NCBI GenBank assembly: GCA_028709385.1
Contig: JAQVXD010000001.1
Location: forward strand, 1 to 64,000
From: Fermentimonas sp.
Lineage (GTDB): Bacteria > Bacteroidota > Bacteroidia > Bacteroidales > Dysgonomonadaceae
Direction: 5' to 3'
DNA: 64,000 bases
Under the pieces are notes generated by a model. The model did not search any database. It worked only from the letters and a program-made list of their open reading frames with translations, and was not told the origin of the DNA. Positions 1-64,000 of this stretch are shown here, piece by piece; the stretch's first letter is position 1; every line of letters begins with the position of its first letter. Position numbers and translations under genes: made by a program.

Positions 1-300
1 ACTTGAAAGCTTACCTGCTTTCGGGATTAAAAAAACAGCACTCAGCCAAGCCCCAAGTAGTCCGGTAAAGAGCATCCAGGAACCAGAAAGTCCCATAAGA
101 AATCCCAGTCCTCCCAAACCGATTGAGAAGCCTCCTCCCACGTCGGTTGCAACTACTGAAAGGCTGATCGCGAGCTTATTCATAGAACGACCTCCTACGT
201 AGTAATCGTCAGCATTCTTGTTTTTTCTCCAAAAATAAACTCCTATGCCCATCACAATGAGCATGTAAACTGTCATAATAAGGATGTCGATAATATGCAT
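1..300 (-). CDS. Sodium:solute symporter family protein, 5' part only
   Basis: This is the first 100 codons of a gene that runs off the left edge. The reading frame opens with [20 protein letters not shown], a first membrane helix. A short basic stretch (WRKNKN) follows, then the [10 protein letters not shown] segment, and then a Gly-rich second helix ([16 protein letters not shown]). The '[11 protein letters not shown]' followed by a Gly-rich helix is characteristic of the SSS family (PutP/SglT fold), which couples Na+ to uptake of sugars, amino acids or other organic solutes. The substrate cannot be told from this fragment. The gene diverges from the permease starting near 397. No Shine-Dalgarno sequence is visible. 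Confidence 0.85.
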
Positions 301-368
301 AATGTGTTGTTTTGTCTTATTAGGGTTCAACAACTCTTATTCAACAAAGTTTAATTGAATTTATTTTT

Positions 369-376
369 TATCTTTG
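369..376 (+). promoter_or_regulatory. -7 promoter element (TATCTTTG)
   Basis: TATCTTTG matches the Bacteroidota -7 consensus TAnnTTTG. Transcription would begin about 7 bases further on. That argues against the in-frame TTG at 355 as the start of the next gene and favours the ATG at 397 (or 388). No convincing -33 TTTG was found. Confidence 0.55.
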
Positions 377-396
377 AGTCTTTCAAAATGAAAACC

Positions 397-2616
397 ATGA
401 GCAAACAAGTAAAAAAGTTTGGCACTTCTGCGGTATACTTCACTGCAATTGCAACATTATTTGGAGCGATCCTTTTTCTGCGTTTTGGTTATGCAGTTGG
501 AACAGTTGGTCTTTGGGGTGTTTTTGCACTTATCATTTTAGGTAATATGGTAACTATTCCAACTGCCATGGCTATATCTGAGCTTGCCACCAACAAGCGG
601 GTTGAAGGAGGAGGTGAGTATTTTATCATCTCTCGCTCATTTGGACTGAATATTGGAGGCACTCTCGGCATTATGCTTTATCTGTCGCAAACCATCAGCG
701 TAGCTTTTTATATTATTGCACTTACAGAAGCGTTTGGTTTCTTTTTCGAGTTTATGAATAATCATTTTGGAATTGACCTTCCTCGTCAAGTTATTAGTGT
801 TCCGATGATGCTGCTTCTGTCGGTTTTGGTAATTGTTAAAGGGGCCGGCATGGGAATGAAGGCGTTGTATCTGGTAGTAGGGTTGCTTATACTTTCGGTA
901 ATTCTTTTTTTTCTCGGTAAACCGGTAGAAGGGGACGTTGCCACCTATTTTGAATCTAATGCAAAACTGATGAATACCGGTCAGCTCTTTATAGTTTTTT
1001 CTATTATTTTTCCTGCCTTTACCGGAATGACAGCCGGTGTGGGTTTGTCCGGTGATCTGAAAAACCCCGGCAAGTCTATTCCTATCGGCACTATTGCAGC
1101 AACATTAACCAGTTTTATTATCTATTTTTTCATCGCTTATAAATTAGCTGTTTCAGCCTCTTCATTACAACTGTCGGAAAATCAACTTATAATGGCTGAT
1201 ATAGCATTATTTGGGAGTATTATAGTTCCATTAGGATTGGCCGCTTCCACTTTTTCGTCAGCATTGGGGTCTATAATGGTAGGACCACGAACACTTCAAG
1301 CCATCGCACTCGACAATTCTATACCAATAAAATCTGCCAATAAATGGCTCAGTAAAACACGAGATAGAGATAATGAACCTGTTAACGCATCCATTATCAC
1401 CTGTCTTATCGCCTTAGTTTTCGTGTCAATAGGTGGGGTAGATATTGTAGCGCAAATAATTACTATGTTCTTTTTGGTGACTTACGGATCATTATGTCTA
1501 ATATCATTTCTTAATCATTTTGGATCATCTCCCTCTTACAGACCATCTTTCAGATCCAAATGGTACATCTCATTGCTCGGTTTTTTTGCAGCAGTTTGGG
1601 TAATGTTTCAGATTAGTATGATATATACGTTGATAGCATTCACGACAATAACATTGATTTACCTTTTCATGGATAATTACCATAAGGGGAGAAAAGGATT
1701 TGCCTCTTTGTTTGCCAACGCCCTGTTTAAAGTGAATAGGGATATACAGATATATTTGCAAAAGAAAAAAACAAAAGACACATTAAAAAACGATTGGAGG
1801 CCGAGTGCAATATGTATTTCAAAAAACACCTTTAAACGGAATAATGCGTTAAAGCTTATCGACTGGATTTCATATAAATATGGCTTCGGCACATATCTGC
1901 ATCTTATCGATGGCTATTTTTCGAGAAAAACATCTGTTCAAGCTGAGGAGGAATTAGAAAGGTTAATTACCAACCTAGAGCCTTCCAGCCATGTTTATAT
2001 TGATACAATAATTTCACCCTCAACTACCTCAGCTATTGCTCAGTCAATCCAGATACCCGGTATTGCCGGAATGGAAAATAATATGGTCATATTTGAATTT
2101 GAAAAAAATGACCATCAAGATCTACACGATATAATTGATAACTTCCGAATGGTTAATGCAGGAGGCTTTGATGTTTGTATTCTTGCATCCACTCAAAAAC
2201 CAATATTGTATGAAAATGGTGTACATATTTGGGTAAGAAGTTTTGATACAGAAAATACAAACTTAATGATTCTGCTTGGATTCATTATACTTGGGCATCC
2301 TGACTGGAAAAAAGCTAACATTAAGCTATTCAATATATGTAACGAAGAGGATGTAGAAAACTCAAGAAAACAGATGCTTGAACTGGTTGAAACAGGACGC
2401 CTACCAATCACCTCCAAGAATGTTGAGGTTATTATTAAAGATTATAATAGGAGCGTGAAAGAGATAATATGCACAAAATCGAGTGAGGCAGGACTCACAA
2501 TGATCGGATTTAATGAAAACAGTTTTAAAAATAATAACACAGAGTTATTCAACGGATATGACGATTTAGGAGATATTCTCTTTGTACATTCAAATGGAGT
2601 AAAAGAGATTGAATAA
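397..2616 (+). CDS. Cation-chloride cotransporter-like APC-superfamily permease
   Basis: A 739-residue membrane protein. Roughly the first 440 residues contain about 12 hydrophobic helices with the APC-fold opening (FGTSAVYFTAIATLFGAILFLRFGYAVG) and a 'GVGLSGDLKNPGKSIPIGT' segment typical of the cation-chloride cotransporter branch (SLC12-like, TC 2.A.30). The remaining 300 residues are soluble and resemble the cytosolic tail of that family. Eukaryotic members move Na+/K+ with Cl-. Bacterial members are poorly characterised and are often annotated only as amino acid permease. The start at 397 (MSKQVKK) was chosen because a -7 box lies at 369-376; the ATG at 388 is possible. Transport substrate is unknown. 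Confidence 0.75.
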   Translation: MSKQVKKFGTSAVYFTAIATLFGAILFLRFGYAVGTVGLWGVFALIILGNMVTIPTAMAISELATNKRVEGGGEYFIISRSFGLNIGGTLGIMLYLSQTISVAFYIIALTEAFGFFFEFMNNHFGIDLPRQVISVPMMLLLSVLVIVKGAGMGMKALYLVVGLLILSVILFFLGKPVEGDVATYFESNAKLMNTGQLFIVFSIIFPAFTGMTAGVGLSGDLKNPGKSIPIGTIAATLTSFIIYFFIAYKLAVSASSLQLSENQLIMADIALFGSIIVPLGLAASTFSSALGSIMVGPRTLQAIALDNSIPIKSANKWLSKTRDRDNEPVNASIITCLIALVFVSIGGVDIVAQIITMFFLVTYGSLCLISFLNHFGSSPSYRPSFRSKWYISLLGFFAAVWVMFQISMIYTLIAFTTITLIYLFMDNYHKGRKGFASLFANALFKVNRDIQIYLQKKKTKDTLKNDWRPSAICISKNTFKRNNALKLIDWISYKYGFGTYLHLIDGYFSRKTSVQAEEELERLITNLEPSSHVYIDTIISPSTTSAIAQSIQIPGIAGMENNMVIFEFEKNDHQDLHDIIDNFRMVNAGGFDVCILASTQKPILYENGVHIWVRSFDTENTNLMILLGFIILGHPDWKKANIKLFNICNEEDVENSRKQMLELVETGRLPITSKNVEVIIKDYNRSVKEIICTKSSEAGLTMIGFNENSFKNNNTELFNGYDDLGDILFVHSNGVKEIE

Positions 2617-2778
2617 TATATATGTTTAATTCACCCAACACACAATTATTTTAATGCTTCATATCTAATAACAGTCCTCATTGCGATTTATTTTTTTCAA
2701 CTTTATTGTTAAGAATTTGTTTAACAAATGAGGATGGCGGTTGCCATTTGCCAAAAATTAAAATAGAATATATTTCGT

Positions 2779-4269
2779 ATGATTCACACTCAATGTGAAC
2801 ACAGACCTTTTACAGAATTGATAAATGAGTTAAAGGGCAAAATAGAGATGGTATTTCATAATTCAGGAAATACTGAGCAAATGGTAAAAGAGATAATGTC
2901 AGTAAATCCCCTTTCTATCTGTATCAAAGAGGAGTATGGAGGTCGAGGTGCATTGCCACACGAAATTATTGAATTGTTGGCAACTACTTCCTACGAGTCA
3001 TTAGAGCTATGTCTTACCATGGGTATAAACTCAGCGTTGTTTTTACAGCCTTTCCAAAAATATGGACAAGAAGAAACGAAAGCTCCGGTGCTTAAAAGGT
3101 TCTTAGAGGAAAAAGCCATGGGTGGTTTGATGATTACAGAGCCCAACTTTGGCAGTGATGCATTGAATATGCAGACTTCATATATTGAAAAGAATGGTAA
3201 TTATCGCTTAAATGGAACAAAGCATTGGGCAGGGCTGACAGGTTGGGCAGACTTTTGGTTAGTGACAGCCAGACAGCAAACAACTAATGGTGATTTGCAG
3301 CGGGATATCGATTTTTTCCTGATAGATAACAATGCAACGGAACAGAAAATTGAGGTAGAAGAAATATTCAAAACCTTAGGATTATATGCAATACCTTATG
3401 GAAGGAACCATATAGATCTGGAGGTGCCCGTCTCTCATAAGTTACAACCCCATACCACTGGCATAAAGATGATGCTTGACCTACTGCATAGTAGTAGGAT
3501 ACAATTTCCCGGAATGGGTATGGGATTCATAAAGCGAATGTTTGATGAGGCTTACACTCATAGCAAGCACCGCTTTATTGGAGGTAGAAGTCTTTTGAGT
3601 TTCGATCAGGTACAGCATCGCTTGTCACAACTTCAATCGTTTTATACAATTTGTTCAGCAATGTGTATCAATAGTTGCGAGAAGTTGAATACTCACACTG
3701 ATATGGCACCACACGGATTAGAAGTTAATGCTGTTAAGAGCGTTATTAGCGATTTAATGCAAGAGTCGGCACAATCTGCAATGCAGCTGATAGGTGCAAA
3801 ATCATACAAGCTTAATCATATTGCAGGAAGAGGTGTTGTAGATAGTCGTCCTTTTCAAATATTTGAGGGTTCAAATGACATCTTATATGCGCAAATTGCT
3901 GAAGGTTTGGTAAAACTAATGAAACGAGCCAAAATGAGTAATCTGTATCAATTTTTGAAAGAGTACAATCTCACCGATAAAGCCGCAGATTATGTGAAAG
4001 ATCTGACCAATTTTAGATTTCATATGGAGATGTCTCAACGTAAGTCGGTTGAGATGGGGAAAATAATCGCTCGAATAATTTCTTTGAATCAGGTATTACA
4101 TTTATCACAAAAAGGCTTCCGCAAAGATTTGATAGCTGGAGCAGTAATCAACTTGCAGGAGATGATCTCTAAGCTAATGACCGGATATTCATTTGACAAC
4201 AAAGTTAAGGTCAGTGAAGATTATCATGAAAACAGCGATTGGTTTACAATATATCTACGTTCGACATAG
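2779..4269 (+). CDS. Acyl-CoA dehydrogenase family protein
   Basis: A 496-residue FAD-dependent dehydrogenase-like protein. The middle domain shows the flavin/substrate-binding ITEPNFGSDA motif (119-128). The C-terminal helical domain has FEGSND, where Glu363 sits at the position of the catalytic base of medium-chain acyl-CoA dehydrogenases (usual motif YEGTSEI). The protein is about 100 residues longer than the classical 380-residue enzymes, with an extra C-terminal helical region as in several Bacteroidota members. No electron-transfer flavoprotein or thiolase genes are nearby, so the acyl substrate and pathway cannot be inferred. It stands alone, 162 bases after the permease and convergent with the sialidase-like gene. 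Confidence 0.85.
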   Translation: MIHTQCEHRPFTELINELKGKIEMVFHNSGNTEQMVKEIMSVNPLSICIKEEYGGRGALPHEIIELLATTSYESLELCLTMGINSALFLQPFQKYGQEETKAPVLKRFLEEKAMGGLMITEPNFGSDALNMQTSYIEKNGNYRLNGTKHWAGLTGWADFWLVTARQQTTNGDLQRDIDFFLIDNNATEQKIEVEEIFKTLGLYAIPYGRNHIDLEVPVSHKLQPHTTGIKMMLDLLHSSRIQFPGMGMGFIKRMFDEAYTHSKHRFIGGRSLLSFDQVQHRLSQLQSFYTICSAMCINSCEKLNTHTDMAPHGLEVNAVKSVISDLMQESAQSAMQLIGAKSYKLNHIAGRGVVDSRPFQIFEGSNDILYAQIAEGLVKLMKRAKMSNLYQFLKEYNLTDKAADYVKDLTNFRFHMEMSQRKSVEMGKIIARIISLNQVLHLSQKGFRKDLIAGAVINLQEMISKLMTGYSFDNKVKVSEDYHENSDWFTIYLRST

Positions 4270-4304
4270 TTAATTGTTTAATAAAAAGGTTCTATTACTA
4301 TAAT

Positions 4305-5579
4305 TTAATTAAGCTTCCAATGTGTTGTGAACAATGATGTCGGTTTATCCTGCTCATCCTGTTGATAGTATACAGTCAAAATAGATCCGTCTTTCAACTG
4401 AACGCTAGCGGGGTAGCCCAAGTCTCCGTTGTACGCTTCCGCCAAAATAATCTCGTTTTCAATCTCCCATGTTTTCCCTTCATCCTTACTGATGCATGCA
4501 CGTTCACTATAGATTTTGCGCCTATGACCGTAGACCACAAGCACCCAACCATTATTTAATTCTATCAAATGAGGCGGATAACCCCACATGGGTGTTTTAT
4601 GTGGTTTAGTCCAAGACTTTCCACCGTCATAACTCTCGGTTTGCATCAGATAGGATTCGCTACTGTCTTTTGGCTCGTATCGAATCATTCCTATAAGTTT
4701 TCCACTTTTTAATTCTACAACATGTGGCTCGCTGAACGCAGCTGTTCGGTCGTCAAATGGAGGAACAACTGAGATCGGTTTCCAACTTATTCCATCATCT
4801 CGGGATTCCTCTGCTATCACTGAGTACTGACCTTCCCATGACCCTGTTCCCAAATACAATAATCGACCATCTTTGAGTTGGATTGGCCCATGGGGAGCTG
4901 TTACAAGTGTTTGCGAAGGTTCCTCCCACGTTTTTCCCCCATCTTTCGAGCGCCTAACCCAGTTTCCCAGCCATTTTTTTTTCAGATAGTCAGGGATTTT
5001 TTCTGCAACTCTATTGTATTTTTGATAAGCCCACTTCCAATTCGGATTTGTATATGCTAAAGAAGTGAACCAGCTTACAAGCAATGTACCTTTATCCGTT
5101 TTGATGATGCCGGCATCCCTGTCGTCAAGCGGTGTATTATTTACCTCCTCTGGATCGCTCCAAGTGACTCCATTATCATTACTTCGGATAATATGTGTTT
5201 TTCCCCAAGGACAGACATGCGAATCTCGATCACCTGAATAGGCAATAATCAGCTCGCCTGTTCTTGTTTTTGCAATAGTCGGCCAACCTAAGTATCTATT
5301 TGGCTCAAGGATAGGCTCAGATGAAATGAGATGTCCATTTTCATCAATTACTCGTTCTGTTATCCAATATTTCCCAGGCTCTTTGCATACCAACTTTGTA
5401 TACAATATAGTGGCAAGTTCATTATTGTAAATATTATTTGTAAGAATGTTTGAATTACCTGTTCGACTCTGGACGGTTGCATTGTTGCTGAATAACTTGT
5501 TGCCAGATATCAGTGTAGCGGTTGTCATGATACCTGTTGTCTTGATAAAACTTCTTCTATTGTATTTTTTCAGTTTCAT
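4305..5579 (-). CDS. Sialidase-like BNR/Asp-box glycosidase, Tat-exported
   Basis: A 424-residue protein beginning MKLKKYNRRSFIKTTG, a twin-arginine (NRRSF) signal followed by a hydrophobic stretch. The mature part is a six-bladed-propeller candidate with at least five Asp-boxes (SNDNGVTW, SKDGGKTW, SRDDGISW, SYDGGKSW, SKDEGKTW). It belongs to the exo-alpha-sialidase/BNR superfamily, which contains sialidases but also other glycosidases and rhamnosidase-like enzymes. I did not identify a clear arginine triad, so sialic-acid specificity is uncertain. The frame stays open 42 codons upstream to 5705, but those residues would put the signal peptide internally, so the start at 5579 is preferred. 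This leaves a leader of about 140 bases from the -7 box at 5730-5737. Confidence 0.75.
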   Translation of the reverse strand: MKLKKYNRRSFIKTTGIMTTATLISGNKLFSNNATVQSRTGNSNILTNNIYNNELATILYTKLVCKEPGKYWITERVIDENGHLISSEPILEPNRYLGWPTIAKTRTGELIIAYSGDRDSHVCPWGKTHIIRSNDNGVTWSDPEEVNNTPLDDRDAGIIKTDKGTLLVSWFTSLAYTNPNWKWAYQKYNRVAEKIPDYLKKKWLGNWVRRSKDGGKTWEEPSQTLVTAPHGPIQLKDGRLLYLGTGSWEGQYSVIAEESRDDGISWKPISVVPPFDDRTAAFSEPHVVELKSGKLIGMIRYEPKDSSESYLMQTESYDGGKSWTKPHKTPMWGYPPHLIELNNGWVLVVYGHRRKIYSERACISKDEGKTWEIENEIILAEAYNGDLGYPASVQLKDGSILTVYYQQDEQDKPTSLFTTHWKLN

Positions 5580-5704
5580 ATTAATATTATTTTGTATCAA
5601 TTTTATTGTACTTTTCCAAGATCTAAAATAGATTGATAGTTGAGTATTATCTTTAAAGAAGCTGTAGGTATGAGTGAGCTGATTTTTTAAATTAGAAATA
5701 TGCA

Positions 5705-5716
5705 AGATACGTATCT
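5705..5716. promoter_or_regulatory. Perfect 12-base palindrome, candidate operator
   Basis: AGATACGTATCT is a perfect palindrome with a central CG. It lies about 7-18 bases downstream of the predicted transcription start of the sialidase-like gene, a position suited to repression. The cognate regulator is unknown. Confidence 0.35.
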
Positions 5717-5729
5717 ATTAATCTTCAAG

Positions 5730-5737
5730 CAAATATA
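5730..5737 (-). promoter_or_regulatory. -7 promoter element (TATATTTG) for the sialidase-like gene
   Basis: On the minus strand TATATTTG matches TAnnTTTG. The predicted start of transcription is near 5723. Confidence 0.45.
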
Positions 5738-5812
5738 TAAGATTTATTAAATATATGATTTGTGTTTAATTGCAGTCATGCTTATTTTATTTGCAATAAG
5801 GTCCATATAAAA

Positions 5813-5847
5813 CTCCTGCAAAAAGATAGATAAACTTCTTGCGGGAG
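5813..5847 (-). terminator. Weak hairpin terminator candidate
   Basis: CTCCTGCAA pairs with TTGCGGGAG (one G-U pair) around a loop of about 17 bases. On the minus strand it is followed by TTTTAT. It would end transcripts coming from the arsenic island and the decayed PHP gene. Confidence 0.35.
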
Positions 5848-5887
5848 CAATTTATAAAAATTTATAAGAAGTAATGCAATTGCATTT

Positions 5888-5915
5888 TGCTTCAATTATA
5901 ATGCTTCAATTACAA
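5888..5915. repeat. Two tandem 14-base units
   Basis: TGCTTCAATTATAA is followed immediately by TGCTTCAATTACAA, one mismatch between the copies. This is a small local duplication with no obvious role. Confidence 0.6.
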
Positions 5916-5952
5916 TATAAAATGGTTGTGTATAAATAGTACCACCATCACC

Positions 5953-6631
5953 TTAAATCTCTGCAGGTATAAATCGAGCTGTTTCAGGTACATTGTCCAT
6001 TGTCAATGAACTGCCTTCAAAAAAGGTAGCAGAGTCTGAAACATCAGGATTGTAAGTTATCCAGCGAACAGTATTTACTTTATCCTCCAAATCAAACTTC
6101 AATTCAATGCTTTCATCTGAGTTCAGAGATCTGACTAAAGGTTTCATCTTCTGTCTCAGCACCCGATGAAAAAGAGCTGAACAAACTAACAATGTGATGG
6201 GGTCCTGAAACTTCACAACGCTCTACTGAAACCATACCCAGTTCTACAGGATTCCTGTTTTGATATGGCTCATTTGCGATTTCACCATAAGTTCTGTTGT
6301 CTTAAGCTGGATTCTCTACATCTTTTATTTTCTCGTAGATTGATACAAGCTCAGTCCATGGATAAATAATGCCAATTTGTTCTGTAGGAATGTGATAGTC
6401 ATGCCCGCCAAGTGTCAGAATTTTATATCCTTCGGCATGATATCTATCCACTGTCTGATGAGGGTCATATTGCTCATCCCCAAGTTCCGGATGTGTATGA
6501 AACTCCGCATCATTGTAGTCAACTTCGCTCCAATTTAGACCTTCATATGGCGACCAAAAGGCTCGTTCGAGAGTTTTATCGCAACTCACAAAAAGTAGGC
6601 TTACAAAAAGTATAAGAGATAGTAAATTTAT
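5953..6631 (-). pseudogene. Decayed PHP-domain lipoprotein gene
   Basis: Remnant of a PHP-type metal-dependent phosphoesterase-like lipoprotein. Reading from 6631, the codons ATA AAT TTA encode a lipoprotein signal (LLSLILFVSLLFVSC). ATA occupies the expected start position, so the start codon appears lost. The HTH metal motif (EFHTHPE) follows. The frame is interrupted by TAA at 6302-6304 after KDVENPA but continues in the same frame as DNRTYGEIANEPYQNRNPVE. Near 6115-6135 the frame shifts to the one that ends SATFFEGSSLTMDNVPETARFIPAEI. The middle part of the usual domain appears missing at that junction. Lost start, nonsense codon, frameshift and internal deletion together indicate a pseudogene. 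It lies directly downstream of arsC. Confidence 0.75.
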
Positions 6632-6781
6632 TGTTATAAACTACATTACTGATAAATATTATGACACGAAAAAATTGCATTTCCATACATTTCGATTTAA
6701 CTAACTGGGTAGAAAAAACGGTTAAGAGTAGAACCCCTAACCGTTTTGAATTATTTTTTTATCCACAGTTAATATCTCTCA

Positions 6782-7222
6782 TCATTCATTCGATAATTCC
6801 GGCAGTAGTATTTCGTTATAAAATTCCTGAAAACGCTTTTTAATTTCGTCACGTATTCTGTAAAATTCACTCATTATAAATTCAGGAGTACCTACTGCCT
6901 CCGAGGGGTCTTCAAAGCCAATATGTAACCGATGTTTAACCTTGCCTGAAAAAACAGGGCAGGTCTCTTTGGCACTGTCACAAACAGTTATAACATAATC
7001 CCACTCCTTTCCTATATGATTATCTACGTTTTGAGGAATATGATTGCTGATGTCTATGCCCAATTCAGACATTACCTTAACTGCTGTCGGATTTACTCTC
7101 TCTGCCGGCTTTGTACCTGCCGAAGATACTTCTAAGCGGTTGTCAAACGACTGTAGAAAACCATGCGCCATTTGACTGCGGCAGCTATTACCTGTACAAA
7201 GAATCAAAATTTTTGTTTTCAT
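6782..7222 (-). CDS. arsC: Arsenate reductase, thioredoxin-type (LMW-phosphatase fold)
   Basis: A 146-residue protein that reduces arsenate to arsenite. The N-terminal P-loop CTGNSCR (Cys9 to Arg15) is the low-molecular-weight phosphatase signature. Cys81 and Cys88 (VCDSAKETCP) match the redox cysteine pair of Bacillus-type ArsC, which relays electrons to thioredoxin. All three catalytic cysteines are present and the length is normal. It is the last intact gene of the minus-strand ars cluster, 71 bases after the broken arsM. Arsenite produced here would be exported by the Acr3/ArsA pair upstream. A protein-tyrosine-phosphatase role is less likely because of the Cys81/Cys88 pair and the context. 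Confidence 0.92.
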   Translation of the reverse strand: MKTKILILCTGNSCRSQMAHGFLQSFDNRLEVSSAGTKPAERVNPTAVKVMSELGIDISNHIPQNVDNHIGKEWDYVITVCDSAKETCPVFSGKVKHRLHIGFEDPSEAVGTPEFIMSEFYRIRDEIKKRFQEFYNEILLPELSNE

Positions 7223-7293
7223 AATCTTTAAAATCTACTTTGGTTTGTATTTAATATTTTCTTAAACTTTTATTTATGAGTATAATATAAGTT

Positions 7294-7956
7294 TTATTTA
7301 ACAGCTTCTATAATATAGGAAGAGACGTAATCTTCTACATTTCTATTCGGAACCCAAGATTTTACTATCTCTTTTCCATTATCTTTAGGTGTTAGTTTGT
7401 TATTCTTAAATCCTGCTTTATTCATCATTTCTTTGAGGTTGTCAACAAATTAAGCGCCGGCAATACACCCTGTCAGCATCTTTAAATCATGTTTTATTTC
7501 TTCAGGCAATTCTGCAGTTGCAACTACATCAGATATAGATAATCTTCCACCGGTCTTAAGAACCCTGAACGCCTCTTTAAATACAGGTGGTTTGTCTAAA
7601 GATAAATTTATTACACAATTAGAAATAATTACATCTACTGAATCATCAGCAACAGGGAGATTTTCAATCTCACCTAATCTAAATTCAACATTGAAATATC
7701 CATTTTCTGCTGTATTTTTTCTTGCTAATTCAATCATGTCGGGTGTCATGTCAACTCCGATTACATGGCCTGTTTCACCAACTTGCTTACTTGCCAGGAA
7801 GCAATCAAAACCGCCTCCGCTTCCAAGATCAAGAATTGTCTTTCCTTTCTTTAGAGAAGCAATCGTAATCGGATTACCTCAACCTAATCCCATGTTAAAA
7901 TCTAAGGGAGCCTTTAATATTTCCTCAAGAGAATACCCTTTTTCATATAAGGTCAC
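7294..7956 (-). pseudogene. arsM: Broken arsenite S-adenosylmethyltransferase gene
   Basis: The frame encodes an ArsM-type methyltransferase: SAM-binding [19 protein letters not shown], the SNCVINLS segment with its conserved Cys, and [14 protein letters not shown]. Two stop codons interrupt it. TGA at 7879-7881 replaces the Cys of the conserved GLGCGNP motif. TAA at 7450-7452 interrupts CIAGA-FVDNLKEM, after which the same frame runs to a normal end at 7294 (DYVSSYIIEAVK). The N-terminus is also short: the preceding acr3 stop lies only a few codons before the first recognisable residues, leaving no room for the usual 40-60 residue start. The longest intact piece, 7450-7749, encodes only 99 residues. 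Selenocysteine at the TGA is conceivable but does not explain the TAA. Confidence 0.8.
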
Positions 7957-7963
7957 CTGTTGA

Positions 7964-9079
7964 TTATGATTCAGTTATTTGGCTTGGAATTGGCTTCGAT
8001 AAGTGTTTTGACTCTTTGTATGCAGGAGCCTGTTTTGGAAACCAATGACTTGTTTTGTTTGCAATATATACCAAAAACAGCATTAAAGGGACCTCTGTAA
8101 GTACACCCACTGTTGTAGCTAATGCTGCAGGAGAATTCATTCCAAAAAGAGCGATTGCAACTGCTACTGCCAGTTCAAAGAAATTAGACGCTCCGATCAT
8201 ACTTGCAGGTGCAGCTATGTTGAATGGTAATTTCATTAATCTAGCGGCACCATAAGCTATAAAGAAAATAAAGAATGTCTGGATAGTAAGTGGTACTGCT
8301 ATAAGTAATATATGCAATGGATTATTCAAAATTGTCTCTCCCTGGAAAGAGAAAAGAAGCACTAGCATTAATAATAACCCAGCAGTTGTTACTCCGTCAA
8401 ATTTAGGTAAAAATTTTTTCTCAAAATACTCCAAACCTTTTTTCTTAATAACTCTCACTCTGGTTAAAATACCTCCGGCCAGAGGAATTACAACAAAAAG
8501 AACGACTGACAATATCAGGGTATCCCATGGAACAGTTACATTACTTACACCAAGTAGCAATTTCACAATAGGGATAAACGCAACTAATATTATTAAGTTA
8601 TTGGTTGCCACCTGTACAACTGTATAAGCAGGGTCGCCTTTTGTCAAAGTACTCCACACGAAAACCATTGCCGTACATGGCGCTGCTCCCAGTAAAACTG
8701 CTCCCGCAATATATTCTGTAGCCAGTTCGGGGGTGATAAAGTTTTTGAATACAATAAAAAGAAAAAATGATGCAATAGCATACATGGTAAAGGGCTTAAT
8801 CAACCAATTCACTATCCATGTTAAATATAAACCTTTTGGATTCTTACCCACATTCTTAATACTCTGAAAATCCACTTTCATCATCATGGGGTATATCATA
8901 ACCCAGATAAGAATTGCAGTAGGAATTGAAATATTTGCATACTCAAATTTTCCTAAAAAATCGGGTAATGCAGGCAGGTATCTTCCTATCAATACTCCTG
9001 CAGCCATACATAGTATTACCCATAATGACAGGTATTTGTTGAAAAAACTGATTCCTGTAGCTTTATTTTTATTTGCCAT
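7964..9079 (-). CDS. acr3: Arsenite efflux permease, ACR3 family
   Basis: A 371-residue, ten-helix membrane protein of the ACR3 (bile/arsenite/riboflavin transporter) family that expels arsenite. The diagnostic segment GAAPCTAMVFVWS with its conserved Cys in the fourth helix is present, as is a conserved Pro/Gly pattern near GASNFFELAVAVAIALFG. The gene follows arsA and precedes the broken arsM, all in one direction. Pairing with ArsA suggests ATP-driven export. The start at MANKNKATG is preferred; an in-frame ATG nine codons upstream (9106), 10 bases after the arsA stop, is also possible. Confidence 0.93.
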   Translation of the reverse strand: MANKNKATGISFFNKYLSLWVILCMAAGVLIGRYLPALPDFLGKFEYANISIPTAILIWVMIYPMMMKVDFQSIKNVGKNPKGLYLTWIVNWLIKPFTMYAIASFFLFIVFKNFITPELATEYIAGAVLLGAAPCTAMVFVWSTLTKGDPAYTVVQVATNNLIILVAFIPIVKLLLGVSNVTVPWDTLILSVVLFVVIPLAGGILTRVRVIKKKGLEYFEKKFLPKFDGVTTAGLLLMLVLLFSFQGETILNNPLHILLIAVPLTIQTFFIFFIAYGAARLMKLPFNIAAPASMIGASNFFELAVAVAIALFGMNSPAALATTVGVLTEVPLMLFLVYIANKTSHWFPKQAPAYKESKHLSKPIPSQITES

Positions 9080-9115
9080 ATTAATCTGTTTATTAAATTT
9101 TAACATCTAATATAT

Positions 9116-10891
9116 TTAGTTCAATAGTTTCGTTAGATTTTCTCCTTTAAGATCTTCCGGACTCCATTTAATTAATGCAGTGTTTCCAGCTGATATTTCA
9201 TCAATCTTTTTAATCCATTGTATCTCATTTTCCGCTTTAGTTTTTAAAAGACTATTTGTTGTGTTGCTTGCGTAGAAACTTGAATTTATAATCCACCATT
9301 TACTGAATATTCCGGCTCTGTTCAAATCCACCTGCAGTCTCATAGCCTCATAATAAGGAGTTGCTTCTGCCAAGGATATAATCAGCACCTCAGTAAATTT
9401 ATCATCTTTAAGCTTAGGAAGTAGTCTTTTAACCGATTCAGGTGTTTCTCCTTTCGTACGCATTATCTCCTTATTATAGCTTTCAGTAGATTCAAGCAAT
9501 AGAATTGTATGGCCTGTTGGTGCGGTGTCAATAACCACTATTTCTTCTTCCGACCGGTCAACTATCTCTGCAAATGCTCTGAACACAGCGATTTCCTGAG
9601 TACAGGGACTTCTTAAATCCTCCTCAATATAGTCGATATCTTCCTGAGAGGCATTTGCTTCTCTTGCTTTGCTTAAGACCTCATCTCTGTATTTCTCTAA
9701 TTCTTTCTCTTCATCAATATAACTCATTGACAACATCTTGCTTTCTTCAATTACATATTTAAGATGAGCAGCCGGATCGGTGGTTGTCAGGTGAACTTTC
9801 CTTCCTTTTTTTGAAAGAGCCATAGCAATTGTTGCTGCAATTGTTGTTTTGCCAACTCCTCCTTTACCCATTGTGAAGATTACCTTTTTGTTTGAGTTAT
9901 AAAGGTCATCTACTACTGTTTCAAGAGTGTCAACTTTTATATTTTCTAAAACATCTGATTTTATTTCACTCGATTTTAAATCGGAACCATTTTTATTTTC
10001 TTTGCCATTTAAAAATGTTCTTAGAGTATCAACACCAGTAACATTATATGGCTTTAGAGCTATCTCAAAAGTGTCAAGACTTTTCAATCCTTCCGGCATT
10101 TTAGCCATTACACTATCTTGAGAATTATAAATTAATGTTGAGAGTTCATCATCATATTCTTTCAGTACACCATTAATTACATGTATTTGATTGTTAATTC
10201 CCAGCTCTCTAAGCTCTGAAGATGTTCTGTCTGCTTCTGCCAGAGCTGAAGTCATTGGTCTGGATACTAATACCAGTGTAGTTTGACTGCCATCAGCAAG
10301 ATTATCAACTGCTTTCTTGTATATTTCCTTTTTGTCCTCCAAACCTGACAATTGCCCTAAGCAAGAGGCACCATGAGTACTTTTACTGATGAAGTCGGTC
10401 CATGCCGAAGGGAGTTGAAGCATTCTCAACGTATGTCCAGTAGGTGCAGTATCAAAAATAACATGATCATACTTTTCTGCAACCTTATCATCAGCAATGA
10501 AATTTGAAAACTCATTAAATGATGCAATCTCAACAGTGCAGGATCCGGATAGTTGTTCTTCCATATTTTCGATAACGGTATCAGGCAATTTACCTCTGAA
10601 TGGACCAACTACACTTTCTTTGTATTCAGCTGCAGAAGTTTCAGGATCAAAATTTGCAATTGTAAGGTTGTTAACTGACTCGATTTCCACTCCTTTGTTG
10701 TTAAGCTCTGTTTCAAATACATCCTGAAGATTTGAAGCAGGGTCGGTGCTTACAAGCATAATTTTTTTGCCACTATCAGCCAAATTTACAGCAATACTGC
10801 TGGCTAAGGATGTTTTACCAACACCGCCTTTTCCTGTGAAAAACAGGTATTTAGTTAGTTCTATATCTTTGATATTAAAATCTTTGTACAT
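9116..10891 (-). CDS. arsA: Arsenite-stimulated efflux ATPase
   Basis: A 591-residue two-domain ATPase, the usual length for fused ArsA. Each half carries a deviant Walker A (GKGGVGKTS at 20-28 and GKGGVGKTT at 342-350) and the DTAPTGHTLR / DTAPTGHTIL signature of the ArsA/GET3 family. The three metalloid-binding cysteines are all present: Cys118 (SGSCTVEI), Cys177 (GASCLGQL) and Cys430 (SPCTQEI), equivalent to Cys113, Cys172 and Cys422 in the plasmid R773 protein. It energises arsenite export through the permease gene downstream. It lies 12 bases after arsD, consistent with one transcript and with ArsD handing As(III) to ArsA. Confidence 0.95.
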   Translation of the reverse strand: MYKDFNIKDIELTKYLFFTGKGGVGKTSLASSIAVNLADSGKKIMLVSTDPASNLQDVFETELNNKGVEIESVNNLTIANFDPETSAAEYKESVVGPFRGKLPDTVIENMEEQLSGSCTVEIASFNEFSNFIADDKVAEKYDHVIFDTAPTGHTLRMLQLPSAWTDFISKSTHGASCLGQLSGLEDKKEIYKKAVDNLADGSQTTLVLVSRPMTSALAEADRTSSELRELGINNQIHVINGVLKEYDDELSTLIYNSQDSVMAKMPEGLKSLDTFEIALKPYNVTGVDTLRTFLNGKENKNGSDLKSSEIKSDVLENIKVDTLETVVDDLYNSNKKVIFTMGKGGVGKTTIAATIAMALSKKGRKVHLTTTDPAAHLKYVIEESKMLSMSYIDEEKELEKYRDEVLSKAREANASQEDIDYIEEDLRSPCTQEIAVFRAFAEIVDRSEEEIVVIDTAPTGHTILLLESTESYNKEIMRTKGETPESVKRLLPKLKDDKFTEVLIISLAEATPYYEAMRLQVDLNRAGIFSKWWIINSSFYASNTTNSLLKTKAENEIQWIKKIDEISAGNTALIKWSPEDLKGENLTKLLN

Positions 10892-10903
10892 ACAATATTT
10901 TTT

Positions 10904-11305
10904 TTAACAGCAGCCGGTTTCTCCGCTACAGCAAGAGCTGTCATTTTTAGCTAATCCAACAATTTCAAGCTTTTCTTCCTTATCTGAGTAGATATATTCT
11001 TGAGGAATTTCAAGTAAGCTGACAAACTCCTCGTTAGTAGGGTATTCGCCCGTTTTTACAACCTCACCGTCAACAATTGTAATGGGTAAAACATCAACAC
11101 CCTTTTCATTTAATAATTTATTTACTTCTCTGTTATCAATATAAGCCTGGGGATTATCTGACAGATTATGTCTTTCAATCTTCACTCCTTTTTTAGTTAA
11201 ACTGCTAACTGTTGTTGCCACTCTAAGTAAATTCTTATCAACCGACGGACCACATACACCGGTAGAGCAACACATTGCAGGGTCATAAATCATCATTTTC
11301 TTCAT
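10904..11305 (-). CDS. arsD: Arsenic metallochaperone ArsD
   Basis: A 133-residue cytosolic chaperone that transfers As(III) to ArsA. The functional cysteines Cys12, Cys13 and Cys18 (MCCSTGVCGPSVD) are intact, and further vicinal pairs lie at the C-terminus (Cys125-Cys126 and Cys132-Cys133). It sits between the second ArsR-like palindrome and arsA. The fold is thioredoxin-like, with no membrane segment. A weak regulatory role, described for R773 ArsD, cannot be judged here. Confidence 0.93.
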   Translation of the reverse strand: MKKMMIYDPAMCCSTGVCGPSVDKNLLRVATTVSSLTKKGVKIERHNLSDNPQAYIDNREVNKLLNEKGVDVLPITIVDGEVVKTGEYPTNEEFVSLLEIPQEYIYSDKEEKLEIVGLAKNDSSCCSGETGCC

Positions 11306-11372
11306 ATTAATCTCACTTTTTTATTTTTGTAATTTTATTTTTATTTAAAAAATTTCATTAGTCCGATTCTAA

Positions 11373-11390
11373 GTTCGTCGAACAACGAAC
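11373..11390. promoter_or_regulatory. Second ArsR-type operator, upstream of arsD
   Basis: GTTCG-N8-CGAAC, with the same arms and spacer length as the palindrome in front of arsR. It lies 68 bases before the arsD start in the 110-base arsR-arsD gap. A third half-site, CGAAC at 11379-11383, overlaps it, so GTTCG-N1-CGAAC is an alternative pairing. No clear -7 box accompanies it. It suggests separate control of arsD and downstream genes. Confidence 0.6.
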
Positions 11391-11416
11391 AAAATGGACA
11401 AAAAATATATTCTATT

Positions 11417-11746
11417 TCAACAAATGACCTCATTACCATCAAATAAGTCAAAAAGATTAGCAAATAACCTTTGAGCAGTTTCCCAGTTTTCTTTATGGAT
11501 ACAATACCTTACTTTAGGTGTCTCTATTTCACCTTTGATAAGACCCGCGTCTCTCAACTCCTTCAGATGTTGTGACATTGTGGATTTTGCAATAGAGAAT
11601 TCATCATGTATATCACCAAAGAAACAGCTATCTTGAGAAGCCAGGAATACCAGTATCTCAATGCGGGTAGGGTGGGCCATAGCTTTGGCGAATCTTGACA
11701 CCAATTCCTGGTCAGCTACACTCATTTTTACTTTTACTTTTTCCAT
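11417..11746 (-). CDS. arsR: ArsR/SmtB-family transcriptional repressor
   Basis: A protein of about 110 residues with a winged helix-turn-helix (AMAHPTRIEILVFLAS followed by FSIAKSTMSQHLKELRDAGLI). It is the expected metalloid-responsive repressor of the ars genes. It lacks the classical ELCVCDL metal-binding helix. The visible cysteines are in DSCFFGDIH, RYCIHK and the C-terminal VIC, so arsenite sensing probably uses a different Cys set. The start at 11746 (MEKVKVKM) or 11752 is set by the promoter: the -7 box lies at 11765-11772, so the longer frame to 11779 would overlap it. It is the first gene of the cluster. Confidence 0.88.
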   Translation of the reverse strand: MEKVKVKMSVADQELVSRFAKAMAHPTRIEILVFLASQDSCFFGDIHDEFSIAKSTMSQHLKELRDAGLIKGEIETPKVRYCIHKENWETAQRLFANLFDLFDGNEVIC

Positions 11747-11755
11747 ATTCATTTT

Positions 11756-11781
11756 TATTGTTCGCAAATGTACGAACAATA
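11756..11781 (-). promoter_or_regulatory. ArsR operator enclosing the arsR -7 box
   Basis: TATTGTTCG and CGAACAATA form perfect 9-base arms around an 8-base spacer (11765-11772). Read on the minus strand, the spacer is TACATTTG, an exact TAnnTTTG -7 element. A repressor bound here would cover the promoter of arsR. Confidence 0.75.
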
Positions 11782-11812
11782 TTTAAATTAGCAAATAAAA
11801 TCTCATCTTTTT

Positions 11813-12268
11813 TTACTTCTTCAAATTATCCTCGTAATAACTAATCCACTCCTTTGCACTTATTTTCTGCATCAGCTCTCCAATTAGTTTATAAGGAATA
11901 TCATCCATTTTTTTAAATCTGACACAGCTTTTACCCATATCAAGCTTATGTTTTGTATGTTTGGGATATTCAGACACAAACCAGTCAAGCAATTCAGGAT
12001 TGGTATAAATTGCCATATGGTAAAAATTGATTGAGTGTTTCTGTGATGCTATTCCAGCAAAAGGTAATGACTCACTCGGCTTGCAATGATAACCAGGCGG
12101 GTAAACACTGTGGGGAATAACATACCCTAAACCCCCATAACTGATTGCGGCCTCAAATCCCTCCGGTAAATTTTCCACAATTACGTTATGTAATTTATTA
12201 AAAGCCTCTTTTCTGTCTTGAGGAACATTATTAAGTATTTCCGAAACCGTTTTTCCGTTTGCTTTCAT
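11813..12268 (-). CDS. DUF1801 / YdhG-like protein
   Basis: A 151-residue soluble protein of the DUF1801 (YdhG-like, frataxin-like fold) family. Recognisable features are the N-terminal helix (VSEILNNVPQDRKEAFNKLHNVI), the AISYGGLGYVIPH strand and the C-terminal basic segment (GKSCVRFKKMDDIPYKLI). Some members are called iron chaperones, but most have no demonstrated role. It lies just upstream of arsR in the same direction with only a short gap containing the arsR promoter. A link to arsenic is not evident. Confidence 0.75.
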   Translation of the reverse strand: MKANGKTVSEILNNVPQDRKEAFNKLHNVIVENLPEGFEAAISYGGLGYVIPHSVYPPGYHCKPSESLPFAGIASQKHSINFYHMAIYTNPELLDWFVSEYPKHTKHKLDMGKSCVRFKKMDDIPYKLIGELMQKISAKEWISYYEDNLKK

Positions 12269-12354
12269 ATTTATTTATTGATGTTAAACTAATAATTGTA
12301 ATAAAACACAAAATTGTTGAGCACAGAATTCCTTACAGTAAATATTTCATAAAC

Positions 12355-12987
12355 TTACAAAATAGTCAAATCTAAATACACACTTCTTGAATTAATATCC
12401 AGATGTAAAGAAATCATATACATCCAGAAGTGCATATCTCCCGACTCTACTTTTTCAGGTAATTGAAAAGTTGCTTCTCCCTTTGAACGTTTTATGTAAA
12501 CACGCGGTTCTATAAAACGTGATTCTGCTTTGTTGTAACAAATAATTTTAACATCATCATCATCTCTGCCGGGACCCTGTCCTGATAAAATATCTGTGTC
12601 CCACCGGAGTGTATACAGGTTAGTCTCTTTTTGAAAATGAATCTTTGCATTTGCAGGCAATTGAAGTTTGCCGTCGGCGATCAGGATCTTACTATAATCT
12701 AAGGCATAGTCAGGTGAAATGCCAGTAACAGCTTCCCTTATTACATTTCCGCATACAGTACCATAATTAAGTGACTGCCCCCTATGGCCCTTTTTAATTT
12801 CATCAAAAAGTGGCGAAATCGACTTACTGACAAATCCAAATTTAGTGCAGTGAGATGTCTGTTTTACTGTTTTACGATTTGTTGGTTTGGTATACGTCCT
12901 GAATCTTTGCTTACCCTTTACCACATACGCTACTATCGGGCCAATCCTGCCTGACAAGCCAAAATTTGAAAGATCTATTTTCCCCAT
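12355..12987 (-). CDS. DUF6266 family protein
   Basis: A 210-residue protein. The N-terminus SNFGLSGRIGPIVAYVVKGKQRFRTYTKPTNR fits the Bacteroidota-restricted DUF6266 family, defined by a GxxGPxxxYxxKGKxxxRxxxKP start. The rest is beta-rich and ends in LDLTIL. There is no signal peptide and no known function. Some relatives occur in mobile or surface-associated loci, but nothing around it here shows that. It is transcribed divergently from the TonB receptor across a repeat-rich gap. Confidence 0.65.
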   Translation of the reverse strand: MGKIDLSNFGLSGRIGPIVAYVVKGKQRFRTYTKPTNRKTVKQTSHCTKFGFVSKSISPLFDEIKKGHRGQSLNYGTVCGNVIREAVTGISPDYALDYSKILIADGKLQLPANAKIHFQKETNLYTLRWDTDILSGQGPGRDDDDVKIICYNKAESRFIEPRVYIKRSKGEATFQLPEKVESGDMHFWMYMISLHLDINSRSVYLDLTIL

Positions 12988-13065
12988 GATATCTGTTTTA
13001 CTATAACTGCAAAATTAACAAATACTCATGATGACTGCAAGTTTGTTAGATTAGAATTAAATTGG

Positions 13066-13212
13066 TTGTATCAATAATGTAATTTTACAGGGTTGATACA
13101 TAGTTGATACATATATACTACATAATTAATAGTGGCGAGGTATAGCTTTTGTATTTATTCTGAATGGTAAAATGTAAGTATCACCCGCTTTTTAAATGGT
13201 AATTAAATGGTA
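13066..13212. repeat. Short repeats in front of the TonB receptor
   Basis: GTTGATACATA occurs twice in tandem (13092-13102, 13103-13113). TTGTATCAA, an inverted relative of TTGATAC, lies at 13066-13074. AATGGTA occurs three times (13163-13169, 13195-13201, 13206-13212). The clustering between two divergent genes suggests regulator binding sites for the receptor. The regulator is unknown. A near-consensus -7 element (TTCCTTTG, about 13236-13243) lies downstream of them. Confidence 0.45.
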
Positions 13213-13272
13213 TTGTGCCGTAAGCTGTATCAGGCTTCCTTTGCAACTCCATTTTTTATTTAAACAAGCACA

Positions 13273-15684
13273 ATGACTAAAAAATTGTTTTTACTTACAT
13301 TAAGTTTATTTTTCTGCACTATTACTATTTTTTCTCAGAGTAACGCTCAGAGAAGTTCAATTTTCAGTGGTAAGGTGACAGGCAGCGAAGATGAGGCCCT
13401 GATTGGTGCAACAGTATATTTTGAAGAGCTGGGTGTCGGCGACGATACTGATTTATCGGGATACTTCACAGTTGAAGATGTTCCCCTGGGAAAACATACA
13501 GTGGTAGTAAGTTATGTTGGTTACGAGAAAGTGACCAAAGAGATGAATTTTTACAATTATGATGTTGAACAGGATTTTCATCTTGAACCAGATGAGCGTG
13601 TGTTGCTGGAGGTTGAGGTGTTTGGTGCAAGAAAAGTGCGCCCTGAGAAGATGGATGCACTCACAAGAATTCCGCTGCGTTTGGATGAGCAGGTACAGAG
13701 TATTTCGGTAATTTCTCAGAAGATGCTGAATGATCAGGGAGTGCTTACTCTTAATGATGCTGTCAGAAATGTACCAGGCTTAACAACATTTGCTACTTTC
13801 GGGAACACTTCAGAGAGTCTGACTTCAAGGGGTTATCGTGGTATCCCTGTAGTTAAGAACGGGGTAAGGGTGCATTCTGATTTCAGAGGCAGCGGATTTT
13901 TGACCGATATGCAGGGAGTTGAAACAATTCAGGTTCTCAGAGGCTCTGCTGCCATTGCACAGGGATTGGGCAATGATCTTGGTTCTGCAGGAGGTGTAGT
14001 TAATATTGCCACCAAAACTCCTAAATTTATCAATTCAGGTAATATTGGTTTCAGAACAGGGAGCTGGGGACAGATAAGGCCTACTTTCGATATACAGTTT
14101 GTGACAGATAAGCTTCAGAGAACTGCTTTTCGAATAAATGGTGCTTATGAACAGGGAGACAGTTACAGGAGTCACGTTTCTAAAGACAGGCTCTATATAA
14201 ACCCCTCATTTGCATGGCATCCTGATGAAAAGACAAGGGTAACTGTTGAGATGGATTACATGCATGACTCAAGGACACCTGATCAGGGAACGGTAAACCT
14301 GAGTGCTGATAGTGTTTACAATGTTTTTAATATGCCGGATGACAGGTTTATGGGTTTCAAGAATGACAGGCAGGTAACAAACACTTTAACGTATATGGTG
14401 CAGCTAAATCGTGAACTGAATAATCTTCTGAACCTACGAATCTCTTACGCTGGTGCTGATATGGATCAGAGGAAGGTCGGTGCACATGTTTCTCCTCTGC
14501 GCAATGCAGCACAAACAGGGTTGTATAACCTCCGCTCAAGAGTTTACAGTGGAAGTAACAGGGATGATAAAAATGGTGTTTTGCAGGTTGATCTTGTAGG
14601 AAAGGATATTTATACCGGTAGAGTGAGACATACTTTTAATCTGGGACTTGATTACAGGTGGACTGATGTATCGACTAACAGTACCAATTCAGTGGTTACT
14701 GATACAATTGATGTGTTGCAGTCAATAAATAATGAGACACCTGTTGTTGCTCTGGTTGACGGTGAGCCTGTTGCTGCACGTGAGTATGCTTACGGAATGC
14801 TTCTGCAGGAGGTGATGACTTTCAACAGGTTTCTTAAATTATCACTGGGATTGAGATATAGTCAAATAAGCGGTATCAGCAATAACAACATCTCAACAAC
14901 GGGAGGTAGTGTATGGGATCCGCTGTTAGGCATAATAATTACCCCTTTTGAAGAAATAAACCTCTTTGCTTCTTATACAACAACTACATCATTAAGAGGT
15001 GCGGCAAATCTTCTTGAAGATCAGGTTACTCCTGTTGGGCCATCAAAAGAGAAACAGTTTGAGGTTGGCTTTAAAACTGAGTGGTTCAACAACAGACTTA
15101 GGTTTAACGCTACCTGGTTTAATATAATGAATAACAATCTGACTTACGCTGCTCTTAATGATGCTGGAAGTAATACCGGCTACTATATAAAAGCAGGAAA
15201 TCTTAAACGACAGGGTCTTGAGCTGGAGATGACGGGTAAACTGCTTAAAAATATGGATGTTGTAATGGGATATTCATACCTTGATGCAGGCTATCATGAC
15301 AGTCCCTATTATCACGAAGGTTCTAAACCAATGAATACAGCCGATCATATGGCAAACGGCTGGATTAATTATACGTTTTTCGATGGTCCGCTCAGAAACG
15401 TGACATTTGGAGCCGGGGCTTATTATGTTGGTGAACGTCCTTTTGCTGAATACACATACAAGGTTTTGCCGGGGCATCATGTGCAACCAAACGTAAAGCC
15501 ATTTATTGCTGATGCATATACTACCCTTAATCTGAAAGCAGGCTATCGTTTTGATAAAGTTGTTCTTCAACTGTTTGTTAATAATATTCTTGATTCAAAA
15601 GGTTATACTGCTTATTACAGGGGAGGTTATCTGAATCCTGTTGACCCGAGGAATGTTGCCGTTACATTGAATTATCAATTCTGA
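13273..15684 (+). CDS. TonB-dependent siderophore-type outer-membrane receptor
   Basis: An 803-residue receptor. A Sec signal (residues 1-21, ending near FSQS) is followed by a carboxypeptidase-regulatory-like beta-sandwich (about 30-110, FSGKVTGSEDEALIGATVYFEE) common in Bacteroidota. A plug domain follows (about 125-250, QSISVISQKMLNDQG... VETIQVLRGSAAIAQG... GGVVNIATKTP), then a 22-strand barrel ending in the aromatic-terminal signature RNVAVTLNYQF. The plug and barrel resemble FhuA/FoxA-type siderophore receptors rather than SusC, and no SusD gene follows. It may work with the iron-siderophore ABC importer 17 kb away (30871-34492), but this is inference. The ligand is unknown. Confidence 0.88.
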   Translation: MTKKLFLLTLSLFFCTITIFSQSNAQRSSIFSGKVTGSEDEALIGATVYFEELGVGDDTDLSGYFTVEDVPLGKHTVVVSYVGYEKVTKEMNFYNYDVEQDFHLEPDERVLLEVEVFGARKVRPEKMDALTRIPLRLDEQVQSISVISQKMLNDQGVLTLNDAVRNVPGLTTFATFGNTSESLTSRGYRGIPVVKNGVRVHSDFRGSGFLTDMQGVETIQVLRGSAAIAQGLGNDLGSAGGVVNIATKTPKFINSGNIGFRTGSWGQIRPTFDIQFVTDKLQRTAFRINGAYEQGDSYRSHVSKDRLYINPSFAWHPDEKTRVTVEMDYMHDSRTPDQGTVNLSADSVYNVFNMPDDRFMGFKNDRQVTNTLTYMVQLNRELNNLLNLRISYAGADMDQRKVGAHVSPLRNAAQTGLYNLRSRVYSGSNRDDKNGVLQVDLVGKDIYTGRVRHTFNLGLDYRWTDVSTNSTNSVVTDTIDVLQSINNETPVVALVDGEPVAAREYAYGMLLQEVMTFNRFLKLSLGLRYSQISGISNNNISTTGGSVWDPLLGIIITPFEEINLFASYTTTTSLRGAANLLEDQVTPVGPSKEKQFEVGFKTEWFNNRLRFNATWFNIMNNNLTYAALNDAGSNTGYYIKAGNLKRQGLELEMTGKLLKNMDVVMGYSYLDAGYHDSPYYHEGSKPMNTADHMANGWINYTFFDGPLRNVTFGAGAYYVGERPFAEYTYKVLPGHHVQPNVKPFIADAYTTLNLKAGYRFDKVVLQLFVNNILDSKGYTAYYRGGYLNPVDPRNVAVTLNYQF

Positions 15685-15835
15685 TTGTAAGTCAGTTTGC
15701 AGCAGCTACATCAGAAGTGAAGTCATATAAATCTACTCAAAAACAATAAGATATTAATATAAAGTGTGATCTGTTTTCAATTATTTTAATACTTTTACAT
15801 TAATTGTTTATCAATGATTTAATTATTATAAAATT

Positions 15836-16015
15836 ATGGGAAACAAATCAAGTGGTTCGGCAGGTGATGCAGTTTACGGATTAGGGTTCATTGGTGCCGC
15901 AATTTATTTTATATCTACTGCAACCGGTTTTTGGATGGGAGTTTTAGGGTTTTTAAAAGCTTTGGTGTGGCCTGCTTTTTTTGTTTATGAAGCTCTGAAG
16001 TATATGGGATTATAG
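15836..16015 (+). CDS. 59-residue membrane protein, conserved-hypothetical type
   Basis: The frame opens MGNKSSGSAGDAVYGLGFIG and closes VYEALKYMGL. Two hydrophobic segments (about 15-30 and 33-52) make it a probable two-helix inner-membrane miniprotein with a Ser/Gly-rich N-terminus. I recall similar GLGFIGA...TTFWMGVLGFLKALVWPAF proteins in many bacteria, but no function is known to me. It lies 150 bases after the TonB receptor and ends at a strong hairpin terminator, so it may be its own short transcript or the end of the receptor's. Confidence 0.7.
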   Translation: MGNKSSGSAGDAVYGLGFIGAAIYFISTATGFWMGVLGFLKALVWPAFFVYEALKYMGL

Positions 16016-16019
16016 TAGA

Positions 16020-16053
16020 AAAAGTCCCCATAAACAAAGTTATGGAGGCTTTT
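16020..16053. terminator. Bidirectional intrinsic terminator
   Basis: AAAAGTCCCCATAA pairs with TTATGGAGGCTTTT (13 of 14, one G-U pair) around a 6-base loop. It has A and T runs on the two sides. It can end both the small membrane-protein gene and the convergent beta-galactosidase operon. Confidence 0.75.
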
Positions 16054-16080
16054 ATACTTATCTGTTATCAGAACCGATAG

Positions 16081-19248
<3,168 letters not shown>

Positions 19249-19252
19249 TTAA

Positions 19253-20818
19253 TTATAAATCTAAACCGATGCCTTTTTCCTTCTCTCTCTCAAGTATATG
19301 TTTCATAATCTCAACTATTTCAGGGTTTTCCTCAGCTGTATTGTCATATTCACCCCGGTCTGTTGTCATATTATAGAGCTGATCATCTGGATTATTACCA
19401 AGTTCAGTGTTTGTAAGAGGGTTATATGTTCTTCCGTTGTTAGGCTCAATATACTTCCACACTCTTGTGAGCACTGTGAGTGAGCCTGCAGATCCAATAA
19501 CATAATCTCTTCCTGCCGGCTCCATTCCAAGCCATGCACTGAGCTGATTCTGACTGTCTTCAGGTATTTCGGGCAATCTCTCAAGTCCGGCAAGTGCAGC
19601 CATTGTAGCGGTCATATCAATTTGTGAGACTAATGCATGTGACACTTTTGATTCAACTCTTTCAGGCCAGTGTACAATAAACGGTACTCTCGTTCCTGCT
19701 TCAAAAGTGCTGTATTTTCCTCCTCTGAATGGTCCCCAGGGTTTATGATCCATAAGCTTTTCTACAGCTCCGTCTTGATAACCGTCATCAACAACCGGAC
19801 CGTTATCACTTGTTACAATTATAAGGGTGTTCTCAAATATACCTGCCTTTTTCAGAGCTTTTACTATTTCGCCAACCGACCAGTCGAACTGTACAATTGC
19901 ATCACCGCGGTGACCCATTTCAGTTGCCCCTCTAAATCTCTCATGAGGATAACGGGGTACATGTATGTCATTTGTTCCGAAATAGAGGAAAAATGGTTTA
20001 TCACTGTTTTTTTCTATGAAACGAACAGCGTGTACAGTTATGCTGTCAGCAATATTTTCATCTTCCCAAAGGGCAGATTTACCCCCTTTCATATAGCCAA
20101 TGCGTGATATACCGTTTACAATACTTTGATCATGCCCGTGGCTGGGGCGTAGTTTTGTCAGTAACTCAGGGTTATCTTTTCCTGTTGGTTCACCTTCAAA
20201 GTTCTCTTTGTAACTGACAGATATAGGATCATTAAGGTCAAGGTTAACCACTCTCTGGTTTTCCATAAAAACACATGGTACCCTGTCACCGGTCGCCGCC
20301 ATAATGTAAGAGTAATCAAATCCGATTTCTGAAGGACCCGGCGTTACATGTCCGTTCCAGTCCTGCTTTCCGGTTTCATTACCCATTCCCAGGTGCCATT
20401 TGCCGACAGCTCCGGTTGTGTAACCAGCCTCCTGAAGTACTTTGGGCAAGGTGATGCGTTCCGGGTTTATTATCAGCGCTGCATCTCCTGCAGCAACACC
20501 CGTACCTTTTCTTCGCCAGGGGTATTCACCTGTGATAAGACCATATCGTGAAGGGGTACTGGTAGCTGCTGCTGAATGGGCATTCGTAAACCTTATACCG
20601 TTAGCTGCAAGCGAGTCTGTATTTGGTGTTTCAACACGTTTGGCGCCATAGGAGGAAAGATCTCCGTATCCAATATCATCTGCATAAATTAAAACAATAT
20701 TTGGCTTAGTTTCAGTCTTTAAATCTATTGATTTTTCAGATTCTTTTTCAGTGATACTGCCTGCAAATATCGGACTTGCAACAATAGAAGCAGATAAAAG
20801 GGGTATGATCTTTTTCAT
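19253..20818 (-). CDS. Ser-type family S1 sulfatase
   Basis: A 521-residue arylsulfatase-fold enzyme with an N-terminal signal (LLSASIVASPIFAG). The metal site YADDIGYGDLSSYG and the sulfatase motif S87-T-P-S-R91 (TSTPSRYGLITG) are present. Ser87 would be oxidised to formylglycine by an anaerobic sulfatase-maturating enzyme, and no such gene is in the window. Further motifs include GKWHLG (about 139-144) and DNGPVVDDG. Sequence style resembles S1 sulfatases acting on hexose sulfates, but the substrate is not determinable. It lies 15 bases downstream of a second sulfatase and just ahead of a beta-galactosidase, which suggests sulfated galactan or host glycan. Confidence 0.9.
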   Translation of the reverse strand: MKKIIPLLSASIVASPIFAGSITEKESEKSIDLKTETKPNIVLIYADDIGYGDLSSYGAKRVETPNTDSLAANGIRFTNAHSAAATSTPSRYGLITGEYPWRRKGTGVAAGDAALIINPERITLPKVLQEAGYTTGAVGKWHLGMGNETGKQDWNGHVTPGPSEIGFDYSYIMAATGDRVPCVFMENQRVVNLDLNDPISVSYKENFEGEPTGKDNPELLTKLRPSHGHDQSIVNGISRIGYMKGGKSALWEDENIADSITVHAVRFIEKNSDKPFFLYFGTNDIHVPRYPHERFRGATEMGHRGDAIVQFDWSVGEIVKALKKAGIFENTLIIVTSDNGPVVDDGYQDGAVEKLMDHKPWGPFRGGKYSTFEAGTRVPFIVHWPERVESKVSHALVSQIDMTATMAALAGLERLPEIPEDSQNQLSAWLGMEPAGRDYVIGSAGSLTVLTRVWKYIEPNNGRTYNPLTNTELGNNPDDQLYNMTTDRGEYDNTAEENPEIVEIMKHILEREKEKGIGLDL

Positions 20819-20833
20819 TTTATCTTTTTTTGA

Positions 20834-22237
20834 TTAGAACAAGGGCCAGTTCGGGTGATCTGTTCTCGCTTTTATCATTAATTTTTTCAGTTCTTTTGCC
20901 TTTTCAGGATATAGAGTTATCAAATTATGATTTTCTGACGGGTCGGAAGCAACATTATAAAGTTCAAAAGTACCTCCGTTACGAATATCAAGATGCAATA
21001 GTTTCCAGTTTTCTTTGATGATTGCTTGTCTTCCACCTGACTCCTGAAACTCGAAATAGAAGTAATCCCTATCTTCCTGTCCATCACTGCCAAGCAAAGT
21101 AGGGAGTATGCTCACTCCGTCTGTTTTTGTTTGCGGCTCAACACCTAATATCTCTGCAAAAGTTGGCAGATAGTCCCAGAAAGCAAAAGGAAAATTGCTC
21201 TCAGCACCGGCTGCAACTTTACCTTGCCATGAAATAATTGTCGGCACCCGGATTCCGCCTTCATAGAGATCTCTTTTATAACCCCGATAAATGCTGTTAC
21301 TGTTGAAGAAGTCGGGATCACCGCCCCCTTCTCTGTGAGGACCGTTGTCGCTTGTAAATATTATAAGTGTGTTGTCAAATAATCCTTCTTCTTTGAGCTT
21401 TTCTACAATCTGTGCAACATATAGGTCTATTCTCAAGACCATCGCGGCGTGAGTCGCACGGGGATAATCCTGTGATATATATCCGCCTTTCCTGAAATTG
21501 GGTCCAGAATCTGTCCCTCTAAAAGGTGTTTCCGGAAATTTACCTCTGAGATTTTGTATTATACTGTCTTCCGGAACAACAAGCTCTGCGTGGGGTAGTA
21601 CGATTGGTACATACATAAAGAAAGGATTCTCTTTTTGTTCTTCAATGAACTCAAGTGCTTTCTTTTGAATCAGATCCTGAGAATAGACGCCAAACTGCCC
21701 GTTATCGTTCTCAGGAAGTTCAATTTTTTTGTTGTTTTCCCAAAGGTGACTCGGATAGTAGTTATGTGCCAAACGCTGACAATTGTATCCAAAGAAATGG
21801 TCTACGCCTTGATTTACCGGATCTCCTGATGACCCGGGATATCCTAATCCCCATTTACCAAAAGCCCCGGTAGTATAACCGGAATCTTTAAAAAGTCGGA
21901 ATAATGTATATGTATCTGCCGGCAGGGGAGCCTGACCTTCAGGCTGAATCTCCCTGTTGCCTCTGATTGGTGCATTGCCGGTATGTAAACCTGTCAGCAG
22001 ACTTGCCCGTGAAGGAGCACTTACTGTTGTTCCCGAATAGCTTCTGGTGAATCTTTTGCCACTTAATGCAAGCCTGTCAATATTAGGCGTTTCAAATTTC
22101 TCCTGACCATAAGAGCTTAAATCACCATAACCCATATCGTCAGTAAGTATAAAAACCACATTTGGTTTGTCTTGCGCATAAAAAGAGGTAATTGCGGCTA
22201 ACCCGAGGGCAGTGGTTACAATTTTATTTTTAGGCAT
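20834..22237 (-). CDS. Ser-type family S1 sulfatase
   Basis: A 467-residue sulfatase and the first gene of the minus-strand sulfatase-galactosidase operon. From the chosen start MPKNKIVTTALGLAAITSFYA it has a signal peptide, the LTDDMGYGDLSSYG metal site, and motif S73-A-P-S-R77 (TVSAPSRASLLTG) with Ser73 as the formylglycine precursor. GKWGLGYPG and FTSDNGPHREGG also fit the family. The frame extends 26 codons upstream, but those residues precede a good signal peptide and overlap the -7 box at 22265-22272, so the shorter start is used. It is about 50 residues shorter than its neighbour and clearly a different subfamily, suggesting a different sulfated position. Confidence 0.9.
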   Translation of the reverse strand: MPKNKIVTTALGLAAITSFYAQDKPNVVFILTDDMGYGDLSSYGQEKFETPNIDRLALSGKRFTRSYSGTTVSAPSRASLLTGLHTGNAPIRGNREIQPEGQAPLPADTYTLFRLFKDSGYTTGAFGKWGLGYPGSSGDPVNQGVDHFFGYNCQRLAHNYYPSHLWENNKKIELPENDNGQFGVYSQDLIQKKALEFIEEQKENPFFMYVPIVLPHAELVVPEDSIIQNLRGKFPETPFRGTDSGPNFRKGGYISQDYPRATHAAMVLRIDLYVAQIVEKLKEEGLFDNTLIIFTSDNGPHREGGGDPDFFNSNSIYRGYKRDLYEGGIRVPTIISWQGKVAAGAESNFPFAFWDYLPTFAEILGVEPQTKTDGVSILPTLLGSDGQEDRDYFYFEFQESGGRQAIIKENWKLLHLDIRNGGTFELYNVASDPSENHNLITLYPEKAKELKKLMIKARTDHPNWPLF

Positions 22238-22264
22238 GATATGCTCTGTTAATTTAATAATAAA

Positions 22265-22272
22265 CAAAGATA
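22265..22272 (-). promoter_or_regulatory. -7 element (TATCTTTG) of the sulfatase operon
   Basis: On the minus strand TATCTTTG fits TAnnTTTG. Transcription would start near 22258, about 20 bases before the sulfatase ATG at 22237. Confidence 0.55.
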
Positions 22273-22552
22273 TAATATTTTTCTTTAAGATAAAGGTATT
22301 AGAAGTAAAGTCCAAATATTATATCGCAATGACCTTTTTGTGGAAATTTTACTCAGAATGCGAAAAACTCCCAAAAAGCATATACAGTTATGATTTGTAG
22401 CTATATACTTGTAATGGATTATTGAATGAAAATAGAATTACGCGCATTGATTTTTTTATTTAATCCAACCAAAATCTTAACTATGTTTTTATTTTTTCGT
22501 AGTGATTACGGGAACTTAGGAACATAGTTTTTTTATATATATATATTAGTCA

Positions 22553-22560
22553 TACCTTTG
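22553..22560 (+). promoter_or_regulatory. -7 element (TACCTTTG) of the CYTH gene
   Basis: TACCTTTG fits TAnnTTTG and ends where an in-frame TTG would otherwise be read as a start (22558). This supports the ATG at 22576 instead. Confidence 0.6.
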
Positions 22561-22575
22561 AAAAAAAACAGCACT

Positions 22576-23052
22576 ATGGGATATGAGATAGAGAGAAAGT
22601 TTCTTGTTAACGGGGAATATAAATCAAAAGCATACAAGAGTTTCAGGATCAAACAGGGATATTTATCACTTTCGGGTGTAAGCGTTATTCGCGTCAGGGT
22701 GAAGGGTGAAAAGGCTTACATCACAGTAAAAAGTGCCCTGGTTGAGGGTAAATTAAAAAGACACGAATGGGAATATGAAATACCTGTGCCTGACGCCGAA
22801 GAGATGCTTGAATTATGTGAAGAAGGGGTAATAGATAAAACCCGCTATCTCATCAAAGCAGGTAATCACACTTTCGAAGTAGATGAGTTTTACGGAGAAA
22901 ATGAAGGACTTTTGATTGCTGAAGTTGAACTGGAGGATGAGGATGAAGACTTTGAGAAACCAAAATGGTTAGGGGCGGAGGTTACCGGAAATGTAAGATA
23001 TTACAATTCATTTCTGTCCATCCACCCCTTTAAATCATGGAGCAATTTGTAG
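22576..23052 (+). CDS. CYTH-domain (triphosphate tunnel) protein
   Basis: A 158-residue cytosolic protein with the ExExK signature (E-I-E-R-K at residues 4-8) and alternating charged beta strands (VIRVRVKGEKAYITVK, YEIPVPDAEEML, EVDEFYGENEGLLIAEVELE). The triphosphate-tunnel fold binds polyphosphates with divalent metals. Known members are thiamine or inorganic triphosphatases and class IV adenylate cyclases. For a short stand-alone bacterial protein, a tripolyphosphatase-type activity is the more usual finding. The gene is convergent with ilvE, separated by only 5 bases. Confidence 0.85.
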   Translation: MGYEIERKFLVNGEYKSKAYKSFRIKQGYLSLSGVSVIRVRVKGEKAYITVKSALVEGKLKRHEWEYEIPVPDAEEMLELCEEGVIDKTRYLIKAGNHTFEVDEFYGENEGLLIAEVELEDEDEDFEKPKWLGAEVTGNVRYYNSFLSIHPFKSWSNL

Positions 23053-23057
23053 TTCTT

Positions 23058-24077
23058 TTAATCTAATACAGTTACCCAGCCATATTTGTCAGGTTCGTCA
23101 CCATACTGTATTGCACGTAATTTACTGTACAGTTTTTCGCTGATAGGACCTGCCTTACCATCCTTACAAAAGTGATAACTCTTGTTTTCGCTGATATCAT
23201 CAATACGCAAGATAGGGCTTATTACGGCAGCAGTGCCGCATGCTCCTGCTTCTTCAAATGTTGCAAGCTCATCTTCCGGCACCGGTCTTCTTTCCACTTT
23301 CAGTCCCATGTCTTCAGCAAGCTGCATCAAGCTTTTATTGGTTATGGAAGGTAAAATGGAGGATGATTTTGGAGTTATATATGTATTTTCCCTAATCCCG
23401 AAGAAGTTGGCAGGTCCGCACTCGTCTATATACTTTTTCTCTTTCGCGTCAAGATAAAGAACTGCAGAATAACCCATTTCGTGTGCTCTTTCTCCGGCAA
23501 CCAGACTGGCAGCATAATTTCCTCCAACTTTGAATGTACCTGTACCAAGTGGAGCGGCACGGTCATATTCACGCATGATTACCATAGGTGTCGGTTTGAA
23601 ACCTTCTTTGAAATAAGGACCTACAGGTGTAACGAAAATGATAAACGTATATTCAGTGGCAGGTTTTACTCCTACCTGAGCACTAGTTCCTATAAGAAGC
23701 GGACGTATATATAGTGATGCTCCGCTTTCGTAGGGTGGCACAAAACGATCGTTTTTTCTTACGGCAAGAGTAACCATTTCTTCAAACAGCTCTACCGGCA
23801 GCTCAGCCATCATAATTCCTCTGCATGATGATTGTAGTCTGAGTGCATTCTCGCGCATCCTGAAGATACGTATCTTGCCATCTTTACCGCGAAATGCTTT
23901 TAACCCTTCAAAAACTTCCTGTCCGTAATGAAGACAAGTAGCAGCCATGTGAAGATTTAGAAATTCGGAAGTTTCTGTTTGAGGTTCACTCCATTTACCG
24001 TCTTTGAAGTAGCTGCGGATGTTGTAGTCGGTTTTCATGTAGCCGAATGATAAGTTCGACCAGTTAATAGCTTCCAT
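23058..24077 (-). CDS. ilvE: Branched-chain amino acid aminotransferase
   Basis: A 339-residue class IV PLP aminotransferase that interconverts branched-chain amino acids and their 2-oxo acids using glutamate. The catalytic-lysine segment is GTGTFKVGGNYAAS. EECGPANFFGI-type cofactor-binding sequence (DECGPANFFGIRENT) and the C-terminal GTAAVISP loop are present. Length and motifs fit the BCAT II group (about 340-360 residues). A minus-strand -7 box lies 42 bases upstream. No ilv or leu genes are adjacent. Confidence 0.93.
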   Translation of the reverse strand: MEAINWSNLSFGYMKTDYNIRSYFKDGKWSEPQTETSEFLNLHMAATCLHYGQEVFEGLKAFRGKDGKIRIFRMRENALRLQSSCRGIMMAELPVELFEEMVTLAVRKNDRFVPPYESGASLYIRPLLIGTSAQVGVKPATEYTFIIFVTPVGPYFKEGFKPTPMVIMREYDRAAPLGTGTFKVGGNYAASLVAGERAHEMGYSAVLYLDAKEKKYIDECGPANFFGIRENTYITPKSSSILPSITNKSLMQLAEDMGLKVERRPVPEDELATFEEAGACGTAAVISPILRIDDISENKSYHFCKDGKAGPISEKLYSKLRAIQYGDEPDKYGWVTVLD

Positions 24078-24118
24078 ATTAATAAATTTTAAAGTATCTG
24101 AAACAAAATTGTGCAGTA

Positions 24119-24126
24119 CAAATGTA
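24119..24126 (-). promoter_or_regulatory. -7 element (TACATTTG) of ilvE
   Basis: TACATTTG on the minus strand matches TAnnTTTG and lies 42 bases upstream of the ilvE start. Confidence 0.5.
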
Positions 24127-24187
24127 TGAATATATTTCCAAAAACCACTTTTTTGACAATATTAATAAGTAATTTCGTATTTCTGTT

Positions 24188-26227
24188 ATGATTGATCAGA
24201 TTACTATAGGTCGTATTCAGGACAGCGCACAAATTGTTGATGTGGTGTCTGATTTTGTTACACTTCGCAGGAGAGGTGTAAATATGGTAGGATTATGCCC
24301 TTTTCACGAGGACAGGAATCCCTCATTTTATGTATCTCCGGCTAAAAATATTTGTAAATGTTTCGCTTGCGGTGAAGGAGGATCTCCCATTCACTTTATA
24401 ATGAAACATGAGCAATTATCATACTACGAAGCATTAAAATATCTTGCGCGCAAATATAATATTGAGGTAGTAGAAAAAGAATTCACAGACGAGGAGAAGC
24501 AGGTTCAGAGCGATCGTGAGAGCATGTTTATCCTGAATGAATATGCAAGAGATTATTTTGTAAAAACACTTCATACACATCCTGAAGGAAAGGCGGTAGG
24601 ACTTTCTTATTTCCGTGAACGGGGATTAAGGGACGATATAATCAAAAAATTTCAACTTGGTTATAGCCTTGAACAGCGAGATGCTTTTTCTGTAGAAGCT
24701 CAAAAAGCCGGTTATGTAAAAGACTATTTGATTAAAACAGGTCTTTCTGCCGGAGGTGAGCACAATCAGCCACTCTATGACAGGTTTCGCGGAAGAGTTA
24801 TCTTTCCTGTGCATACACTATCCGGGAAGGTAGTAGCTTTCGGAGGTCGTATACTTAAGAAAGCTGAGAATACAGGCAAGTATGTAAATTCTCCCGAGAG
24901 TGAAATATACTCAAAGAGTAAAGAATTATATGGTATCTATTTTGCCAAAAGCGCCATAGTAAAGCAGGATAAATGTTTTCTTGTAGAAGGATATACTGAT
25001 GTATTGTCAATGCATCAGGCAGGTATAGAGAACGTTGTTTCATCTTCAGGAACTGCTTTAACACATGGACAGATTCGAATGATCCACCGTTTCTCAGAAA
25101 ATATTACTGTGATTTATGACGGTGATACAGCAGGTATAAACGCAGCTTTAAGAGGTATCGACCTACTGCTTGAAGAGGGTATGAACGTGAAGGTAGTACT
25201 ACTTCCTGAAGGAGAAGATCCTGATTCATTTGCAAAAAAACAGAATGCGGAGAGTTTTCAGAAATATATTTCTGAGAACGAAACTGATTTTATTCGCTTT
25301 AAAACTGAACTTCTTATCAAAGAAGTAGGTGATGATCCAGTCAAAAAGGCTGGAATGATTTCAAATATAGTCAACAGCATCTCTTTAATACCTAATACAA
25401 TCACACGGTCGGTTTATATACAGGAATGCTCTCAGTTGCTGAATATGCAGGAGCGTGTATTGATTGCTGAAATAAATAAAATCAGACGACGCAGCTGGGA
25501 GAAAAAAAGAGAGCAAAAGGATAAAGAGCTTACGAAAATAGGTGAAATTGTAATAAGCGAAAATGATGAAGTAAATACAACAAGCAATGGAACCAATAAA
25601 AAAGCGACAGTAAAGAGTCCATATGATCGTTACGAAAGGGAGATACTCAGATATATAGTGAGATATGGAAATACACCTTTGTATCAGAAGTTTGAAAAGC
25701 GTAAAAGAAAAGAGGGTAAAACAATTATTGAAGAGGATGTATTACTTGAAGAGGGACCGGGTGTAACTGAATTTGTACATTTTGACCTGGAACGTGACAA
25801 TATAAGTTTTAACAACGAGCTTTATCAGTTAATGCTTGATGAAGCTGTAAGTAATATAGATAACAAAAAATTCGATGCTGCACACTTCTTTCTTAATTAT
25901 CCTGACCCTAAAGTGAGTAAACTTGCTTCTGAATTGCTGAGTGACAGGTATCACCTTAGTAAAATTCACTCTAAAATTCTGGGAGAAGAGGTTGGTGACA
26001 AGAGTTCACGTTTATTAGAGCAAAACCTGCTGCAAAACTATGTTCCCAGGGCAACAACAGAACTTAAAAATGCCTATGTGCTGACTAAAATAGATGAACT
26101 GAAGGAGGAAATTAAAAAAAGTAATCCGGACAATTATTCAGTATATATTACCAGATTACAACAACTGCAGGAAATAAAGAAAGTGCTCGCGAAAGAGCTG
26201 GGTGAGAGGATTGTATTAAAATATTAG
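24188..26227 (+). CDS. dnaG: DNA primase
   Basis: A 679-residue replicative primase that lays RNA primers for DnaB-coupled replication. The N-terminal zinc finger (CPFHEDRNPSFYVSP ... CKCFACGEGG, about residues 38-66) is of the CHC2 type. The Toprim core shows EGYTDVLSMHQAG, SSSGTALT and the DGDTAG metal motif. The C-terminal region is charged and serves as the helicase-interaction domain. It is the first of three closely spaced plus-strand genes, 19 bases ahead of an ABC-exporter pair. That arrangement is not functionally explained. No macromolecular-synthesis operon (rpsU/rpoD) is present. Confidence 0.96.
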   Translation: MIDQITIGRIQDSAQIVDVVSDFVTLRRRGVNMVGLCPFHEDRNPSFYVSPAKNICKCFACGEGGSPIHFIMKHEQLSYYEALKYLARKYNIEVVEKEFTDEEKQVQSDRESMFILNEYARDYFVKTLHTHPEGKAVGLSYFRERGLRDDIIKKFQLGYSLEQRDAFSVEAQKAGYVKDYLIKTGLSAGGEHNQPLYDRFRGRVIFPVHTLSGKVVAFGGRILKKAENTGKYVNSPESEIYSKSKELYGIYFAKSAIVKQDKCFLVEGYTDVLSMHQAGIENVVSSSGTALTHGQIRMIHRFSENITVIYDGDTAGINAALRGIDLLLEEGMNVKVVLLPEGEDPDSFAKKQNAESFQKYISENETDFIRFKTELLIKEVGDDPVKKAGMISNIVNSISLIPNTITRSVYIQECSQLLNMQERVLIAEINKIRRRSWEKKREQKDKELTKIGEIVISENDEVNTTSNGTNKKATVKSPYDRYEREILRYIVRYGNTPLYQKFEKRKRKEGKTIIEEDVLLEEGPGVTEFVHFDLERDNISFNNELYQLMLDEAVSNIDNKKFDAAHFFLNYPDPKVSKLASELLSDRYHLSKIHSKILGEEVGDKSSRLLEQNLLQNYVPRATTELKNAYVLTKIDELKEEIKKSNPDNYSVYITRLQQLQEIKKVLAKELGERIVLKY

Positions 26228-26246
26228 TAAGATTAAATATTTAAAC

Positions 26247-27155
26247 ATGTATTTAGAAACACATGACGTAGTTAAACAATACGCTAATCACCTGGCGTTG
26301 AATAAGGTGAGTATAGGTGTTCCAAAGGGAACCGTCTTTGGTTTACTTGGTCCCAACGGTGCCGGAAAGACAACCTTGATTCGTATAATTACCCGCATTA
26401 CTGCCCCTGACAGTGGCGAAGTTTTGATTAACGGCAGGCATTCTGTAAGGGATGATATTTATAATATTGGTTATATGCCTGAAGAACGGGGATTGTACAA
26501 AAAAATGAAAGTAGGCGAACAGGCGATGTATCTTGCCCAGTTGCGAGGTATGTCGAAAAAGCAGGCACATCACGAACTGATGGTTTGGTTCAAGAGGTTT
26601 GATATCATGGATTGGTATAACAGGAAGGTTGAAGAATTATCAAAAGGGATGCAGCAGAAGGTGCAATTTATTTCCACCGTTATCCACAATCCTGATCTGC
26701 TTATTTTTGATGAACCGTTTAGCGGCTTCGACCCGGTGAATACTGATATTGTGAAAAATGAGATGCTTCGTTTGAAAGATGAGGGAAAGACAATTATTCT
26801 CTCTACTCATAACATGGAATCAGTTGAAGAGTTGTGCGACAATATTGCACTGATTAACAAGTCGCAGGTAGTTCTTCAGGGAAACGTATTTAATATACGT
26901 AAAGACAACAGACCAAATATCTTCCGCTTTCGTTTATTGGCAGACGATTTTGATATGGAGCACCCCTCTATTGAACTTCTTTCAAAAGAGCCTTACCATG
27001 AATTCATCGATTTGCGAATAAAAAAATTAAACGGGATCAGTAATAACGATCTGGCAAAATTGATATTTGACAAATATGAAGTGGTGAGTTACGATGAAGA
27101 GTTGCCAACTATGAATGATGTCTTCATAAAGACGGTTACAAAAGATAAAAAATAA
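26247..27155 (+). CDS. ABC transporter ATP-binding protein (NatA-like)
   Basis: A 302-residue ATPase subunit with Walker A GPNGAGKTT, signature LSKGMQQKV and Walker B LLIFDEPFSGFDP followed by a switch His (STHNMES). The C-terminal extension of about 80 residues and the DUF4162-like ending (YEVVSYDEELPTMNDVF) are typical of NatA/ABC-2 exporters. It pairs with the permease starting 24 bases downstream. The NatAB system exports sodium in Bacillus; the substrate here is unknown. Confidence 0.93.
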   Translation: MYLETHDVVKQYANHLALNKVSIGVPKGTVFGLLGPNGAGKTTLIRIITRITAPDSGEVLINGRHSVRDDIYNIGYMPEERGLYKKMKVGEQAMYLAQLRGMSKKQAHHELMVWFKRFDIMDWYNRKVEELSKGMQQKVQFISTVIHNPDLLIFDEPFSGFDPVNTDIVKNEMLRLKDEGKTIILSTHNMESVEELCDNIALINKSQVVLQGNVFNIRKDNRPNIFRFRLLADDFDMEHPSIELLSKEPYHEFIDLRIKKLNGISNNDLAKLIFDKYEVVSYDEELPTMNDVFIKTVTKDKK

Positions 27156-27179
27156 TAGTCCATTTTAAGTATATTTACA

Positions 27180-28487
27180 ATGAGCAGTTTAAGTTTAATA
27201 ATACAACGAGAATATCTTACAAGAGTAAGGAAGAAATCCTTTATAATTCTCACGTTACTCATGCCATTTCTTATGGTGGCATTATCTCTTGTTCCTCTTT
27301 GGCTTTCTACTCTTAATGATGGAAGCGTTAAGAATGTAGCAGTAATTGATAATACTGGTATATATGCGCCCTTACTTGAATCAACGGATCAATTTGAGTT
27401 TCAGATAATTGATGAAGCTGATCAGCAGGAATCTGAAAGCAAACTCGGCAAGGATCTTTTCGCAATTCTTCAGATAACAAATGACCTTAACAAAGATCCG
27501 CGAGCAGTATCTCTTACATCAGAAAAGCAAGCTCCAATCGAGTTGCAATCTGTTATTGAGAGGACCTTGAATGAAAAGGTAACAGAACAGAGGCTCGATG
27601 AACTAACTCAGTCAAGCAATGTTGACAGTGAAGCAATTGTTCAGGTGCGCTCAATTATTGAAGATAAATCAGGTATTACCCTGAGAACATTGCGTATGGG
27701 TGACGACGGAAGTGTGAAAGAATCTTCAACAGAGATAGCCAGCATAATCGGTATGTTGTTTACAATTCTTATATATATGTTTATACTATTATATGGTAAT
27801 ATGGTTATGCAGGCTGTACTGGAAGAGAAGAAGAGTCGCGTTGTTGAGGTAATGGTATCTTCAGTGAAACCGGTGAACCTGCTGATTGGCAAAATTGTCG
27901 GGATAGGATTAGTTGGACTTACTCAGTTGGCAATATGGATATTAATGACTTCAGTTCTTTTTGCCGGAGTATCTCTTTTTATTGCAAATCCTGAACAGGC
28001 TGTTGCAATGTCTTCTGAAATGAGCGACTTTAATGTTGAAGGTATCATGAATTCTGTAATGAGTATCAACTGGCTGCAGTTGATTGTATATTTTGTTTTG
28101 TTCTTTATCGGAGGATATGTTTTGTATGCATCAATTTTTGCAATGTTTGCTTCAGCAGTTGACAGTGAAGAAGATACAAGTCAATATATGACCCCAGTTA
28201 CATTACTAATCATGTTCGCTTTCTTTGCAGGATTTTATAGTGTGAGTAATCCGGATGGTCCATTAGCATTCTGGACATCACTGATTCCTTTTACATCACC
28301 AATTGTCATGATGGTAAGAATTCCTTTTGGAATTCCTTTCTGGGAAATATTATTGTCTCTAGTAGTGCTTTATGGTACATTTTTATTAATCTCTATATTT
28401 GCTGCAAAGATTTACAGAGTAGGAATTTTAATGTATGGAAAAAAACCATCATTCAGGGAGATGATGAAATGGGTTACATATAAATAA
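27180..28487 (+). CDS. ABC-2 type permease (NatB-like)
   Basis: A 435-residue membrane subunit. One N-terminal helix (about 19-42) is followed by an extracytoplasmic domain of about 140 residues. A five-helix block follows (about 185-420), with the conserved cytoplasmic EEKKSRVVEVMVSSVKP coupling segment that contacts the ATPase. This is the ABC-2/DUF3526-like NatB architecture. It is co-oriented and closely spaced with the ATPase gene. The operon ends at hairpins near 28546-28631. Confidence 0.9.
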   Translation: MSSLSLIIQREYLTRVRKKSFIILTLLMPFLMVALSLVPLWLSTLNDGSVKNVAVIDNTGIYAPLLESTDQFEFQIIDEADQQESESKLGKDLFAILQITNDLNKDPRAVSLTSEKQAPIELQSVIERTLNEKVTEQRLDELTQSSNVDSEAIVQVRSIIEDKSGITLRTLRMGDDGSVKESSTEIASIIGMLFTILIYMFILLYGNMVMQAVLEEKKSRVVEVMVSSVKPVNLLIGKIVGIGLVGLTQLAIWILMTSVLFAGVSLFIANPEQAVAMSSEMSDFNVEGIMNSVMSINWLQLIVYFVLFFIGGYVLYASIFAMFASAVDSEEDTSQYMTPVTLLIMFAFFAGFYSVSNPDGPLAFWTSLIPFTSPIVMMVRIPFGIPFWEILLSLVVLYGTFLLISIFAAKIYRVGILMYGKKPSFREMMKWVTYK

Positions 28488-28530
28488 AAACAAATTGCTG
28501 TATTTGTTGCAATAAAACATCAAAAAGATA

Positions 28531-28538
28531 TATATTTG
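28531..28538 (+). promoter_or_regulatory. -7 element (TATATTTG) upstream of a hairpin pair
   Basis: TATATTTG fits TAnnTTTG. The predicted RNA start (about 28545) coincides with the base of an AAAAGCAA/TTGCTTTT hairpin (28546-28575). This is followed by the terminator at 28588-28631 and then dapF. See the corresponding finding. Confidence 0.45.
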
Positions 28539-28587
28539 TAAAATAAAAAGCAATTGTATATTAATTGTTGCTTTTATATGTAATCTT

Positions 28588-28631
28588 AAAACACTTGCCT
28601 GGTTCTGTGGAATCACGCAGGTGTTTTTTTT
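28588..28631 (+). terminator. Intrinsic terminator between the ABC operon and dapF
   Basis: AAAACACTTGC pairs with GCAGGTGTTTT (one G-U pair) around an 18-base loop and is followed by a run of T. It ends 18 bases before the dapF start. It may close the ABC-exporter transcript, attenuate dapF, or end a short RNA started at the -7 box upstream. Confidence 0.75.
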
Positions 28632-28649
28632 ATCTCTAAAATGATTAAT

Positions 28650-29495
28650 ATGAGATTCGAAAAAATGCAAGCAGCCGGTAACGACTACATATATGTAAAT
28701 CTATATGAGGAAAAAGTAGACAATCCAGCTGATCTTTCAAAAAGATTAAGTGACCGGCATTTTGGTGTTGGTAGTGACGGACTTGTGCTTATTGGGCCTT
28801 CAGTTGAAGGAGATTTCTCTATGCTGATGTATAATGCAGATGGCAGTGAAGGTTTAATGTGTGGAAATGCCGCCCGTTGTGTTGGCAAATATCTCTATGA
28901 AAGAGGAATGACTTCTAAAACAGAAATCAATTTGAGTACAAAATCAGGTATAAAAAAGCTGACATTAAAAATCAGCCGGCATACAAATATTGTAGAACTG
29001 GTGCGAGTAAATATGGGTCAAGCAATACTTACTGCAAAAGATGCCGGCTCTCAAGGACATTTTCAGTCAGCACTCGACGAAATGATTGATTATCCGGTAC
29101 AGTTTGACGAACAAAAGTATCGCATCACTTTCGTATCTATGGGTAATCCACATGCAGTAATTTTTACAAATAGTATCGCATCACTTGATATAGGAAAAAT
29201 AGGACCAAGAATCGAATATCTTAATCTGTTTACTGATCGAACAAATGTTGAGTTTGTAGAAATAGTTAATTCAAAGTATATAAATATGCGTGTTTGGGAG
29301 AGGGGCAGTGGTGAAACTCTTGCCTGTGGTAGCGGAGCTTGTGCTGCTGTGGTAGCAGGAGTTATAACCGGCAGATGCAGACCCAGAACTACAGTTAATT
29401 TGAAAGGCGGTCTGCTAGAAGTTTTGTGGGATAAAGCTTCTAATGATGTTTTCCTTACCGGAGATGCTCATTTTGTGTTTAAAGGAGAAATATGA
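28650..29495 (+). CDS. dapF: Diaminopimelate epimerase
   Basis: A 281-residue cofactor-independent epimerase that converts LL- to meso-diaminopimelate for lysine and peptidoglycan synthesis. Both catalytic cysteines are present: MCGNAARC in the N-terminal half and ACGSGACAA in the C-terminal half. The start MRFEKMQAAGNDYIYV matches the family's usual N-terminus; an ATG three codons earlier is also in frame. The stop overlaps the dapL start by 4 bases, which implies translational coupling. Confidence 0.95.
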   Translation: MRFEKMQAAGNDYIYVNLYEEKVDNPADLSKRLSDRHFGVGSDGLVLIGPSVEGDFSMLMYNADGSEGLMCGNAARCVGKYLYERGMTSKTEINLSTKSGIKKLTLKISRHTNIVELVRVNMGQAILTAKDAGSQGHFQSALDEMIDYPVQFDEQKYRITFVSMGNPHAVIFTNSIASLDIGKIGPRIEYLNLFTDRTNVEFVEIVNSKYINMRVWERGSGETLACGSGACAAVVAGVITGRCRPRTTVNLKGGLLEVLWDKASNDVFLTGDAHFVFKGEI

Positions 29496-30700
29496 TGTTT
29501 AGAATAAATGAGAATTTTCTTAATCTGAGTGAAAGCTACCTGTTTAACCAGATATCAAAAAAGGTTGATGATTTTATTTCCTATAAACCTGTAACTGATC
29601 TTATAAGATTGGGTATAGGTGATGTGACATTACCACTGCCATCATCAATTGTCAGATCTATGCATTCAGCTGTAAATGAGATGAGTACAATAGAGACGTT
29701 TCGAGGTTATGGGCCTGAGCAGGGATATAGCTTTCTTAGAGAAAGAATTGCTGAAGTTGATTATTCACAAAGAGGAATAAATGTCTCTCCAGATGAAATC
29801 TTTATAAGTGATGGATCAAAAAGTGATACCGGTAATATTGGAGACATCCTCGGTGATGATAATGTGATTGCTATTACAGATCCTGTTTATCCTGTTTATC
29901 TGGATACTACTATTATGAGAATAGGTAAATCAGGAAAGATCTTATTGCTTAACTGTGATGAAGAGAGAGGTTTCCTGCCTGAACTGCCAAATGAGCACGT
30001 AGATGTGGTTTATCTATGTTATCCTAACAATCCAACGGGAACAGTTATGACTAAACAGGAGCTGAAAAAGTGGGTTGAATGGTCATTGGAAAATGGCAGC
30101 TTAATACTATTTGATGCTGCATACGAAGCTTATATTCAGGATGAAAATATTCCTAAATCGATTTATGAGATAGAAAATGCTGATAAGTGTGCAATAGAAT
30201 TCCGCTCATTTTCAAAAAATGCCGGATTTACAGGTTTGAGATGTAGCTTTACAGTAGTACCTAAATCATTAATGTCAAAGCTTAAAAATGGATCAGAGGT
30301 TAGTCTGAATAATTTGTGGAAACGACGGCAATCAACTAAATTCAACGGCACTGATTATATAGTGCAACGGGCTGCAGAAGCCGTTTATACTGCAGAAGGA
30401 CAAATAGAGGTTGGCGAAATGGTCAATTACTATATGCACAATGCGAGTATCATTCGCAATAGCTTGTTAATGAAAGGATGGACTGTTTTTGGAGGAGAAA
30501 ATTCACCATACGTATGGTTGAAATGTCCGCATGAACTAGACTCATGGGCATTTTTTGACCAGTTATTAAATAATTGCCATATTGTAGGTACACCAGGTGT
30601 TGGTTTTGGATCTAATGGTCAGGGCTATTTCCGTATGACAGCGTTTAACAGTCACGAGAAAACGGAAGAAGCAATTCGTAGAATTAATACCAATTATTAG
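29492..30700 (+). CDS. dapL: LL-diaminopimelate aminotransferase
   Basis: A 402-residue fold-type I PLP aminotransferase that makes LL-diaminopimelate directly from tetrahydrodipicolinate, by-passing the succinylase/acetylase steps. PLP lysine lies in FRSFSKNAGFTGLR. YPNNPTGT and FDAAYEAYI are also as expected, and GIGDVTLPLP is the family's N-terminal substrate loop. The 4-base overlap with dapF shows that the two consecutive lysine-pathway enzymes are made together. DapL is the usual route in Bacteroidota. Confidence 0.95.
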   Translation: MMFRINENFLNLSESYLFNQISKKVDDFISYKPVTDLIRLGIGDVTLPLPSSIVRSMHSAVNEMSTIETFRGYGPEQGYSFLRERIAEVDYSQRGINVSPDEIFISDGSKSDTGNIGDILGDDNVIAITDPVYPVYLDTTIMRIGKSGKILLLNCDEERGFLPELPNEHVDVVYLCYPNNPTGTVMTKQELKKWVEWSLENGSLILFDAAYEAYIQDENIPKSIYEIENADKCAIEFRSFSKNAGFTGLRCSFTVVPKSLMSKLKNGSEVSLNNLWKRRQSTKFNGTDYIVQRAAEAVYTAEGQIEVGEMVNYYMHNASIIRNSLLMKGWTVFGGENSPYVWLKCPHELDSWAFFDQLLNNCHIVGTPGVGFGSNGQGYFRMTAFNSHEKTEEAIRRINTNY

Positions 30701-30768
30701 TCAGTTTTGCAATGAAAACAGACCTTTTCTACTAAGTTTTAGGTATTGAAGTATATCACATTGAGACC

Positions 30769-30776
30769 TATCTTTG
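30769..30776 (+). promoter_or_regulatory. -7 element (TATCTTTG) upstream of the iron-transport operon
   Basis: TATCTTTG fits TAnnTTTG and is directly followed by a 27-base palindrome that would overlap the transcription start. Confidence 0.55.
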
Positions 30777-30803
30777 TTACTCAATATAAAATATATTGAG
30801 TAA
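30777..30803. promoter_or_regulatory. 27-base palindrome at the predicted transcription start
   Basis: TTACTCAATATA and TATATTGAGTAA are perfect 12-base arms around AAA. The palindrome begins at the base after the -7 box. It could be an operator for an iron-responsive repressor or the first hairpin of a leader RNA. It has no T run, so it is not a terminator by itself. Confidence 0.6.
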
Positions 30804-30816
30804 TGTAGAGTGAAGA

Positions 30817-30852
30817 CCGGTAAAACATAATTACCGGCCTTTGGTTTTTTTA
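30817..30852 (+). terminator. Intrinsic terminator just before the iron-transport operon
   Basis: CCGGTAA-N7-TTACCGG is a perfect 7-base stem, followed by CCTTTGG and seven T. It lies after the -7 box and palindrome and only about 20-35 bases before the first permease start. It can end dapL transcripts or attenuate the operon. Confidence 0.7.
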
Positions 30853-30870
30853 TACAGAAAAGGAGTTTAC

Positions 30871-31815
30871 TTGAGGATAACAGTTCTGACATTAATACTA
30901 ATTATACTGGCTATTTTATCACTCTTCGTGGGAGTAGCTGATGTAACTGTTGCTGATATTATTAACCGTGATATCGATAAAATATCCTTAATTTATGTAA
31001 GCAGATTACCACGTACTGCTACGCTTATTTTAGCCGGAATAGGTATGAGTGTTTCTGGTGTAATAATGCAGCAGATGACACAGAATAAATTTGTATCTCC
31101 TACTACTGCAGGCACACTTGAAGCTGCGAAAATGGGACTTCTCATTTTTTTTATTTATACTCCAGCTGCAGGTGTCACTCTTAAAATGCTATCGGCATTT
31201 CTTTTTACATTCCTGGCAAGCATTATTTTTCTTACAATAGTTAGAAAGATAAAGCACCGAAATGTAATTTTTGTTCCACTGGTAGGACTCATGTTTGGTG
31301 GCATCATAGGATCAATTTCTACTTTCTTCGCCGTTCATCTTAACATTGTTCAGGATTCTAACGCATGGATGATGGGCGACTTTTCAGCGATTCTCCAAGG
31401 TCGATACGAGTTGATTTATCTTACATTACCTGCAATTCTCATTACATATTTTTATGCTAATAAGTTTACTGTCATAGGAATGGGTGAGGAGTTTTCAAAG
31501 AATCTGGGACTGAACTACAATCACATAATGAATATTGGTCTGTTTTGTGTTTCTCTGACAGTTAGCTCTGTTGTTATTACTGCTGGTGCGATTCCTTTTT
31601 TGGGTCTGATAGTACCAAACGTGGTCAGTCTAATTTTTGGTGACAATTTAAAGAAAACTTTACCCCTGATTTCATTATCAGGTGCTATCTTTCTTCTTAT
31701 TTGTGATATTTTCGGCAGAGTGGCAATATATCCATACGAGGTGCCAATTGGTGTTACTGTTAGTATTTTTGGCTCAATAATCTTTCTATTTTTATTATTT
31801 TGGAGAAAACGATAG
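30871..31815 (+). CDS. Iron-siderophore ABC importer, first permease (FecCD family)
   Basis: A 314-residue membrane protein of the BtuC/FecCD family with about nine to ten helices. Typical motifs are YVSRLPRTATLILAGIGMSVSGVIMQQMTQN near the N-terminus and AGAIPFLGLIVPNVVSLIFG in the cytoplasmic coupling region. No ATG is usable near the N-terminus. TTG at 30871 has AGGAG five bases upstream, unusual for this phylum, and is preferred over an in-frame TTG at 30841 inside the terminator T run. The next permease frame overlaps its end by 16 bases. The set resembles catecholate-type (YclNOPQ/CeuBCDE-like) importers. Confidence 0.88.
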   Translation: MRITVLTLILIILAILSLFVGVADVTVADIINRDIDKISLIYVSRLPRTATLILAGIGMSVSGVIMQQMTQNKFVSPTTAGTLEAAKMGLLIFFIYTPAAGVTLKMLSAFLFTFLASIIFLTIVRKIKHRNVIFVPLVGLMFGGIIGSISTFFAVHLNIVQDSNAWMMGDFSAILQGRYELIYLTLPAILITYFYANKFTVIGMGEEFSKNLGLNYNHIMNIGLFCVSLTVSSVVITAGAIPFLGLIVPNVVSLIFGDNLKKTLPLISLSGAIFLLICDIFGRVAIYPYEVPIGVTVSIFGSIIFLFLLFWRKR

Positions 31816-32759
31816 CTGTAAGAAATACTCTCTTGGTTGCTCTTCTGCTCCTAATTGGGAGTGCCGCACTTTTCCTGTTCTACAGAATGGGAAACAGCTG
31901 GGAGTTTGCCCTTCGCTTCAGAGGAATGAAATTGCTTGCCATTATTGTAGTTGCAGGTTGTGTGGCATTCTCTTCTGTAGCTTTTCAGACACTTACAAAC
32001 AATCGGATCCTTACTCCGTCGATTATGGGGTTTGAATCCTTATATCTTCTGATACAGACGTTTATTGTTTATTTTTATGGTGACCAGACTTTCAAGGTGT
32101 TAAACCATGTTGACAACTTTCTTGTTTCAGTAACCGGAATGATTGTTTTTGCTTTTCTTCTTTATCTGATGATCTACAAAAAAGGAAAAAACAATCTTTA
32201 CCTGCTCCTATTGGTTGGAATTATTCTTGGCACTTTATTCTCAAGCCTGAGTTCATTTATGCAATTATTGATTGACCCTAACGATTTTTTTATAATTCAG
32301 GGCAAAATGTTTGCTACATTCAATAAGATAAATAGCGATCTGTTGTGGCCTTCATTATTTATTATGATGATAATTTTGTTTGTAGGATTAAGGATGGCTA
32401 AATATCTAGATGTGATTGCTTTGGGAAGAGATCAGGCTATTAATCTTGGGCTTAACTATAATCGGACTGTAAAGATCTTCATGGTACTTATAGCAATATT
32501 GGTGTCTGTTTCAACTGCCTTGGTTGGACCAATTACTTTTCTTGGTTTGCTAGTAACAAACCTTACTTACGAGTTATTTAAAACACATAAGCATACTGTA
32601 ATTATTACGGCCTGTTGCTTGGTTTCAGCTATCACTTTGCTTTTAGGGCAGTTTTTTATGGAAAGGGTGTTTAATTTATCAGTCCCTATCAGTGCCATAA
32701 TAAACATCATTGGCGGATTCTATTTTATGTACTTACTTTTAAGAGTTAAAAAATTATGA
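31800..32759 (+). CDS. Iron-siderophore ABC importer, second permease (FecCD family)
   Basis: A 319-residue paralogue of the preceding permease, with RFRGMKLLAIIVVAGCVAFSSVAFQTLTNNRILTPSIMG near the N-terminus and ALVGPITFLGLLVTNLTYELF in the coupling region. It begins with TTG at 31800 inside the end of the first permease (16-base overlap); there is no earlier ATG in frame. Two different permease chains imply a heterodimeric channel, as in enterobactin/petrobactin-type importers. Its stop overlaps the ATPase gene by 4 bases. Confidence 0.88.
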   Translation: MEKTIAVRNTLLVALLLLIGSAALFLFYRMGNSWEFALRFRGMKLLAIIVVAGCVAFSSVAFQTLTNNRILTPSIMGFESLYLLIQTFIVYFYGDQTFKVLNHVDNFLVSVTGMIVFAFLLYLMIYKKGKNNLYLLLLVGIILGTLFSSLSSFMQLLIDPNDFFIIQGKMFATFNKINSDLLWPSLFIMMIILFVGLRMAKYLDVIALGRDQAINLGLNYNRTVKIFMVLIAILVSVSTALVGPITFLGLLVTNLTYELFKTHKHTVIITACCLVSAITLLLGQFFMERVFNLSVPISAIINIIGGFYFMYLLLRVKKL

Positions 32760-33511
32760 TTGAAGTTCAGGAAATTACAAAACAATATGGTGATAAGGTT
32801 GTGCTCGATAAAGTGGGCATGCAATTTAACAAGGGTAAAATCACCTCATTAATAGGCGGAAACGGTGCAGGAAAGAGTACTCTGCTTTCCGTTATCAGTC
32901 GTTTACTCTCACAGGATGGAGGAGTGGTTTTAGTTGATGAAAAAAATATATCCGAATATAAAAGTAAGATGCTTGCTAGGCGACTCTCAATACTTAAGCA
33001 GTCAAATCATGTGAGATTGAAGATTACAGTCCGTGAACTGGTTTCATTTGGACGGTTTCCCTATTCTCAGGAAAAGCTCACTAAAGATGATGTTGAAATG
33101 GTGGACAGGGCTATAGATATTCTTAATCTTAAGGATATTGAAAACGCGTACATAGATGAACTTAGCGGTGGACAAAAACAACGAGCATATATGGCGATGG
33201 TAGTTGCCCAGGATACTGAATATATTTTGCTGGATGAACCTCTTAATAATCTGGACATGAAACATTCGGTGCAAACTATGAAGATTATGCGAAAGCTGGC
33301 TGATGAACTAGGCAAAACAATAATTATAGTGCTGCACGATATAAATTTTGCTTCTCATTATTCTGATTTTATTGTAGCTCTAAAGAACGGTAAAATTATC
33401 TATCACGACACTACAGAAAATATAATAAGAGAGGACGTTTTAAAGGACATTTTTGATATTAACATCAAAATATGCGAGTTTGACAGTAAGAGAATTTGTA
33501 ATTACTTCTGA
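32756..33511 (+). CDS. Iron-siderophore ABC importer, ATP-binding subunit
   Basis: A 251-residue ATPase with Walker A GGNGAGKST, signature LSGGQKQRAYMA and Walker B YILLDEPLNNLD followed by the switch His in VLHDINFA. The sequence follows the FepC/FecE pattern for ferric-siderophore uptake. The ATGA overlap with the second permease indicates translational coupling. It energises the two-permease channel. Confidence 0.92.
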   Translation: MIEVQEITKQYGDKVVLDKVGMQFNKGKITSLIGGNGAGKSTLLSVISRLLSQDGGVVLVDEKNISEYKSKMLARRLSILKQSNHVRLKITVRELVSFGRFPYSQEKLTKDDVEMVDRAIDILNLKDIENAYIDELSGGQKQRAYMAMVVAQDTEYILLDEPLNNLDMKHSVQTMKIMRKLADELGKTIIIVLHDINFASHYSDFIVALKNGKIIYHDTTENIIREDVLKDIFDINIKICEFDSKRICNYF

Positions 33512-33535
33512 AGTGTAACCATTAATAAACTTGAT

Positions 33536-34492
33536 ATGAAAAAATATAAATTTATTTTAAGCATAACCACAATTCTCACCCTATCTATTATTTTAATAAG
33601 TTGTTCAGGCAACAATCAAAAAAATGATGCAGGTGAAGACACTAATGACGAAAAGGTTAATATCATTCACTCCTTGGGTACAACGCAGGTGAATAAAAAC
33701 CCGCAAAGAGTTGTAGTACTGGATTTTTCTGCACTTGAGAATCTCGATTATTTGGGAATAAAACCTGTTGCAGTTCCTAAAACAGGTCTGCCGGGGCACT
33801 TGAGTAAATATAACGACCCTTCTATTGTAGACGTTGGCAGTATAACTGAAGTAAATCTTGAGAAGATAAATGAAGTTCAGCCCGATTTAATAATAATGGG
33901 ACAGAGATTGTTAGAGTTCTATGATCAGCTTTCTGTTATAGCACCTGTTATATACCCGGCTCCTGTTGATGCAGGTAACTTTGTGGAATCATTTGAAAAG
34001 AATCTTGATGATATGGCTTTGCTATTTGGTAAAAAGAACGAAGCAGATGAAGCAAAGGCTGAAATCAGGTATAAGATTGAGGCGACAAAAAGTATCACCG
34101 CAAATTCTGATGAAAAAGCTTTAATACTGTTGCACAACCGTGGACGGTTTAGTGCTTATGGCAGCGGGTCACGATTTGGAATTGTTCATGATGTTTTTGG
34201 AGTATCTGAAGCAGCAGAAGGATTGAGTGTCCATAGACACGGTAATCCGGTTTCGAGTGAATATATTCAAAAAGTAAACCCTGATATTATTTTTATTATA
34301 GATCGCAGCAGAGTTGTAGATAACAGTATTACTAATAAACAAGAGATTGAAAACCCGTTGATTAAAGAAACAAATGCAGCAAAGAATGATAAAATTTATT
34401 ATCTGAATCCCGAAATTTGGTATTTGGCAGGTGGAGGCATTATTTCAGTAAATGAGATGATAGAAGAAGTGACAAATGCATTAGACAAGTAA
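33536..34492 (+). CDS. Iron-siderophore ABC importer, substrate-binding lipoprotein
   Basis: A 318-residue lipoprotein with signal and lipobox ending at Cys23 (IILISC). The mature part is a class III solute-binding protein (Fe3+-siderophore type), with two lobes (QRVVVLDFSALENLDYLGIKPVAV ... EVQPDLIIMGQR; DEKALILLHNRGRFSAYG ... VNPDIIFIIDRSR). Together with the two permeases and ATPase, all in one overlapping run, it completes a FepBCDG-like importer. Similarity in style is closest to YclQ/CeuE proteins that bind catecholate or mixed siderophores; the ligand remains open. Confidence 0.9.
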   Translation: MKKYKFILSITTILTLSIILISCSGNNQKNDAGEDTNDEKVNIIHSLGTTQVNKNPQRVVVLDFSALENLDYLGIKPVAVPKTGLPGHLSKYNDPSIVDVGSITEVNLEKINEVQPDLIIMGQRLLEFYDQLSVIAPVIYPAPVDAGNFVESFEKNLDDMALLFGKKNEADEAKAEIRYKIEATKSITANSDEKALILLHNRGRFSAYGSGSRFGIVHDVFGVSEAAEGLSVHRHGNPVSSEYIQKVNPDIIFIIDRSRVVDNSITNKQEIENPLIKETNAAKNDKIYYLNPEIWYLAGGGIISVNEMIEEVTNALDK

Positions 34493-34611
34493 TGAATTCT
34501 TCTTACTTTCCTTAGTTGTAAAAGGACATTATAAGAGCAAGGTTAGAGCAAATTAAGAAACAGGTCATAGTCAGGTATCAATTTGGTTAGAGAGAAGTGA
34601 AGTTTTTTCCC

Positions 34612-34619
34612 TAAATTTG
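34612..34619 (+). promoter_or_regulatory. -7 element (TAAATTTG) of the fucosidase gene
   Basis: TAAATTTG matches TAnnTTTG. Its predicted start of transcription is only a few bases before the ATG at 34631, so the mRNA leader would be very short. Confidence 0.5.
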
Positions 34620-34630
34620 TAGCACTACAA

Positions 34631-36859
34631 ATGAAACATCAAATTCTTATGAAGTTAAAAGTTACTCCTGGGCTGAAAATATTTGCAATATTGTTCTTAT
34701 CTGTTTTTCCTCTCTCTGCACAAGTTAAATATAACACTCAAAATTTAAAACCCTCAAAAGAGTGGATCGATCAGAAATTTTCAATGTTTATTCATTTCGG
34801 TCTGTACTCTGTTTACGGAGGCGTCTATCAGGGTAATCCCGTAAAACTTGGATACAGTGAACAGATTCAGTCTTTTGCCGGTATCTTTAGCGACTGGTAT
34901 GGTGAAACAGCAAACGAGTTTAATCCGGTAAAATGGAATCCCGACAGTGTGGTGGCATTGGCTAAAGCTGCAGGAATGAAATCCATAATTTTCACCTCAA
35001 AGCATCACGATGGTTTTTGCATGTACCATTCCGCTTACACTGATTTTAATATTGTTGATGCTACTCCCTACTCAAAGGATTTAATGAAGGAACTGGCAGA
35101 TGCCTGCCGAAGAGGCGGAATTGGTTTTGGAGTTTATTACTCATTAATCGACTGGCATTATCCTCATGCTTATCCTATTTCGAGTCATAATGCGGATCCG
35201 CTGACTGATGAGCATTATGAGTTCAACCTAGAACAGGTTGAGGAGATCATGACCAATTATGGTGACATATCAGAGATATGGTTTGATATGGGATCGCTTA
35301 CTCCTTCACAGAGTAAGGGGTTATATGAGCTGGTAAACCGCCTGCAGCCGGGTTGTATGATTAGCGGCAGACTGGGCAATGATTACGTTGACTTTGCTGT
35401 TATGGCTGATAATGAGTATCCCGATTATAAAATGGGTATCACCTGGCAGACAGCTGCATCTATGTTTGATGAAACATGGGGCTACAGATCATGGCAGGTT
35501 CGCGGAGACGTTCAGGAAAAAATTCAAGAGAAGATATCAAGTTTGATAAAAGTTATAAGCAGAGGCGGGAATTACCTGCTTAATATTGGTCCCCGAGGCG
35601 ACGGCTCAATTGTTGAATATGAAAAAGAAGTGCTGCATGGAATTGGTGATTGGATCAGTAAAAACAGTGAGGCTATATACGGAGTAAAAGCTAATCCCTT
35701 TCATACCTCTTTCGATTGGGGAGATGTTACAACTAACAATGATAATATCTATGCTTTTGTAAGCAAACAGCCAAGTTCATCAATAATCGAATTGTCAGGG
35801 TTTAGCGGAGAGGTTAAAAATGTGGAGTTGTTATCAACCGGCAAACCCCTCTCATTCACTCAGAAAGGAGATCGGTTAGAGATTCAGACCGATGAGGATG
35901 CTCAGTCCAGTAAAACGAGCAATATAACAGGCAAAATAACAGGCTCGGCTAATGAGTTTGGTATGGGGTCTGTAACGGGGTCTGTAACCCCCGTAATAAA
36001 AGTCAGTTTTGTAAACGGTTTCACCGTAAAGCCCTCTGCTATAATTACAAATGGCAAACTAACCACGGTAAATAGTTCGCCGGTATTTGGGCATTCAAGT
36101 CTCAACTACTATGCAGGATATAAGAGCCTGATCGGTTACGATTGGTCCTTTAAAACACGTAAGAATAATATAACGCCAAAAATCAGTTTCACTGAGAGTG
36201 AAGTTGGGCGAAGTCTTTCTCTTGAAATAGAAGGAATAGTACAAACACTTACACTGCAGCCACGTGGTCAGAAAAAGATGGCTGCACCCAAGGGCTCTGT
36301 CTTATGGAGTAAACTATACAGAAAGCCGGGCAGAGGTGTGTTTGGAAATCTCGAAGAAGAAGGCATAGATTATATTTATTTTGATCAGCTTTCAGCAGAT
36401 GAAAACAGTAGTTGGAATGAAGTTGCAGATTTTAACTATGGAGAAACATATACTGAGAGAATTTCGCCGCGACAGAGCATTGTCTTTCTGCAGCAGATTG
36501 AGTCTGACCGCGACCAGACAGTTGCAGTGAAGTTAGGGTCAGGTAACGGTGTATATATTTTGTTGAATGGCAGTTATATTACTGCCCACTTGTCGCCTGA
36601 AAGACTTAAATATCAGGAGGAGATTGTTCTTCTGCCATTAAAGAAAGGTGTAAATCAATTAGTTGTAAAATATTATAACGGGTACGAGAAAGAGCTGTCT
36701 TACAGCATCACTCCTTTAGATGAATGGGTTATTTATGAAAACAGGTTAACTCCTCAGAAATTGCAGAGGAAAGAGTATCATTCACTTTCCCTGATTGCAA
36801 ATGATCCAGATTCATACGTTTCGCCTCTCAGGTTAAATAATATCATAATTGAGTTATAA
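34631..36859 (+). CDS. Exported GH29 alpha-L-fucosidase
   Basis: A 742-residue glycoside hydrolase with a Sec signal ending near residue 30 (FPLSAQ). The GH29 TIM barrel spans about residues 35-370: KFSMFIHFGLYSVYGGVY, MKSIIFTSKHHDGFCMY and EIWFDMGS, where Asp219 is the expected nucleophile. ISRGGNYLLNIGPRGDG closes the barrel. The extra 350 residues at the C-terminus are beta-rich and probably form carbohydrate-binding or sandwich domains. Family members remove terminal alpha-fucose. With the sulfatases, galactosidase and sialidase-like protein elsewhere in the window this fits fucosylated or sulfated glycans. Linkage preference is unknown. Confidence 0.9.
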   Translation: MKHQILMKLKVTPGLKIFAILFLSVFPLSAQVKYNTQNLKPSKEWIDQKFSMFIHFGLYSVYGGVYQGNPVKLGYSEQIQSFAGIFSDWYGETANEFNPVKWNPDSVVALAKAAGMKSIIFTSKHHDGFCMYHSAYTDFNIVDATPYSKDLMKELADACRRGGIGFGVYYSLIDWHYPHAYPISSHNADPLTDEHYEFNLEQVEEIMTNYGDISEIWFDMGSLTPSQSKGLYELVNRLQPGCMISGRLGNDYVDFAVMADNEYPDYKMGITWQTAASMFDETWGYRSWQVRGDVQEKIQEKISSLIKVISRGGNYLLNIGPRGDGSIVEYEKEVLHGIGDWISKNSEAIYGVKANPFHTSFDWGDVTTNNDNIYAFVSKQPSSSIIELSGFSGEVKNVELLSTGKPLSFTQKGDRLEIQTDEDAQSSKTSNITGKITGSANEFGMGSVTGSVTPVIKVSFVNGFTVKPSAIITNGKLTTVNSSPVFGHSSLNYYAGYKSLIGYDWSFKTRKNNITPKISFTESEVGRSLSLEIEGIVQTLTLQPRGQKKMAAPKGSVLWSKLYRKPGRGVFGNLEEEGIDYIYFDQLSADENSSWNEVADFNYGETYTERISPRQSIVFLQQIESDRDQTVAVKLGSGNGVYILLNGSYITAHLSPERLKYQEEIVLLPLKKGVNQLVVKYYNGYEKELSYSITPLDEWVIYENRLTPQKLQRKEYHSLSLIANDPDSYVSPLRLNNIIIEL

Positions 36860-36891
36860 AATTAATTATTTAATTTTTCCAACTCATTGAT

Positions 36892-36899
36892 TATCTTTG
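36892..36899 (+). promoter_or_regulatory. -7 element (TATCTTTG)
   Basis: TATCTTTG fits TAnnTTTG. It overlaps an in-frame TTG at 36897, ruling that out as a start and supporting the ATG at 36927. Confidence 0.6.
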
Positions 36900-36926
36900 C
36901 AACTTACAAATCATAGCTCAGAAAAT

Positions 36927-37283
36927 ATGAAACCACTTTTTATACATTACCCGAAATGCGGTACATGCCGTAAAGCCGCCAAATGGCTTGAAGCAAATGG
37001 TGTCGAAGTGACAGCCAGACATATAGTTGAAGATAACCCAAAGAAAGAAGAACTCTCTGAATGGATCGACAAGAGCGGTTTCCCCATAAAGAGGTTCTTC
37101 AATACTTCAGGAATGATCTACAGGGAGAATAATCTGAAAGAGAAGGTAAATAGTGCTTCGCGTGAGGAGCTGCTTGATATACTTGCCTCAAACGGAATGG
37201 TTGTAAAGCGTCCGATTGTGGTAGGTTACGATTTTGTTCTCGTTGGTTTTAACGAGAAAGAGTGGTCAGAGAAACTTGTTTAA
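36927..37283 (+). CDS. ArsC/Spx-family protein (Yffb-like)
   Basis: A 118-residue thioredoxin-fold protein starting MKPLFIHYPKCGTCRKAAKWL. The CxxC (Cys-Gly-Thr-Cys) near the N-terminus and the conserved 'KRPIVVGYDFVLVGFNEKEW' end fit the glutaredoxin-type ArsC/Spx/YffB family. This family is unrelated to the phosphatase-fold ArsC at 6782-7222. Stand-alone members are often of unknown function; an arsenate-reductase role is less likely away from the ars locus. The dusB start lies 6 bases after its stop, so the two are probably co-transcribed. Confidence 0.85.
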   Translation: MKPLFIHYPKCGTCRKAAKWLEANGVEVTARHIVEDNPKKEELSEWIDKSGFPIKRFFNTSGMIYRENNLKEKVNSASREELLDILASNGMVVKRPIVVGYDFVLVGFNEKEWSEKLV

Positions 37284-37288
37284 ATTAT

Positions 37289-38299
37289 ATGAAAATCGCT
37301 AATTTAGAATTTCCGGAAAGGCCGGTATTCCTGGCACCAATGGAAGATGTAACAGATATCGGATTCAGATTGCTTTGCAGGCAGTTTGGAGCTGATATGG
37401 TTTATACCGAATTTATTTCAAGCGATGCACTGATCAGAGAAATCAAAAAAACAAAGCGCAAGATTCTTTTTGGTGAAGAGGAACGTCCGATTGGCATACA
37501 AATTTATGGCAGTGACCCCGATACAATGGTTGAAGCTGCTAAAATATGTGAGGAAGCAGATCCGGATATTATTGATATCAATTTCGGCTGTCCTGTCAGA
37601 AAGATAGCCGGGAAAGGTGCCGGTTCTGGAATGATGAAAACTCCTGATATAATGCTCGATATTACTGAGAAGGTGGTAAAAGCAGTAAACAAACCGGTAT
37701 CAGTAAAAACCAGACTCGGCTGGGATGATGATTCAAAGATAATTGTAAGTCTCGCCGAGCAACTTCAGGATTGCGGAATTGTTGCTTTAACAATTCACGG
37801 GCGCACACGTTCCCAAATGTATAAGGGTGAAGCCGACTGGTCTTTAATACGGGATGTCAAGAACAACCCGCGCATTCATATTCCTATAATAGGTAACGGT
37901 GATATAACCTCACCCGAAATTACGAAACAGCGGTTTGATGAAACCGGTGTCGACGCAATTATGGTTGGGCGTGGCAGTATAGGTGCCCCCTGGATCTTTG
38001 AAGAGATAAAATACTACCTGGAAAATGGAGAGCATCTGCTAAAAAGACCATTCAGATGGTATCTGAATGTATTAAAACAACATGTTCAGGAGAGCGTAAA
38101 CAGACTTGATGAAATGCGGGGTATTCTGCATATGCGCAGGCATCTTGCTGCAACCCCCCTTTTTAAAGGGATTCCGGATTTTAAATCTACCCGTATAGCA
38201 ATGCTCAGAGCAAATACACTGGAAGAACTTTTCACCATTATGGATGAGATACCACAGAAGTTTGAGGAATATATAGAATCAGACCTTATTTATTCATAA
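37289..38299 (+). CDS. dusB: tRNA-dihydrouridine synthase
   Basis: A 336-residue FMN enzyme that reduces uridine to dihydrouridine in the tRNA D-loop. The TIM barrel begins VFLAPMEDVTDIGFR. The catalytic Cys is in INFGCPVRKIAGKGAGSGM, and HGRTRSQMYKGEADWS and GNGDITSPE complete the flavin and tRNA contacts. The C-terminal helical domain is present (RRHLAATPLFKGIP). DusB subfamily assignment is by overall style. ATG 37289 is preferred over an in-frame GTG/ATG 27 bases upstream inside the preceding gene. The 3' end overlaps the convergent S41 protease gene by 14 bases. Confidence 0.92.
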   Translation: MKIANLEFPERPVFLAPMEDVTDIGFRLLCRQFGADMVYTEFISSDALIREIKKTKRKILFGEEERPIGIQIYGSDPDTMVEAAKICEEADPDIIDINFGCPVRKIAGKGAGSGMMKTPDIMLDITEKVVKAVNKPVSVKTRLGWDDDSKIIVSLAEQLQDCGIVALTIHGRTRSQMYKGEADWSLIRDVKNNPRIHIPIIGNGDITSPEITKQRFDETGVDAIMVGRGSIGAPWIFEEIKYYLENGEHLLKRPFRWYLNVLKQHVQESVNRLDEMRGILHMRRHLAATPLFKGIPDFKSTRIAMLRANTLEELFTIMDEIPQKFEEYIESDLIYS

Positions 38300-39983
38300 T
38301 TTCTCTGATATCTTTTCCGCGAACATCATCATACATTTCAAAGCGGTGAGATTTTTCCCGGTCATCTATTGATATTTTTTCATTTACCTGTTCAGAACGG
38401 AACGGAGTTGAAATTGCTGATGCAGAACGTGTGAAGCTTGTCTTACCTGTGATATTTGTTAATGCAGTACCAAGAAGCGGGTCTTTTGTGTCACCAAATT
38501 CAAAAAGGAAAAGATCTTCAAATTCATCAACCTCATAATTTGGGGTAAACCCAGCAGTGAAATCAGAAAAACCTAAGCTGTTAGCGAACTTCACTACAAT
38601 TGGCTGCATTCCCCATTTGTTTTTCGAATCATCTTTTTCATATAATGTAATTGACCCGACGTTTTTACCATATGTAGTTTCACCTATAAGAATCACATCC
38701 ATATAAGGCTTAAGTCCGTTTATAATAAACTCGCTTGCAGATGCAGTCCATCCGGAAGTTAAAACATATAGGCGTGGCAGATTTAGTTCGGGAACCGGAA
38801 TTTTGGTGCCAAATACTTCGTCTATAAAATAATCCTTGTTATAGTCAGCTCCATATTCCTTTAGCAAAGAGTTGTGCACTATAGCATTATACTGGGAGGT
38901 AGTAAGTACGTTACTTGTTGATCTGTTTTTTACCAAAGCACTTGCAAGTGCAATAGCAGATGATACTGCACCGCCACTGTTGTAGCGAAGGTCGAGAACC
39001 ATCTCATTTACACCTTTGGATTTAAAATTACTTAACCTATTCATTAATTCTTTGTCATAGTCATTACTGTCATCACCATTATCTGTGGCAAAAAAGTTAT
39101 AAACAAGATATCCGATCTTTTTATTATCTATAGAATAGATACTGTCCAGGTAAATAGGATTTTCAGCAAATTTGCTATGCATATTAATAGTAACGTCACC
39201 GCTACTTTGAAGGACATAAACCTCTTGAGTTTGGTTATAAACAAAGTCTGCCATGCTCAGCTTCTTTGTTCCGGTACCGCCAAACAGAGTTTTATAGTTG
39301 TCCGGAGTAATATTCTGTCCGTTTATTTTTGTGATAAATCTTCCCCTGTCAATACCTTTAGCCTCTGCATCTGTCCCCTGCATCGGATAAAGAACCAATG
39401 CGTAATATTGAGTACGGGAAGCGTCTGTAGCAACTAAAATATATTCAAAACCAATCTCGTGTGAAACTACTCCGCTTAGATTACCCAACAACTCAGTGTA
39501 ATCTTCCTGTATCCATGAAAAGCGGTCGCCGTCAGGATTGGATGTTTTGTTATACTTATAAAGAATTGAATCGAAGAAATCTTCAGGGTATAATGAATAG
39601 TTAGGAGTTCTTGAAAGCTTGTCGTTCCAAAAGTAATAGATCGACATTTCATCATATATCCAGCCGTTTACATATTTATTTTTTGATATTTCGTCGGAGG
39701 TTGTAATGTTTGCATCACCTGATTTATTCGCATCGGCAAATGTGACTTCTGACCCGTCTTCCAAGGTGGCTGAAGCTAAAGGAGGATTAACAGAATTGTC
39801 TATTTTAGCAATAACTGATTCAGTGAACCCGCTGCTGTATGTTAGTTTAAAGGTTTTTGTTGCCGCATCATAAGTGGCTGATTTTAAATCTCCCTTATCA
39901 ACAATTTTGTCATCATCTTTACATGACGTGTTTATTAACAGAAGTGATGAGAAAACCAGCAGGATGAAGTATATTTTTTTCAT
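38286..39983 (-). CDS. S41-family peptidase, lipoprotein
   Basis: A protein of about 565 residues that starts MKKIYFILLVFSSLLLINTSC, a lipobox with Cys21. A PDZ-like region (GIDRGRFITKINGQNI) is followed by the S41 (C-terminal-processing peptidase-like) domain. The strand-loop VLDLRYNSGGAVSSAIALAS and the nucleophile-region TSGWTASASEFI, with the GETTYGKNVGS loop, are present. This lineage is common in Bacteroidota as an outer-membrane or periplasmic lipoprotein with unknown substrates. It could be co-transcribed with yrdC upstream (112-base gap). Confidence 0.88.
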   Translation of the reverse strand: MKKIYFILLVFSSLLLINTSCKDDDKIVDKGDLKSATYDAATKTFKLTYSSGFTESVIAKIDNSVNPPLASATLEDGSEVTFADANKSGDANITTSDEISKNKYVNGWIYDEMSIYYFWNDKLSRTPNYSLYPEDFFDSILYKYNKTSNPDGDRFSWIQEDYTELLGNLSGVVSHEIGFEYILVATDASRTQYYALVLYPMQGTDAEAKGIDRGRFITKINGQNITPDNYKTLFGGTGTKKLSMADFVYNQTQEVYVLQSSGDVTINMHSKFAENPIYLDSIYSIDNKKIGYLVYNFFATDNGDDSNDYDKELMNRLSNFKSKGVNEMVLDLRYNSGGAVSSAIALASALVKNRSTSNVLTTSQYNAIVHNSLLKEYGADYNKDYFIDEVFGTKIPVPELNLPRLYVLTSGWTASASEFIINGLKPYMDVILIGETTYGKNVGSITLYEKDDSKNKWGMQPIVVKFANSLGFSDFTAGFTPNYEVDEFEDLFLFEFGDTKDPLLGTALTNITGKTSFTRSASAISTPFRSEQVNEKISIDDREKSHRFEMYDDVRGKDIREIMNK

Positions 39984-40104
39984 TTTATTCAATATTTTAT
40001 GAGAAATAAATTAGATAATCATTCTATACATTTTAGTATTAAAATGTACTTTGTAGCTATATGACTGTGAAAGTATCAAATATTTTAATTGAAGTGTGGA
40101 AATA

Positions 40105-40713
40105 TTAGAATTTTAACTCTCCTTTTCCCTGACGAATGATAACCGGTTCTCCTGAAGTACAGTCAACAACCGTTGAAGGTTCAATTCCTCCGATACCCCC
40201 ATCGATAACTATTTCTGCAAAATCCTGCCACTTTTCATGAATTAGTTCAGGGTTGGTGGTGTATTCAATCTCATCATTTTCATCCTTAACAGATGTACTT
40301 AAAACAGGATTCCCAAGCTGTGCAACAATTTCACGTATGATATTATTGTCAGGTACTCGTATGCCGACTGTTTTTTTCTTCTTGTAAATTTTTGGCAGGG
40401 ATGATGTTGTAGGCAGGATAAAAGTGAAAGGACCAGGTAGATTTCTCTTCATTAATTTAAATGTCGGAGTGTCCACTTTTGCATATTCACTCATGATGCT
40501 TAGGTCGTTGCAAATGATTGACAAGTTGCTTTTCTCCGGATTAATACCTTTCAGACTGCAGATTTTCTCAACAGCACGAACATTCAGTGCATCACATCCG
40601 ATAGCATACAGGGTATCGGTGGGATAAATTACTATGCCACCTTCATGCAGAGCAGATACAATTTTATCTATCTCACGCTGATTTGGATTTTCATCATATA
40701 ACTTAATAAGCAT
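40105..40713 (-). CDS. Threonylcarbamoyl-AMP synthase (Sua5/YciO/YrdC family)
   Basis: A 202-residue YrdC-domain protein. YPTDTLYAIGCDALN and the KxR-SxxN-type segments (LKGINPEKSNLSIICND; GPFTFILPTT; VGIRVPDN) build the ATP/bicarbonate/threonine pocket. The family makes L-threonylcarbamoyl-AMP for the t6A modification of tRNAs reading ANN codons. Its length and the 'TSVKDENDEIEYTT' region look closer to the YciO branch, whose role is less certain. It lies 72 bases downstream of fabI on the same strand. Confidence 0.85.
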   Translation of the reverse strand: MLIKLYDENPNQREIDKIVSALHEGGIVIYPTDTLYAIGCDALNVRAVEKICSLKGINPEKSNLSIICNDLSIMSEYAKVDTPTFKLMKRNLPGPFTFILPTTSSLPKIYKKKKTVGIRVPDNNIIREIVAQLGNPVLSTSVKDENDEIEYTTNPELIHEKWQDFAEIVIDGGIGGIEPSTVVDCTSGEPVIIRQGKGELKF

Positions 40714-40785
40714 CGCTACAAATATATATATAAAAAAGTTCCAATCCGTTGATTGAAACTTTTATATTTATTAACCAAATAATTT

Positions 40786-41643
40786 TTAGTCTCTATTTCC
40801 TTCACCTTCGGCATTCAGACCCGCTTCCAGACCGTTGCTGTATTGGTTCATTGCACGAAGACTCATACCCATACTGGAAAAGCCTCCGTCGTTATAAAGA
40901 TTCTGCATGGTAACCTTACGTGTAAGGTCGGAAAACATCACTACGCAATAGTCTGCAGCGTCATCTGCCGTGGCATTGCCTATAGGTGCCATTCGTTCTG
41001 AGAAATCCATCAAATCAGTCATGCCCTTTACGCCGCTTCCTGCAGTTGTCATTGTAGGTGACTGCGAGATAGTATTTACTCTGACCCCTTTATCGCGTCC
41101 GTAGATATATCCAAAACTGCGGGTAATTGATTCAAGCAATGCTTTGGCATCAGCCATGTCGTTGTATCCGTAAAATACACGTTGAGCAGCAACATAGGTG
41201 AGTGCCAGAATTGAGCCTCCTCTTTCAATTGCATCTAATTTACGTGCAACCTGCAACATTTTGTGAAATGATACAGCAGAGATATCCAGTGTTTTCATCA
41301 GCATGTCATAATCCAGGTCGTCGTAAGTTCTTTTCTTGCGAACGTTTGGTGACATGCCTATAGAGTGGAGAACGAAATCAATTTTACCACCAAGAATCTC
41401 CATGGATTTTGTGAAAACCATCTCCAGATCTTCAACATTTGTAGCATCAGCAGGTAAAATCTCTGCATTGAGCTTTTTCCCAAGCTCAGATGTTTCACCC
41501 ATTCGCACCGCTACCGGAGTATTAGACAAGGTGATTATAGCACCCTCTTCAACGGCTCTCTCTGCCACTTTCCATGCAATTGACATGTCGTTAAGGGCAC
41601 CAAAAATAATCCCTCTCTTGCCTTTTAATAAATTGTGATTCAT
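40786..41643 (-). CDS. fabI: Enoyl-[acyl-carrier-protein] reductase (NADH)
   Basis: A 285-residue short-chain dehydrogenase/reductase that performs the last reduction in fatty acid elongation. The FabI nucleotide-binding signature GKRGIIFGALNDMSIAWKVA and the catalytic Tyr-x6-Lys (YNDMADAKALL) are present. The frame reads 16 residues further upstream, but MNHNLLKGKRG is the family's usual start, and a -7 box (41720-41727) lies about 75 bases before it. FabI is the target of triclosan-type inhibitors; nothing unusual is seen in the active-site segment. It is the first gene of a probable fabI-yrdC-S41 transcript. Confidence 0.95.
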   Translation of the reverse strand: MNHNLLKGKRGIIFGALNDMSIAWKVAERAVEEGAIITLSNTPVAVRMGETSELGKKLNAEILPADATNVEDLEMVFTKSMEILGGKIDFVLHSIGMSPNVRKKRTYDDLDYDMLMKTLDISAVSFHKMLQVARKLDAIERGGSILALTYVAAQRVFYGYNDMADAKALLESITRSFGYIYGRDKGVRVNTISQSPTMTTAGSGVKGMTDLMDFSERMAPIGNATADDAADYCVVMFSDLTRKVTMQNLYNDGGFSSMGMSLRAMNQYSNGLEAGLNAEGEGNRD

Positions 41644-41719
41644 AATTCTTTCAATTTTATTAATCTGATAAAAAATGATATTACCAGACAAAAATGATTG
41701 TTATTTACGTAAAACTGCG

Positions 41720-41727
41720 CAAATGTA
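41720..41727 (-). promoter_or_regulatory. -7 element (TACATTTG) of fabI
   Basis: TACATTTG on the minus strand fits TAnnTTTG. The predicted leader is about 70 bases. Confidence 0.5.
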
Positions 41728-41786
41728 TAAAAAATGTGCAATAAATAAACACTCCTGAGGCAATTAAGTTCTATAATTATACCTAA

Positions 41787-41815
41787 AAAGCGAAGTTTCA
41801 TCTTCGCTTTCTTTT
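41787..41815 (-). terminator. Intrinsic terminator downstream of the aquaporin gene
   Basis: AAAGCGAAG-N6-CTTCGCTTT is a perfect 9-base stem with T runs on either strand. It lies 25 bases beyond the aquaporin stop and upstream of the fabI promoter. Confidence 0.8.
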
Positions 41816-41839
41816 AATTTTAACTTACTCCCAACTCAA

Positions 41840-42526
41840 TTATTCAATATTAGCCATTTCGTTTTCTACTGTAATTCCTTTCCAAACCAGTGCAGAAATA
41901 GCAGCGCCAAGAAGTGGTGCAATAATAAATAACCACAGCTGAGACAGTGCTGCACCTCCTTCAAAAATTGCAGGTCCTATACTACGGGCAGGATTCACAG
42001 ATGTTCCTGTAATTGGAATACATACAATGTGAATAAGAACTAAAGTCAGACCTATTGCTAGTCCTGCAAATTTATTAAGTCCGTTTTTTGCAGTAACACC
42101 AAGAACCACCAGTACGAAAATAAAAGTGAATACTGTCTCTGCTACAAAAGCTTGTAACATCATGCCTTCAGTAAATCCGTTAGCACCTGTAAGGGTTGTA
42201 GTGGATCCCGAGTCTTTAGCCAGAAACCAAAGAACAGTTGATCCCAAAATTGCACCGATTACCTGAAATAACATATACATTCCGGCATCTTTGCCATTCA
42301 TTCTTCCCGAAAGAAATACTCCAAATGTAATTGCCGGATTGATATGACAGCCGGAGATACTTCCAATGGTATATGCCATAGCTACAACCGATAATCCAAA
42401 CGCAAATGCAACACCTAATGTGCCTACAGTAAAAAATGGTTGTTCTGCTCCTGCAAAAACAGCTGCACCACATCCCATTAAAACCAGCACCATAGTACCA
42501 ATCATTTCAGCTAAATACTTTTTCAT
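41840..42526 (-). CDS. Aquaporin / MIP-family channel
   Basis: A 228-residue, six-helix channel. Both NPA half-helix motifs are present (CHINPAITFGVFLSG and SVNPARSIGPAIF). The GTSVNPARS context and AqpZ-like first helix (KKYLAEMIGTMVLVLMGCG) suggest a water-selective AqpZ-type pore rather than a glycerol facilitator. A start at MKKYLAEM is used; an ATG nine codons upstream is in frame. It is followed by a strong terminator and appears to be a single-gene transcript. Confidence 0.9.
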   Translation of the reverse strand: MKKYLAEMIGTMVLVLMGCGAAVFAGAEQPFFTVGTLGVAFAFGLSVVAMAYTIGSISGCHINPAITFGVFLSGRMNGKDAGMYMLFQVIGAILGSTVLWFLAKDSGSTTTLTGANGFTEGMMLQAFVAETVFTFIFVLVVLGVTAKNGLNKFAGLAIGLTLVLIHIVCIPITGTSVNPARSIGPAIFEGGAALSQLWLFIIAPLLGAAISALVWKGITVENEMANIE

Positions 42527-42710
42527 AGTCTTTTGAGTTTTTTTGTGAAACATACAATACTCTGTAAGTAAAACAAAATAATTAAATTAATGTTTCTAAA
42601 GTTTAATCATTGTGGTATTTGTCCTCATATATTTTTTATACTTAAAGTTAGTTTACAGGTAATTAATCATATGGTTTTTAATGTTTTTACCAATTTTTAT
42701 GTGAAGCATT

Positions 42711-42727
42711 TTGAACTTTTAGTTCAA
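42711..42727. promoter_or_regulatory. Inverted repeat upstream of the MBL-fold gene
   Basis: TTGAACT-TTT-AGTTCAA has perfect 7-base arms and lies 31 bases before the ATG at 42759. It may be an operator or simply a local hairpin. Confidence 0.35.
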
Positions 42728-42758
42728 CAGTTGTTTATAGTATTAGGATTATATTATT

Positions 42759-43481
42759 ATGACAATCACATATATTTATCACAGTTGCTATCTGATTGAA
42801 TTTCAAGAATTCTCTTTGCTGTTCGATTTTTATAAGGACGTGCCGAGGAGCGACGGAAAGAACTGGGTTAATGATTATTTACTGAAAAAGGAGGAGGATT
42901 TGTACGTTTTCTGTTCCCATTCACATTCTGATCATTTTAATCCTGAGATTTTTTCTTGGAGTAAAAATAAGAAAAATATCAGATACATATTCTCAGAAGA
43001 ACTGTTACAGAGTAAAAAAATACTCCCTGGAGATGCGACTTTTCTCAAAAAGGAGGAGTCATACAAAGACCATAGAATTAAAGTAAAGGCGTTTGGGTCA
43101 ACAGATGCGGGTTGCTCATTTCTTGTAGGCTGTGAGGATAAACTTTTTTTTCATGCAGGAGATTTAAACAACTGGCACTGGAAAGAGGAGGTTAGTGCGG
43201 ATGAAGCGCTTAGTTACGAAAACAACTTTCTATGTGAGCTGGAGCTTCTCTCAGAAAAGTCTGAAGATTTGCATGTTGCCATGTTTCCGTTGGATCCGAG
43301 ATTAGGTAACGATTTTATGCGGGGTGGAGAGCAGTTTGTTTCAAGAATTAAAACAGAATACTTTCTTCCTATGCATTTTGGGGAGAATTTCAACCTGGTG
43401 AATATGTTTGCAGAAATTGCATCAAAATATAACAGTAAGTATCTGCCTATTACTCATCATGGGCAATCTTTTAAACTATAA
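42759..43481 (+). CDS. MBL-fold metal-dependent hydrolase
   Basis: A 240-residue metallo-beta-lactamase-fold protein. The metal-binding HxHxDH motif is complete (His54, His56, Asp58, His59 in CSHSHSDHF). FHAGDLNNWHWKEE supplies the Asp bridging residue, and PMHFGENF the last His. The short form without extra domains resembles UlaG/YfiR-like hydrolases of unknown substrate. It is followed after 88 bases by a glyoxalase gene with its own -7 box. Confidence 0.85.
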   Translation: MTITYIYHSCYLIEFQEFSLLFDFYKDVPRSDGKNWVNDYLLKKEEDLYVFCSHSHSDHFNPEIFSWSKNKKNIRYIFSEELLQSKKILPGDATFLKKEESYKDHRIKVKAFGSTDAGCSFLVGCEDKLFFHAGDLNNWHWKEEVSADEALSYENNFLCELELLSEKSEDLHVAMFPLDPRLGNDFMRGGEQFVSRIKTEYFLPMHFGENFNLVNMFAEIASKYNSKYLPITHHGQSFKL

Positions 43482-43487
43482 ATTGAT

Positions 43488-43495
43488 TATTTTTG
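43488..43495 (+). promoter_or_regulatory. -7 element (TATTTTTG) before the glyoxalase-ispG-aspDH genes
   Basis: TATTTTTG fits TAnnTTTG and lies 75 bases before the glyoxalase start at 43570. It probably serves the following three closely spaced genes. Confidence 0.45.
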
Positions 43496-43569
43496 CATTT
43501 GATCATATCAGATAATTATTCATAGGAGTAATAACTTAAGAGGAACATCAAATAAAATAAGAATATAAA

Positions 43570-43950
43570 ATGGAAATTAAAGCAAGGTTCGATCATTACA
43601 ATATAAATGTGTTTGATCTTGAGAAGAGCATCAAATTTTATGAGAAAGCACTCGGTTTTAAAGAGGTTCGAAGAAAAGAGTCTTCAGACGGATCTTTTAT
43701 CTTGGTGTATATGGGAGATAATGTTACGGGATTTACTCTTGAGTTGACCTGGCTGCGTGACTGGGACAGAGCTTATAATCTTGGTGACAATGAGCAGCAT
43801 CTTTGTGTGAGGGTGGAGGGAGATTATGATGAAGTCAGAGCTTTCCATAAAGATATGGGCTGTGTTTGTTATGAAAATAAAGATATGGGTCTCTATTTTA
43901 TAAATGACCCCGACGGATATTGGATAGAAATATTACCTTTGAGGAAATAA
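43570..43950 (+). CDS. Glyoxalase I-type (VOC) protein, probable lactoylglutathione lyase
   Basis: A 126-residue VOC-fold protein. Metal ligands expected of glyoxalase I are visible: His9 (RFDHYNINV), Glu in FTLELTW, His in NEQHLCV and Glu in GYWIEILP. It is the right length for GloA, which converts the methylglyoxal-thiol hemithioacetal to S-lactoyl-thiol. Bacteroidota often lack glutathione, so the thiol cofactor may differ. It is the first of three tightly spaced genes, 10 bases ahead of ispG. Confidence 0.85.
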   Translation: MEIKARFDHYNINVFDLEKSIKFYEKALGFKEVRRKESSDGSFILVYMGDNVTGFTLELTWLRDWDRAYNLGDNEQHLCVRVEGDYDEVRAFHKDMGCVCYENKDMGLYFINDPDGYWIEILPLRK

Positions 43951-43960
43951 TTTTAATCAA

Positions 43961-45814
43961 ATGGATTTTTTCAATTATAAAAGACGTCCGACTGTTGATG
44001 TAAAAGTCGGGAATATATTTATGGGCGGGAACTACCCGGTTGTTATTCAAACAATGACTAATACAAATACGCTTGATACAGAAGCAAGTGTTGCCCAGTG
44101 TGAAAGAATTATAGCGTCGGGAGCCGACCTGATAAGATTAACCACGCAAGGTGTGCGTGAAGCTAATAACTTACGTGAGATACATCAGCAGCTGAGAGAT
44201 AAAGGCTATACAACTCCACTTTCGGCTGATATTCATTTTAATCCCCGTGCAGCACATGTCGCAGCTACAATTGCTGAGAAGGTGCGTATTAATCCGGGTA
44301 ATTTTGTTGATAAACAGAAAACTTTCGCAGAAATTGAATATACTGAAGATGAGTATGCAAAGGAGCTGGAGAAGATAAGATCTCAGGTAGTTCCTTTTCT
44401 CAACATTTGTAAAGAGCATGGCACTGCCGTTCGCATAGGTGTTAATCATGGTTCTCTTTCTGATCGTATTATGACCAGGTATGGTGACACTCCGGAAGGT
44501 ATGGTGGAATCATGTATGGAATTTCTGCGAATAGCCATAGAGGAAGATTTTAAGGATATTGTTATATCGATGAAGGCTTCCAATACACTGTTGATGACCA
44601 AAGCGGTACGTCTTTTAGTTGATACTATGGATAAGGAGGATATACATTTTCCTCTGCATTTAGGTGTTACAGAAGCCGGAAATGGTGATGACGGCCGTAT
44701 GAAATCGGCTGTTGGAATCGGTGCATTGCTGATTGACGGGATTGGAGATACAATAAGAGTGTCACTAAGCGAGGACCCTGAAGCTGAAGTTCCTGTTGCA
44801 CAAAAACTTGTTGAATATGTTAACAAACTTAAGGGGCATGCAACAATTGAAGCTAAGCAATACCCGGGATTTTCTCCTTTCTCAATGGACAAGAGAGAAA
44901 CAGATCCTGTCTGGAATGTTGGCGGAGAACATTTACCGTTGGTGATTTCTGACAGGAGCAAGATAACCGACATGTCAGTAAATCCTCATTTTATACCTGA
45001 TTATATTTATGTCGGCAATAAAGTGCCTGACAATTTCCCTAAAGGGATGAAATCAGTTGTTGATTTTGAAAATTGGGAAAATAAAGTTGATAACTTCCCA
45101 CTCTTTACTGTTGAATCACTTGATAAAATACAAGATTGTGATGCACCGGTGAGGTTTCTTCAGTTGTCATACCCTGAATTATCTGATGAGGTTATTGCTT
45201 TCTTAAAAGTTGTTCCTAAGGTTGTTGTTATACTCACAACCGATCATCAAAACAGAGTAGGTGAGCAGAGAGCGTTCTTTCACACACTGCTGAATGAAGA
45301 CTGCCGTGTTCCTGTTGTTCTTCAAAATAACTACTCGGAAGATGAGGCAGAGGATTTACAAATAAAAGCAGGAGTCGATTTTGGCACCGTTTTTCTTGAT
45401 GGTTTCGGTAACGGTATAATGATGAGTAATGAAGGAAAGATTGATATTCTGGATGTGGATGCATACTCATTTGGAATTCTACAGGCCTCTCGAGTTCGAA
45501 CAAGCAAAACAGAATTTATCTCTTGTCCCGGTTGCGGCAGAACTCTTTTTGACCTGCAATCAACAGTTGCTCTTGTACAAAAACATTTTTCACATTTGAA
45601 ACACCTTAAAATAGGTGTAATGGGCTGCATTGTGAATGGTGTCGGTGAGATGGCTGATGCTGATTATGGGTATGTAGGTGCTGAACATGGTAAGATATCA
45701 CTATATCGCAAGAAACAACTTGTTGAAAAAAATATACCTCAGGCCGAAGCTGTAGAACATCTCATTCAGCTTATTAAGGATAATGGGGATTGGATTGAGC
45801 CAACAGAAAATTAA
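43961..45814 (+). CDS. ispG: 4-hydroxy-3-methylbut-2-en-1-yl diphosphate synthase, long form
   Basis: A 617-residue [4Fe-4S] enzyme of the MEP isoprenoid pathway that converts MEcPP to HMBPP. The N-terminal TIM barrel (VGGN-type YPVVIQTMTNTNTLDTEASVAQ) and the C-terminal cluster domain (SCPGCGRTLFDLQ ... GVMGCIVNGVGEM) carrying the three cluster cysteines are clear. Compared with the roughly 370-residue E. coli protein it has an extra domain of about 250 residues between the barrel and the cluster domain. This is the three-domain form of Bacteroidota, Chlamydiae and plastids. It lies 18 bases before the aspartate dehydrogenase gene. Confidence 0.96.
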   Translation: MDFFNYKRRPTVDVKVGNIFMGGNYPVVIQTMTNTNTLDTEASVAQCERIIASGADLIRLTTQGVREANNLREIHQQLRDKGYTTPLSADIHFNPRAAHVAATIAEKVRINPGNFVDKQKTFAEIEYTEDEYAKELEKIRSQVVPFLNICKEHGTAVRIGVNHGSLSDRIMTRYGDTPEGMVESCMEFLRIAIEEDFKDIVISMKASNTLLMTKAVRLLVDTMDKEDIHFPLHLGVTEAGNGDDGRMKSAVGIGALLIDGIGDTIRVSLSEDPEAEVPVAQKLVEYVNKLKGHATIEAKQYPGFSPFSMDKRETDPVWNVGGEHLPLVISDRSKITDMSVNPHFIPDYIYVGNKVPDNFPKGMKSVVDFENWENKVDNFPLFTVESLDKIQDCDAPVRFLQLSYPELSDEVIAFLKVVPKVVVILTTDHQNRVGEQRAFFHTLLNEDCRVPVVLQNNYSEDEAEDLQIKAGVDFGTVFLDGFGNGIMMSNEGKIDILDVDAYSFGILQASRVRTSKTEFISCPGCGRTLFDLQSTVALVQKHFSHLKHLKIGVMGCIVNGVGEMADADYGYVGAEHGKISLYRKKQLVEKNIPQAEAVEHLIQLIKDNGDWIEPTEN

Positions 45815-45832
45815 CGGAAATCATTTGAATTT

Positions 45833-46621
45833 ATGAAGAGACTGGTAATTGTTGGTTGTGGTTTCCTTGCTGATATTGTGGCTGATGCTTTATTAGCCGG
45901 TATGTTGCCTGATTATTATCTGGTAGGTGTATATTCCCGAACAAAGTCTAAGGCTGAGCGACTTGCAGGCAAAATGATAAAAAGAGGGAGGGAGTGTAAG
46001 CCTTGCTCCTCTCTGAGTGAACTGTTTGAACTTAAGCCTGACTTCCTTGTAGAAGCTGCTTCCCCTGCGGCTATGAAAGATTTTGCAATCCCTGCTTTAG
46101 AGAAAGGTATTTCAGTAATCACGTTATCTATAGGAGCTTTTGCAGATAATAGTTTTCTGGAAGAGGTTAAAAGAACTGCTTCTGCAAGCGGTGCAAAAGT
46201 ATATATTGCTTCGGGTGCAACAGGAGGCTTTGATGTGCTTAGAACGACAACTCTTATGGGTAATGCAACAGCTGAGTTTCGTAACGAGAAAGGGGTAAAG
46301 GCTTTAAGAGGGTCATCTCATTATAACAGTGAAATGGAAACTTCGAAGAAGGTTGTCTTTTCAGGCACTGCAAGGGAGGCAATTGAAACTTTTCCGACCG
46401 GACTTAACGTGGCTGTTGCAGCTTCACTGGCAACTGTTGGACCTGAGAATTTGCAGGTGACGATGGAGTCGACGCCTGATTTCACAGGTGACAGGCAACG
46501 TGTGGAGATAAAAAATGATGAGGTTCACGCTTTTGTTGATGTGTTCAGTGCCACTTCTGCCATTGCAGGCTGGTCTTTAGTAAGTACACTACAGAACATT
46601 GTTTCCCCTATTGTTTTCTGA
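45833..46621 (+). CDS. L-aspartate dehydrogenase-like (NadX/DUF108)
   Basis: A 262-residue NAD(P)-dependent oxidoreductase. The Rossmann start is MKRLVIVGCGFLADIVADALL. ASGATGGFDVLRTTTLMGNA and the conserved His in GSSHYNSEM, with FPTGLNVAVAASLA, match the aspartate dehydrogenase domain (DUF108). Such enzymes make iminoaspartate for NAD synthesis in organisms lacking NadB; some act on other amino acids. No nadA or nadC genes are adjacent. The 18-base gap to ispG implies co-transcription, although the pathways are unrelated. Confidence 0.85.
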   Translation: MKRLVIVGCGFLADIVADALLAGMLPDYYLVGVYSRTKSKAERLAGKMIKRGRECKPCSSLSELFELKPDFLVEAASPAAMKDFAIPALEKGISVITLSIGAFADNSFLEEVKRTASASGAKVYIASGATGGFDVLRTTTLMGNATAEFRNEKGVKALRGSSHYNSEMETSKKVVFSGTAREAIETFPTGLNVAVAASLATVGPENLQVTMESTPDFTGDRQRVEIKNDEVHAFVDVFSATSAIAGWSLVSTLQNIVSPIVF

Positions 46622-46683
46622 CAGTTACAGTTAAACTTAAAAAATCTGTTTGCTCATTGTAGCAAGTGCTTGACGATCTTATG

Positions 46684-47577
46684 TCAAACAACTATTCCTG
46701 TAAACTCCGAAAGATTATCCAGTACTTTCTTGCTTAACCTGTCAAATGCCTGCTGTGTTCTGCCTGAGGAAACCTCCATACACCTTATTTTGGGGTGATT
46801 TAGCAGATGATCACCTCCAAGAGCGCCAACTGTATCACAGTAGCACAGGTTGTCTCCTTCAAGCCATTTTAAAAAAGGAGCTTCATCCCATGCGGGTGAC
46901 AGACCGGTATTAAACAGAATTTTCCTGTCTCCCATTTTAGCGAATTGTTCTGCATGCAGTAATATGGTGTTTTTATTGAGACAGCAGCAGATAACTTCAT
47001 TTTCAGCCAAAAGCTCGTCAAGAGGGAGAAATCGATATCCTTTTGCCTTTGCATCTTCTTTTTCACTTCTTGCAAAGTAACTGATCTCTGCTCCAAAGAA
47101 ATGCAAAGCATCAGCTATCATGCCTCCTGATTTGCCAAGTCCGACTATACCTGCCTTTAGTCCTGTTATTTCCCGGGCTACTCCGTCCCACGGGTTCTGT
47201 CCAAAACCATGCAGGCAGCGAACAAGTTCACTTATTACATATTCAACCACTCCTTCATCGCCATAATCCCTTATTCCGGTTACAGTTATTCCTCTGCTGT
47301 TTGCATAAATAATATCAACATTAGCGCTTTCAGGAGAGTAGAGTGAGTTACACATTCCAATATATTTAATATTCGGGCATTTTTCCATCGCTGTCCGGTT
47401 GAGTTGTGTCGTATAGCTTAGTAATACGGCATCAGCATCTCCTATTCGTTGTGCAATATCTGTGTCATTTTCCGGTATATTGTTATGCATAATAACCTCT
47501 TTTGCAAATAGATTTAGCTTCTCTTCGGCTGACGGAATTAAACTTACAGGTTCTATGGCAACTAACTTTTTAAACAT
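46684..47577 (-). CDS. D-isomer-specific 2-hydroxyacid dehydrogenase family protein
   Basis: A 297-residue NAD-dependent dehydrogenase. The NAD-binding segment AGIVGLGKSGGMIADALHFFGAEISYFARS and the preceding GDEGVVEYVISELVRCLHG helix fit the family. The usual catalytic Arg/Glu/His set is only partly clear from sequence: LNKNTILLHAEQF replaces the more typical 'PLT..T...' loop, so the substrate may be unusual. It ends 63 bases from the convergent aspartate dehydrogenase gene and is followed upstream by a tRNA gene on the other strand. Confidence 0.8.
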   Translation of the reverse strand: MFKKLVAIEPVSLIPSAEEKLNLFAKEVIMHNNIPENDTDIAQRIGDADAVLLSYTTQLNRTAMEKCPNIKYIGMCNSLYSPESANVDIIYANSRGITVTGIRDYGDEGVVEYVISELVRCLHGFGQNPWDGVAREITGLKAGIVGLGKSGGMIADALHFFGAEISYFARSEKEDAKAKGYRFLPLDELLAENEVICCCLNKNTILLHAEQFAKMGDRKILFNTGLSPAWDEAPFLKWLEGDNLCYCDTVGALGGDHLLNHPKIRCMEVSSGRTQQAFDRLSKKVLDNLSEFTGIVV

Positions 47578-47722
47578 ATCAATTCAATTTAATTTTTAAT
47601 AAAACAAATATAACCAGGTAAACCCGGATATTATAACTCTGTTGTAAAATAAATATTGCTTCATATTTGGAGTTTTAACGAAAAAGTAGTAATATTGCAC
47701 CCGCTTTTGTCAGATGACAAAC

Positions 47723-47796
47723 GGTCCCATAGCTCAGTTGGTTAGAGCACCTGACTCATAATCAGGGAGTCACTGGTTCAAGCCCAGTTGGGACCA
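47723..47796 (+). tRNA. tRNA with CAU anticodon, probably tRNA-Ile2 (lysidine-modified)
   Basis: A complete 74-base cloverleaf. Acceptor GGTCCCA pairs with TGGGACC; D arm is GCTC...GAGC; anticodon stem CTGAC/... with loop CTCATAA; T arm ACTGG-TTCAAGC-CCAGT; discriminator A; CCA not encoded. The CAU anticodon could be elongator Met or Ile2. C4-G69 and C5-G68 pairs in the acceptor are features used by TilS to recognise tRNA-Ile2, which favours Ile. Initiator Met is excluded by the full 1-72 pair and anticodon stem. A strong terminator follows at once. Confidence 0.9.
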
Positions 47797-47801
47797 CTTA
47801 A

Positions 47802-47847
47802 AAATAAAGGCTTTACAGATGTTTATCTGCAGAGCCTTTATTTTTTT
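47802..47847 (+). terminator. Intrinsic terminator of the tRNA transcript
   Basis: A 19-base stem (47802-47820 with 47825-47843, two G-U pairs) around GTTT, followed by a run of T. It is immediately downstream of the tRNA. It could also act on the minus strand for the transporter gene that ends at 47902. Confidence 0.9.
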
Positions 47848-47901
47848 GCTATTTTGTCTACTTAATTAATAATCTAACTCCTAAACTTTTTCCGTATTTT
47901 T

Positions 47902-49383
47902 TTACATTTTTGTTATAACCTGGTATTTAGGTACAAGTGTTTTCATTATCATCCATCCTATAAGATAGGCAAAAGCACATATGATAAAAATTATAAAATA
48001 TCCGGAATCAATACCTTCAAATCCCATAAACTTTAAATTTGTGTTTGCAGAAAAATCAAACAAAACTCCTGAGCCTTGATTGATTAGATAAGATCCTATA
48101 CCTCCTGCCATTCCACCAATACCGGTAATGGTTCCCACTGCATATTTCGGAAACATGTCACTCACGGTAGTGAAGATATTTGCGGACCACGACTGATGTG
48201 CTGCAGCGGCAATACCTATAATTATTACCGGAAGCCATACTGATATCTGTCCTAATGGCTGTGCAAATAGAATCAGTACCGGAAACATTGCAAAAAGCAA
48301 CATAGCTCTCATTCGTCCCTGATAGGGGTCCATTTTCTTCTTTTTCATGAAGTATGCGGGGAAGTATCCCGCTGCAAATACAGATATCATTGAAATTGCA
48401 TACACCAGGAATACATGTGGAGCACTTTGAGTTGAGTCTAAGCCATATACAGAGCTCAGGTAGGCAGGTATCCAGAACAGTAAAAACCACCATACACCGT
48501 CGGTCAGGAATTTACCAATGGCAAACGACCAGGTTTGTCTATGTTTGAAAGCTTGTTTGAATGTAACTTTCTTTCCCAAATTATCTTTAGCATTTACAGG
48601 AATAGAACCTGTGGCTGAGGTTGCAGCTGCATCAGTTATTTCATCCTGATTAATATATGCTAATTCTGCAGCATTAACTCTTTTGTTCTTTTCAGGTTTC
48701 TCGTAGATAAATACCCAAAATCCCATCCAGATAAATCCAAGAGCACCTATAACAACGAATGCCATTTCCCATCCCCATGCTCTTGCAATGAAAGGAATTG
48801 TTAATGGAGCAATTAAAGCGCCAATTTGAGCACCTGCATTAAATAGGCTTGTTGCATATGCTCTATCTTTTTTAGGGAAATATTCAGCTGTTGCTTTAAT
48901 AGCTGCAGGGAAGTTTCCTGCCTCACCAATAGCAAGTACAAGTCGTGCAAAAACAAACAGCGTTACACTTACCGAAACTACCATTGAAACATCTCCGACT
49001 GTGGAAATTGCTGCACGTGCTCCTGCAAAGCTCATTGTCCATTCACCCGCCACTATACCGGATGTAATTAATCCGCAAAAAGCATGAATTACAGCGCCCA
49101 ATGACCATATGCCAATTGCCCATAAATATCCTTTTTTAGTATCCAAACGGTCAACAAACTTTCCTGCAAATAGCATTGATATCGCATAAAAGAGTGAAAA
49201 CAGACCGGCTACAGTTCCATAGTCGCTGTTTGTCCAGTGAAATTCAGGGGCTATAAAATCTGCCCATGTAAGCGACAGAACCTGCCTGTCAAGATAGTTG
49301 ATTGTAGTTGCCAAAAACAGCATAAGACATATTGTCCAGCGCTGATTGGTCATTTTTGCTTTTCCTTGTTGTAGATTAGTCAT
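47902..49383 (-). CDS. MFS hexuronate transporter (ExuT-like, anion:cation symporter family)
   Basis: A 493-residue, twelve-helix major facilitator protein. WTICLMLFLATTINYLDRQVLSLTWADF and VLAIGEAGNFPAAIKATAEYFPKKDRAYATSLFNAGAQIGALIAP are hallmark segments of the ACS family, which contains ExuT/GudP-type glucuronate/galacturonate/glucarate carriers. A short cytoplasmic insert lies mid-protein (about 240-290). The gene follows the LacI regulator on the same strand and sits beside uronate isomerase, so hexuronate uptake is the best assignment. The start may be the second Met (MTNQRW), ten codons later. Confidence 0.88.
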   Translation of the reverse strand: MTNLQQGKAKMTNQRWTICLMLFLATTINYLDRQVLSLTWADFIAPEFHWTNSDYGTVAGLFSLFYAISMLFAGKFVDRLDTKKGYLWAIGIWSLGAVIHAFCGLITSGIVAGEWTMSFAGARAAISTVGDVSMVVSVSVTLFVFARLVLAIGEAGNFPAAIKATAEYFPKKDRAYATSLFNAGAQIGALIAPLTIPFIARAWGWEMAFVVIGALGFIWMGFWVFIYEKPEKNKRVNAAELAYINQDEITDAAATSATGSIPVNAKDNLGKKVTFKQAFKHRQTWSFAIGKFLTDGVWWFLLFWIPAYLSSVYGLDSTQSAPHVFLVYAISMISVFAAGYFPAYFMKKKKMDPYQGRMRAMLLFAMFPVLILFAQPLGQISVWLPVIIIGIAAAAHQSWSANIFTTVSDMFPKYAVGTITGIGGMAGGIGSYLINQGSGVLFDFSANTNLKFMGFEGIDSGYFIIFIICAFAYLIGWMIMKTLVPKYQVITKM

Positions 49384-49467
49384 GATTTACTTCGTAATAA
49401 TTATATAGTTACTTTGTCTTATCGACGTGTTGGCATCTTACATTTTTTTCGGTACTCTCTTATATTG

Positions 49468-50532
49468 TTAATTTAATTTAAGCCCGTTATAATAATCAAT
49501 AGTCTCTTTTGTGAGGATATCAAGTTGCATATAGTTTTCCAATGTAACATGGTTCTTGAATATAAGGTATACGAGCAATGTTTTCATTGCATAAAAACCT
49601 TGATATTCGGGACCTTGACCAATTAAGAAGTCTATTTGCCCTTTTTTGAGTGCTTCAGTATTTGGAGTAGTCACATCCATGCAGATCATTTTTACGTTTT
49701 CGATTCTATTATTTGCCAGGTAGTCTGACACAATACTGCCCCTTGAGTTCAAAACTACAATACCGGAGACATCACAATTGTTTTTGAAAAAGCTTGAAAG
49801 GTGTCTTTCATTGTCTTCCGGCTGAGCAACAGAGAAAGGAATCGTAAGAACCTGATTGTTCTTTTTTTCTTCAGTTAGATAATCAGTGAAACCTCTTTTT
49901 CTAAGTATGGTTGTGTTTGCACTGCTGTCACCGGTTCTAACCGCCTGCAAAAGACCAATATTTGCTCCTTCAGGAATAATTGATGTAATAAGATGAGCAA
50001 TTAGTCTTCCCACAGTATAATGATCTGCTGAAAAGAATGCTAAAGGTGATGTTTCATCTATAGTGGAGTCTACAAATATATAAGGTATTCCTCTATCATC
50101 CATTTTGTTGCACAAATCTATAGTCTCATCTTTAAAGGTAGGACCAATAATAAGTGCATCCATATCAAAGCTTGATATTTTTTCAAATATCTCTATGCAG
50201 GAGTATATATCGTATTGATTATAAGTGAAAACATGATATTCTACTTTAATATTCTCATACTCCTCTAAAGCATTTCGAATGCCATTGTGTATACTTTCCC
50301 AATAAGCACCTCTTGAAAATTGCGGTGTAGTTACAACAATCCTGTATTTTCTTTTAAGTGAGAGTGATGAAACGTGCATGTTGGGTTTGTAGTCAACCTT
50401 CTCTATAACTTTCTCTACTGCCTTACGCGCCTCGTCAGAAACATTGCCGCGATTATGAAGTACCCTGTCAACAGTACCGGCTGATACTCCTGCCATCTTT
50501 GCAATATCTTTTATTCGTATTTTCTTTTCCAT
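49468..50532 (-). CDS. LacI-family transcriptional regulator of the uronate locus
   Basis: A 354-residue repressor. The helix-turn-helix and hinge fill the first 60 residues (RIKDIAKMAGVSAGTVDRVLHNRGNVSDEARKAVEKVIEKVDYKPN), followed by a periplasmic-binding-protein-like ligand domain (about 65-345). The gene lies between, and transcribed away from, uronate isomerase. A good LacI operator (50645-50664) lies in the divergent gap, overlapping the -7 box of the isomerase gene. A uronate or a catabolite such as fructuronate is the likely inducer. The ligand-domain style (VSDYLANNRIENVKMICMD) is like Bacteroidota substrate-binding LacI proteins. Confidence 0.9.
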   Translation of the reverse strand: MEKKIRIKDIAKMAGVSAGTVDRVLHNRGNVSDEARKAVEKVIEKVDYKPNMHVSSLSLKRKYRIVVTTPQFSRGAYWESIHNGIRNALEEYENIKVEYHVFTYNQYDIYSCIEIFEKISSFDMDALIIGPTFKDETIDLCNKMDDRGIPYIFVDSTIDETSPLAFFSADHYTVGRLIAHLITSIIPEGANIGLLQAVRTGDSSANTTILRKRGFTDYLTEEKKNNQVLTIPFSVAQPEDNERHLSSFFKNNCDVSGIVVLNSRGSIVSDYLANNRIENVKMICMDVTTPNTEALKKGQIDFLIGQGPEYQGFYAMKTLLVYLIFKNHVTLENYMQLDILTKETIDYYNGLKLN

Positions 50533-50641
50533 TTATAGGAGTTTTAAAATAGATTTAATTCATGTTTAACTTAAAATTACAGAAAAAGTGCCTTCAGGAC
50601 AAAATTTTAAGAATTTGATTTTGTATTATTCAAATTATTTG

Positions 50642-50649
50642 TACTTTTG
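50642..50649 (+). promoter_or_regulatory. -7 element (TACTTTTG) of uxaC, with -33 TTTTG
   Basis: TACTTTTG fits TAnnTTTG. A TTTTG at 50619-50623 lies 18 bases upstream and can serve as the -33 element. The predicted start falls inside the LacI operator. Confidence 0.6.
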
Positions 50650-50664
50650 TGTACGTGCACAAAA
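50645..50664. promoter_or_regulatory. LacI-family operator
   Basis: TTTTGTGTACGTGCACAAAA is a 20-base palindrome with central CG and only one mismatched pair, the classical symmetry of LacI-family sites. It overlaps the -7 box and start of transcription of uxaC and lies 113 bases upstream of the divergent regulator gene. Confidence 0.75.
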
Positions 50665-50796
50665 ATAGATTTAATATTTCATTTATAAAACAAAATTTGA
50701 AATATTTTTCATTCTCCTTTTAAATATATGAAACTTATACATTAATTAACTTTCAATACTTAATCAGTAACAGCTCCAATTTTAAATGTTTGCCAT

Positions 50797-52206
50797 ATGA
50801 AAAATTTTATACATGAAGACTTTTTACTCCAGACAGAAACCGCCAAAAATTTATATCATAAACATGCTGAGGTCTTGCCGATAATTGACTATCACTGTCA
50901 TCTTAATCCAAAAGAGATAGCAGAGAATCATCAATTTAAGAGTATTACTGAGCTTTGGCTTGGGGGAGATCATTATAAATGGAGGTTACTAAGGGCAAAT
51001 GGTGTAGACGAGAAATATATTACAGGTGACGCAACTGATTGGGAAAAGTTTGAAAAATGGGCGGAAACCATACCATATACAATGCGGAATCCTATGTATC
51101 ACTGGACTCATCTTGAACTTAAACGAGTATTTAATATAGACATTTTATTTAGACCGGACACTGCCCTGGAAATATATGATAAGGCAAACGAGATGTTGCA
51201 GAAGCCGGAATTTTCTGCAAGAGGCTTAATGAAAAGATTTAAGGTTGAAGTTGTATGTACCACAGACGATCCAATAGACACACTTGAGTACCATAGACAA
51301 ATTAAAGAGAGCGGATTCGATATTAAAGTTTTGCCTACCTGGCGTCCGGATAAATCGATGGCAGTTGAGAACGTTGAGAACTTCAGAATATACATTGATA
51401 ATCTAATCGAAGCGACTGATATTAAAATCAGCAATTTTGATGATTATCTTTCAGCTATTACTAAACGACACGACTATTTTCAGGAAAACGGATGCAAGCT
51501 TGCTGATCATGGTATAGACAATTTTTATTCTGAACCCTACAATGATGACGAGATAAATCAGATTTTTGATAAGGTTTACAACAAAAAAGAGAATCTTACA
51601 GATGAGGAGGTATTGAAATTTAAATCAAAGATGCTGCATGAAAATGCCTTACTAAACCATGCTAAAGGGTGGGTTCAACAGTTCCACTATGGTGCTATCA
51701 GAAATAATAACAGCAGGATGTTTAAAATGATAGGTCCTGATGCCGGTTATGATTCCATGAATGATGTTAGTAATGTTGCCCGTTCTATGTCCTGTTTTTT
51801 TGATGCTCTTGAAAGTAAAAACAAGTTGGCTAAGTCATTAATATATAATCTTAACCCAAGAGATAACTACTTGATTGCATCGATGATTGCCAATTTCCAG
51901 GATGGAACTGTTCCTGGAAAGATACAGTTTGGATCAGGTTGGTGGTTTCTGGATCAGAAAGACGGAATGGAAGATCAGATGAATATTCTTTCAACTCAGG
52001 GATTGCTTAGCCGTTTTGTGGGCATGCTTACGGACTCGCGCAGTTTTGTTTCTTATCCCCGTCATGAATATTTCCGCAGAATATTATGTAATCTCATCGG
52101 GAATGATGTTGAGAATGGTCTCCTTCCCTCCTCCGAGATGGATTTCCTTGGTAAGATGGTTGAGGGAATCTGTTATTATAACGCTAAAGATTACTTCAGC
52201 TTCTGA
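50797..52206 (+). CDS. uxaC: Uronate isomerase (glucuronate/galacturonate isomerase)
   Basis: A 469-residue amidohydrolase-fold enzyme. It converts D-glucuronate to D-fructuronate and D-galacturonate to D-tagaturonate. The metal-site HxH is DYHCHLNP (His33, His35). Family blocks include LWLGGDHYKWRLLRANGV, CTTDDPIDTLEYH, LPTWRPDK, and HYGAIRNNNSRMF near the C-terminal half. Length is normal (about 465-470). It is the first gene of the plus-strand uronate run and directly under the LacI operator. Confidence 0.96.
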   Translation: MKNFIHEDFLLQTETAKNLYHKHAEVLPIIDYHCHLNPKEIAENHQFKSITELWLGGDHYKWRLLRANGVDEKYITGDATDWEKFEKWAETIPYTMRNPMYHWTHLELKRVFNIDILFRPDTALEIYDKANEMLQKPEFSARGLMKRFKVEVVCTTDDPIDTLEYHRQIKESGFDIKVLPTWRPDKSMAVENVENFRIYIDNLIEATDIKISNFDDYLSAITKRHDYFQENGCKLADHGIDNFYSEPYNDDEINQIFDKVYNKKENLTDEEVLKFKSKMLHENALLNHAKGWVQQFHYGAIRNNNSRMFKMIGPDAGYDSMNDVSNVARSMSCFFDALESKNKLAKSLIYNLNPRDNYLIASMIANFQDGTVPGKIQFGSGWWFLDQKDGMEDQMNILSTQGLLSRFVGMLTDSRSFVSYPRHEYFRRILCNLIGNDVENGLLPSSEMDFLGKMVEGICYYNAKDYFSF

Positions 52207-52245
52207 TCCATCGCTATTAGAAGACTATTTTACGAGATATCGGCT

Positions 52246-52274
52246 ATTTAGAAATGTGAGATTCTCTAAATTTG
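52246..52274 (+). promoter_or_regulatory. Inverted repeat overlapping a -7 element (TAAATTTG)
   Basis: ATTTAGA (52246-52252) and TCTAAAT (52265-52271) are perfect 7-base arms around 12 bases. The right arm runs into TAAATTTG (52267-52274), a TAnnTTTG -7 box 26 bases before the SDR start. This suggests an internal promoter under separate control in the uxaC-SDR gap. Confidence 0.4.
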
Positions 52275-52299
52275 TAGTATAAACTTTAAAGATATAATT

Positions 52300-53112
52300 A
52301 TGTACGATTTATTTAACATCAAAGACAAAGTTGTTGTCATTACCGGTGGAACCGGAGTTTTAGGTACCTCAATGGTTGAATATCTGGCGGTTCACGGAGC
52401 TAAAGTTGCAGTTCTTGCCAGAAATAAAGAAAAAGGTGATGCTCTAATTGAGAAAGTTGAAGCAAAAGGTGGAGATGCAATATTTCTTCAGACTGATGTT
52501 TCAGATGAGAAAGTTCTAAAGCAGAATGCCAAAGATATTGTAACTAAATATGGTAAAATAGATGTTTTGATAAACGGAGCAGGAGGTAACATGCCAGGTG
52601 CAACTATTGGTCCGAACAGTACTATTTTCGATCTTAAGATTGATGATTTCCGCAAAGTGGTCGATCTTAATTTAATGGGAACTGTTATACCAACAGTTGT
52701 TTTTGCTAAATATATGGTAGAGGCTAAAAAGGGTAATATTATAAACATTACTTCAGCATCAGCTCTGCGACCTCTTACGAGAGTTGCAGGATATGGTGCG
52801 GCAAAAGCAGCAGTTTCAAACTTTACTAAGTATATGGCAGGCGAATTAGCTACAAAATTTGGGGAAGAATTCAGAGTAAATGCAATATGTCCGGGGTTCT
52901 TTATTACAGAACAAAACCGCACACTGTTAACAAATAGTGACGGTTCTAATACAGATAGAGGCTACTCAATTATTGCTCACACTCCTTTCCGTCGATTTGG
53001 TAATCCCGAAGATCTTCTTGGCACACTTCACTATCTGGCAAGTGATGCTTCGAAATTTGTAACTGGAACTGTCGCTATTGTTGATGGTGGTTTTGATGCT
53101 TTTAGTATTTAA
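52300..53112 (+). CDS. SDR-family D-mannonate oxidoreductase (fructuronate reductase-like)
   Basis: A 270-residue short-chain dehydrogenase/reductase. The NAD(P)-binding TGGTGVLG is at residues 15-22, NGAGGNMP follows, and the catalytic Tyr-x3-Lys is in YGAAKAAV. The C-terminal half carries NAICPGFFITEQNRTLL and TPFRRFGNPEDL. SDRs of this type replace classic UxuB in many Bacteroidota and Firmicutes, reducing fructuronate to mannonate. Position directly after uxaC supports the assignment. Tagaturonate/altronate activity cannot be excluded. Confidence 0.85.
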   Translation: MYDLFNIKDKVVVITGGTGVLGTSMVEYLAVHGAKVAVLARNKEKGDALIEKVEAKGGDAIFLQTDVSDEKVLKQNAKDIVTKYGKIDVLINGAGGNMPGATIGPNSTIFDLKIDDFRKVVDLNLMGTVIPTVVFAKYMVEAKKGNIINITSASALRPLTRVAGYGAAKAAVSNFTKYMAGELATKFGEEFRVNAICPGFFITEQNRTLLTNSDGSNTDRGYSIIAHTPFRRFGNPEDLLGTLHYLASDASKFVTGTVAIVDGGFDAFSI

Positions 53113-53169
53113 TCGGTGTTTTTTACTGATAGATAGTTTTTAATTAAAAATTAATATACATATACCGCT

Positions 53170-54249
53170 ATGTCTCTCGGATTAAGAAAAGAATTTAAAT
53201 ATTCACTGGTGGTACCCACAAGTATGGGGGTGAGAATAACACCAGTGAACAGTCAGCCTGTACAGAGTATTAATATGTTTCAGATGCAGGCAACAAGTGC
53301 TGAAACTAATGTAGCAAGCATTTCATCATATCTGGGTCTGCCTGTTAAAGTGCTGACTAATTTTGTAAAGGGCAGTCCTATAGCTGCATTTATAAAGACA
53401 GATCTGCGGGCAAGAAATATGGAATATGAGGGTCCCGAAATACCTCAGGGTGGTCCGTGGGGTTATCGTCATCAGTTTAATATTGCTGACAGCGGTTTCG
53501 GTTTGCGCGGTCCTCGTGTTCATAACGACCGTGCAGGAGAAGTAGGAAGAGTGCTGAATGTTAAAGATTTCGACCTTGAGCGTATATTCGTTAAAGAGGG
53601 AGTGCAGATTGTACATCTATCTGGTTTAATTGCTGCATTGTCTCCTCAGGCAAGTGAATTCTGCCTTGATATTGCCCGTTTTGCTAAGAAGCATGGTACA
53701 CTTATCTCATTTGACCTTAATCACAGGGCTACTTTTTGGGAAGGAAGAGATAGAGAACTCAGAGAAGCATTCACTGAGATTGCATCACTTTCTGATATTC
53801 TTATTGGAAATGAGGAGGATTATCAGCTTTGTTTAGGTGTGGAGGGACCTGCAGCAGGTGGAGAAAATATTGAAGATACAATAGGTGCATTTAAAGGTAT
53901 GATTCTTAATGCACAGAAGGCTTTCCCAAATGTAACAGTATTTGCTAACACACTCAGGGAGGTGATTAGCGCTAATGAACATCTGTGGGGAGCAATTGTT
54001 TATGAGAATGGCAACTGGCACGAAGCTCCGTTGCGTACAATTAACGTGATTGACAGAATAGGGGGAGGTGATGGATTTGTTGGAGGTTTACTATACAGTA
54101 TATTAAAAGGTATGGAGCCTGAAAAATGGATTCAGTTTGCCTGGGCAAGTGGTGCTTTAGCTACTACTTTCCTTACAGACTATGCTCAGCCTGCTGATGA
54201 AGATGTTATTTGGAGTATCTGGGAAGGCAACGCAAGGGTTAAGAGATAA
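53170..54249 (+). CDS. PfkB-family sugar-acid kinase
   Basis: A 359-residue ribokinase-fold kinase. The substrate-side segment SFDLNHRATFWEG resembles the FDxNxRxxLW signature of 2-keto-3-deoxygluconate kinases. The nucleotide side has DRIGGGDGFVGGLLYS, where the catalytic Asp follows GGG. The usual Ala after Asp is Gly here. Family similarity points to KdgK, but the locus has no mannonate dehydratase or KDPG aldolase. A 6-phosphogluconate dehydrogenase follows, so gluconate or mannonate are alternative substrates. I rank the assignment as sugar-acid kinase of unproven specificity. Confidence 0.8.
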   Translation: MSLGLRKEFKYSLVVPTSMGVRITPVNSQPVQSINMFQMQATSAETNVASISSYLGLPVKVLTNFVKGSPIAAFIKTDLRARNMEYEGPEIPQGGPWGYRHQFNIADSGFGLRGPRVHNDRAGEVGRVLNVKDFDLERIFVKEGVQIVHLSGLIAALSPQASEFCLDIARFAKKHGTLISFDLNHRATFWEGRDRELREAFTEIASLSDILIGNEEDYQLCLGVEGPAAGGENIEDTIGAFKGMILNAQKAFPNVTVFANTLREVISANEHLWGAIVYENGNWHEAPLRTINVIDRIGGGDGFVGGLLYSILKGMEPEKWIQFAWASGALATTFLTDYAQPADEDVIWSIWEGNARVKR

Positions 54250-54351
54250 TATTTAACATAGAAAATGAAATAACGATTAAGAAAGAACAATTAAGGTTCA
54301 CGATATGTCGAAAACTTAACTCTTCATTCTTAGTTCAAAATTTATATAAAT

Positions 54352-55806
54352 ATGAAAAAGAAAGCAGATATAGGCTTGATCGGGTTAGCTGTTATGGGCG
54401 AAAACCTGGTCCTTAATATGGAGAATAAAGGTTATACAGTTGCAGTGTTTAACCGTACTGTAGATAAAGTAGATGCGTTTGTTAACGGTCGCGGTAAAGG
54501 AAAAAACTTTATTGGTGCGCGAACTCTTGAAGAGTTTGTTTCTTCTATTGAAAGACCAAGAAAAGTGATGCTGCTGGTAAAGGCTGGCAAGCCTGTTGAT
54601 GATTTCATAGAAAAACTTATTCCACTGCTTGAACCGGGTGATATTATCATAGATGGTGGTAACAGTCATTTCCCTGACTCAATGCGCAGAACTGAATATG
54701 TTGAGAGTAAAGGTCTTCTGTATATTGGCACAGGCGTATCAGGCGGTGAAGAGGGAGCACTTAAAGGTCCTTCACTCATGCCTGGGGGTTCACCTGAAGC
54801 ATGGCCTCACGTAAAAGAGATTTTTCAGGCAGTAGCTGCAAAAGTTGATAACGGTGTGCCTTGCTGTGACTGGGTTGGAGAGAATGGTGCCGGACACTTT
54901 GTAAAGATGGTACATAACGGAATCGAGTATGGTGATATGCAGATTATCAATGAAGCTTATCATCTGATGAAAGATCTGCTTGGTATGGATGCATTTGAGC
55001 AGCATGAGGTTTTCAAAAAATGGAGCCCGGGAGTGCTGGATTCATACCTTATTGAAATTACTACTGATATACTCGCTTTTAAAGATGAGGATGGTTCTCC
55101 ACTGGTAGAAAAAATACTGGATACTGCAGGTCAGAAAGGTACCGGAAAATGGACCGCAGTAACAGCCCTTGAGCTTGGTATCCCACTTACACTTATAGGT
55201 GAATCTGTTTTCTCAAGGTGTCTTTCTGCCCAGAAGGATCTCAGAGTGAAGGCTTCAAAGGTTCTAACCGGTAAAAAACCAGACTTCAAAGGAGATAAGC
55301 AGCAATTTATTAATGATCTGGAAAATGCAATTTATGCTTCCAAGATTATTTCTTATGCTCAGGGATATGACTTGATGATGGAAGCTGCAAAAGAGTATAA
55401 ATGGAATCTAAACTACGGAGGTATTGCTCTTATGTGGCGAGGCGGTTGCATAATCCGTTCACGTTTCCTGGGAGATATAAAGAATGCTTTTGATAATAAT
55501 CCGAAGTTGGAAAATCTATTACTTGACCCGTTTTTTAAGAATGCAGTTCAATCAGCCGAAGAGAGCTGGCGCAGGGTATGTGCCACAGCGCTTATGAATG
55601 GAATTCCAGTTCCTGCAATATCTTCTGCATTAGGTTATTTCGACGGATTCAGGAGTGAGCGACTACCGGCAAACCTTTTGCAGGCTCAACGTGACTATTT
55701 TGGTGCACATCAGTATGAAAGGCTTGATAGTCCGCGTGGTGAGTTCTTTCATACCGACTGGACCGGTCGAGGTGGCAGCACTGCATCCAGCACATATGAT
55801 GTTTAA
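54352..55806 (+). CDS. gnd: 6-phosphogluconate dehydrogenase, decarboxylating
   Basis: A full-length 484-residue enzyme that oxidises and decarboxylates 6-phosphogluconate to ribulose-5-phosphate. N-terminal Rossmann GLAVMGENLVLNM with FNRT after it, the Asn-Arg-Thr pattern that marks NADP preference. IDGGNSHFPDSMRR, SGGEEGALKGPSLMPGG and GAGHFVKMVHNGIEYGDMQ supply the substrate and catalytic Lys/Glu residues. The C-terminal tail HTDWTGRGGSTASSTYDV is also typical. No zwf or pgl gene is adjacent, unlike oxidative-pentose-phosphate operons, so its substrate here may come from uronate catabolism. Confidence 0.95.
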   Translation: MKKKADIGLIGLAVMGENLVLNMENKGYTVAVFNRTVDKVDAFVNGRGKGKNFIGARTLEEFVSSIERPRKVMLLVKAGKPVDDFIEKLIPLLEPGDIIIDGGNSHFPDSMRRTEYVESKGLLYIGTGVSGGEEGALKGPSLMPGGSPEAWPHVKEIFQAVAAKVDNGVPCCDWVGENGAGHFVKMVHNGIEYGDMQIINEAYHLMKDLLGMDAFEQHEVFKKWSPGVLDSYLIEITTDILAFKDEDGSPLVEKILDTAGQKGTGKWTAVTALELGIPLTLIGESVFSRCLSAQKDLRVKASKVLTGKKPDFKGDKQQFINDLENAIYASKIISYAQGYDLMMEAAKEYKWNLNYGGIALMWRGGCIIRSRFLGDIKNAFDNNPKLENLLLDPFFKNAVQSAEESWRRVCATALMNGIPVPAISSALGYFDGFRSERLPANLLQAQRDYFGAHQYERLDSPRGEFFHTDWTGRGGSTASSTYDV

Positions 55807-55876
55807 GGATAATTGATTTTCATCTGTCCGGTTTGATTATTGGACGGTTGCATAATTTATATATCAATCTAAAAAG

Positions 55877-57160
55877 ATGATTTATTACGAATATGGCTCA
55901 CCTCAGACAAGTCTGTCTAAAGATGATCTTAAAAGAGGGCTAAATGAGGCATTAGACAAATTGGGTGAACGGCATAAAATTCTTGCCGTTCCTCCCGATT
56001 ATACCCGCTTGCCAAGTAAAGCAGGAGAACTTACTGAGTTCGCCTGGGAATATTATGCTGAAAAGCTGACCGATATTCTTCCTGCATTAGGCACCCACAC
56101 TCCAATGACTGACAAACAAATAAGTCATATGTTTGGTAATACACCCAGGAATCTTTTCAGAGATCACGACTGGCGTAATGACGTCCTGACTCTTGGGGAA
56201 GTGCCGGCAGACTATGTTAAAGAGATTTCTGAGGGGAAGGTCGACTTACCCTGGCCTGCTCAGGTAAACAAACTACTAGTGGAAGGCGGATTCGATCTGA
56301 TACTTTCCATCGGACAGGTTGTTCCTCATGAAGTTGTCGGTATGGCTAATTTTAATAAGAACATTCTTGTAGGAACAGGAGGCAGTGAAGGTATAAATAA
56401 AAGTCACTATATCGGTGCCGTTTACGGTATGGAGCGAATGATGGGGCGTACAGACACACCGGTTCGCCGCGTTTTTAATTATGCCACAGAGAAATACCTG
56501 ACCGGATTGCCAATAGTATATGTTCTTACTGTTGTCGGAGTTAATGAAAAAGGTGTAGAGCAAACCTACGGTTTGTTTGTTGGGGATGATCTGGAAGTAT
56601 TTGACCGTGCTTCAAAATTGTCACTTGAAGTTAACTTTGTAATGGTTGAGAAACCCTTAAATAAAGTAGTTGTCTGGCTCGATCCTAAAGAGTTTAAGAG
56701 TACCTGGCTGGGGAATAAATCGATATACCGTACCAGGATGGCAATTGCAGACGGGGGACAGCTTATTGTAATAGCACCCGCATTGAAAGAATTTGGAGAA
56801 GATAAGGAAATTGACAGGTTGATTCGAAAATATGGTTATTTTGGAACTACTGATACGTTAAAAGCTGTATCAGAAAACAGGGAGTTAAGGGACAACCTGA
56901 GTGCTGCGGCACACCTTATTCACGGGTCATCTGAAGGGCAATTTTCCATAACTTACTGTCCTGGTAAAGAGTCATACAATCTTACAAGAGAAGAAATTGA
57001 AAGTGTTGGTTTTTGCTGGGGAGATTTTGATGAAGCAATGCAGAAGTATAATATTCCGGCGTTAAAAGAGGGGTATAATATTCTGCCCGACGGAGAAGAG
57101 ATATATTATATCTCAAGTCCCGCCTTGGGTTTATGGGCGCATAAAGATCGATTTGAATAA
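55877..57160 (+). CDS. LarA/DUF2088-family protein, candidate nickel-pincer aldonate epimerase
   Basis: A 427-residue cytosolic protein of the lactate-racemase family. DYTRLPS (41-47) matches the DxTRxxP phosphate-binding motif. His151, Lys161 and His177 (PHEVVGMANFNK ... INKSH) have exactly the spacing of His174, Lys184 and His200 in L. plantarum LarA, where the Lys carries the nickel-pincer nucleotide and the His residues act in hydride transfer and Ni binding. His74 (GTHTPMT) may be the other catalytic His. LarA homologues epimerise various 2-hydroxyacids at C2. Following gnd and a sugar-acid kinase, the best guess is mannonate-gluconate epimerisation. No larB, larC or larE lies in the window. 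Confidence 0.85.
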   Translation: MIYYEYGSPQTSLSKDDLKRGLNEALDKLGERHKILAVPPDYTRLPSKAGELTEFAWEYYAEKLTDILPALGTHTPMTDKQISHMFGNTPRNLFRDHDWRNDVLTLGEVPADYVKEISEGKVDLPWPAQVNKLLVEGGFDLILSIGQVVPHEVVGMANFNKNILVGTGGSEGINKSHYIGAVYGMERMMGRTDTPVRRVFNYATEKYLTGLPIVYVLTVVGVNEKGVEQTYGLFVGDDLEVFDRASKLSLEVNFVMVEKPLNKVVVWLDPKEFKSTWLGNKSIYRTRMAIADGGQLIVIAPALKEFGEDKEIDRLIRKYGYFGTTDTLKAVSENRELRDNLSAAAHLIHGSSEGQFSITYCPGKESYNLTREEIESVGFCWGDFDEAMQKYNIPALKEGYNILPDGEEIYYISSPALGLWAHKDRFE

Positions 57161-57229
57161 AAAAAACAAATATTTTGAATACTGATACAAGTATTGCTGG
57201 ACTGAAAGTTAACAATTAAAATAATTATC

Positions 57230-58651
57230 ATGACTACAAGAAGAGAGTTTATTAGAAATGCTGCATTAGCTTCTGCCGGACTTGCAGTGGGAGGTTTATC
57301 AACTAAAACCAATGCAGCAAGTTACAGTAGGATAGTTGGTTCCAATAAAAAAGTGAATCTTGCACATATTGGAGTTGGAAACAGAGGATGGGAGATCATG
57401 AATGATTTCGATAAAACCGGTCTGGCTAACGTCGTTGCTCTGTGTGATGTAGATATGGGAGCTGAACATACAAAAAGAGCTCTTGCGAAATTCCCTAATG
57501 CAAAAAGATTTAAAGACTTCAGGGAAATGTTTGATAAGATGGGTAACGAAATAGAAGCTGTTGCAATAGCAACACCTGATTTTGCCCATTTCCCCGCAGT
57601 GATGATGTCGATGGCTGAAGGAAAACATGTTTATGTGGAGAAGCCACTAAGCAGAACATTTCATGAATCAGAGTTATTAATCCAAGCTGCTAAGAAGTAT
57701 CCAGAAGTAGTTACACAGATGGGAAATCAGGGACATTCCGAAGCCAACTACTTTCAGTTTAAAGCATGGAAAGAAGCCGGAATCATTAAAGATGTAACTG
57801 CCATTACCGCACACATGAATAATGCAAGAAGATGGCACGGATGGAATACTGATATCAAAAAATTTCCTAATCCAGAACCGATACCTGAAACATTAGACTG
57901 GGATACTTGGTTGATGGCACGTAATTATCACGATTATAACAAGGATTTCCATTACGGTCAGTGGCGTTGCTGGTACGATTTTGGTATGGGAGCCCTTGGC
58001 GATTGGGGTGCACATATTATAGATACTGCACACAGATTTCTTGATCTGGGATTACCTGAAGAGGTGACGCCATTGAAACTTAGCGGTCATAACGATTTCT
58101 TTTTTCCAATGTCGAGTACTATAGAATTTAAATTTCCCAAACGTGGAAATATGCCACCGGTAGTTATCACATGGTATGATGGTGTTGACAATATTCCATC
58201 TGTTCCTGAAGGATACGGAGTGTCGGAGCTCGACCCAAATATTCCGAGTGTTGGCGGAGGTCAGATACAACCGGCTAAATTGAATCCCGGTAAAGAGATA
58301 TATAGTAAAGAGTTGACATTTAAAGGAGGTTCGCATGGCAGCACTTTAAGTATTATTCCGGAAGAAAAAGCCAAAGATATGGAAAAGAATCTGCCCGAGG
58401 TACCAAAAAGTCCTTCTAATCATTTTGCTAATTTCCTACTTTCATGTCAGGGTAAAGAAGAATCAAGATCTCCTTTTGAAATTTCCGGTCCGCTGAGTCA
58501 GGTGTTTTGTATGGGTGTAGCAGCTCAGAGATTAAACAGGAAAATTGTTTTCGATCGTGAAACTAAGCGCGTTACAAATGATGCATTTGCAGATGCTTTC
58601 CTTACCGGAGAGCCACCAAGAAAAGGTTGGGAGGATTTTTATAAAATATGA
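57230..58651 (+). CDS. Tat-exported Gfo/Idh/MocA oxidoreductase
   Basis: A 473-residue NAD(P)-dependent oxidoreductase. The start TTRREFIRNAALASAGLAVGG is a twin-arginine signal. The Rossmann domain carries LAHIGVGNRGWEIMNDF and the family's EKPL motif (VYVEKPLSRTFHES). The C-terminal beta-sheet domain contains the GDWGAHIIDTAHRF His pair. Periplasmic members of this family in Bacteroidota are usually neighbours of DUF1080 proteins, as here (62-base gap). Such pairs are increasingly linked to 3-keto-glycoside chemistry. Substrate is unknown. Confidence 0.9.
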   Translation: MTTRREFIRNAALASAGLAVGGLSTKTNAASYSRIVGSNKKVNLAHIGVGNRGWEIMNDFDKTGLANVVALCDVDMGAEHTKRALAKFPNAKRFKDFREMFDKMGNEIEAVAIATPDFAHFPAVMMSMAEGKHVYVEKPLSRTFHESELLIQAAKKYPEVVTQMGNQGHSEANYFQFKAWKEAGIIKDVTAITAHMNNARRWHGWNTDIKKFPNPEPIPETLDWDTWLMARNYHDYNKDFHYGQWRCWYDFGMGALGDWGAHIIDTAHRFLDLGLPEEVTPLKLSGHNDFFFPMSSTIEFKFPKRGNMPPVVITWYDGVDNIPSVPEGYGVSELDPNIPSVGGGQIQPAKLNPGKEIYSKELTFKGGSHGSTLSIIPEEKAKDMEKNLPEVPKSPSNHFANFLLSCQGKEESRSPFEISGPLSQVFCMGVAAQRLNRKIVFDRETKRVTNDAFADAFLTGEPPRKGWEDFYKI

Positions 58652-58713
58652 TTCATTTAAAATCAGAATAACAAAGAATAGTACTAATAACTAATATTTT
58701 AATCAAAAAAACG

Positions 58714-60072
58714 ATGAAGAAAAATATTTTACTTTTAATTTCAATGATTATGGTACTTGCTTCATGCACACAGCAAGGTCCGCAATGGAAAGAACTTTTC
58801 AATGGAGAAAACCTCGATGGTTGGGAAAAATTGAATGGCACAGCAGAATATAAAGTTGAGGATAACATGATTATCGGTATATCAGAGATGAATACTCCAA
58901 ACACCTTTCTTGCGACTACTGAGACCTATGGTGATTTTATTCTCGAGTTTGATTTCAAAGTAGATGACGGATTAAATTCCGGTGTTCAATTCAGAAGCTT
59001 AAGTTTACCTGAATACAGGGATGGCAGAGTGCACGGGTATCAGTTTGAAATAGACCCTTCCGACCGTGGCTGGACAGGAGGCGTTTATGATGAAGCCCGA
59101 CGTGGCTGGATTTATCCGCTTGAATATAATCCGGATGCACAGAAAGCTTTTAAGAACGAAGAGTGGAACAGTGCAAGAATTGAAGCAATCGGCAACTCAA
59201 TACGTACTTGGGTTAACGGTGTTGAATGCGCTAATCTTCTGGATAATACAACTCCTGAAGGGTTTATAGCACTTCAGGTGCACTCAATAGGAAATGAAGA
59301 GTTATCCGGGAAAGAAGTAGCCTGGCGCAATATTCGCATACTGACAGATAATCTCGATCAATATAAAACTCCTGTAAACAGTAACGTTAAGCAGCTGAAT
59401 CAGATTGCAAACACAATATCTGATCTGGAGTCTTCGGAAGGATGGAAGTTGCTTTGGGACGGCGAAACAACCAACGGTTGGCGAGGTGCAAAACTTGATG
59501 AGTTTCCTGAACAGGGCTGGGTAATTGAAGACGGAATTCTGAAGGTCCAAAAAGGAGACGGTGGTGAATCAACAAATGGAGGCGATATAGTAACTACCAG
59601 ACCTTATAAAAACTTCATGCTTAAAGTTGATTTCAAAATTACTGAGGGAGCTAACAGCGGAATTAAATATTTCGTTGATACTAACTTAAACAAAGGAGAA
59701 GGTTCTGCTATAGGATGTGAGTTTCAGATACTTGACGACAGGAATCACCCCGATGCAAAACTTGGTATTGCAGGAAACAGAACTTTAGGCTCACTTTATG
59801 ATCTTATCGCGGCTCCGGAAGACAAACCTTTCCGTAATGGGTTTTTCAATACTGCTATGGTAGTGGTTGAAGGAAATCACGTTGAGCATTGGCTTAATGG
59901 TGTTAAGATTGTAGAATATGAGCGAAATACCGAAGAGTGGGAAGCACTTGTACAAACAAGCAAATACAAAGATTGGCCAAATTTCGGTAATGCTGAGGAA
60001 GGGCTTTTACTTCTCCAGGATCATGGCGATGAAGTGTGGTTTCAGAATATAAAGATTAAAGAACTGGAATAA
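58714..60072 (+). CDS. Tandem DUF1080 lipoprotein (3-keto-disaccharide hydrolase-like)
   Basis: A 452-residue lipoprotein with lipobox Cys18 (MVLASC). Two concanavalin-like DUF1080 domains follow. The first begins [17 protein letters not shown] (about 25-210), the second [17 protein letters not shown] (about 245-450). Each contains the NSG(V/I) motif and the GVQFRSL / GIKYFVDTN segments. DUF1080 proteins include enzymes cleaving 3-keto-glycosides. The tandem form and the adjacent Gfo/Idh oxidoreductase suggest joint action on an oxidised sugar in the periplasm. The transcript ends at the terminator at 60114. Confidence 0.88.
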
Positions 60073-60113
60073 ATTTACTTAAAAGTCAGGTCACTAACCG
60101 AATAAATATATAG

Positions 60114-60151
60114 GGTAGGGTGGAAATATTTATTTGCACCCTGCCTTTTTT
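60114..60151 (+). terminator. Intrinsic terminator of the uronate / DUF1080 run
   Basis: GGTAGGGTG pairs with CACCCTGCC (one G-U pair) around 14 bases, followed by a T run. It lies 42 bases past the tandem-DUF1080 stop. Confidence 0.8.
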
Positions 60152-60255
60152 CGTCATATCTGTTTAATTCTATCGACACTGTTTATGTCTCATAGAATTA
60201 ATCTCTTACACACCACAAATCAGTCAAATCTATTCATAAAATAATTATATCTGTC

Positions 60256-60263
60256 TATTTTTG
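60256..60263 (+). promoter_or_regulatory. -7 element (TATTTTTG) of trhO
   Basis: TATTTTTG fits TAnnTTTG and lies 31 bases before the ATG at 60295. Confidence 0.5.
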
Positions 60264-60294
60264 CCCTTTAAGTTAATTATCACAGCAAAAAGTT

Positions 60295-61230
60295 ATGCAG
60301 GTTTTATATAACCGGTTCTCTAATAAAGAACTAAAAAGGCGAATGTTGGAAGAGACAGAGCCAAGGGTTACAATCTCTTTCTATAAATATTTTCATCTTG
60401 ATGATCCACAGCAGTTCAGAGACGAACTTTACTTGAGATTTTATGAGATCGATGTTTTTGGGCGTGTTTATATTGCGTCAGAAGGTATAAACGGACAGAT
60501 TTCGGTTCCCAAAAATAAAAAGAAAATCTTTAAAGAGATTATTTATGATGCCCATCCTCAATTGAATGGAATCAGACTCAACGAGGCGTTGGATAATGAT
60601 GGAAAATCTTTCTGGGTATTGAGAATGAAGGTGCGCAACAAAATTGTTGCTGACGGGATTGAAGACCCGGCTTTTGATCCCACCAAAACAGGCAAATATC
60701 TGACGGCGAAAGATTTTAATAAATTAAGCGATCAGGATGACACTATTGTAGTTGATATGCGAAACAGTTACGAGTATGAAGTCGGACACTTTAATTATGC
60801 ACTTGAAATACCATCAGAAACATTCCGTGAGCAATTGCCCATGGCAGTTGAAATGCTTCAGGAACATAAGGATAAGAACATTATTATGTATTGTACCGGC
60901 GGTATAAGATGCGAAAAGGCAAGTGCATACATGTTGCATAACGGCTTCAAAAACGTTTATCATGTTGAGGGCGGAATAATTGAATATGTCCGGAAGGCAC
61001 GTGAAGAGAAACTTCCGGTGAAATTTATAGGTAAAAACTTCGTGTTCGATGAGCGTTTAGGAGAGCGGGTTACTGATGATGTAATTGCCAAATGTCATCA
61101 ATGTGGGGCACCCAGCGACAGGCATACAAATTGTGCAAACCAGGAGTGTCACGACCTGATAATTCAATGTGAAAAATGCGCTGAAGAGTTTAACGGATGC
61201 TGCTCACAGGAGTGTAAGCTGCATCTGTAA
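60295..61230 (+). CDS. trhO: tRNA uridine(34) hydroxylase (rhodanese-like)
   Basis: A 311-residue protein of the TrhO/YceA family that makes 5-hydroxyuridine at the tRNA wobble base. The N-terminal acylphosphatase-like domain ([14 protein letters not shown]) is followed by a rhodanese domain with the active-site Cys in [13 protein letters not shown]. The Cys-rich tail has two CxxC pairs and a final CCSQEC ([14 protein letters not shown] ... [12 protein letters not shown]), which may bind metal. This is typical of the longer bacterial members. It stands alone between two terminators/promoters. Confidence 0.9.
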
Positions 61231-61280
61231 AAAAAGAGGCAATTGTGACGAGAATCTGTTCTAAAATTGTAAAAAAGTTC

Positions 61281-61288
61281 TATTTTTG
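61281..61288 (+). promoter_or_regulatory. -7 element (TATTTTTG) of the AraC-type gene
   Basis: TATTTTTG fits TAnnTTTG and lies 23 bases before the ATG at 61312. Confidence 0.5.
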
Positions 61289-61311
61289 CAATAACAAACA
61301 ATTGTGAGCAG

Positions 61312-62484
61312 ATGGTACAACAATTTTTTACTGCTTTACCACTTTTTGTGGTGCTTTTCTGGTTGATTCTTTTTCTGTTGGATTATAAAAACAGTAACAC
61401 TCCAAAGCGTTTCTTAATCTTCTTTTTAGGGATTGCTTTGTTAAATTACCTTGCTCACTGGAATTACTTCAATCATAATTATGCAGTATATAACATACTG
61501 GACAGTGTCTGGGTGTTTACAACTCTTGCCGTTTATCCTGTTTACTACTATTATATACGATTACTTACTGTCGATCTTAAGATTAATTTAAGATGGATAT
61601 GGATCCTTATTCCTGCTATTCTCCTGTCCATTTTCTCTGCAGTTTTATATCTACTGATGAGTCCTGAAGAAATATCTGTCTTCACACATCAAGTACTTTA
61701 TAATAACAGTGACAATATTTCTGAATTCAGTTTATTAATAAATCTGCAAATTTTGCGAATAAATTTACTGAGAATAATCTTTACGATAGAAGTCGTACTT
61801 ACTCTTTATTTTGGTCTTCGTCTAATTAAAAACTTCAACGAAAAAGTAAGGTATTACTACTCTAACATCGAAAACAAAGAGCTTTCTAAAATAAAAATGT
61901 TGCTTTATTTTTTTGTGTTTACTTCTTTAATATCTATCATATCCAACTTAATAGGTAAAAGCTATTTTGCTGACCACTCTTATCTCATTATCTTGCCTTC
62001 AATTGCACACGCTGCAGCTTTTTTTGGAATTTGTTATGTTGGTTACAGACAAGGTTTTACTATTCATGACCTAAAAATTGAAAAACAAGTTGAAACTACA
62101 GTCGAAACAGAACTTAATGATGAAGTATTCTCAAGTAACGAGTTTGATAAGCTTTTCACCCGGCTGGAAGCATTATTTGATGAAAAGCAGATTTTTAAAG
62201 ATGCTGATTTAAGATTAAATGATGTTGCTAGTCAGTTGGGAACTAACCGTACATATGTATCAAAACTTATCAATACCAGGAGAGGGATGAATTTTAATGA
62301 TTTTGTTAATGATTACAGAGTTCATTATTCTGAAATGATTCTCTCTTCATCAGAGTATTTTTCACTATCTCTCGAAGAAATTGCTTTAAAATCCGGCTTT
62401 TCAAACACAAGCTCTTTCTATAGATCTTTTGTTAAGAAAAATGGCTTGCCGCCAGGAAAATTCAGAGAAAAAAAGGGAGAGTAA
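61312..62484 (+). CDS. Membrane-anchored AraC-family regulator (7TM N-terminus)
   Basis: A 390-residue protein. About 240 N-terminal residues contain seven hydrophobic helices. The C-terminal 100 residues form an AraC/XylS DNA-binding domain with two helix-turn-helix units (LNDVASQLGTNRTYVSKLINTRRGM and LSLEEIALKSGFSNTSSFYRSFVKKNGLPPGKFR). 7TM-AraC fusions occur in Bacteroidota and are thought to sense membrane or extracytoplasmic signals. Targets are unknown; the neighbours (TrhO, flavodoxin, tRNA) give no clue. The gene end overlaps the flavodoxin terminator. Confidence 0.88.
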   Translation: MVQQFFTALPLFVVLFWLILFLLDYKNSNTPKRFLIFFLGIALLNYLAHWNYFNHNYAVYNILDSVWVFTTLAVYPVYYYYIRLLTVDLKINLRWIWILIPAILLSIFSAVLYLLMSPEEISVFTHQVLYNNSDNISEFSLLINLQILRINLLRIIFTIEVVLTLYFGLRLIKNFNEKVRYYYSNIENKELSKIKMLLYFFVFTSLISIISNLIGKSYFADHSYLIILPSIAHAAAFFGICYVGYRQGFTIHDLKIEKQVETTVETELNDEVFSSNEFDKLFTRLEALFDEKQIFKDADLRLNDVASQLGTNRTYVSKLINTRRGMNFNDFVNDYRVHYSEMILSSSEYFSLSLEEIALKSGFSNTSSFYRSFVKKNGLPPGKFREKKGE

Positions 62485-62501
62485 CATTATGATACACTCC
62501 C
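62468..62501 (-). terminator. Intrinsic terminator of the flavodoxin gene
   Basis: On the minus strand, GGGAGTGT pairs with ACTCTCCC (one mismatch) and is followed by seven T. It lies 53 bases past the flavodoxin stop and overlaps the last codons of the convergent AraC-type gene. Confidence 0.6.
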
Positions 62502-62553
62502 CCGGTTTACTAATAAAATTAAATATAATTCTTTGACTTTCTATATAAGAAAT

Positions 62554-63054
62554 CTACACGAACTCCTTTTTCAACTGTTCAACCCATCTTGTCAACCGTT
62601 CTTCAGTCATGTCATATTCATTGTCTTCATCAAGTGGCAAGCCAACCCATACTCCATCTTCAACAGCTGTTGAATCATCGTAAGTATATCCTTCATCAGG
62701 AACTTTGCCTACCACTTCTACCTTATCATGAATTTCATCATAAACTACTTTCATCGATTCAGCAAAGCTGGTTGAGTATGATGCGCTGTCACCCAACGCA
62801 AAAATTGCAACCTTTTTTCCTGTGAAATCAATTTTTGCAAATGAGGGCAGGAAACCTTCCCAGTCGTCCTGCAGATCACCAATACCTGTTGTTGATGTGC
62901 CAACTATTAAATACTTATAATCCTCTATTTCACTTAGTGAAACGTCTAATACGTTAAATAAATCCGCGGTGCCTTCGAAAAGATCCTGAACCTGTTTAGC
63001 AACAGATTCAACACTTCCCCCCGAAGTTCCATATAAAATGGCTATTTTATTCAT
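62554..63054 (-). CDS. fldA: Flavodoxin
   Basis: A 166-residue FMN electron carrier. The phosphate-binding loop YGTSGGSVESVAKQV (residues 8-22) and the isoalloxazine-binding segments (VGTSTTGIGDLQDDWEGFLP; ALGDSASYSTSFAESM) are clear. The length fits long-chain flavodoxins of anaerobes that replace ferredoxin, often under iron limitation. It has its own terminator and sits next to tRNA-Arg, transcribed the other way. Iron regulation is plausible given two iron-uptake systems in the window, but no operator was seen. Confidence 0.92.
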   Translation of the reverse strand: MNKIAILYGTSGGSVESVAKQVQDLFEGTADLFNVLDVSLSEIEDYKYLIVGTSTTGIGDLQDDWEGFLPSFAKIDFTGKKVAIFALGDSASYSTSFAESMKVVYDEIHDKVEVVGKVPDEGYTYDDSTAVEDGVWVGLPLDEDNEYDMTEERLTRWVEQLKKEFV

Positions 63055-63192
63055 GTTTGTTATCTTCTATTGTGTTTGTCTACTTATAATAACTAAACAG
63101 TTAAGTCAAAAAAATGTTTTTTGTATGATAGTAAATGTAAATTCTTTGAAGATAAAGGGAAAAGTGCTACTTTTGCACACTAACTACATAAC

Positions 63193-63264
63193 GGCGCGGT
63201 AGTTCAATGGATAGAATAGAAGTTTCCTAAACTTTAGATCAGGGTTCGATTCCCTGCCGTGCTA
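63193..63264 (+). tRNA. tRNA-Arg (anticodon CCU)
   Basis: A 72-base cloverleaf. Acceptor GGCGCGG pairs with CCGTGCT (two G-U pairs, one at 1-72); D arm is present; anticodon stem GAAGT/ACTTT with loop TTCCTAA gives anticodon CCU, reading AGG; T arm CAGGG-TTCGATT-CCCTG; discriminator A. The 1-72 G-U pair is unusual but tolerable. It lies 26 bases before the DUF1080 gene. Confidence 0.88.
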
Positions 63265-63289
63265 CTAATTTTTAACATATCTGTAATTT

Positions 63290-64000
63290 ATGAAGCACAA
63301 CTATCTAATTATTCTTTCAGCAATAGTTATTGCAATACTGTTTTCATCTTGCAAACAACAAACTTCAGAAGGTGATTGGATTCAACTATTCAATGGTGAA
63401 GACCTGACAGGGTGGACTCCAAAAATTGCCGGTTATGAAGCTGGTGATAATTTTGGCAATACATTTAGTGTGGAGGATGGCATTATTAAAGTGAGATATG
63501 AAGCGTATGACTCATTAAGAGGGCGTTTTGGACATCTTTTTTATAAAGATGAGTTCTCGCATTATAAGCTGAGAGTAGAATACAGGATTCTTGACGGCCA
63601 AATTCCCGGTGCGCCTGCCTGGGCATACAAAAACAGTGGTTTGATGCTTCACGGTCAAACTCCCGAATCAATGCAGCTGAACCAGGATTTTCCCACTTCT
63701 ATTGAAGTACAGCTTCTTGGCAGTGATTCACTTGTGCAGCGTACCAATATGAATGTTTGTACCCCGGGAACCAATATTGTCATGAACAACAAGCTGATTC
63801 TTGATCACTGTACTAACTCCTCATCAGAATATTTCTTTGGTGACGAATGGGTTACAGCTGAAGTTGAAGTCAGAGGTAATGATGTTATTTATCATATACT
63901 AAATGGAGATACAGTTCTTCAGTACAGTAATCCTCAGCTCGATGAAAGAGATCATACCTATGCCAAACTGATAGAATTGAATAATGAGGATAAAATGCTG
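63290..64000 (+). CDS. DUF1080 lipoprotein, 3' part cut by the window edge
   Basis: 237 codons of an open frame reach the right edge. It starts MKHNYLIILSAIVIAILFSSC, a lipoprotein signal with Cys21, followed at once by WIQLFNGEDLTGWTPKIAG, the DUF1080 opening. PGAPAWAYKNSGLMLHG carries the conserved NSG motif, and SIEVQLLG with VTAEVEVRGNDVIYHILNGD completes the beta-sandwich. It is a single-domain relative of the tandem protein at 58714-60072 but clearly not a recent duplicate. It is separated from that locus by TrhO, AraC, flavodoxin and a tRNA. Confidence 0.88.
   Translation, partial: MKHNYLIILSAIVIAILFSSCKQQTSEGDWIQLFNGEDLTGWTPKIAGYEAGDNFGNTFSVEDGIIKVRYEAYDSLRGRFGHLFYKDEFSHYKLRVEYRILDGQIPGAPAWAYKNSGLMLHGQTPESMQLNQDFPTSIEVQLLGSDSLVQRTNMNVCTPGTNIVMNNKLILDHCTNSSSEYFFGDEWVTAEVEVRGNDVIYHILNGDTVLQYSNPQLDERDHTYAKLIELNNEDKML

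Follow-up and report, generated by a model that had tools for sequence, protein, structure and literature searches.

A LacI-controlled operon of Fermentimonas sp. that probably channels hexuronates to the pentose phosphate pathway, with a LarA homologue and a PfkB-family kinase

The window, a stretch of 64,000 nucleotides (positions 1 to 64,000 of contig JAQVXD010000001.1, Fermentimonas sp., assembly GCA_028709385.1), belongs to a whole assembly of 2.83 Mb that is 88.4% complete. Behind a LacI-family gene it carries one operon on the plus strand, comprising uxaC, an SDR gene, a PfkB kinase gene, gnd, and a group-18 LarA homologue, with intergenic gaps of 93, 57, 102, and 70 bp. The cassette-type kinase, represented in the window by the gene at 53170–54249, is designated PfkB* below. 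The features of the locus are as follows:

47902–49383, minus strand: MFS transporter (PF07690, 175.5 bits), substrate only putative
49393–49486, no strand: junction of about 94 bp, where the relative G052 has about 4.9 kb
49468–50532, minus strand: LacI-family regulator (PF00356, 61 bits; PF13407, 118 bits)
50645–50664, no strand: near-perfect palindrome TTTTGTGTACGTGCACAAAA, candidate operator, with 2 mismatches against its own reverse complement
50797–52206, plus strand: uxaC, glucuronate/galacturonate isomerase (PF02614, 682 bits; NF002794, 648 bits, cut-off 387)
52300–53112, plus strand: SDR, D-mannonate oxidoreductase (fructuronate reductase) (NF006132, 372 bits, cut-off 281)
53170–54249, plus strand: PfkB* kinase, a candidate 6-kinase for gluconate (or mannonate) (PF00294, 69 bits)
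54352–55806, plus strand: gnd, decarboxylating NADP-type 6-phosphogluconate dehydrogenase (TIGR00873, 753 bits, cut-off 427)
55877–57160, plus strand: group-18 LarA homologue, proposed mannonate/gluconate 2-epimerase (NF052594, 646 bits, cut-off 500)
57230–58651, plus strand: Gfo/Idh/MocA oxidoreductase (NF058561, 283 bits, below the cut-off of 750)
58714–60072, plus strand: DUF1080/3-keto-disaccharide hydrolase-like protein (PF06439, 308 bits)

The five-gene order on one strand with short gaps, described earlier in a sequence-only reading, was confirmed by the open reading frames and family matches, and the scores listed above bear out its calls of a LacI regulator, a fructuronate-reductase-like SDR, and a full-length NADP-type Gnd. 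The label "ExuT-like" given there to the transporter was not established, since no NCBIfam transporter model reached its cut-off for this generic MFS protein; the gene also lies outside the range 49468–57160 assigned to the locus. The zwf gene, said not to stand beside gnd, was located elsewhere on this contig, at a distance of about 197 kb.

The gene neighbourhood was surveyed in Dysgonomonadaceae, where 49 of 60 fetched regions qualified (full LarA, at least 60% identity); the query set excluded UxaE, UxuA, KdgK, Eda, LarB, and LarE. Within 6.5 kb of LarA and on the same strand, Gnd was found in 49/49 loci, PfkB in 44/49, and SDR in 41/49. This recurrence indicates that the grouping is not due to chance; of the uxaC-SDR-pfkB-gnd-larA order that the sequence-only reading had proposed to look for in relatives, the SDR-PfkB-Gnd-LarA block is conserved. 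The Gfo/Idh/MocA neighbour, a possible supplier of uronates, was kept in 40/49 loci and the DUF1080-type neighbour in 36/49. For the palindrome, shuffled sequence gave a mean of 0.01 matches. Its core occurs at the cassette starts of 20/49 Dysgonomonadaceae loci and 0/69 other loci, the exact core being absent from the remaining 29/49 and from 69/69, respectively. In the 1.13 Mb of Dysgonomonadaceae loci, the core was found in 22 rows (21 distinct sites), every occurrence lying at most 151 bp from an SDR, UxaC, LacI, or Gfo/Idh gene.

The Ashwell pathway set of UxuA, KdgK, and Eda (PF01081) gave zero matches in the 88% complete assembly, so that the lack of a mannonate dehydratase and a KDPG aldolase, first read from the window, held in the genome-wide search that the sequence-only reading had named as a test. 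In a blastn comparison with L201, window positions 43002–49392 aligned to 14431–8050 and 49487–52622 to 3138–1. The corresponding region of about 4.9 kb in G052 contains kduI, a kduD-like SDR gene, a BT3233-family gene, kdgK, and eda, followed on the same strand by the counterpart of the window's MFS transporter gene. The kdgK-eda block of relatives is not found at its syntenic place here, where the contig is intact. Among the 55 LarA-positive Dysgonomonadaceae genomes, 12 showed no match to UxuA, Eda, or KdgK, including five that are 98–100% complete (G040, G042, G049, G050, and G061); G049 and G050 are single-contig chromosomes with the cassette and UxaC present and all three proteins absent. 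The syntenic gap and these chromosomes weaken an explanation of the missing genes by assembly gaps. A simple replacement of one branch by the other is also weakened, since many relatives retain both: UxuA was matched in 26/55, KdgK in 41/55, and Eda in 40/55 of the LarA-positive genomes, with UxuA about 1 kb after LarA in G041, G078, and G071 and inside the locus in 8/80 named loci. The high-scoring UxuA type occurs together with LarA in 0/101 genomes; mutual exclusion of LarA and UxuA was dropped as a proof because it holds only for this type and is confounded by genus. A zwf match was missing in 10/55 LarA-positive genomes, two of them 99% complete, and Gnd in these ten would therefore need another source of 6-phosphogluconate.

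Judged from gene content, this LacI-controlled catabolic operon probably directs hexuronates to the pentose phosphate pathway via mannonate, gluconate, and 6-phosphogluconate. By family, UxaC would convert glucuronate to fructuronate and the SDR would reduce fructuronate to D-mannonate; the LarA homologue is predicted to invert C2 of mannonate, giving D-gluconate, the PfkB kinase may phosphorylate gluconate to 6-phosphogluconate, and Gnd, again by family, would decarboxylate it to ribulose-5-phosphate with formation of NADPH. The operon would take the place of the UxuA-KdgK-Eda branch, for which this 88% complete genome gave no match. Since the reduction of fructuronate uses one NAD(P)H and Gnd gives back one NADPH, the net conversion to ribulose-5-phosphate would be redox-neutral, at a cost of one ATP and with C1 lost as CO2; at most, electrons would be shifted from NADH to NADPH. 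The course from uronate through gluconate to 6-phosphogluconate claimed in the sequence-only reading is supported by the missing uxuA, kdgK, and eda, the conserved block, and the dissimilarity of PfkB* to KDG kinases, while its gain of NADPH is not supported, since the SDR step would use up a reductant.

The LarA homologue exceeded the curated cut-off of NF052594, the NCBIfam model of a nickel-dependent putative hexonate epimerase (LarAH group 18), for which a hexonate substrate has been predicted (PMC7583248). Its sole PDB sequence match was 4nar, the T. maritima GntE2 that turns mannonate into gluconate (PMC7583248). The homologue retains the EV loop and the W that this paper associates with hexonate groups 18–20, and residues matching LarA D72, R75, H108, H174, K184, H200, and K298, with roles in catalysis or in binding of the nickel-pincer nucleotide cofactor (NPN) (PMC7583248), are all present. 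These seven residues are invariant in 128 of 129 rows; the exception is a truncated sequence.

Unlike these residues, the genes expected for cofactor synthesis did not turn up in the window's genome (88% complete). LarB, LarC, and LarE are expected companions of an NPN-dependent LarA, not part of the superfamily definition; LarC had no match, and the best LarE and LarB matches reached 36 bits (cut-off 150) and 54 bits (cut-off 175). LarC was matched in 0/101 Dysgonomonadaceae genomes, single-contig chromosomes included. LarB and LarE exceeded their cut-offs in 3/101, beside a different LarA; in the G040 cassette, LarE and LarB accompany a LarA of 46% identity, and a remnant of the usual LarA is left between Gnd and Gfo/Idh. 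An oversight of LarC by the search is unlikely, given matches in 6/14 control genomes (T. maritima was positive for both LarC and LarE) and in 24/50 genomes with a group-18 LarA, where G126, G127, and G131 scored only 83–87 bits. All 24 also match LarE, that of G126 lying below the cut-off at 127 bits. The 50 genomes include six contigs shared with the Dysgonomonadaceae set; among the 44 further genomes, 16 had neither LarC nor LarE. No replacement cofactor gene was recognised among the cassette neighbours. PdxB-like and Gfo/Idh genes, present in 34/80 and 24/80 loci, mostly between LarA and Gnd, occur beside LarA in the LarC-positive L106 genome and the LarC-negative L112 genome alike.

The kinase gene shares its operon with the epimerase homologue and belongs to the PfkB family; its gluconate activity is only putative. 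PfkB* fell below every NCBIfam cut-off among the models listed. The two KDG kinase models gave 95 and 57 bits (cut-offs 440 and 400), but these cut-offs do not help to decide the KDG kinase question, since even the G007 KdgK, encoded in a canonical operon, stays below them at 215 and 114 bits. A fold search with the PfkB* structure model returned 4gm6 and the T. maritima KDG kinase (TM0067, 2afb) as nearest; the latter has the same fold (TM-score 0.78, normalised to the query length) and agrees at conserved Arg and Asp positions, with 24–25% identity. PfkB* carries N104 and N119 where G007 KdgK has Y90 and Y105, which we take to be substrate contacts; each clade is at least 90% uniform, and the T. 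maritima enzyme has Tyr at both places too. Three glycines of KdgK are replaced by Thr-Ser-Ala. PfkB* is 30% identical to the KdgK of relatives and coexists with it in the same loci (11/80 named loci in all; same strand and cluster in L121, L137, and L143), which makes a KDG kinase function unlikely; that assignment was rejected on identity, residue differences, and co-occurrence. PfkB and gluconate or mannonate kinase terms were not paired in the titles or abstracts found.

The idea of the route is already known; what is new is a version from Bacteroidota that has a kinase of the PfkB type, together with the cofactor puzzle. A hexuronate route via gluconate, with GntE and a gluconate kinase, was proposed for T. 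maritima (Rodionova 2012, cited in PMC6978723 and PMC7583248), and the epimerase activity was demonstrated in 2020 (PMC7583248). As described in those sources, it shares with the present one a LarA-superfamily epimerase acting on mannonate, phosphorylation, and entry into the pentose phosphate pathway. Here, however, the kinase is a PfkB-type protein, gnd lies inside the operon, the LarA homologue belongs to group 18 instead of group 20, and the LarC and LarE matched in T. maritima were not found. The galacturonate route of L. suebicus, called redox-neutral, has in common the upper isomerase pathway to 6-phosphogluconate and Gnd, but mannonate is phosphorylated first and the route ends in phosphoketolase (PMC6978723).

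Such a reversed order, in which PfkB* would act first, on mannonate, and the LarA homologue would then turn 6-phosphomannonate into 6-phosphogluconate, would fit the gene orders equally well, and PfkB* departs from KDG kinases at substrate-side positions. Mannonate phosphorylation and 6-phosphomannonate epimerisation were both shown in L. suebicus extracts, although no genes are assigned to them (PMC6978723), and the GntE enzymes assayed in other studies were active on unphosphorylated D-mannonate (PMC7583248, PMC11770544); we consider this order rather unlikely. That the operon serves mainly free gluconate or mannonate, with uronates minor, is improbable: only 19/49 Dysgonomonadaceae loci have a same-strand UxaC at a distance of up to 6.5 kb, and in G049 and G050 the exact operator core is missing where UxaC lies, but the window's operon starts with UxaC, its SDR belongs to the mannonate/fructuronate family, and 50/55 LarA-positive genomes match UxaC (5/55 do not).

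A LarA homologue that is no NPN enzyme here, but uses a different cofactor or acts on some other aldonate, would agree with the lack of LarC throughout the family and of LarC and LarE in the 16 further group-18 genomes, but the constancy of the seven NPN-binding and catalytic residues makes it very improbable. Most improbable is a classical Ashwell pathway with its missing genes in the unsequenced part and PfkB* as KDG kinase. The incomplete assembly, the closeness of the PfkB fold and sequence to solved KDG kinases, and the presence of UxuA, KdgK, and Eda in many relatives speak for it; against it stand the absence of the kdgK-eda block from its syntenic place on an intact contig, the single-contig chromosomes G049 and G050 with none of the three, and a kinase that lacks both KdgK tyrosines and coexists with KdgK.

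A farther-reaching reading, to which we give not quite an even chance, is that an NPN enzyme in the apparent main uronate route works without the known cofactor pathway, NPN coming from neighbours (vitamin-like sharing) or from a pathway not yet known, and that PfkB* is a PfkB-type gluconate/mannonate kinase. It draws on the LarB, LarC, and LarE results and on the unchanged cofactor-site residues. The question raised is how an enzyme whose nickel-pincer cofactor site is intact works in cells without LarB, LarC, and LarE; if this reading is true, sharing of the cofactor would be new for NPN in the light of the sources cited, and so would a second way of making it. Predictions of yield would change, with one carbon leaving as CO2 and the rest entering the pentose phosphate pathway instead of forming pyruvate and triose phosphate. 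For a route otherwise known, in the sources cited, from one proposal and one cell-extract study, the operon would provide a version that is conserved and defined by its genes.

In the window, uxaC, a D-mannonate oxidoreductase-type SDR, a PfkB kinase (PfkB*, the proposed gluconate or mannonate 6-kinase), gnd, and a LarA homologue (group 18, NF052594) are located on the same strand behind a divergent LacI gene, followed on that strand by genes for a Gfo/Idh oxidoreductase and a DUF1080 protein. The successive gaps from uxaC to the DUF1080 gene are 93, 57, 102, 70, 69, and 62 bp. The closely spaced, one-strand arrangement of the first five genes, described in the sequence-only reading, was confirmed by ORF and family profile matches. 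UxaC, SDR, Gnd, and LarA passed curated NCBIfam cut-offs, whereas PfkB* exceeded a broad Pfam model only. UxaE, which, where found, would let galacturonate in too (passages of PMC6353982), was not detected beside uxaC in the window. Contig C111 of an assembly of 2.83 Mb (88% complete) begins with the window, which its named relatives (Proteiniphilum, Fermentimonas, Petrimonas) assign to Dysgonomonadaceae or its vicinity. The window also contains:
9116-10891: anion-transporting ATPase, ArsA-type, with repeated PF02374 matches
16081-22315: two sulfatases next to a GH2 beta-galactosidase-type enzyme, perhaps for a sulfated glycan

The sole PDB sequence match of the LarA homologue was 4nar, described in passages of PMC7583248 as GntE2, which converts mannonate to gluconate; hexonate is predicted there as the substrate of LarA group 18. 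Equivalents of LarA D72, R75, H108, H174, K184, H200, and K298 and the EV loop were unchanged in 128 of 129 aligned rows (121 distinct sequences), the exception being a truncated protein. In one family genome, G040, the cassette includes a divergent LarA together with LarE and LarB between PfkB* and Gnd (L081, 7205-11927), and the usual LarA survives between Gnd and Gfo/Idh as a remnant (query residues 1-82; weakly 393-427). One epimerase appears to have been displaced by another, which suggests that an enzyme of the nickel-pincer nucleotide (NPN) type can stand in for the cassette LarA, although G040 itself has no LarC match.

A profile search of the 101 family genomes gave NF052594 matches in 55, above the cut-off in 53. 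Of the 55, G086 and G097 have only fragments at contig ends, G098 has a stop codon in the gene, and G084 and (apart from the remnant) G040 have a divergent LarA only. Sixty regions were fetched, four for other reasons (L087-L090), and 49 of the 60 carried a complete LarA with 60% identity or more. Within 6.5 kb of LarA and on its strand, these 49 loci contained Gnd (49), PfkB* (44), SDR (41), Gfo/Idh (40), DUF1080 (36), and UxaC (19); the counts for the 34 family loci with 4.5 kb of flank on each side were 34, 33, 32, 29, 27, and 15, respectively. The SDR-PfkB*-Gnd-LarA block is conserved. In L041 (G062), gnd is in three reading-frame pieces with the rest of the cassette conserved, which may be an assembly error.

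Named genomes were represented by the best 80 of 570 relatives, 8 of which were family-set contigs; 69 of the other 72 qualified. These 69 loci, which according to their record titles include Bacteroidota, Ignavibacteria, Planctomycetes, Lentisphaerae, Verrucomicrobia, and Acidobacteria, contained SDR (53), Gnd (49), PfkB* (36), UxaE (19), and UxaC (11), and the 38 with enough flank contained SDR (34), Gnd (35), PfkB* (22), UxaE (13), and UxaC (5). A PdxB-like gene was present in 34 of these best 80 of 570, chiefly between LarA and Gnd (e.g., L140 11281-12420; NF001309, 440 bits, cut-off 434).

The proposed route would bypass the lower Ashwell branch (UxuA, the KDG kinase KdgK, and Eda), and a genome-wide check of the window's own assembly (88% complete) found none of the three: UxuA and Eda gave no match, and the sole match to KdgK (E at most 1e-30) was PfkB*, at 30% identity. 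All three were absent from 12 of the 55 LarA-positive family genomes, namely the own assembly, G040, G042, G044, G049, G050, G061, G083, G085, G097, G098, and G099; G049 and G050 are single-contig chromosomes with UxaC present elsewhere on them. In the relative G052 (L201), the LacI-to-MFS stretch comprises kduI, a kduD-like SDR, a BT3233-family gene, kdgK, and eda; the window aligns to L201 on both flanks of the kdgK-eda stretch and has about 94 bp in its place. The same short LacI-MFS arrangement was observed in G083 (L069). Insertion of the stretch in the relatives is possible; since eda and kdgK adjoin the MFS gene in G059 (L199) as well as in G052, the most parsimonious interpretation is that the lineage of the window lost it.

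Lower-branch matches were found in other LarA-positive family genomes (UxuA in 26, KdgK in 41, and Eda in 40 of 55), and relatives with both branches count against a simple replacement. In G041, G078, and G071, an AraC-type gene separates LarA from a UxuA about 1 kb downstream (both UxuA and LarA are broken or cut in G071), and UxuA of at least 50% identity occurred within 8 of the best 80 of 570 named loci, 5 of them also with PfkB*. UxaC had no match in 5 of the 55 genomes. High-scoring UxuA (at least 425 bits; 28 genomes) was together with LarA in none of the 101 family genomes; because it is confined to four genera, common descent explains this exclusion as well as function does.

PfkB* formed a clade separate from KdgK. 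For residue comparison, 86 PfkB* sequences (80 distinct) were aligned with 16 KdgK sequences of at least 60% identity to KdgK of the canonical operon of G007, ten sequences of 30-54% identity being excluded. Consistent changes from KdgK to PfkB* were Y90 to N104, Y105 to N119, and G34-G36 to T42-S43-A44, with R107/R121, R170/R186, and D286/D301 kept in both; these positions are presumably residues with roles in KDG kinases. In the alignment, both tyrosines recur in the T. maritima KDG kinase. The predicted PfkB* structure (mean pLDDT 81.8; below 50 in stretch 108-120, including N119) best matched the folds of Listeria 4gm6 and T. maritima 2afb. KdgK and PfkB* were both present in 11 of the best 80 of 570 named loci, in one cluster on one strand in L121, L137, and L143. 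Because the clade residues differ and KdgK co-occurs in the same loci, a KDG kinase role is very improbable for PfkB*; the neighbouring genes make gluconate or mannonate the obvious candidate substrate. Among loci without PfkB*, a ROK kinase is nearby in L160, and diphosphate-dependent phosphofructokinase-like and HAD-like proteins in L142, L149, and L159.

NPN is made via LarB, LarC, and LarE. In the profile search, LarC was found in none of the 101 family genomes, and LarE and LarB exceeded the cut-off only in G040, G053, and G084, where they adjoin a divergent LarA (44-46% identity); judged by score and length, the LarE or LarB matches below cut-off in most other family genomes resemble different ATP pyrophosphatases and PurE. 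Near the divergent LarA-LarE-LarB, an anaerobic ribonucleotide reductase, a TonB receptor, and a DUF5074 protein were observed in L082 (6341-15645, G084) and L083 (G053), with a DUF6580 protein also in L083; nickel or precursor uptake is a possibility there. LarC and LarE were searched in the genomes of 50 of the best 80 of 570 named loci, most being metagenome assemblies with completeness not given. Six belong to the family set and had neither; the other 44 had both in 24 (one LarE, L136, below cut-off), neither in 16, among them the named strain Draconibacterium aestuarii, and LarE only in 4:
LarE without a LarC match, all Planctomycetes by record title: loci L152, L160, L164, L171; genomes G136, G140, G143, G146
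These four and G040, G053, and G084 suggest that LarC may be replaceable. A quick-method LarA tree of 58 rows requires 15 changes among the three cofactor-gene states, so these genes were repeatedly lost or gained. The reverse case, LarB, LarC, and LarE without LarA, is reported in passages of PMC11796402; no report of LarA without cofactor genes was found among the papers listed from open-licence PubMed Central.

No zwf match was obtained in 10 of the 55 LarA-positive genomes (G072 and G073 among them are 99% complete), so Gnd in these ten is probably not fed by glucose-6-phosphate; zwf is present in the window's own genome. The net NADPH gain proposed in the sequence-only reading is not expected because one reductant is spent at the SDR step; an Arg at the end of the SDR's second strand would suit NADPH. 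One further feature lies between LacI and uxaC:
50645-50664: near-perfect palindrome, kept in 5 of 6 aligned LacI-uxaC gaps
Family loci totalling 1.13 Mb gave 22 rows for its core, TTGTGnACGnnCACAA, at 21 distinct sites because L201 overlaps L058; about 0.03 were expected by chance at an assumed 40% GC (measured 44%), and the sites are homologous rather than independent. Every site is at most 151 bp from an SDR, UxaC, LacI, or Gfo/Idh gene. The exact core characterises only part of the family, as 20 of the 49 family loci carry it and none of the 69 others from the best 80 of 570 does; G049 and G050 lack it at their UxaC loci.

According to passages of the sources, the route had been put forward for T. 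maritima in 2012 (PMC6978723, PMC7583248), the activity of its epimerase was shown in 2020 (PMC7583248), and a third GntE was added (PMC11770544). In L. suebicus extracts, mannonate was phosphorylated first (passages of PMC6978723), so that the kinase step there, unlike in the route proposed here, comes before epimerisation. The idea of a mannonate-to-gluconate route and the epimerase activity are thus already known; what is new is a defined Bacteroidota form of the operon with a PfkB-type kinase and an operon-borne gnd, together with the puzzle of a cofactor pathway missing alongside LarA.
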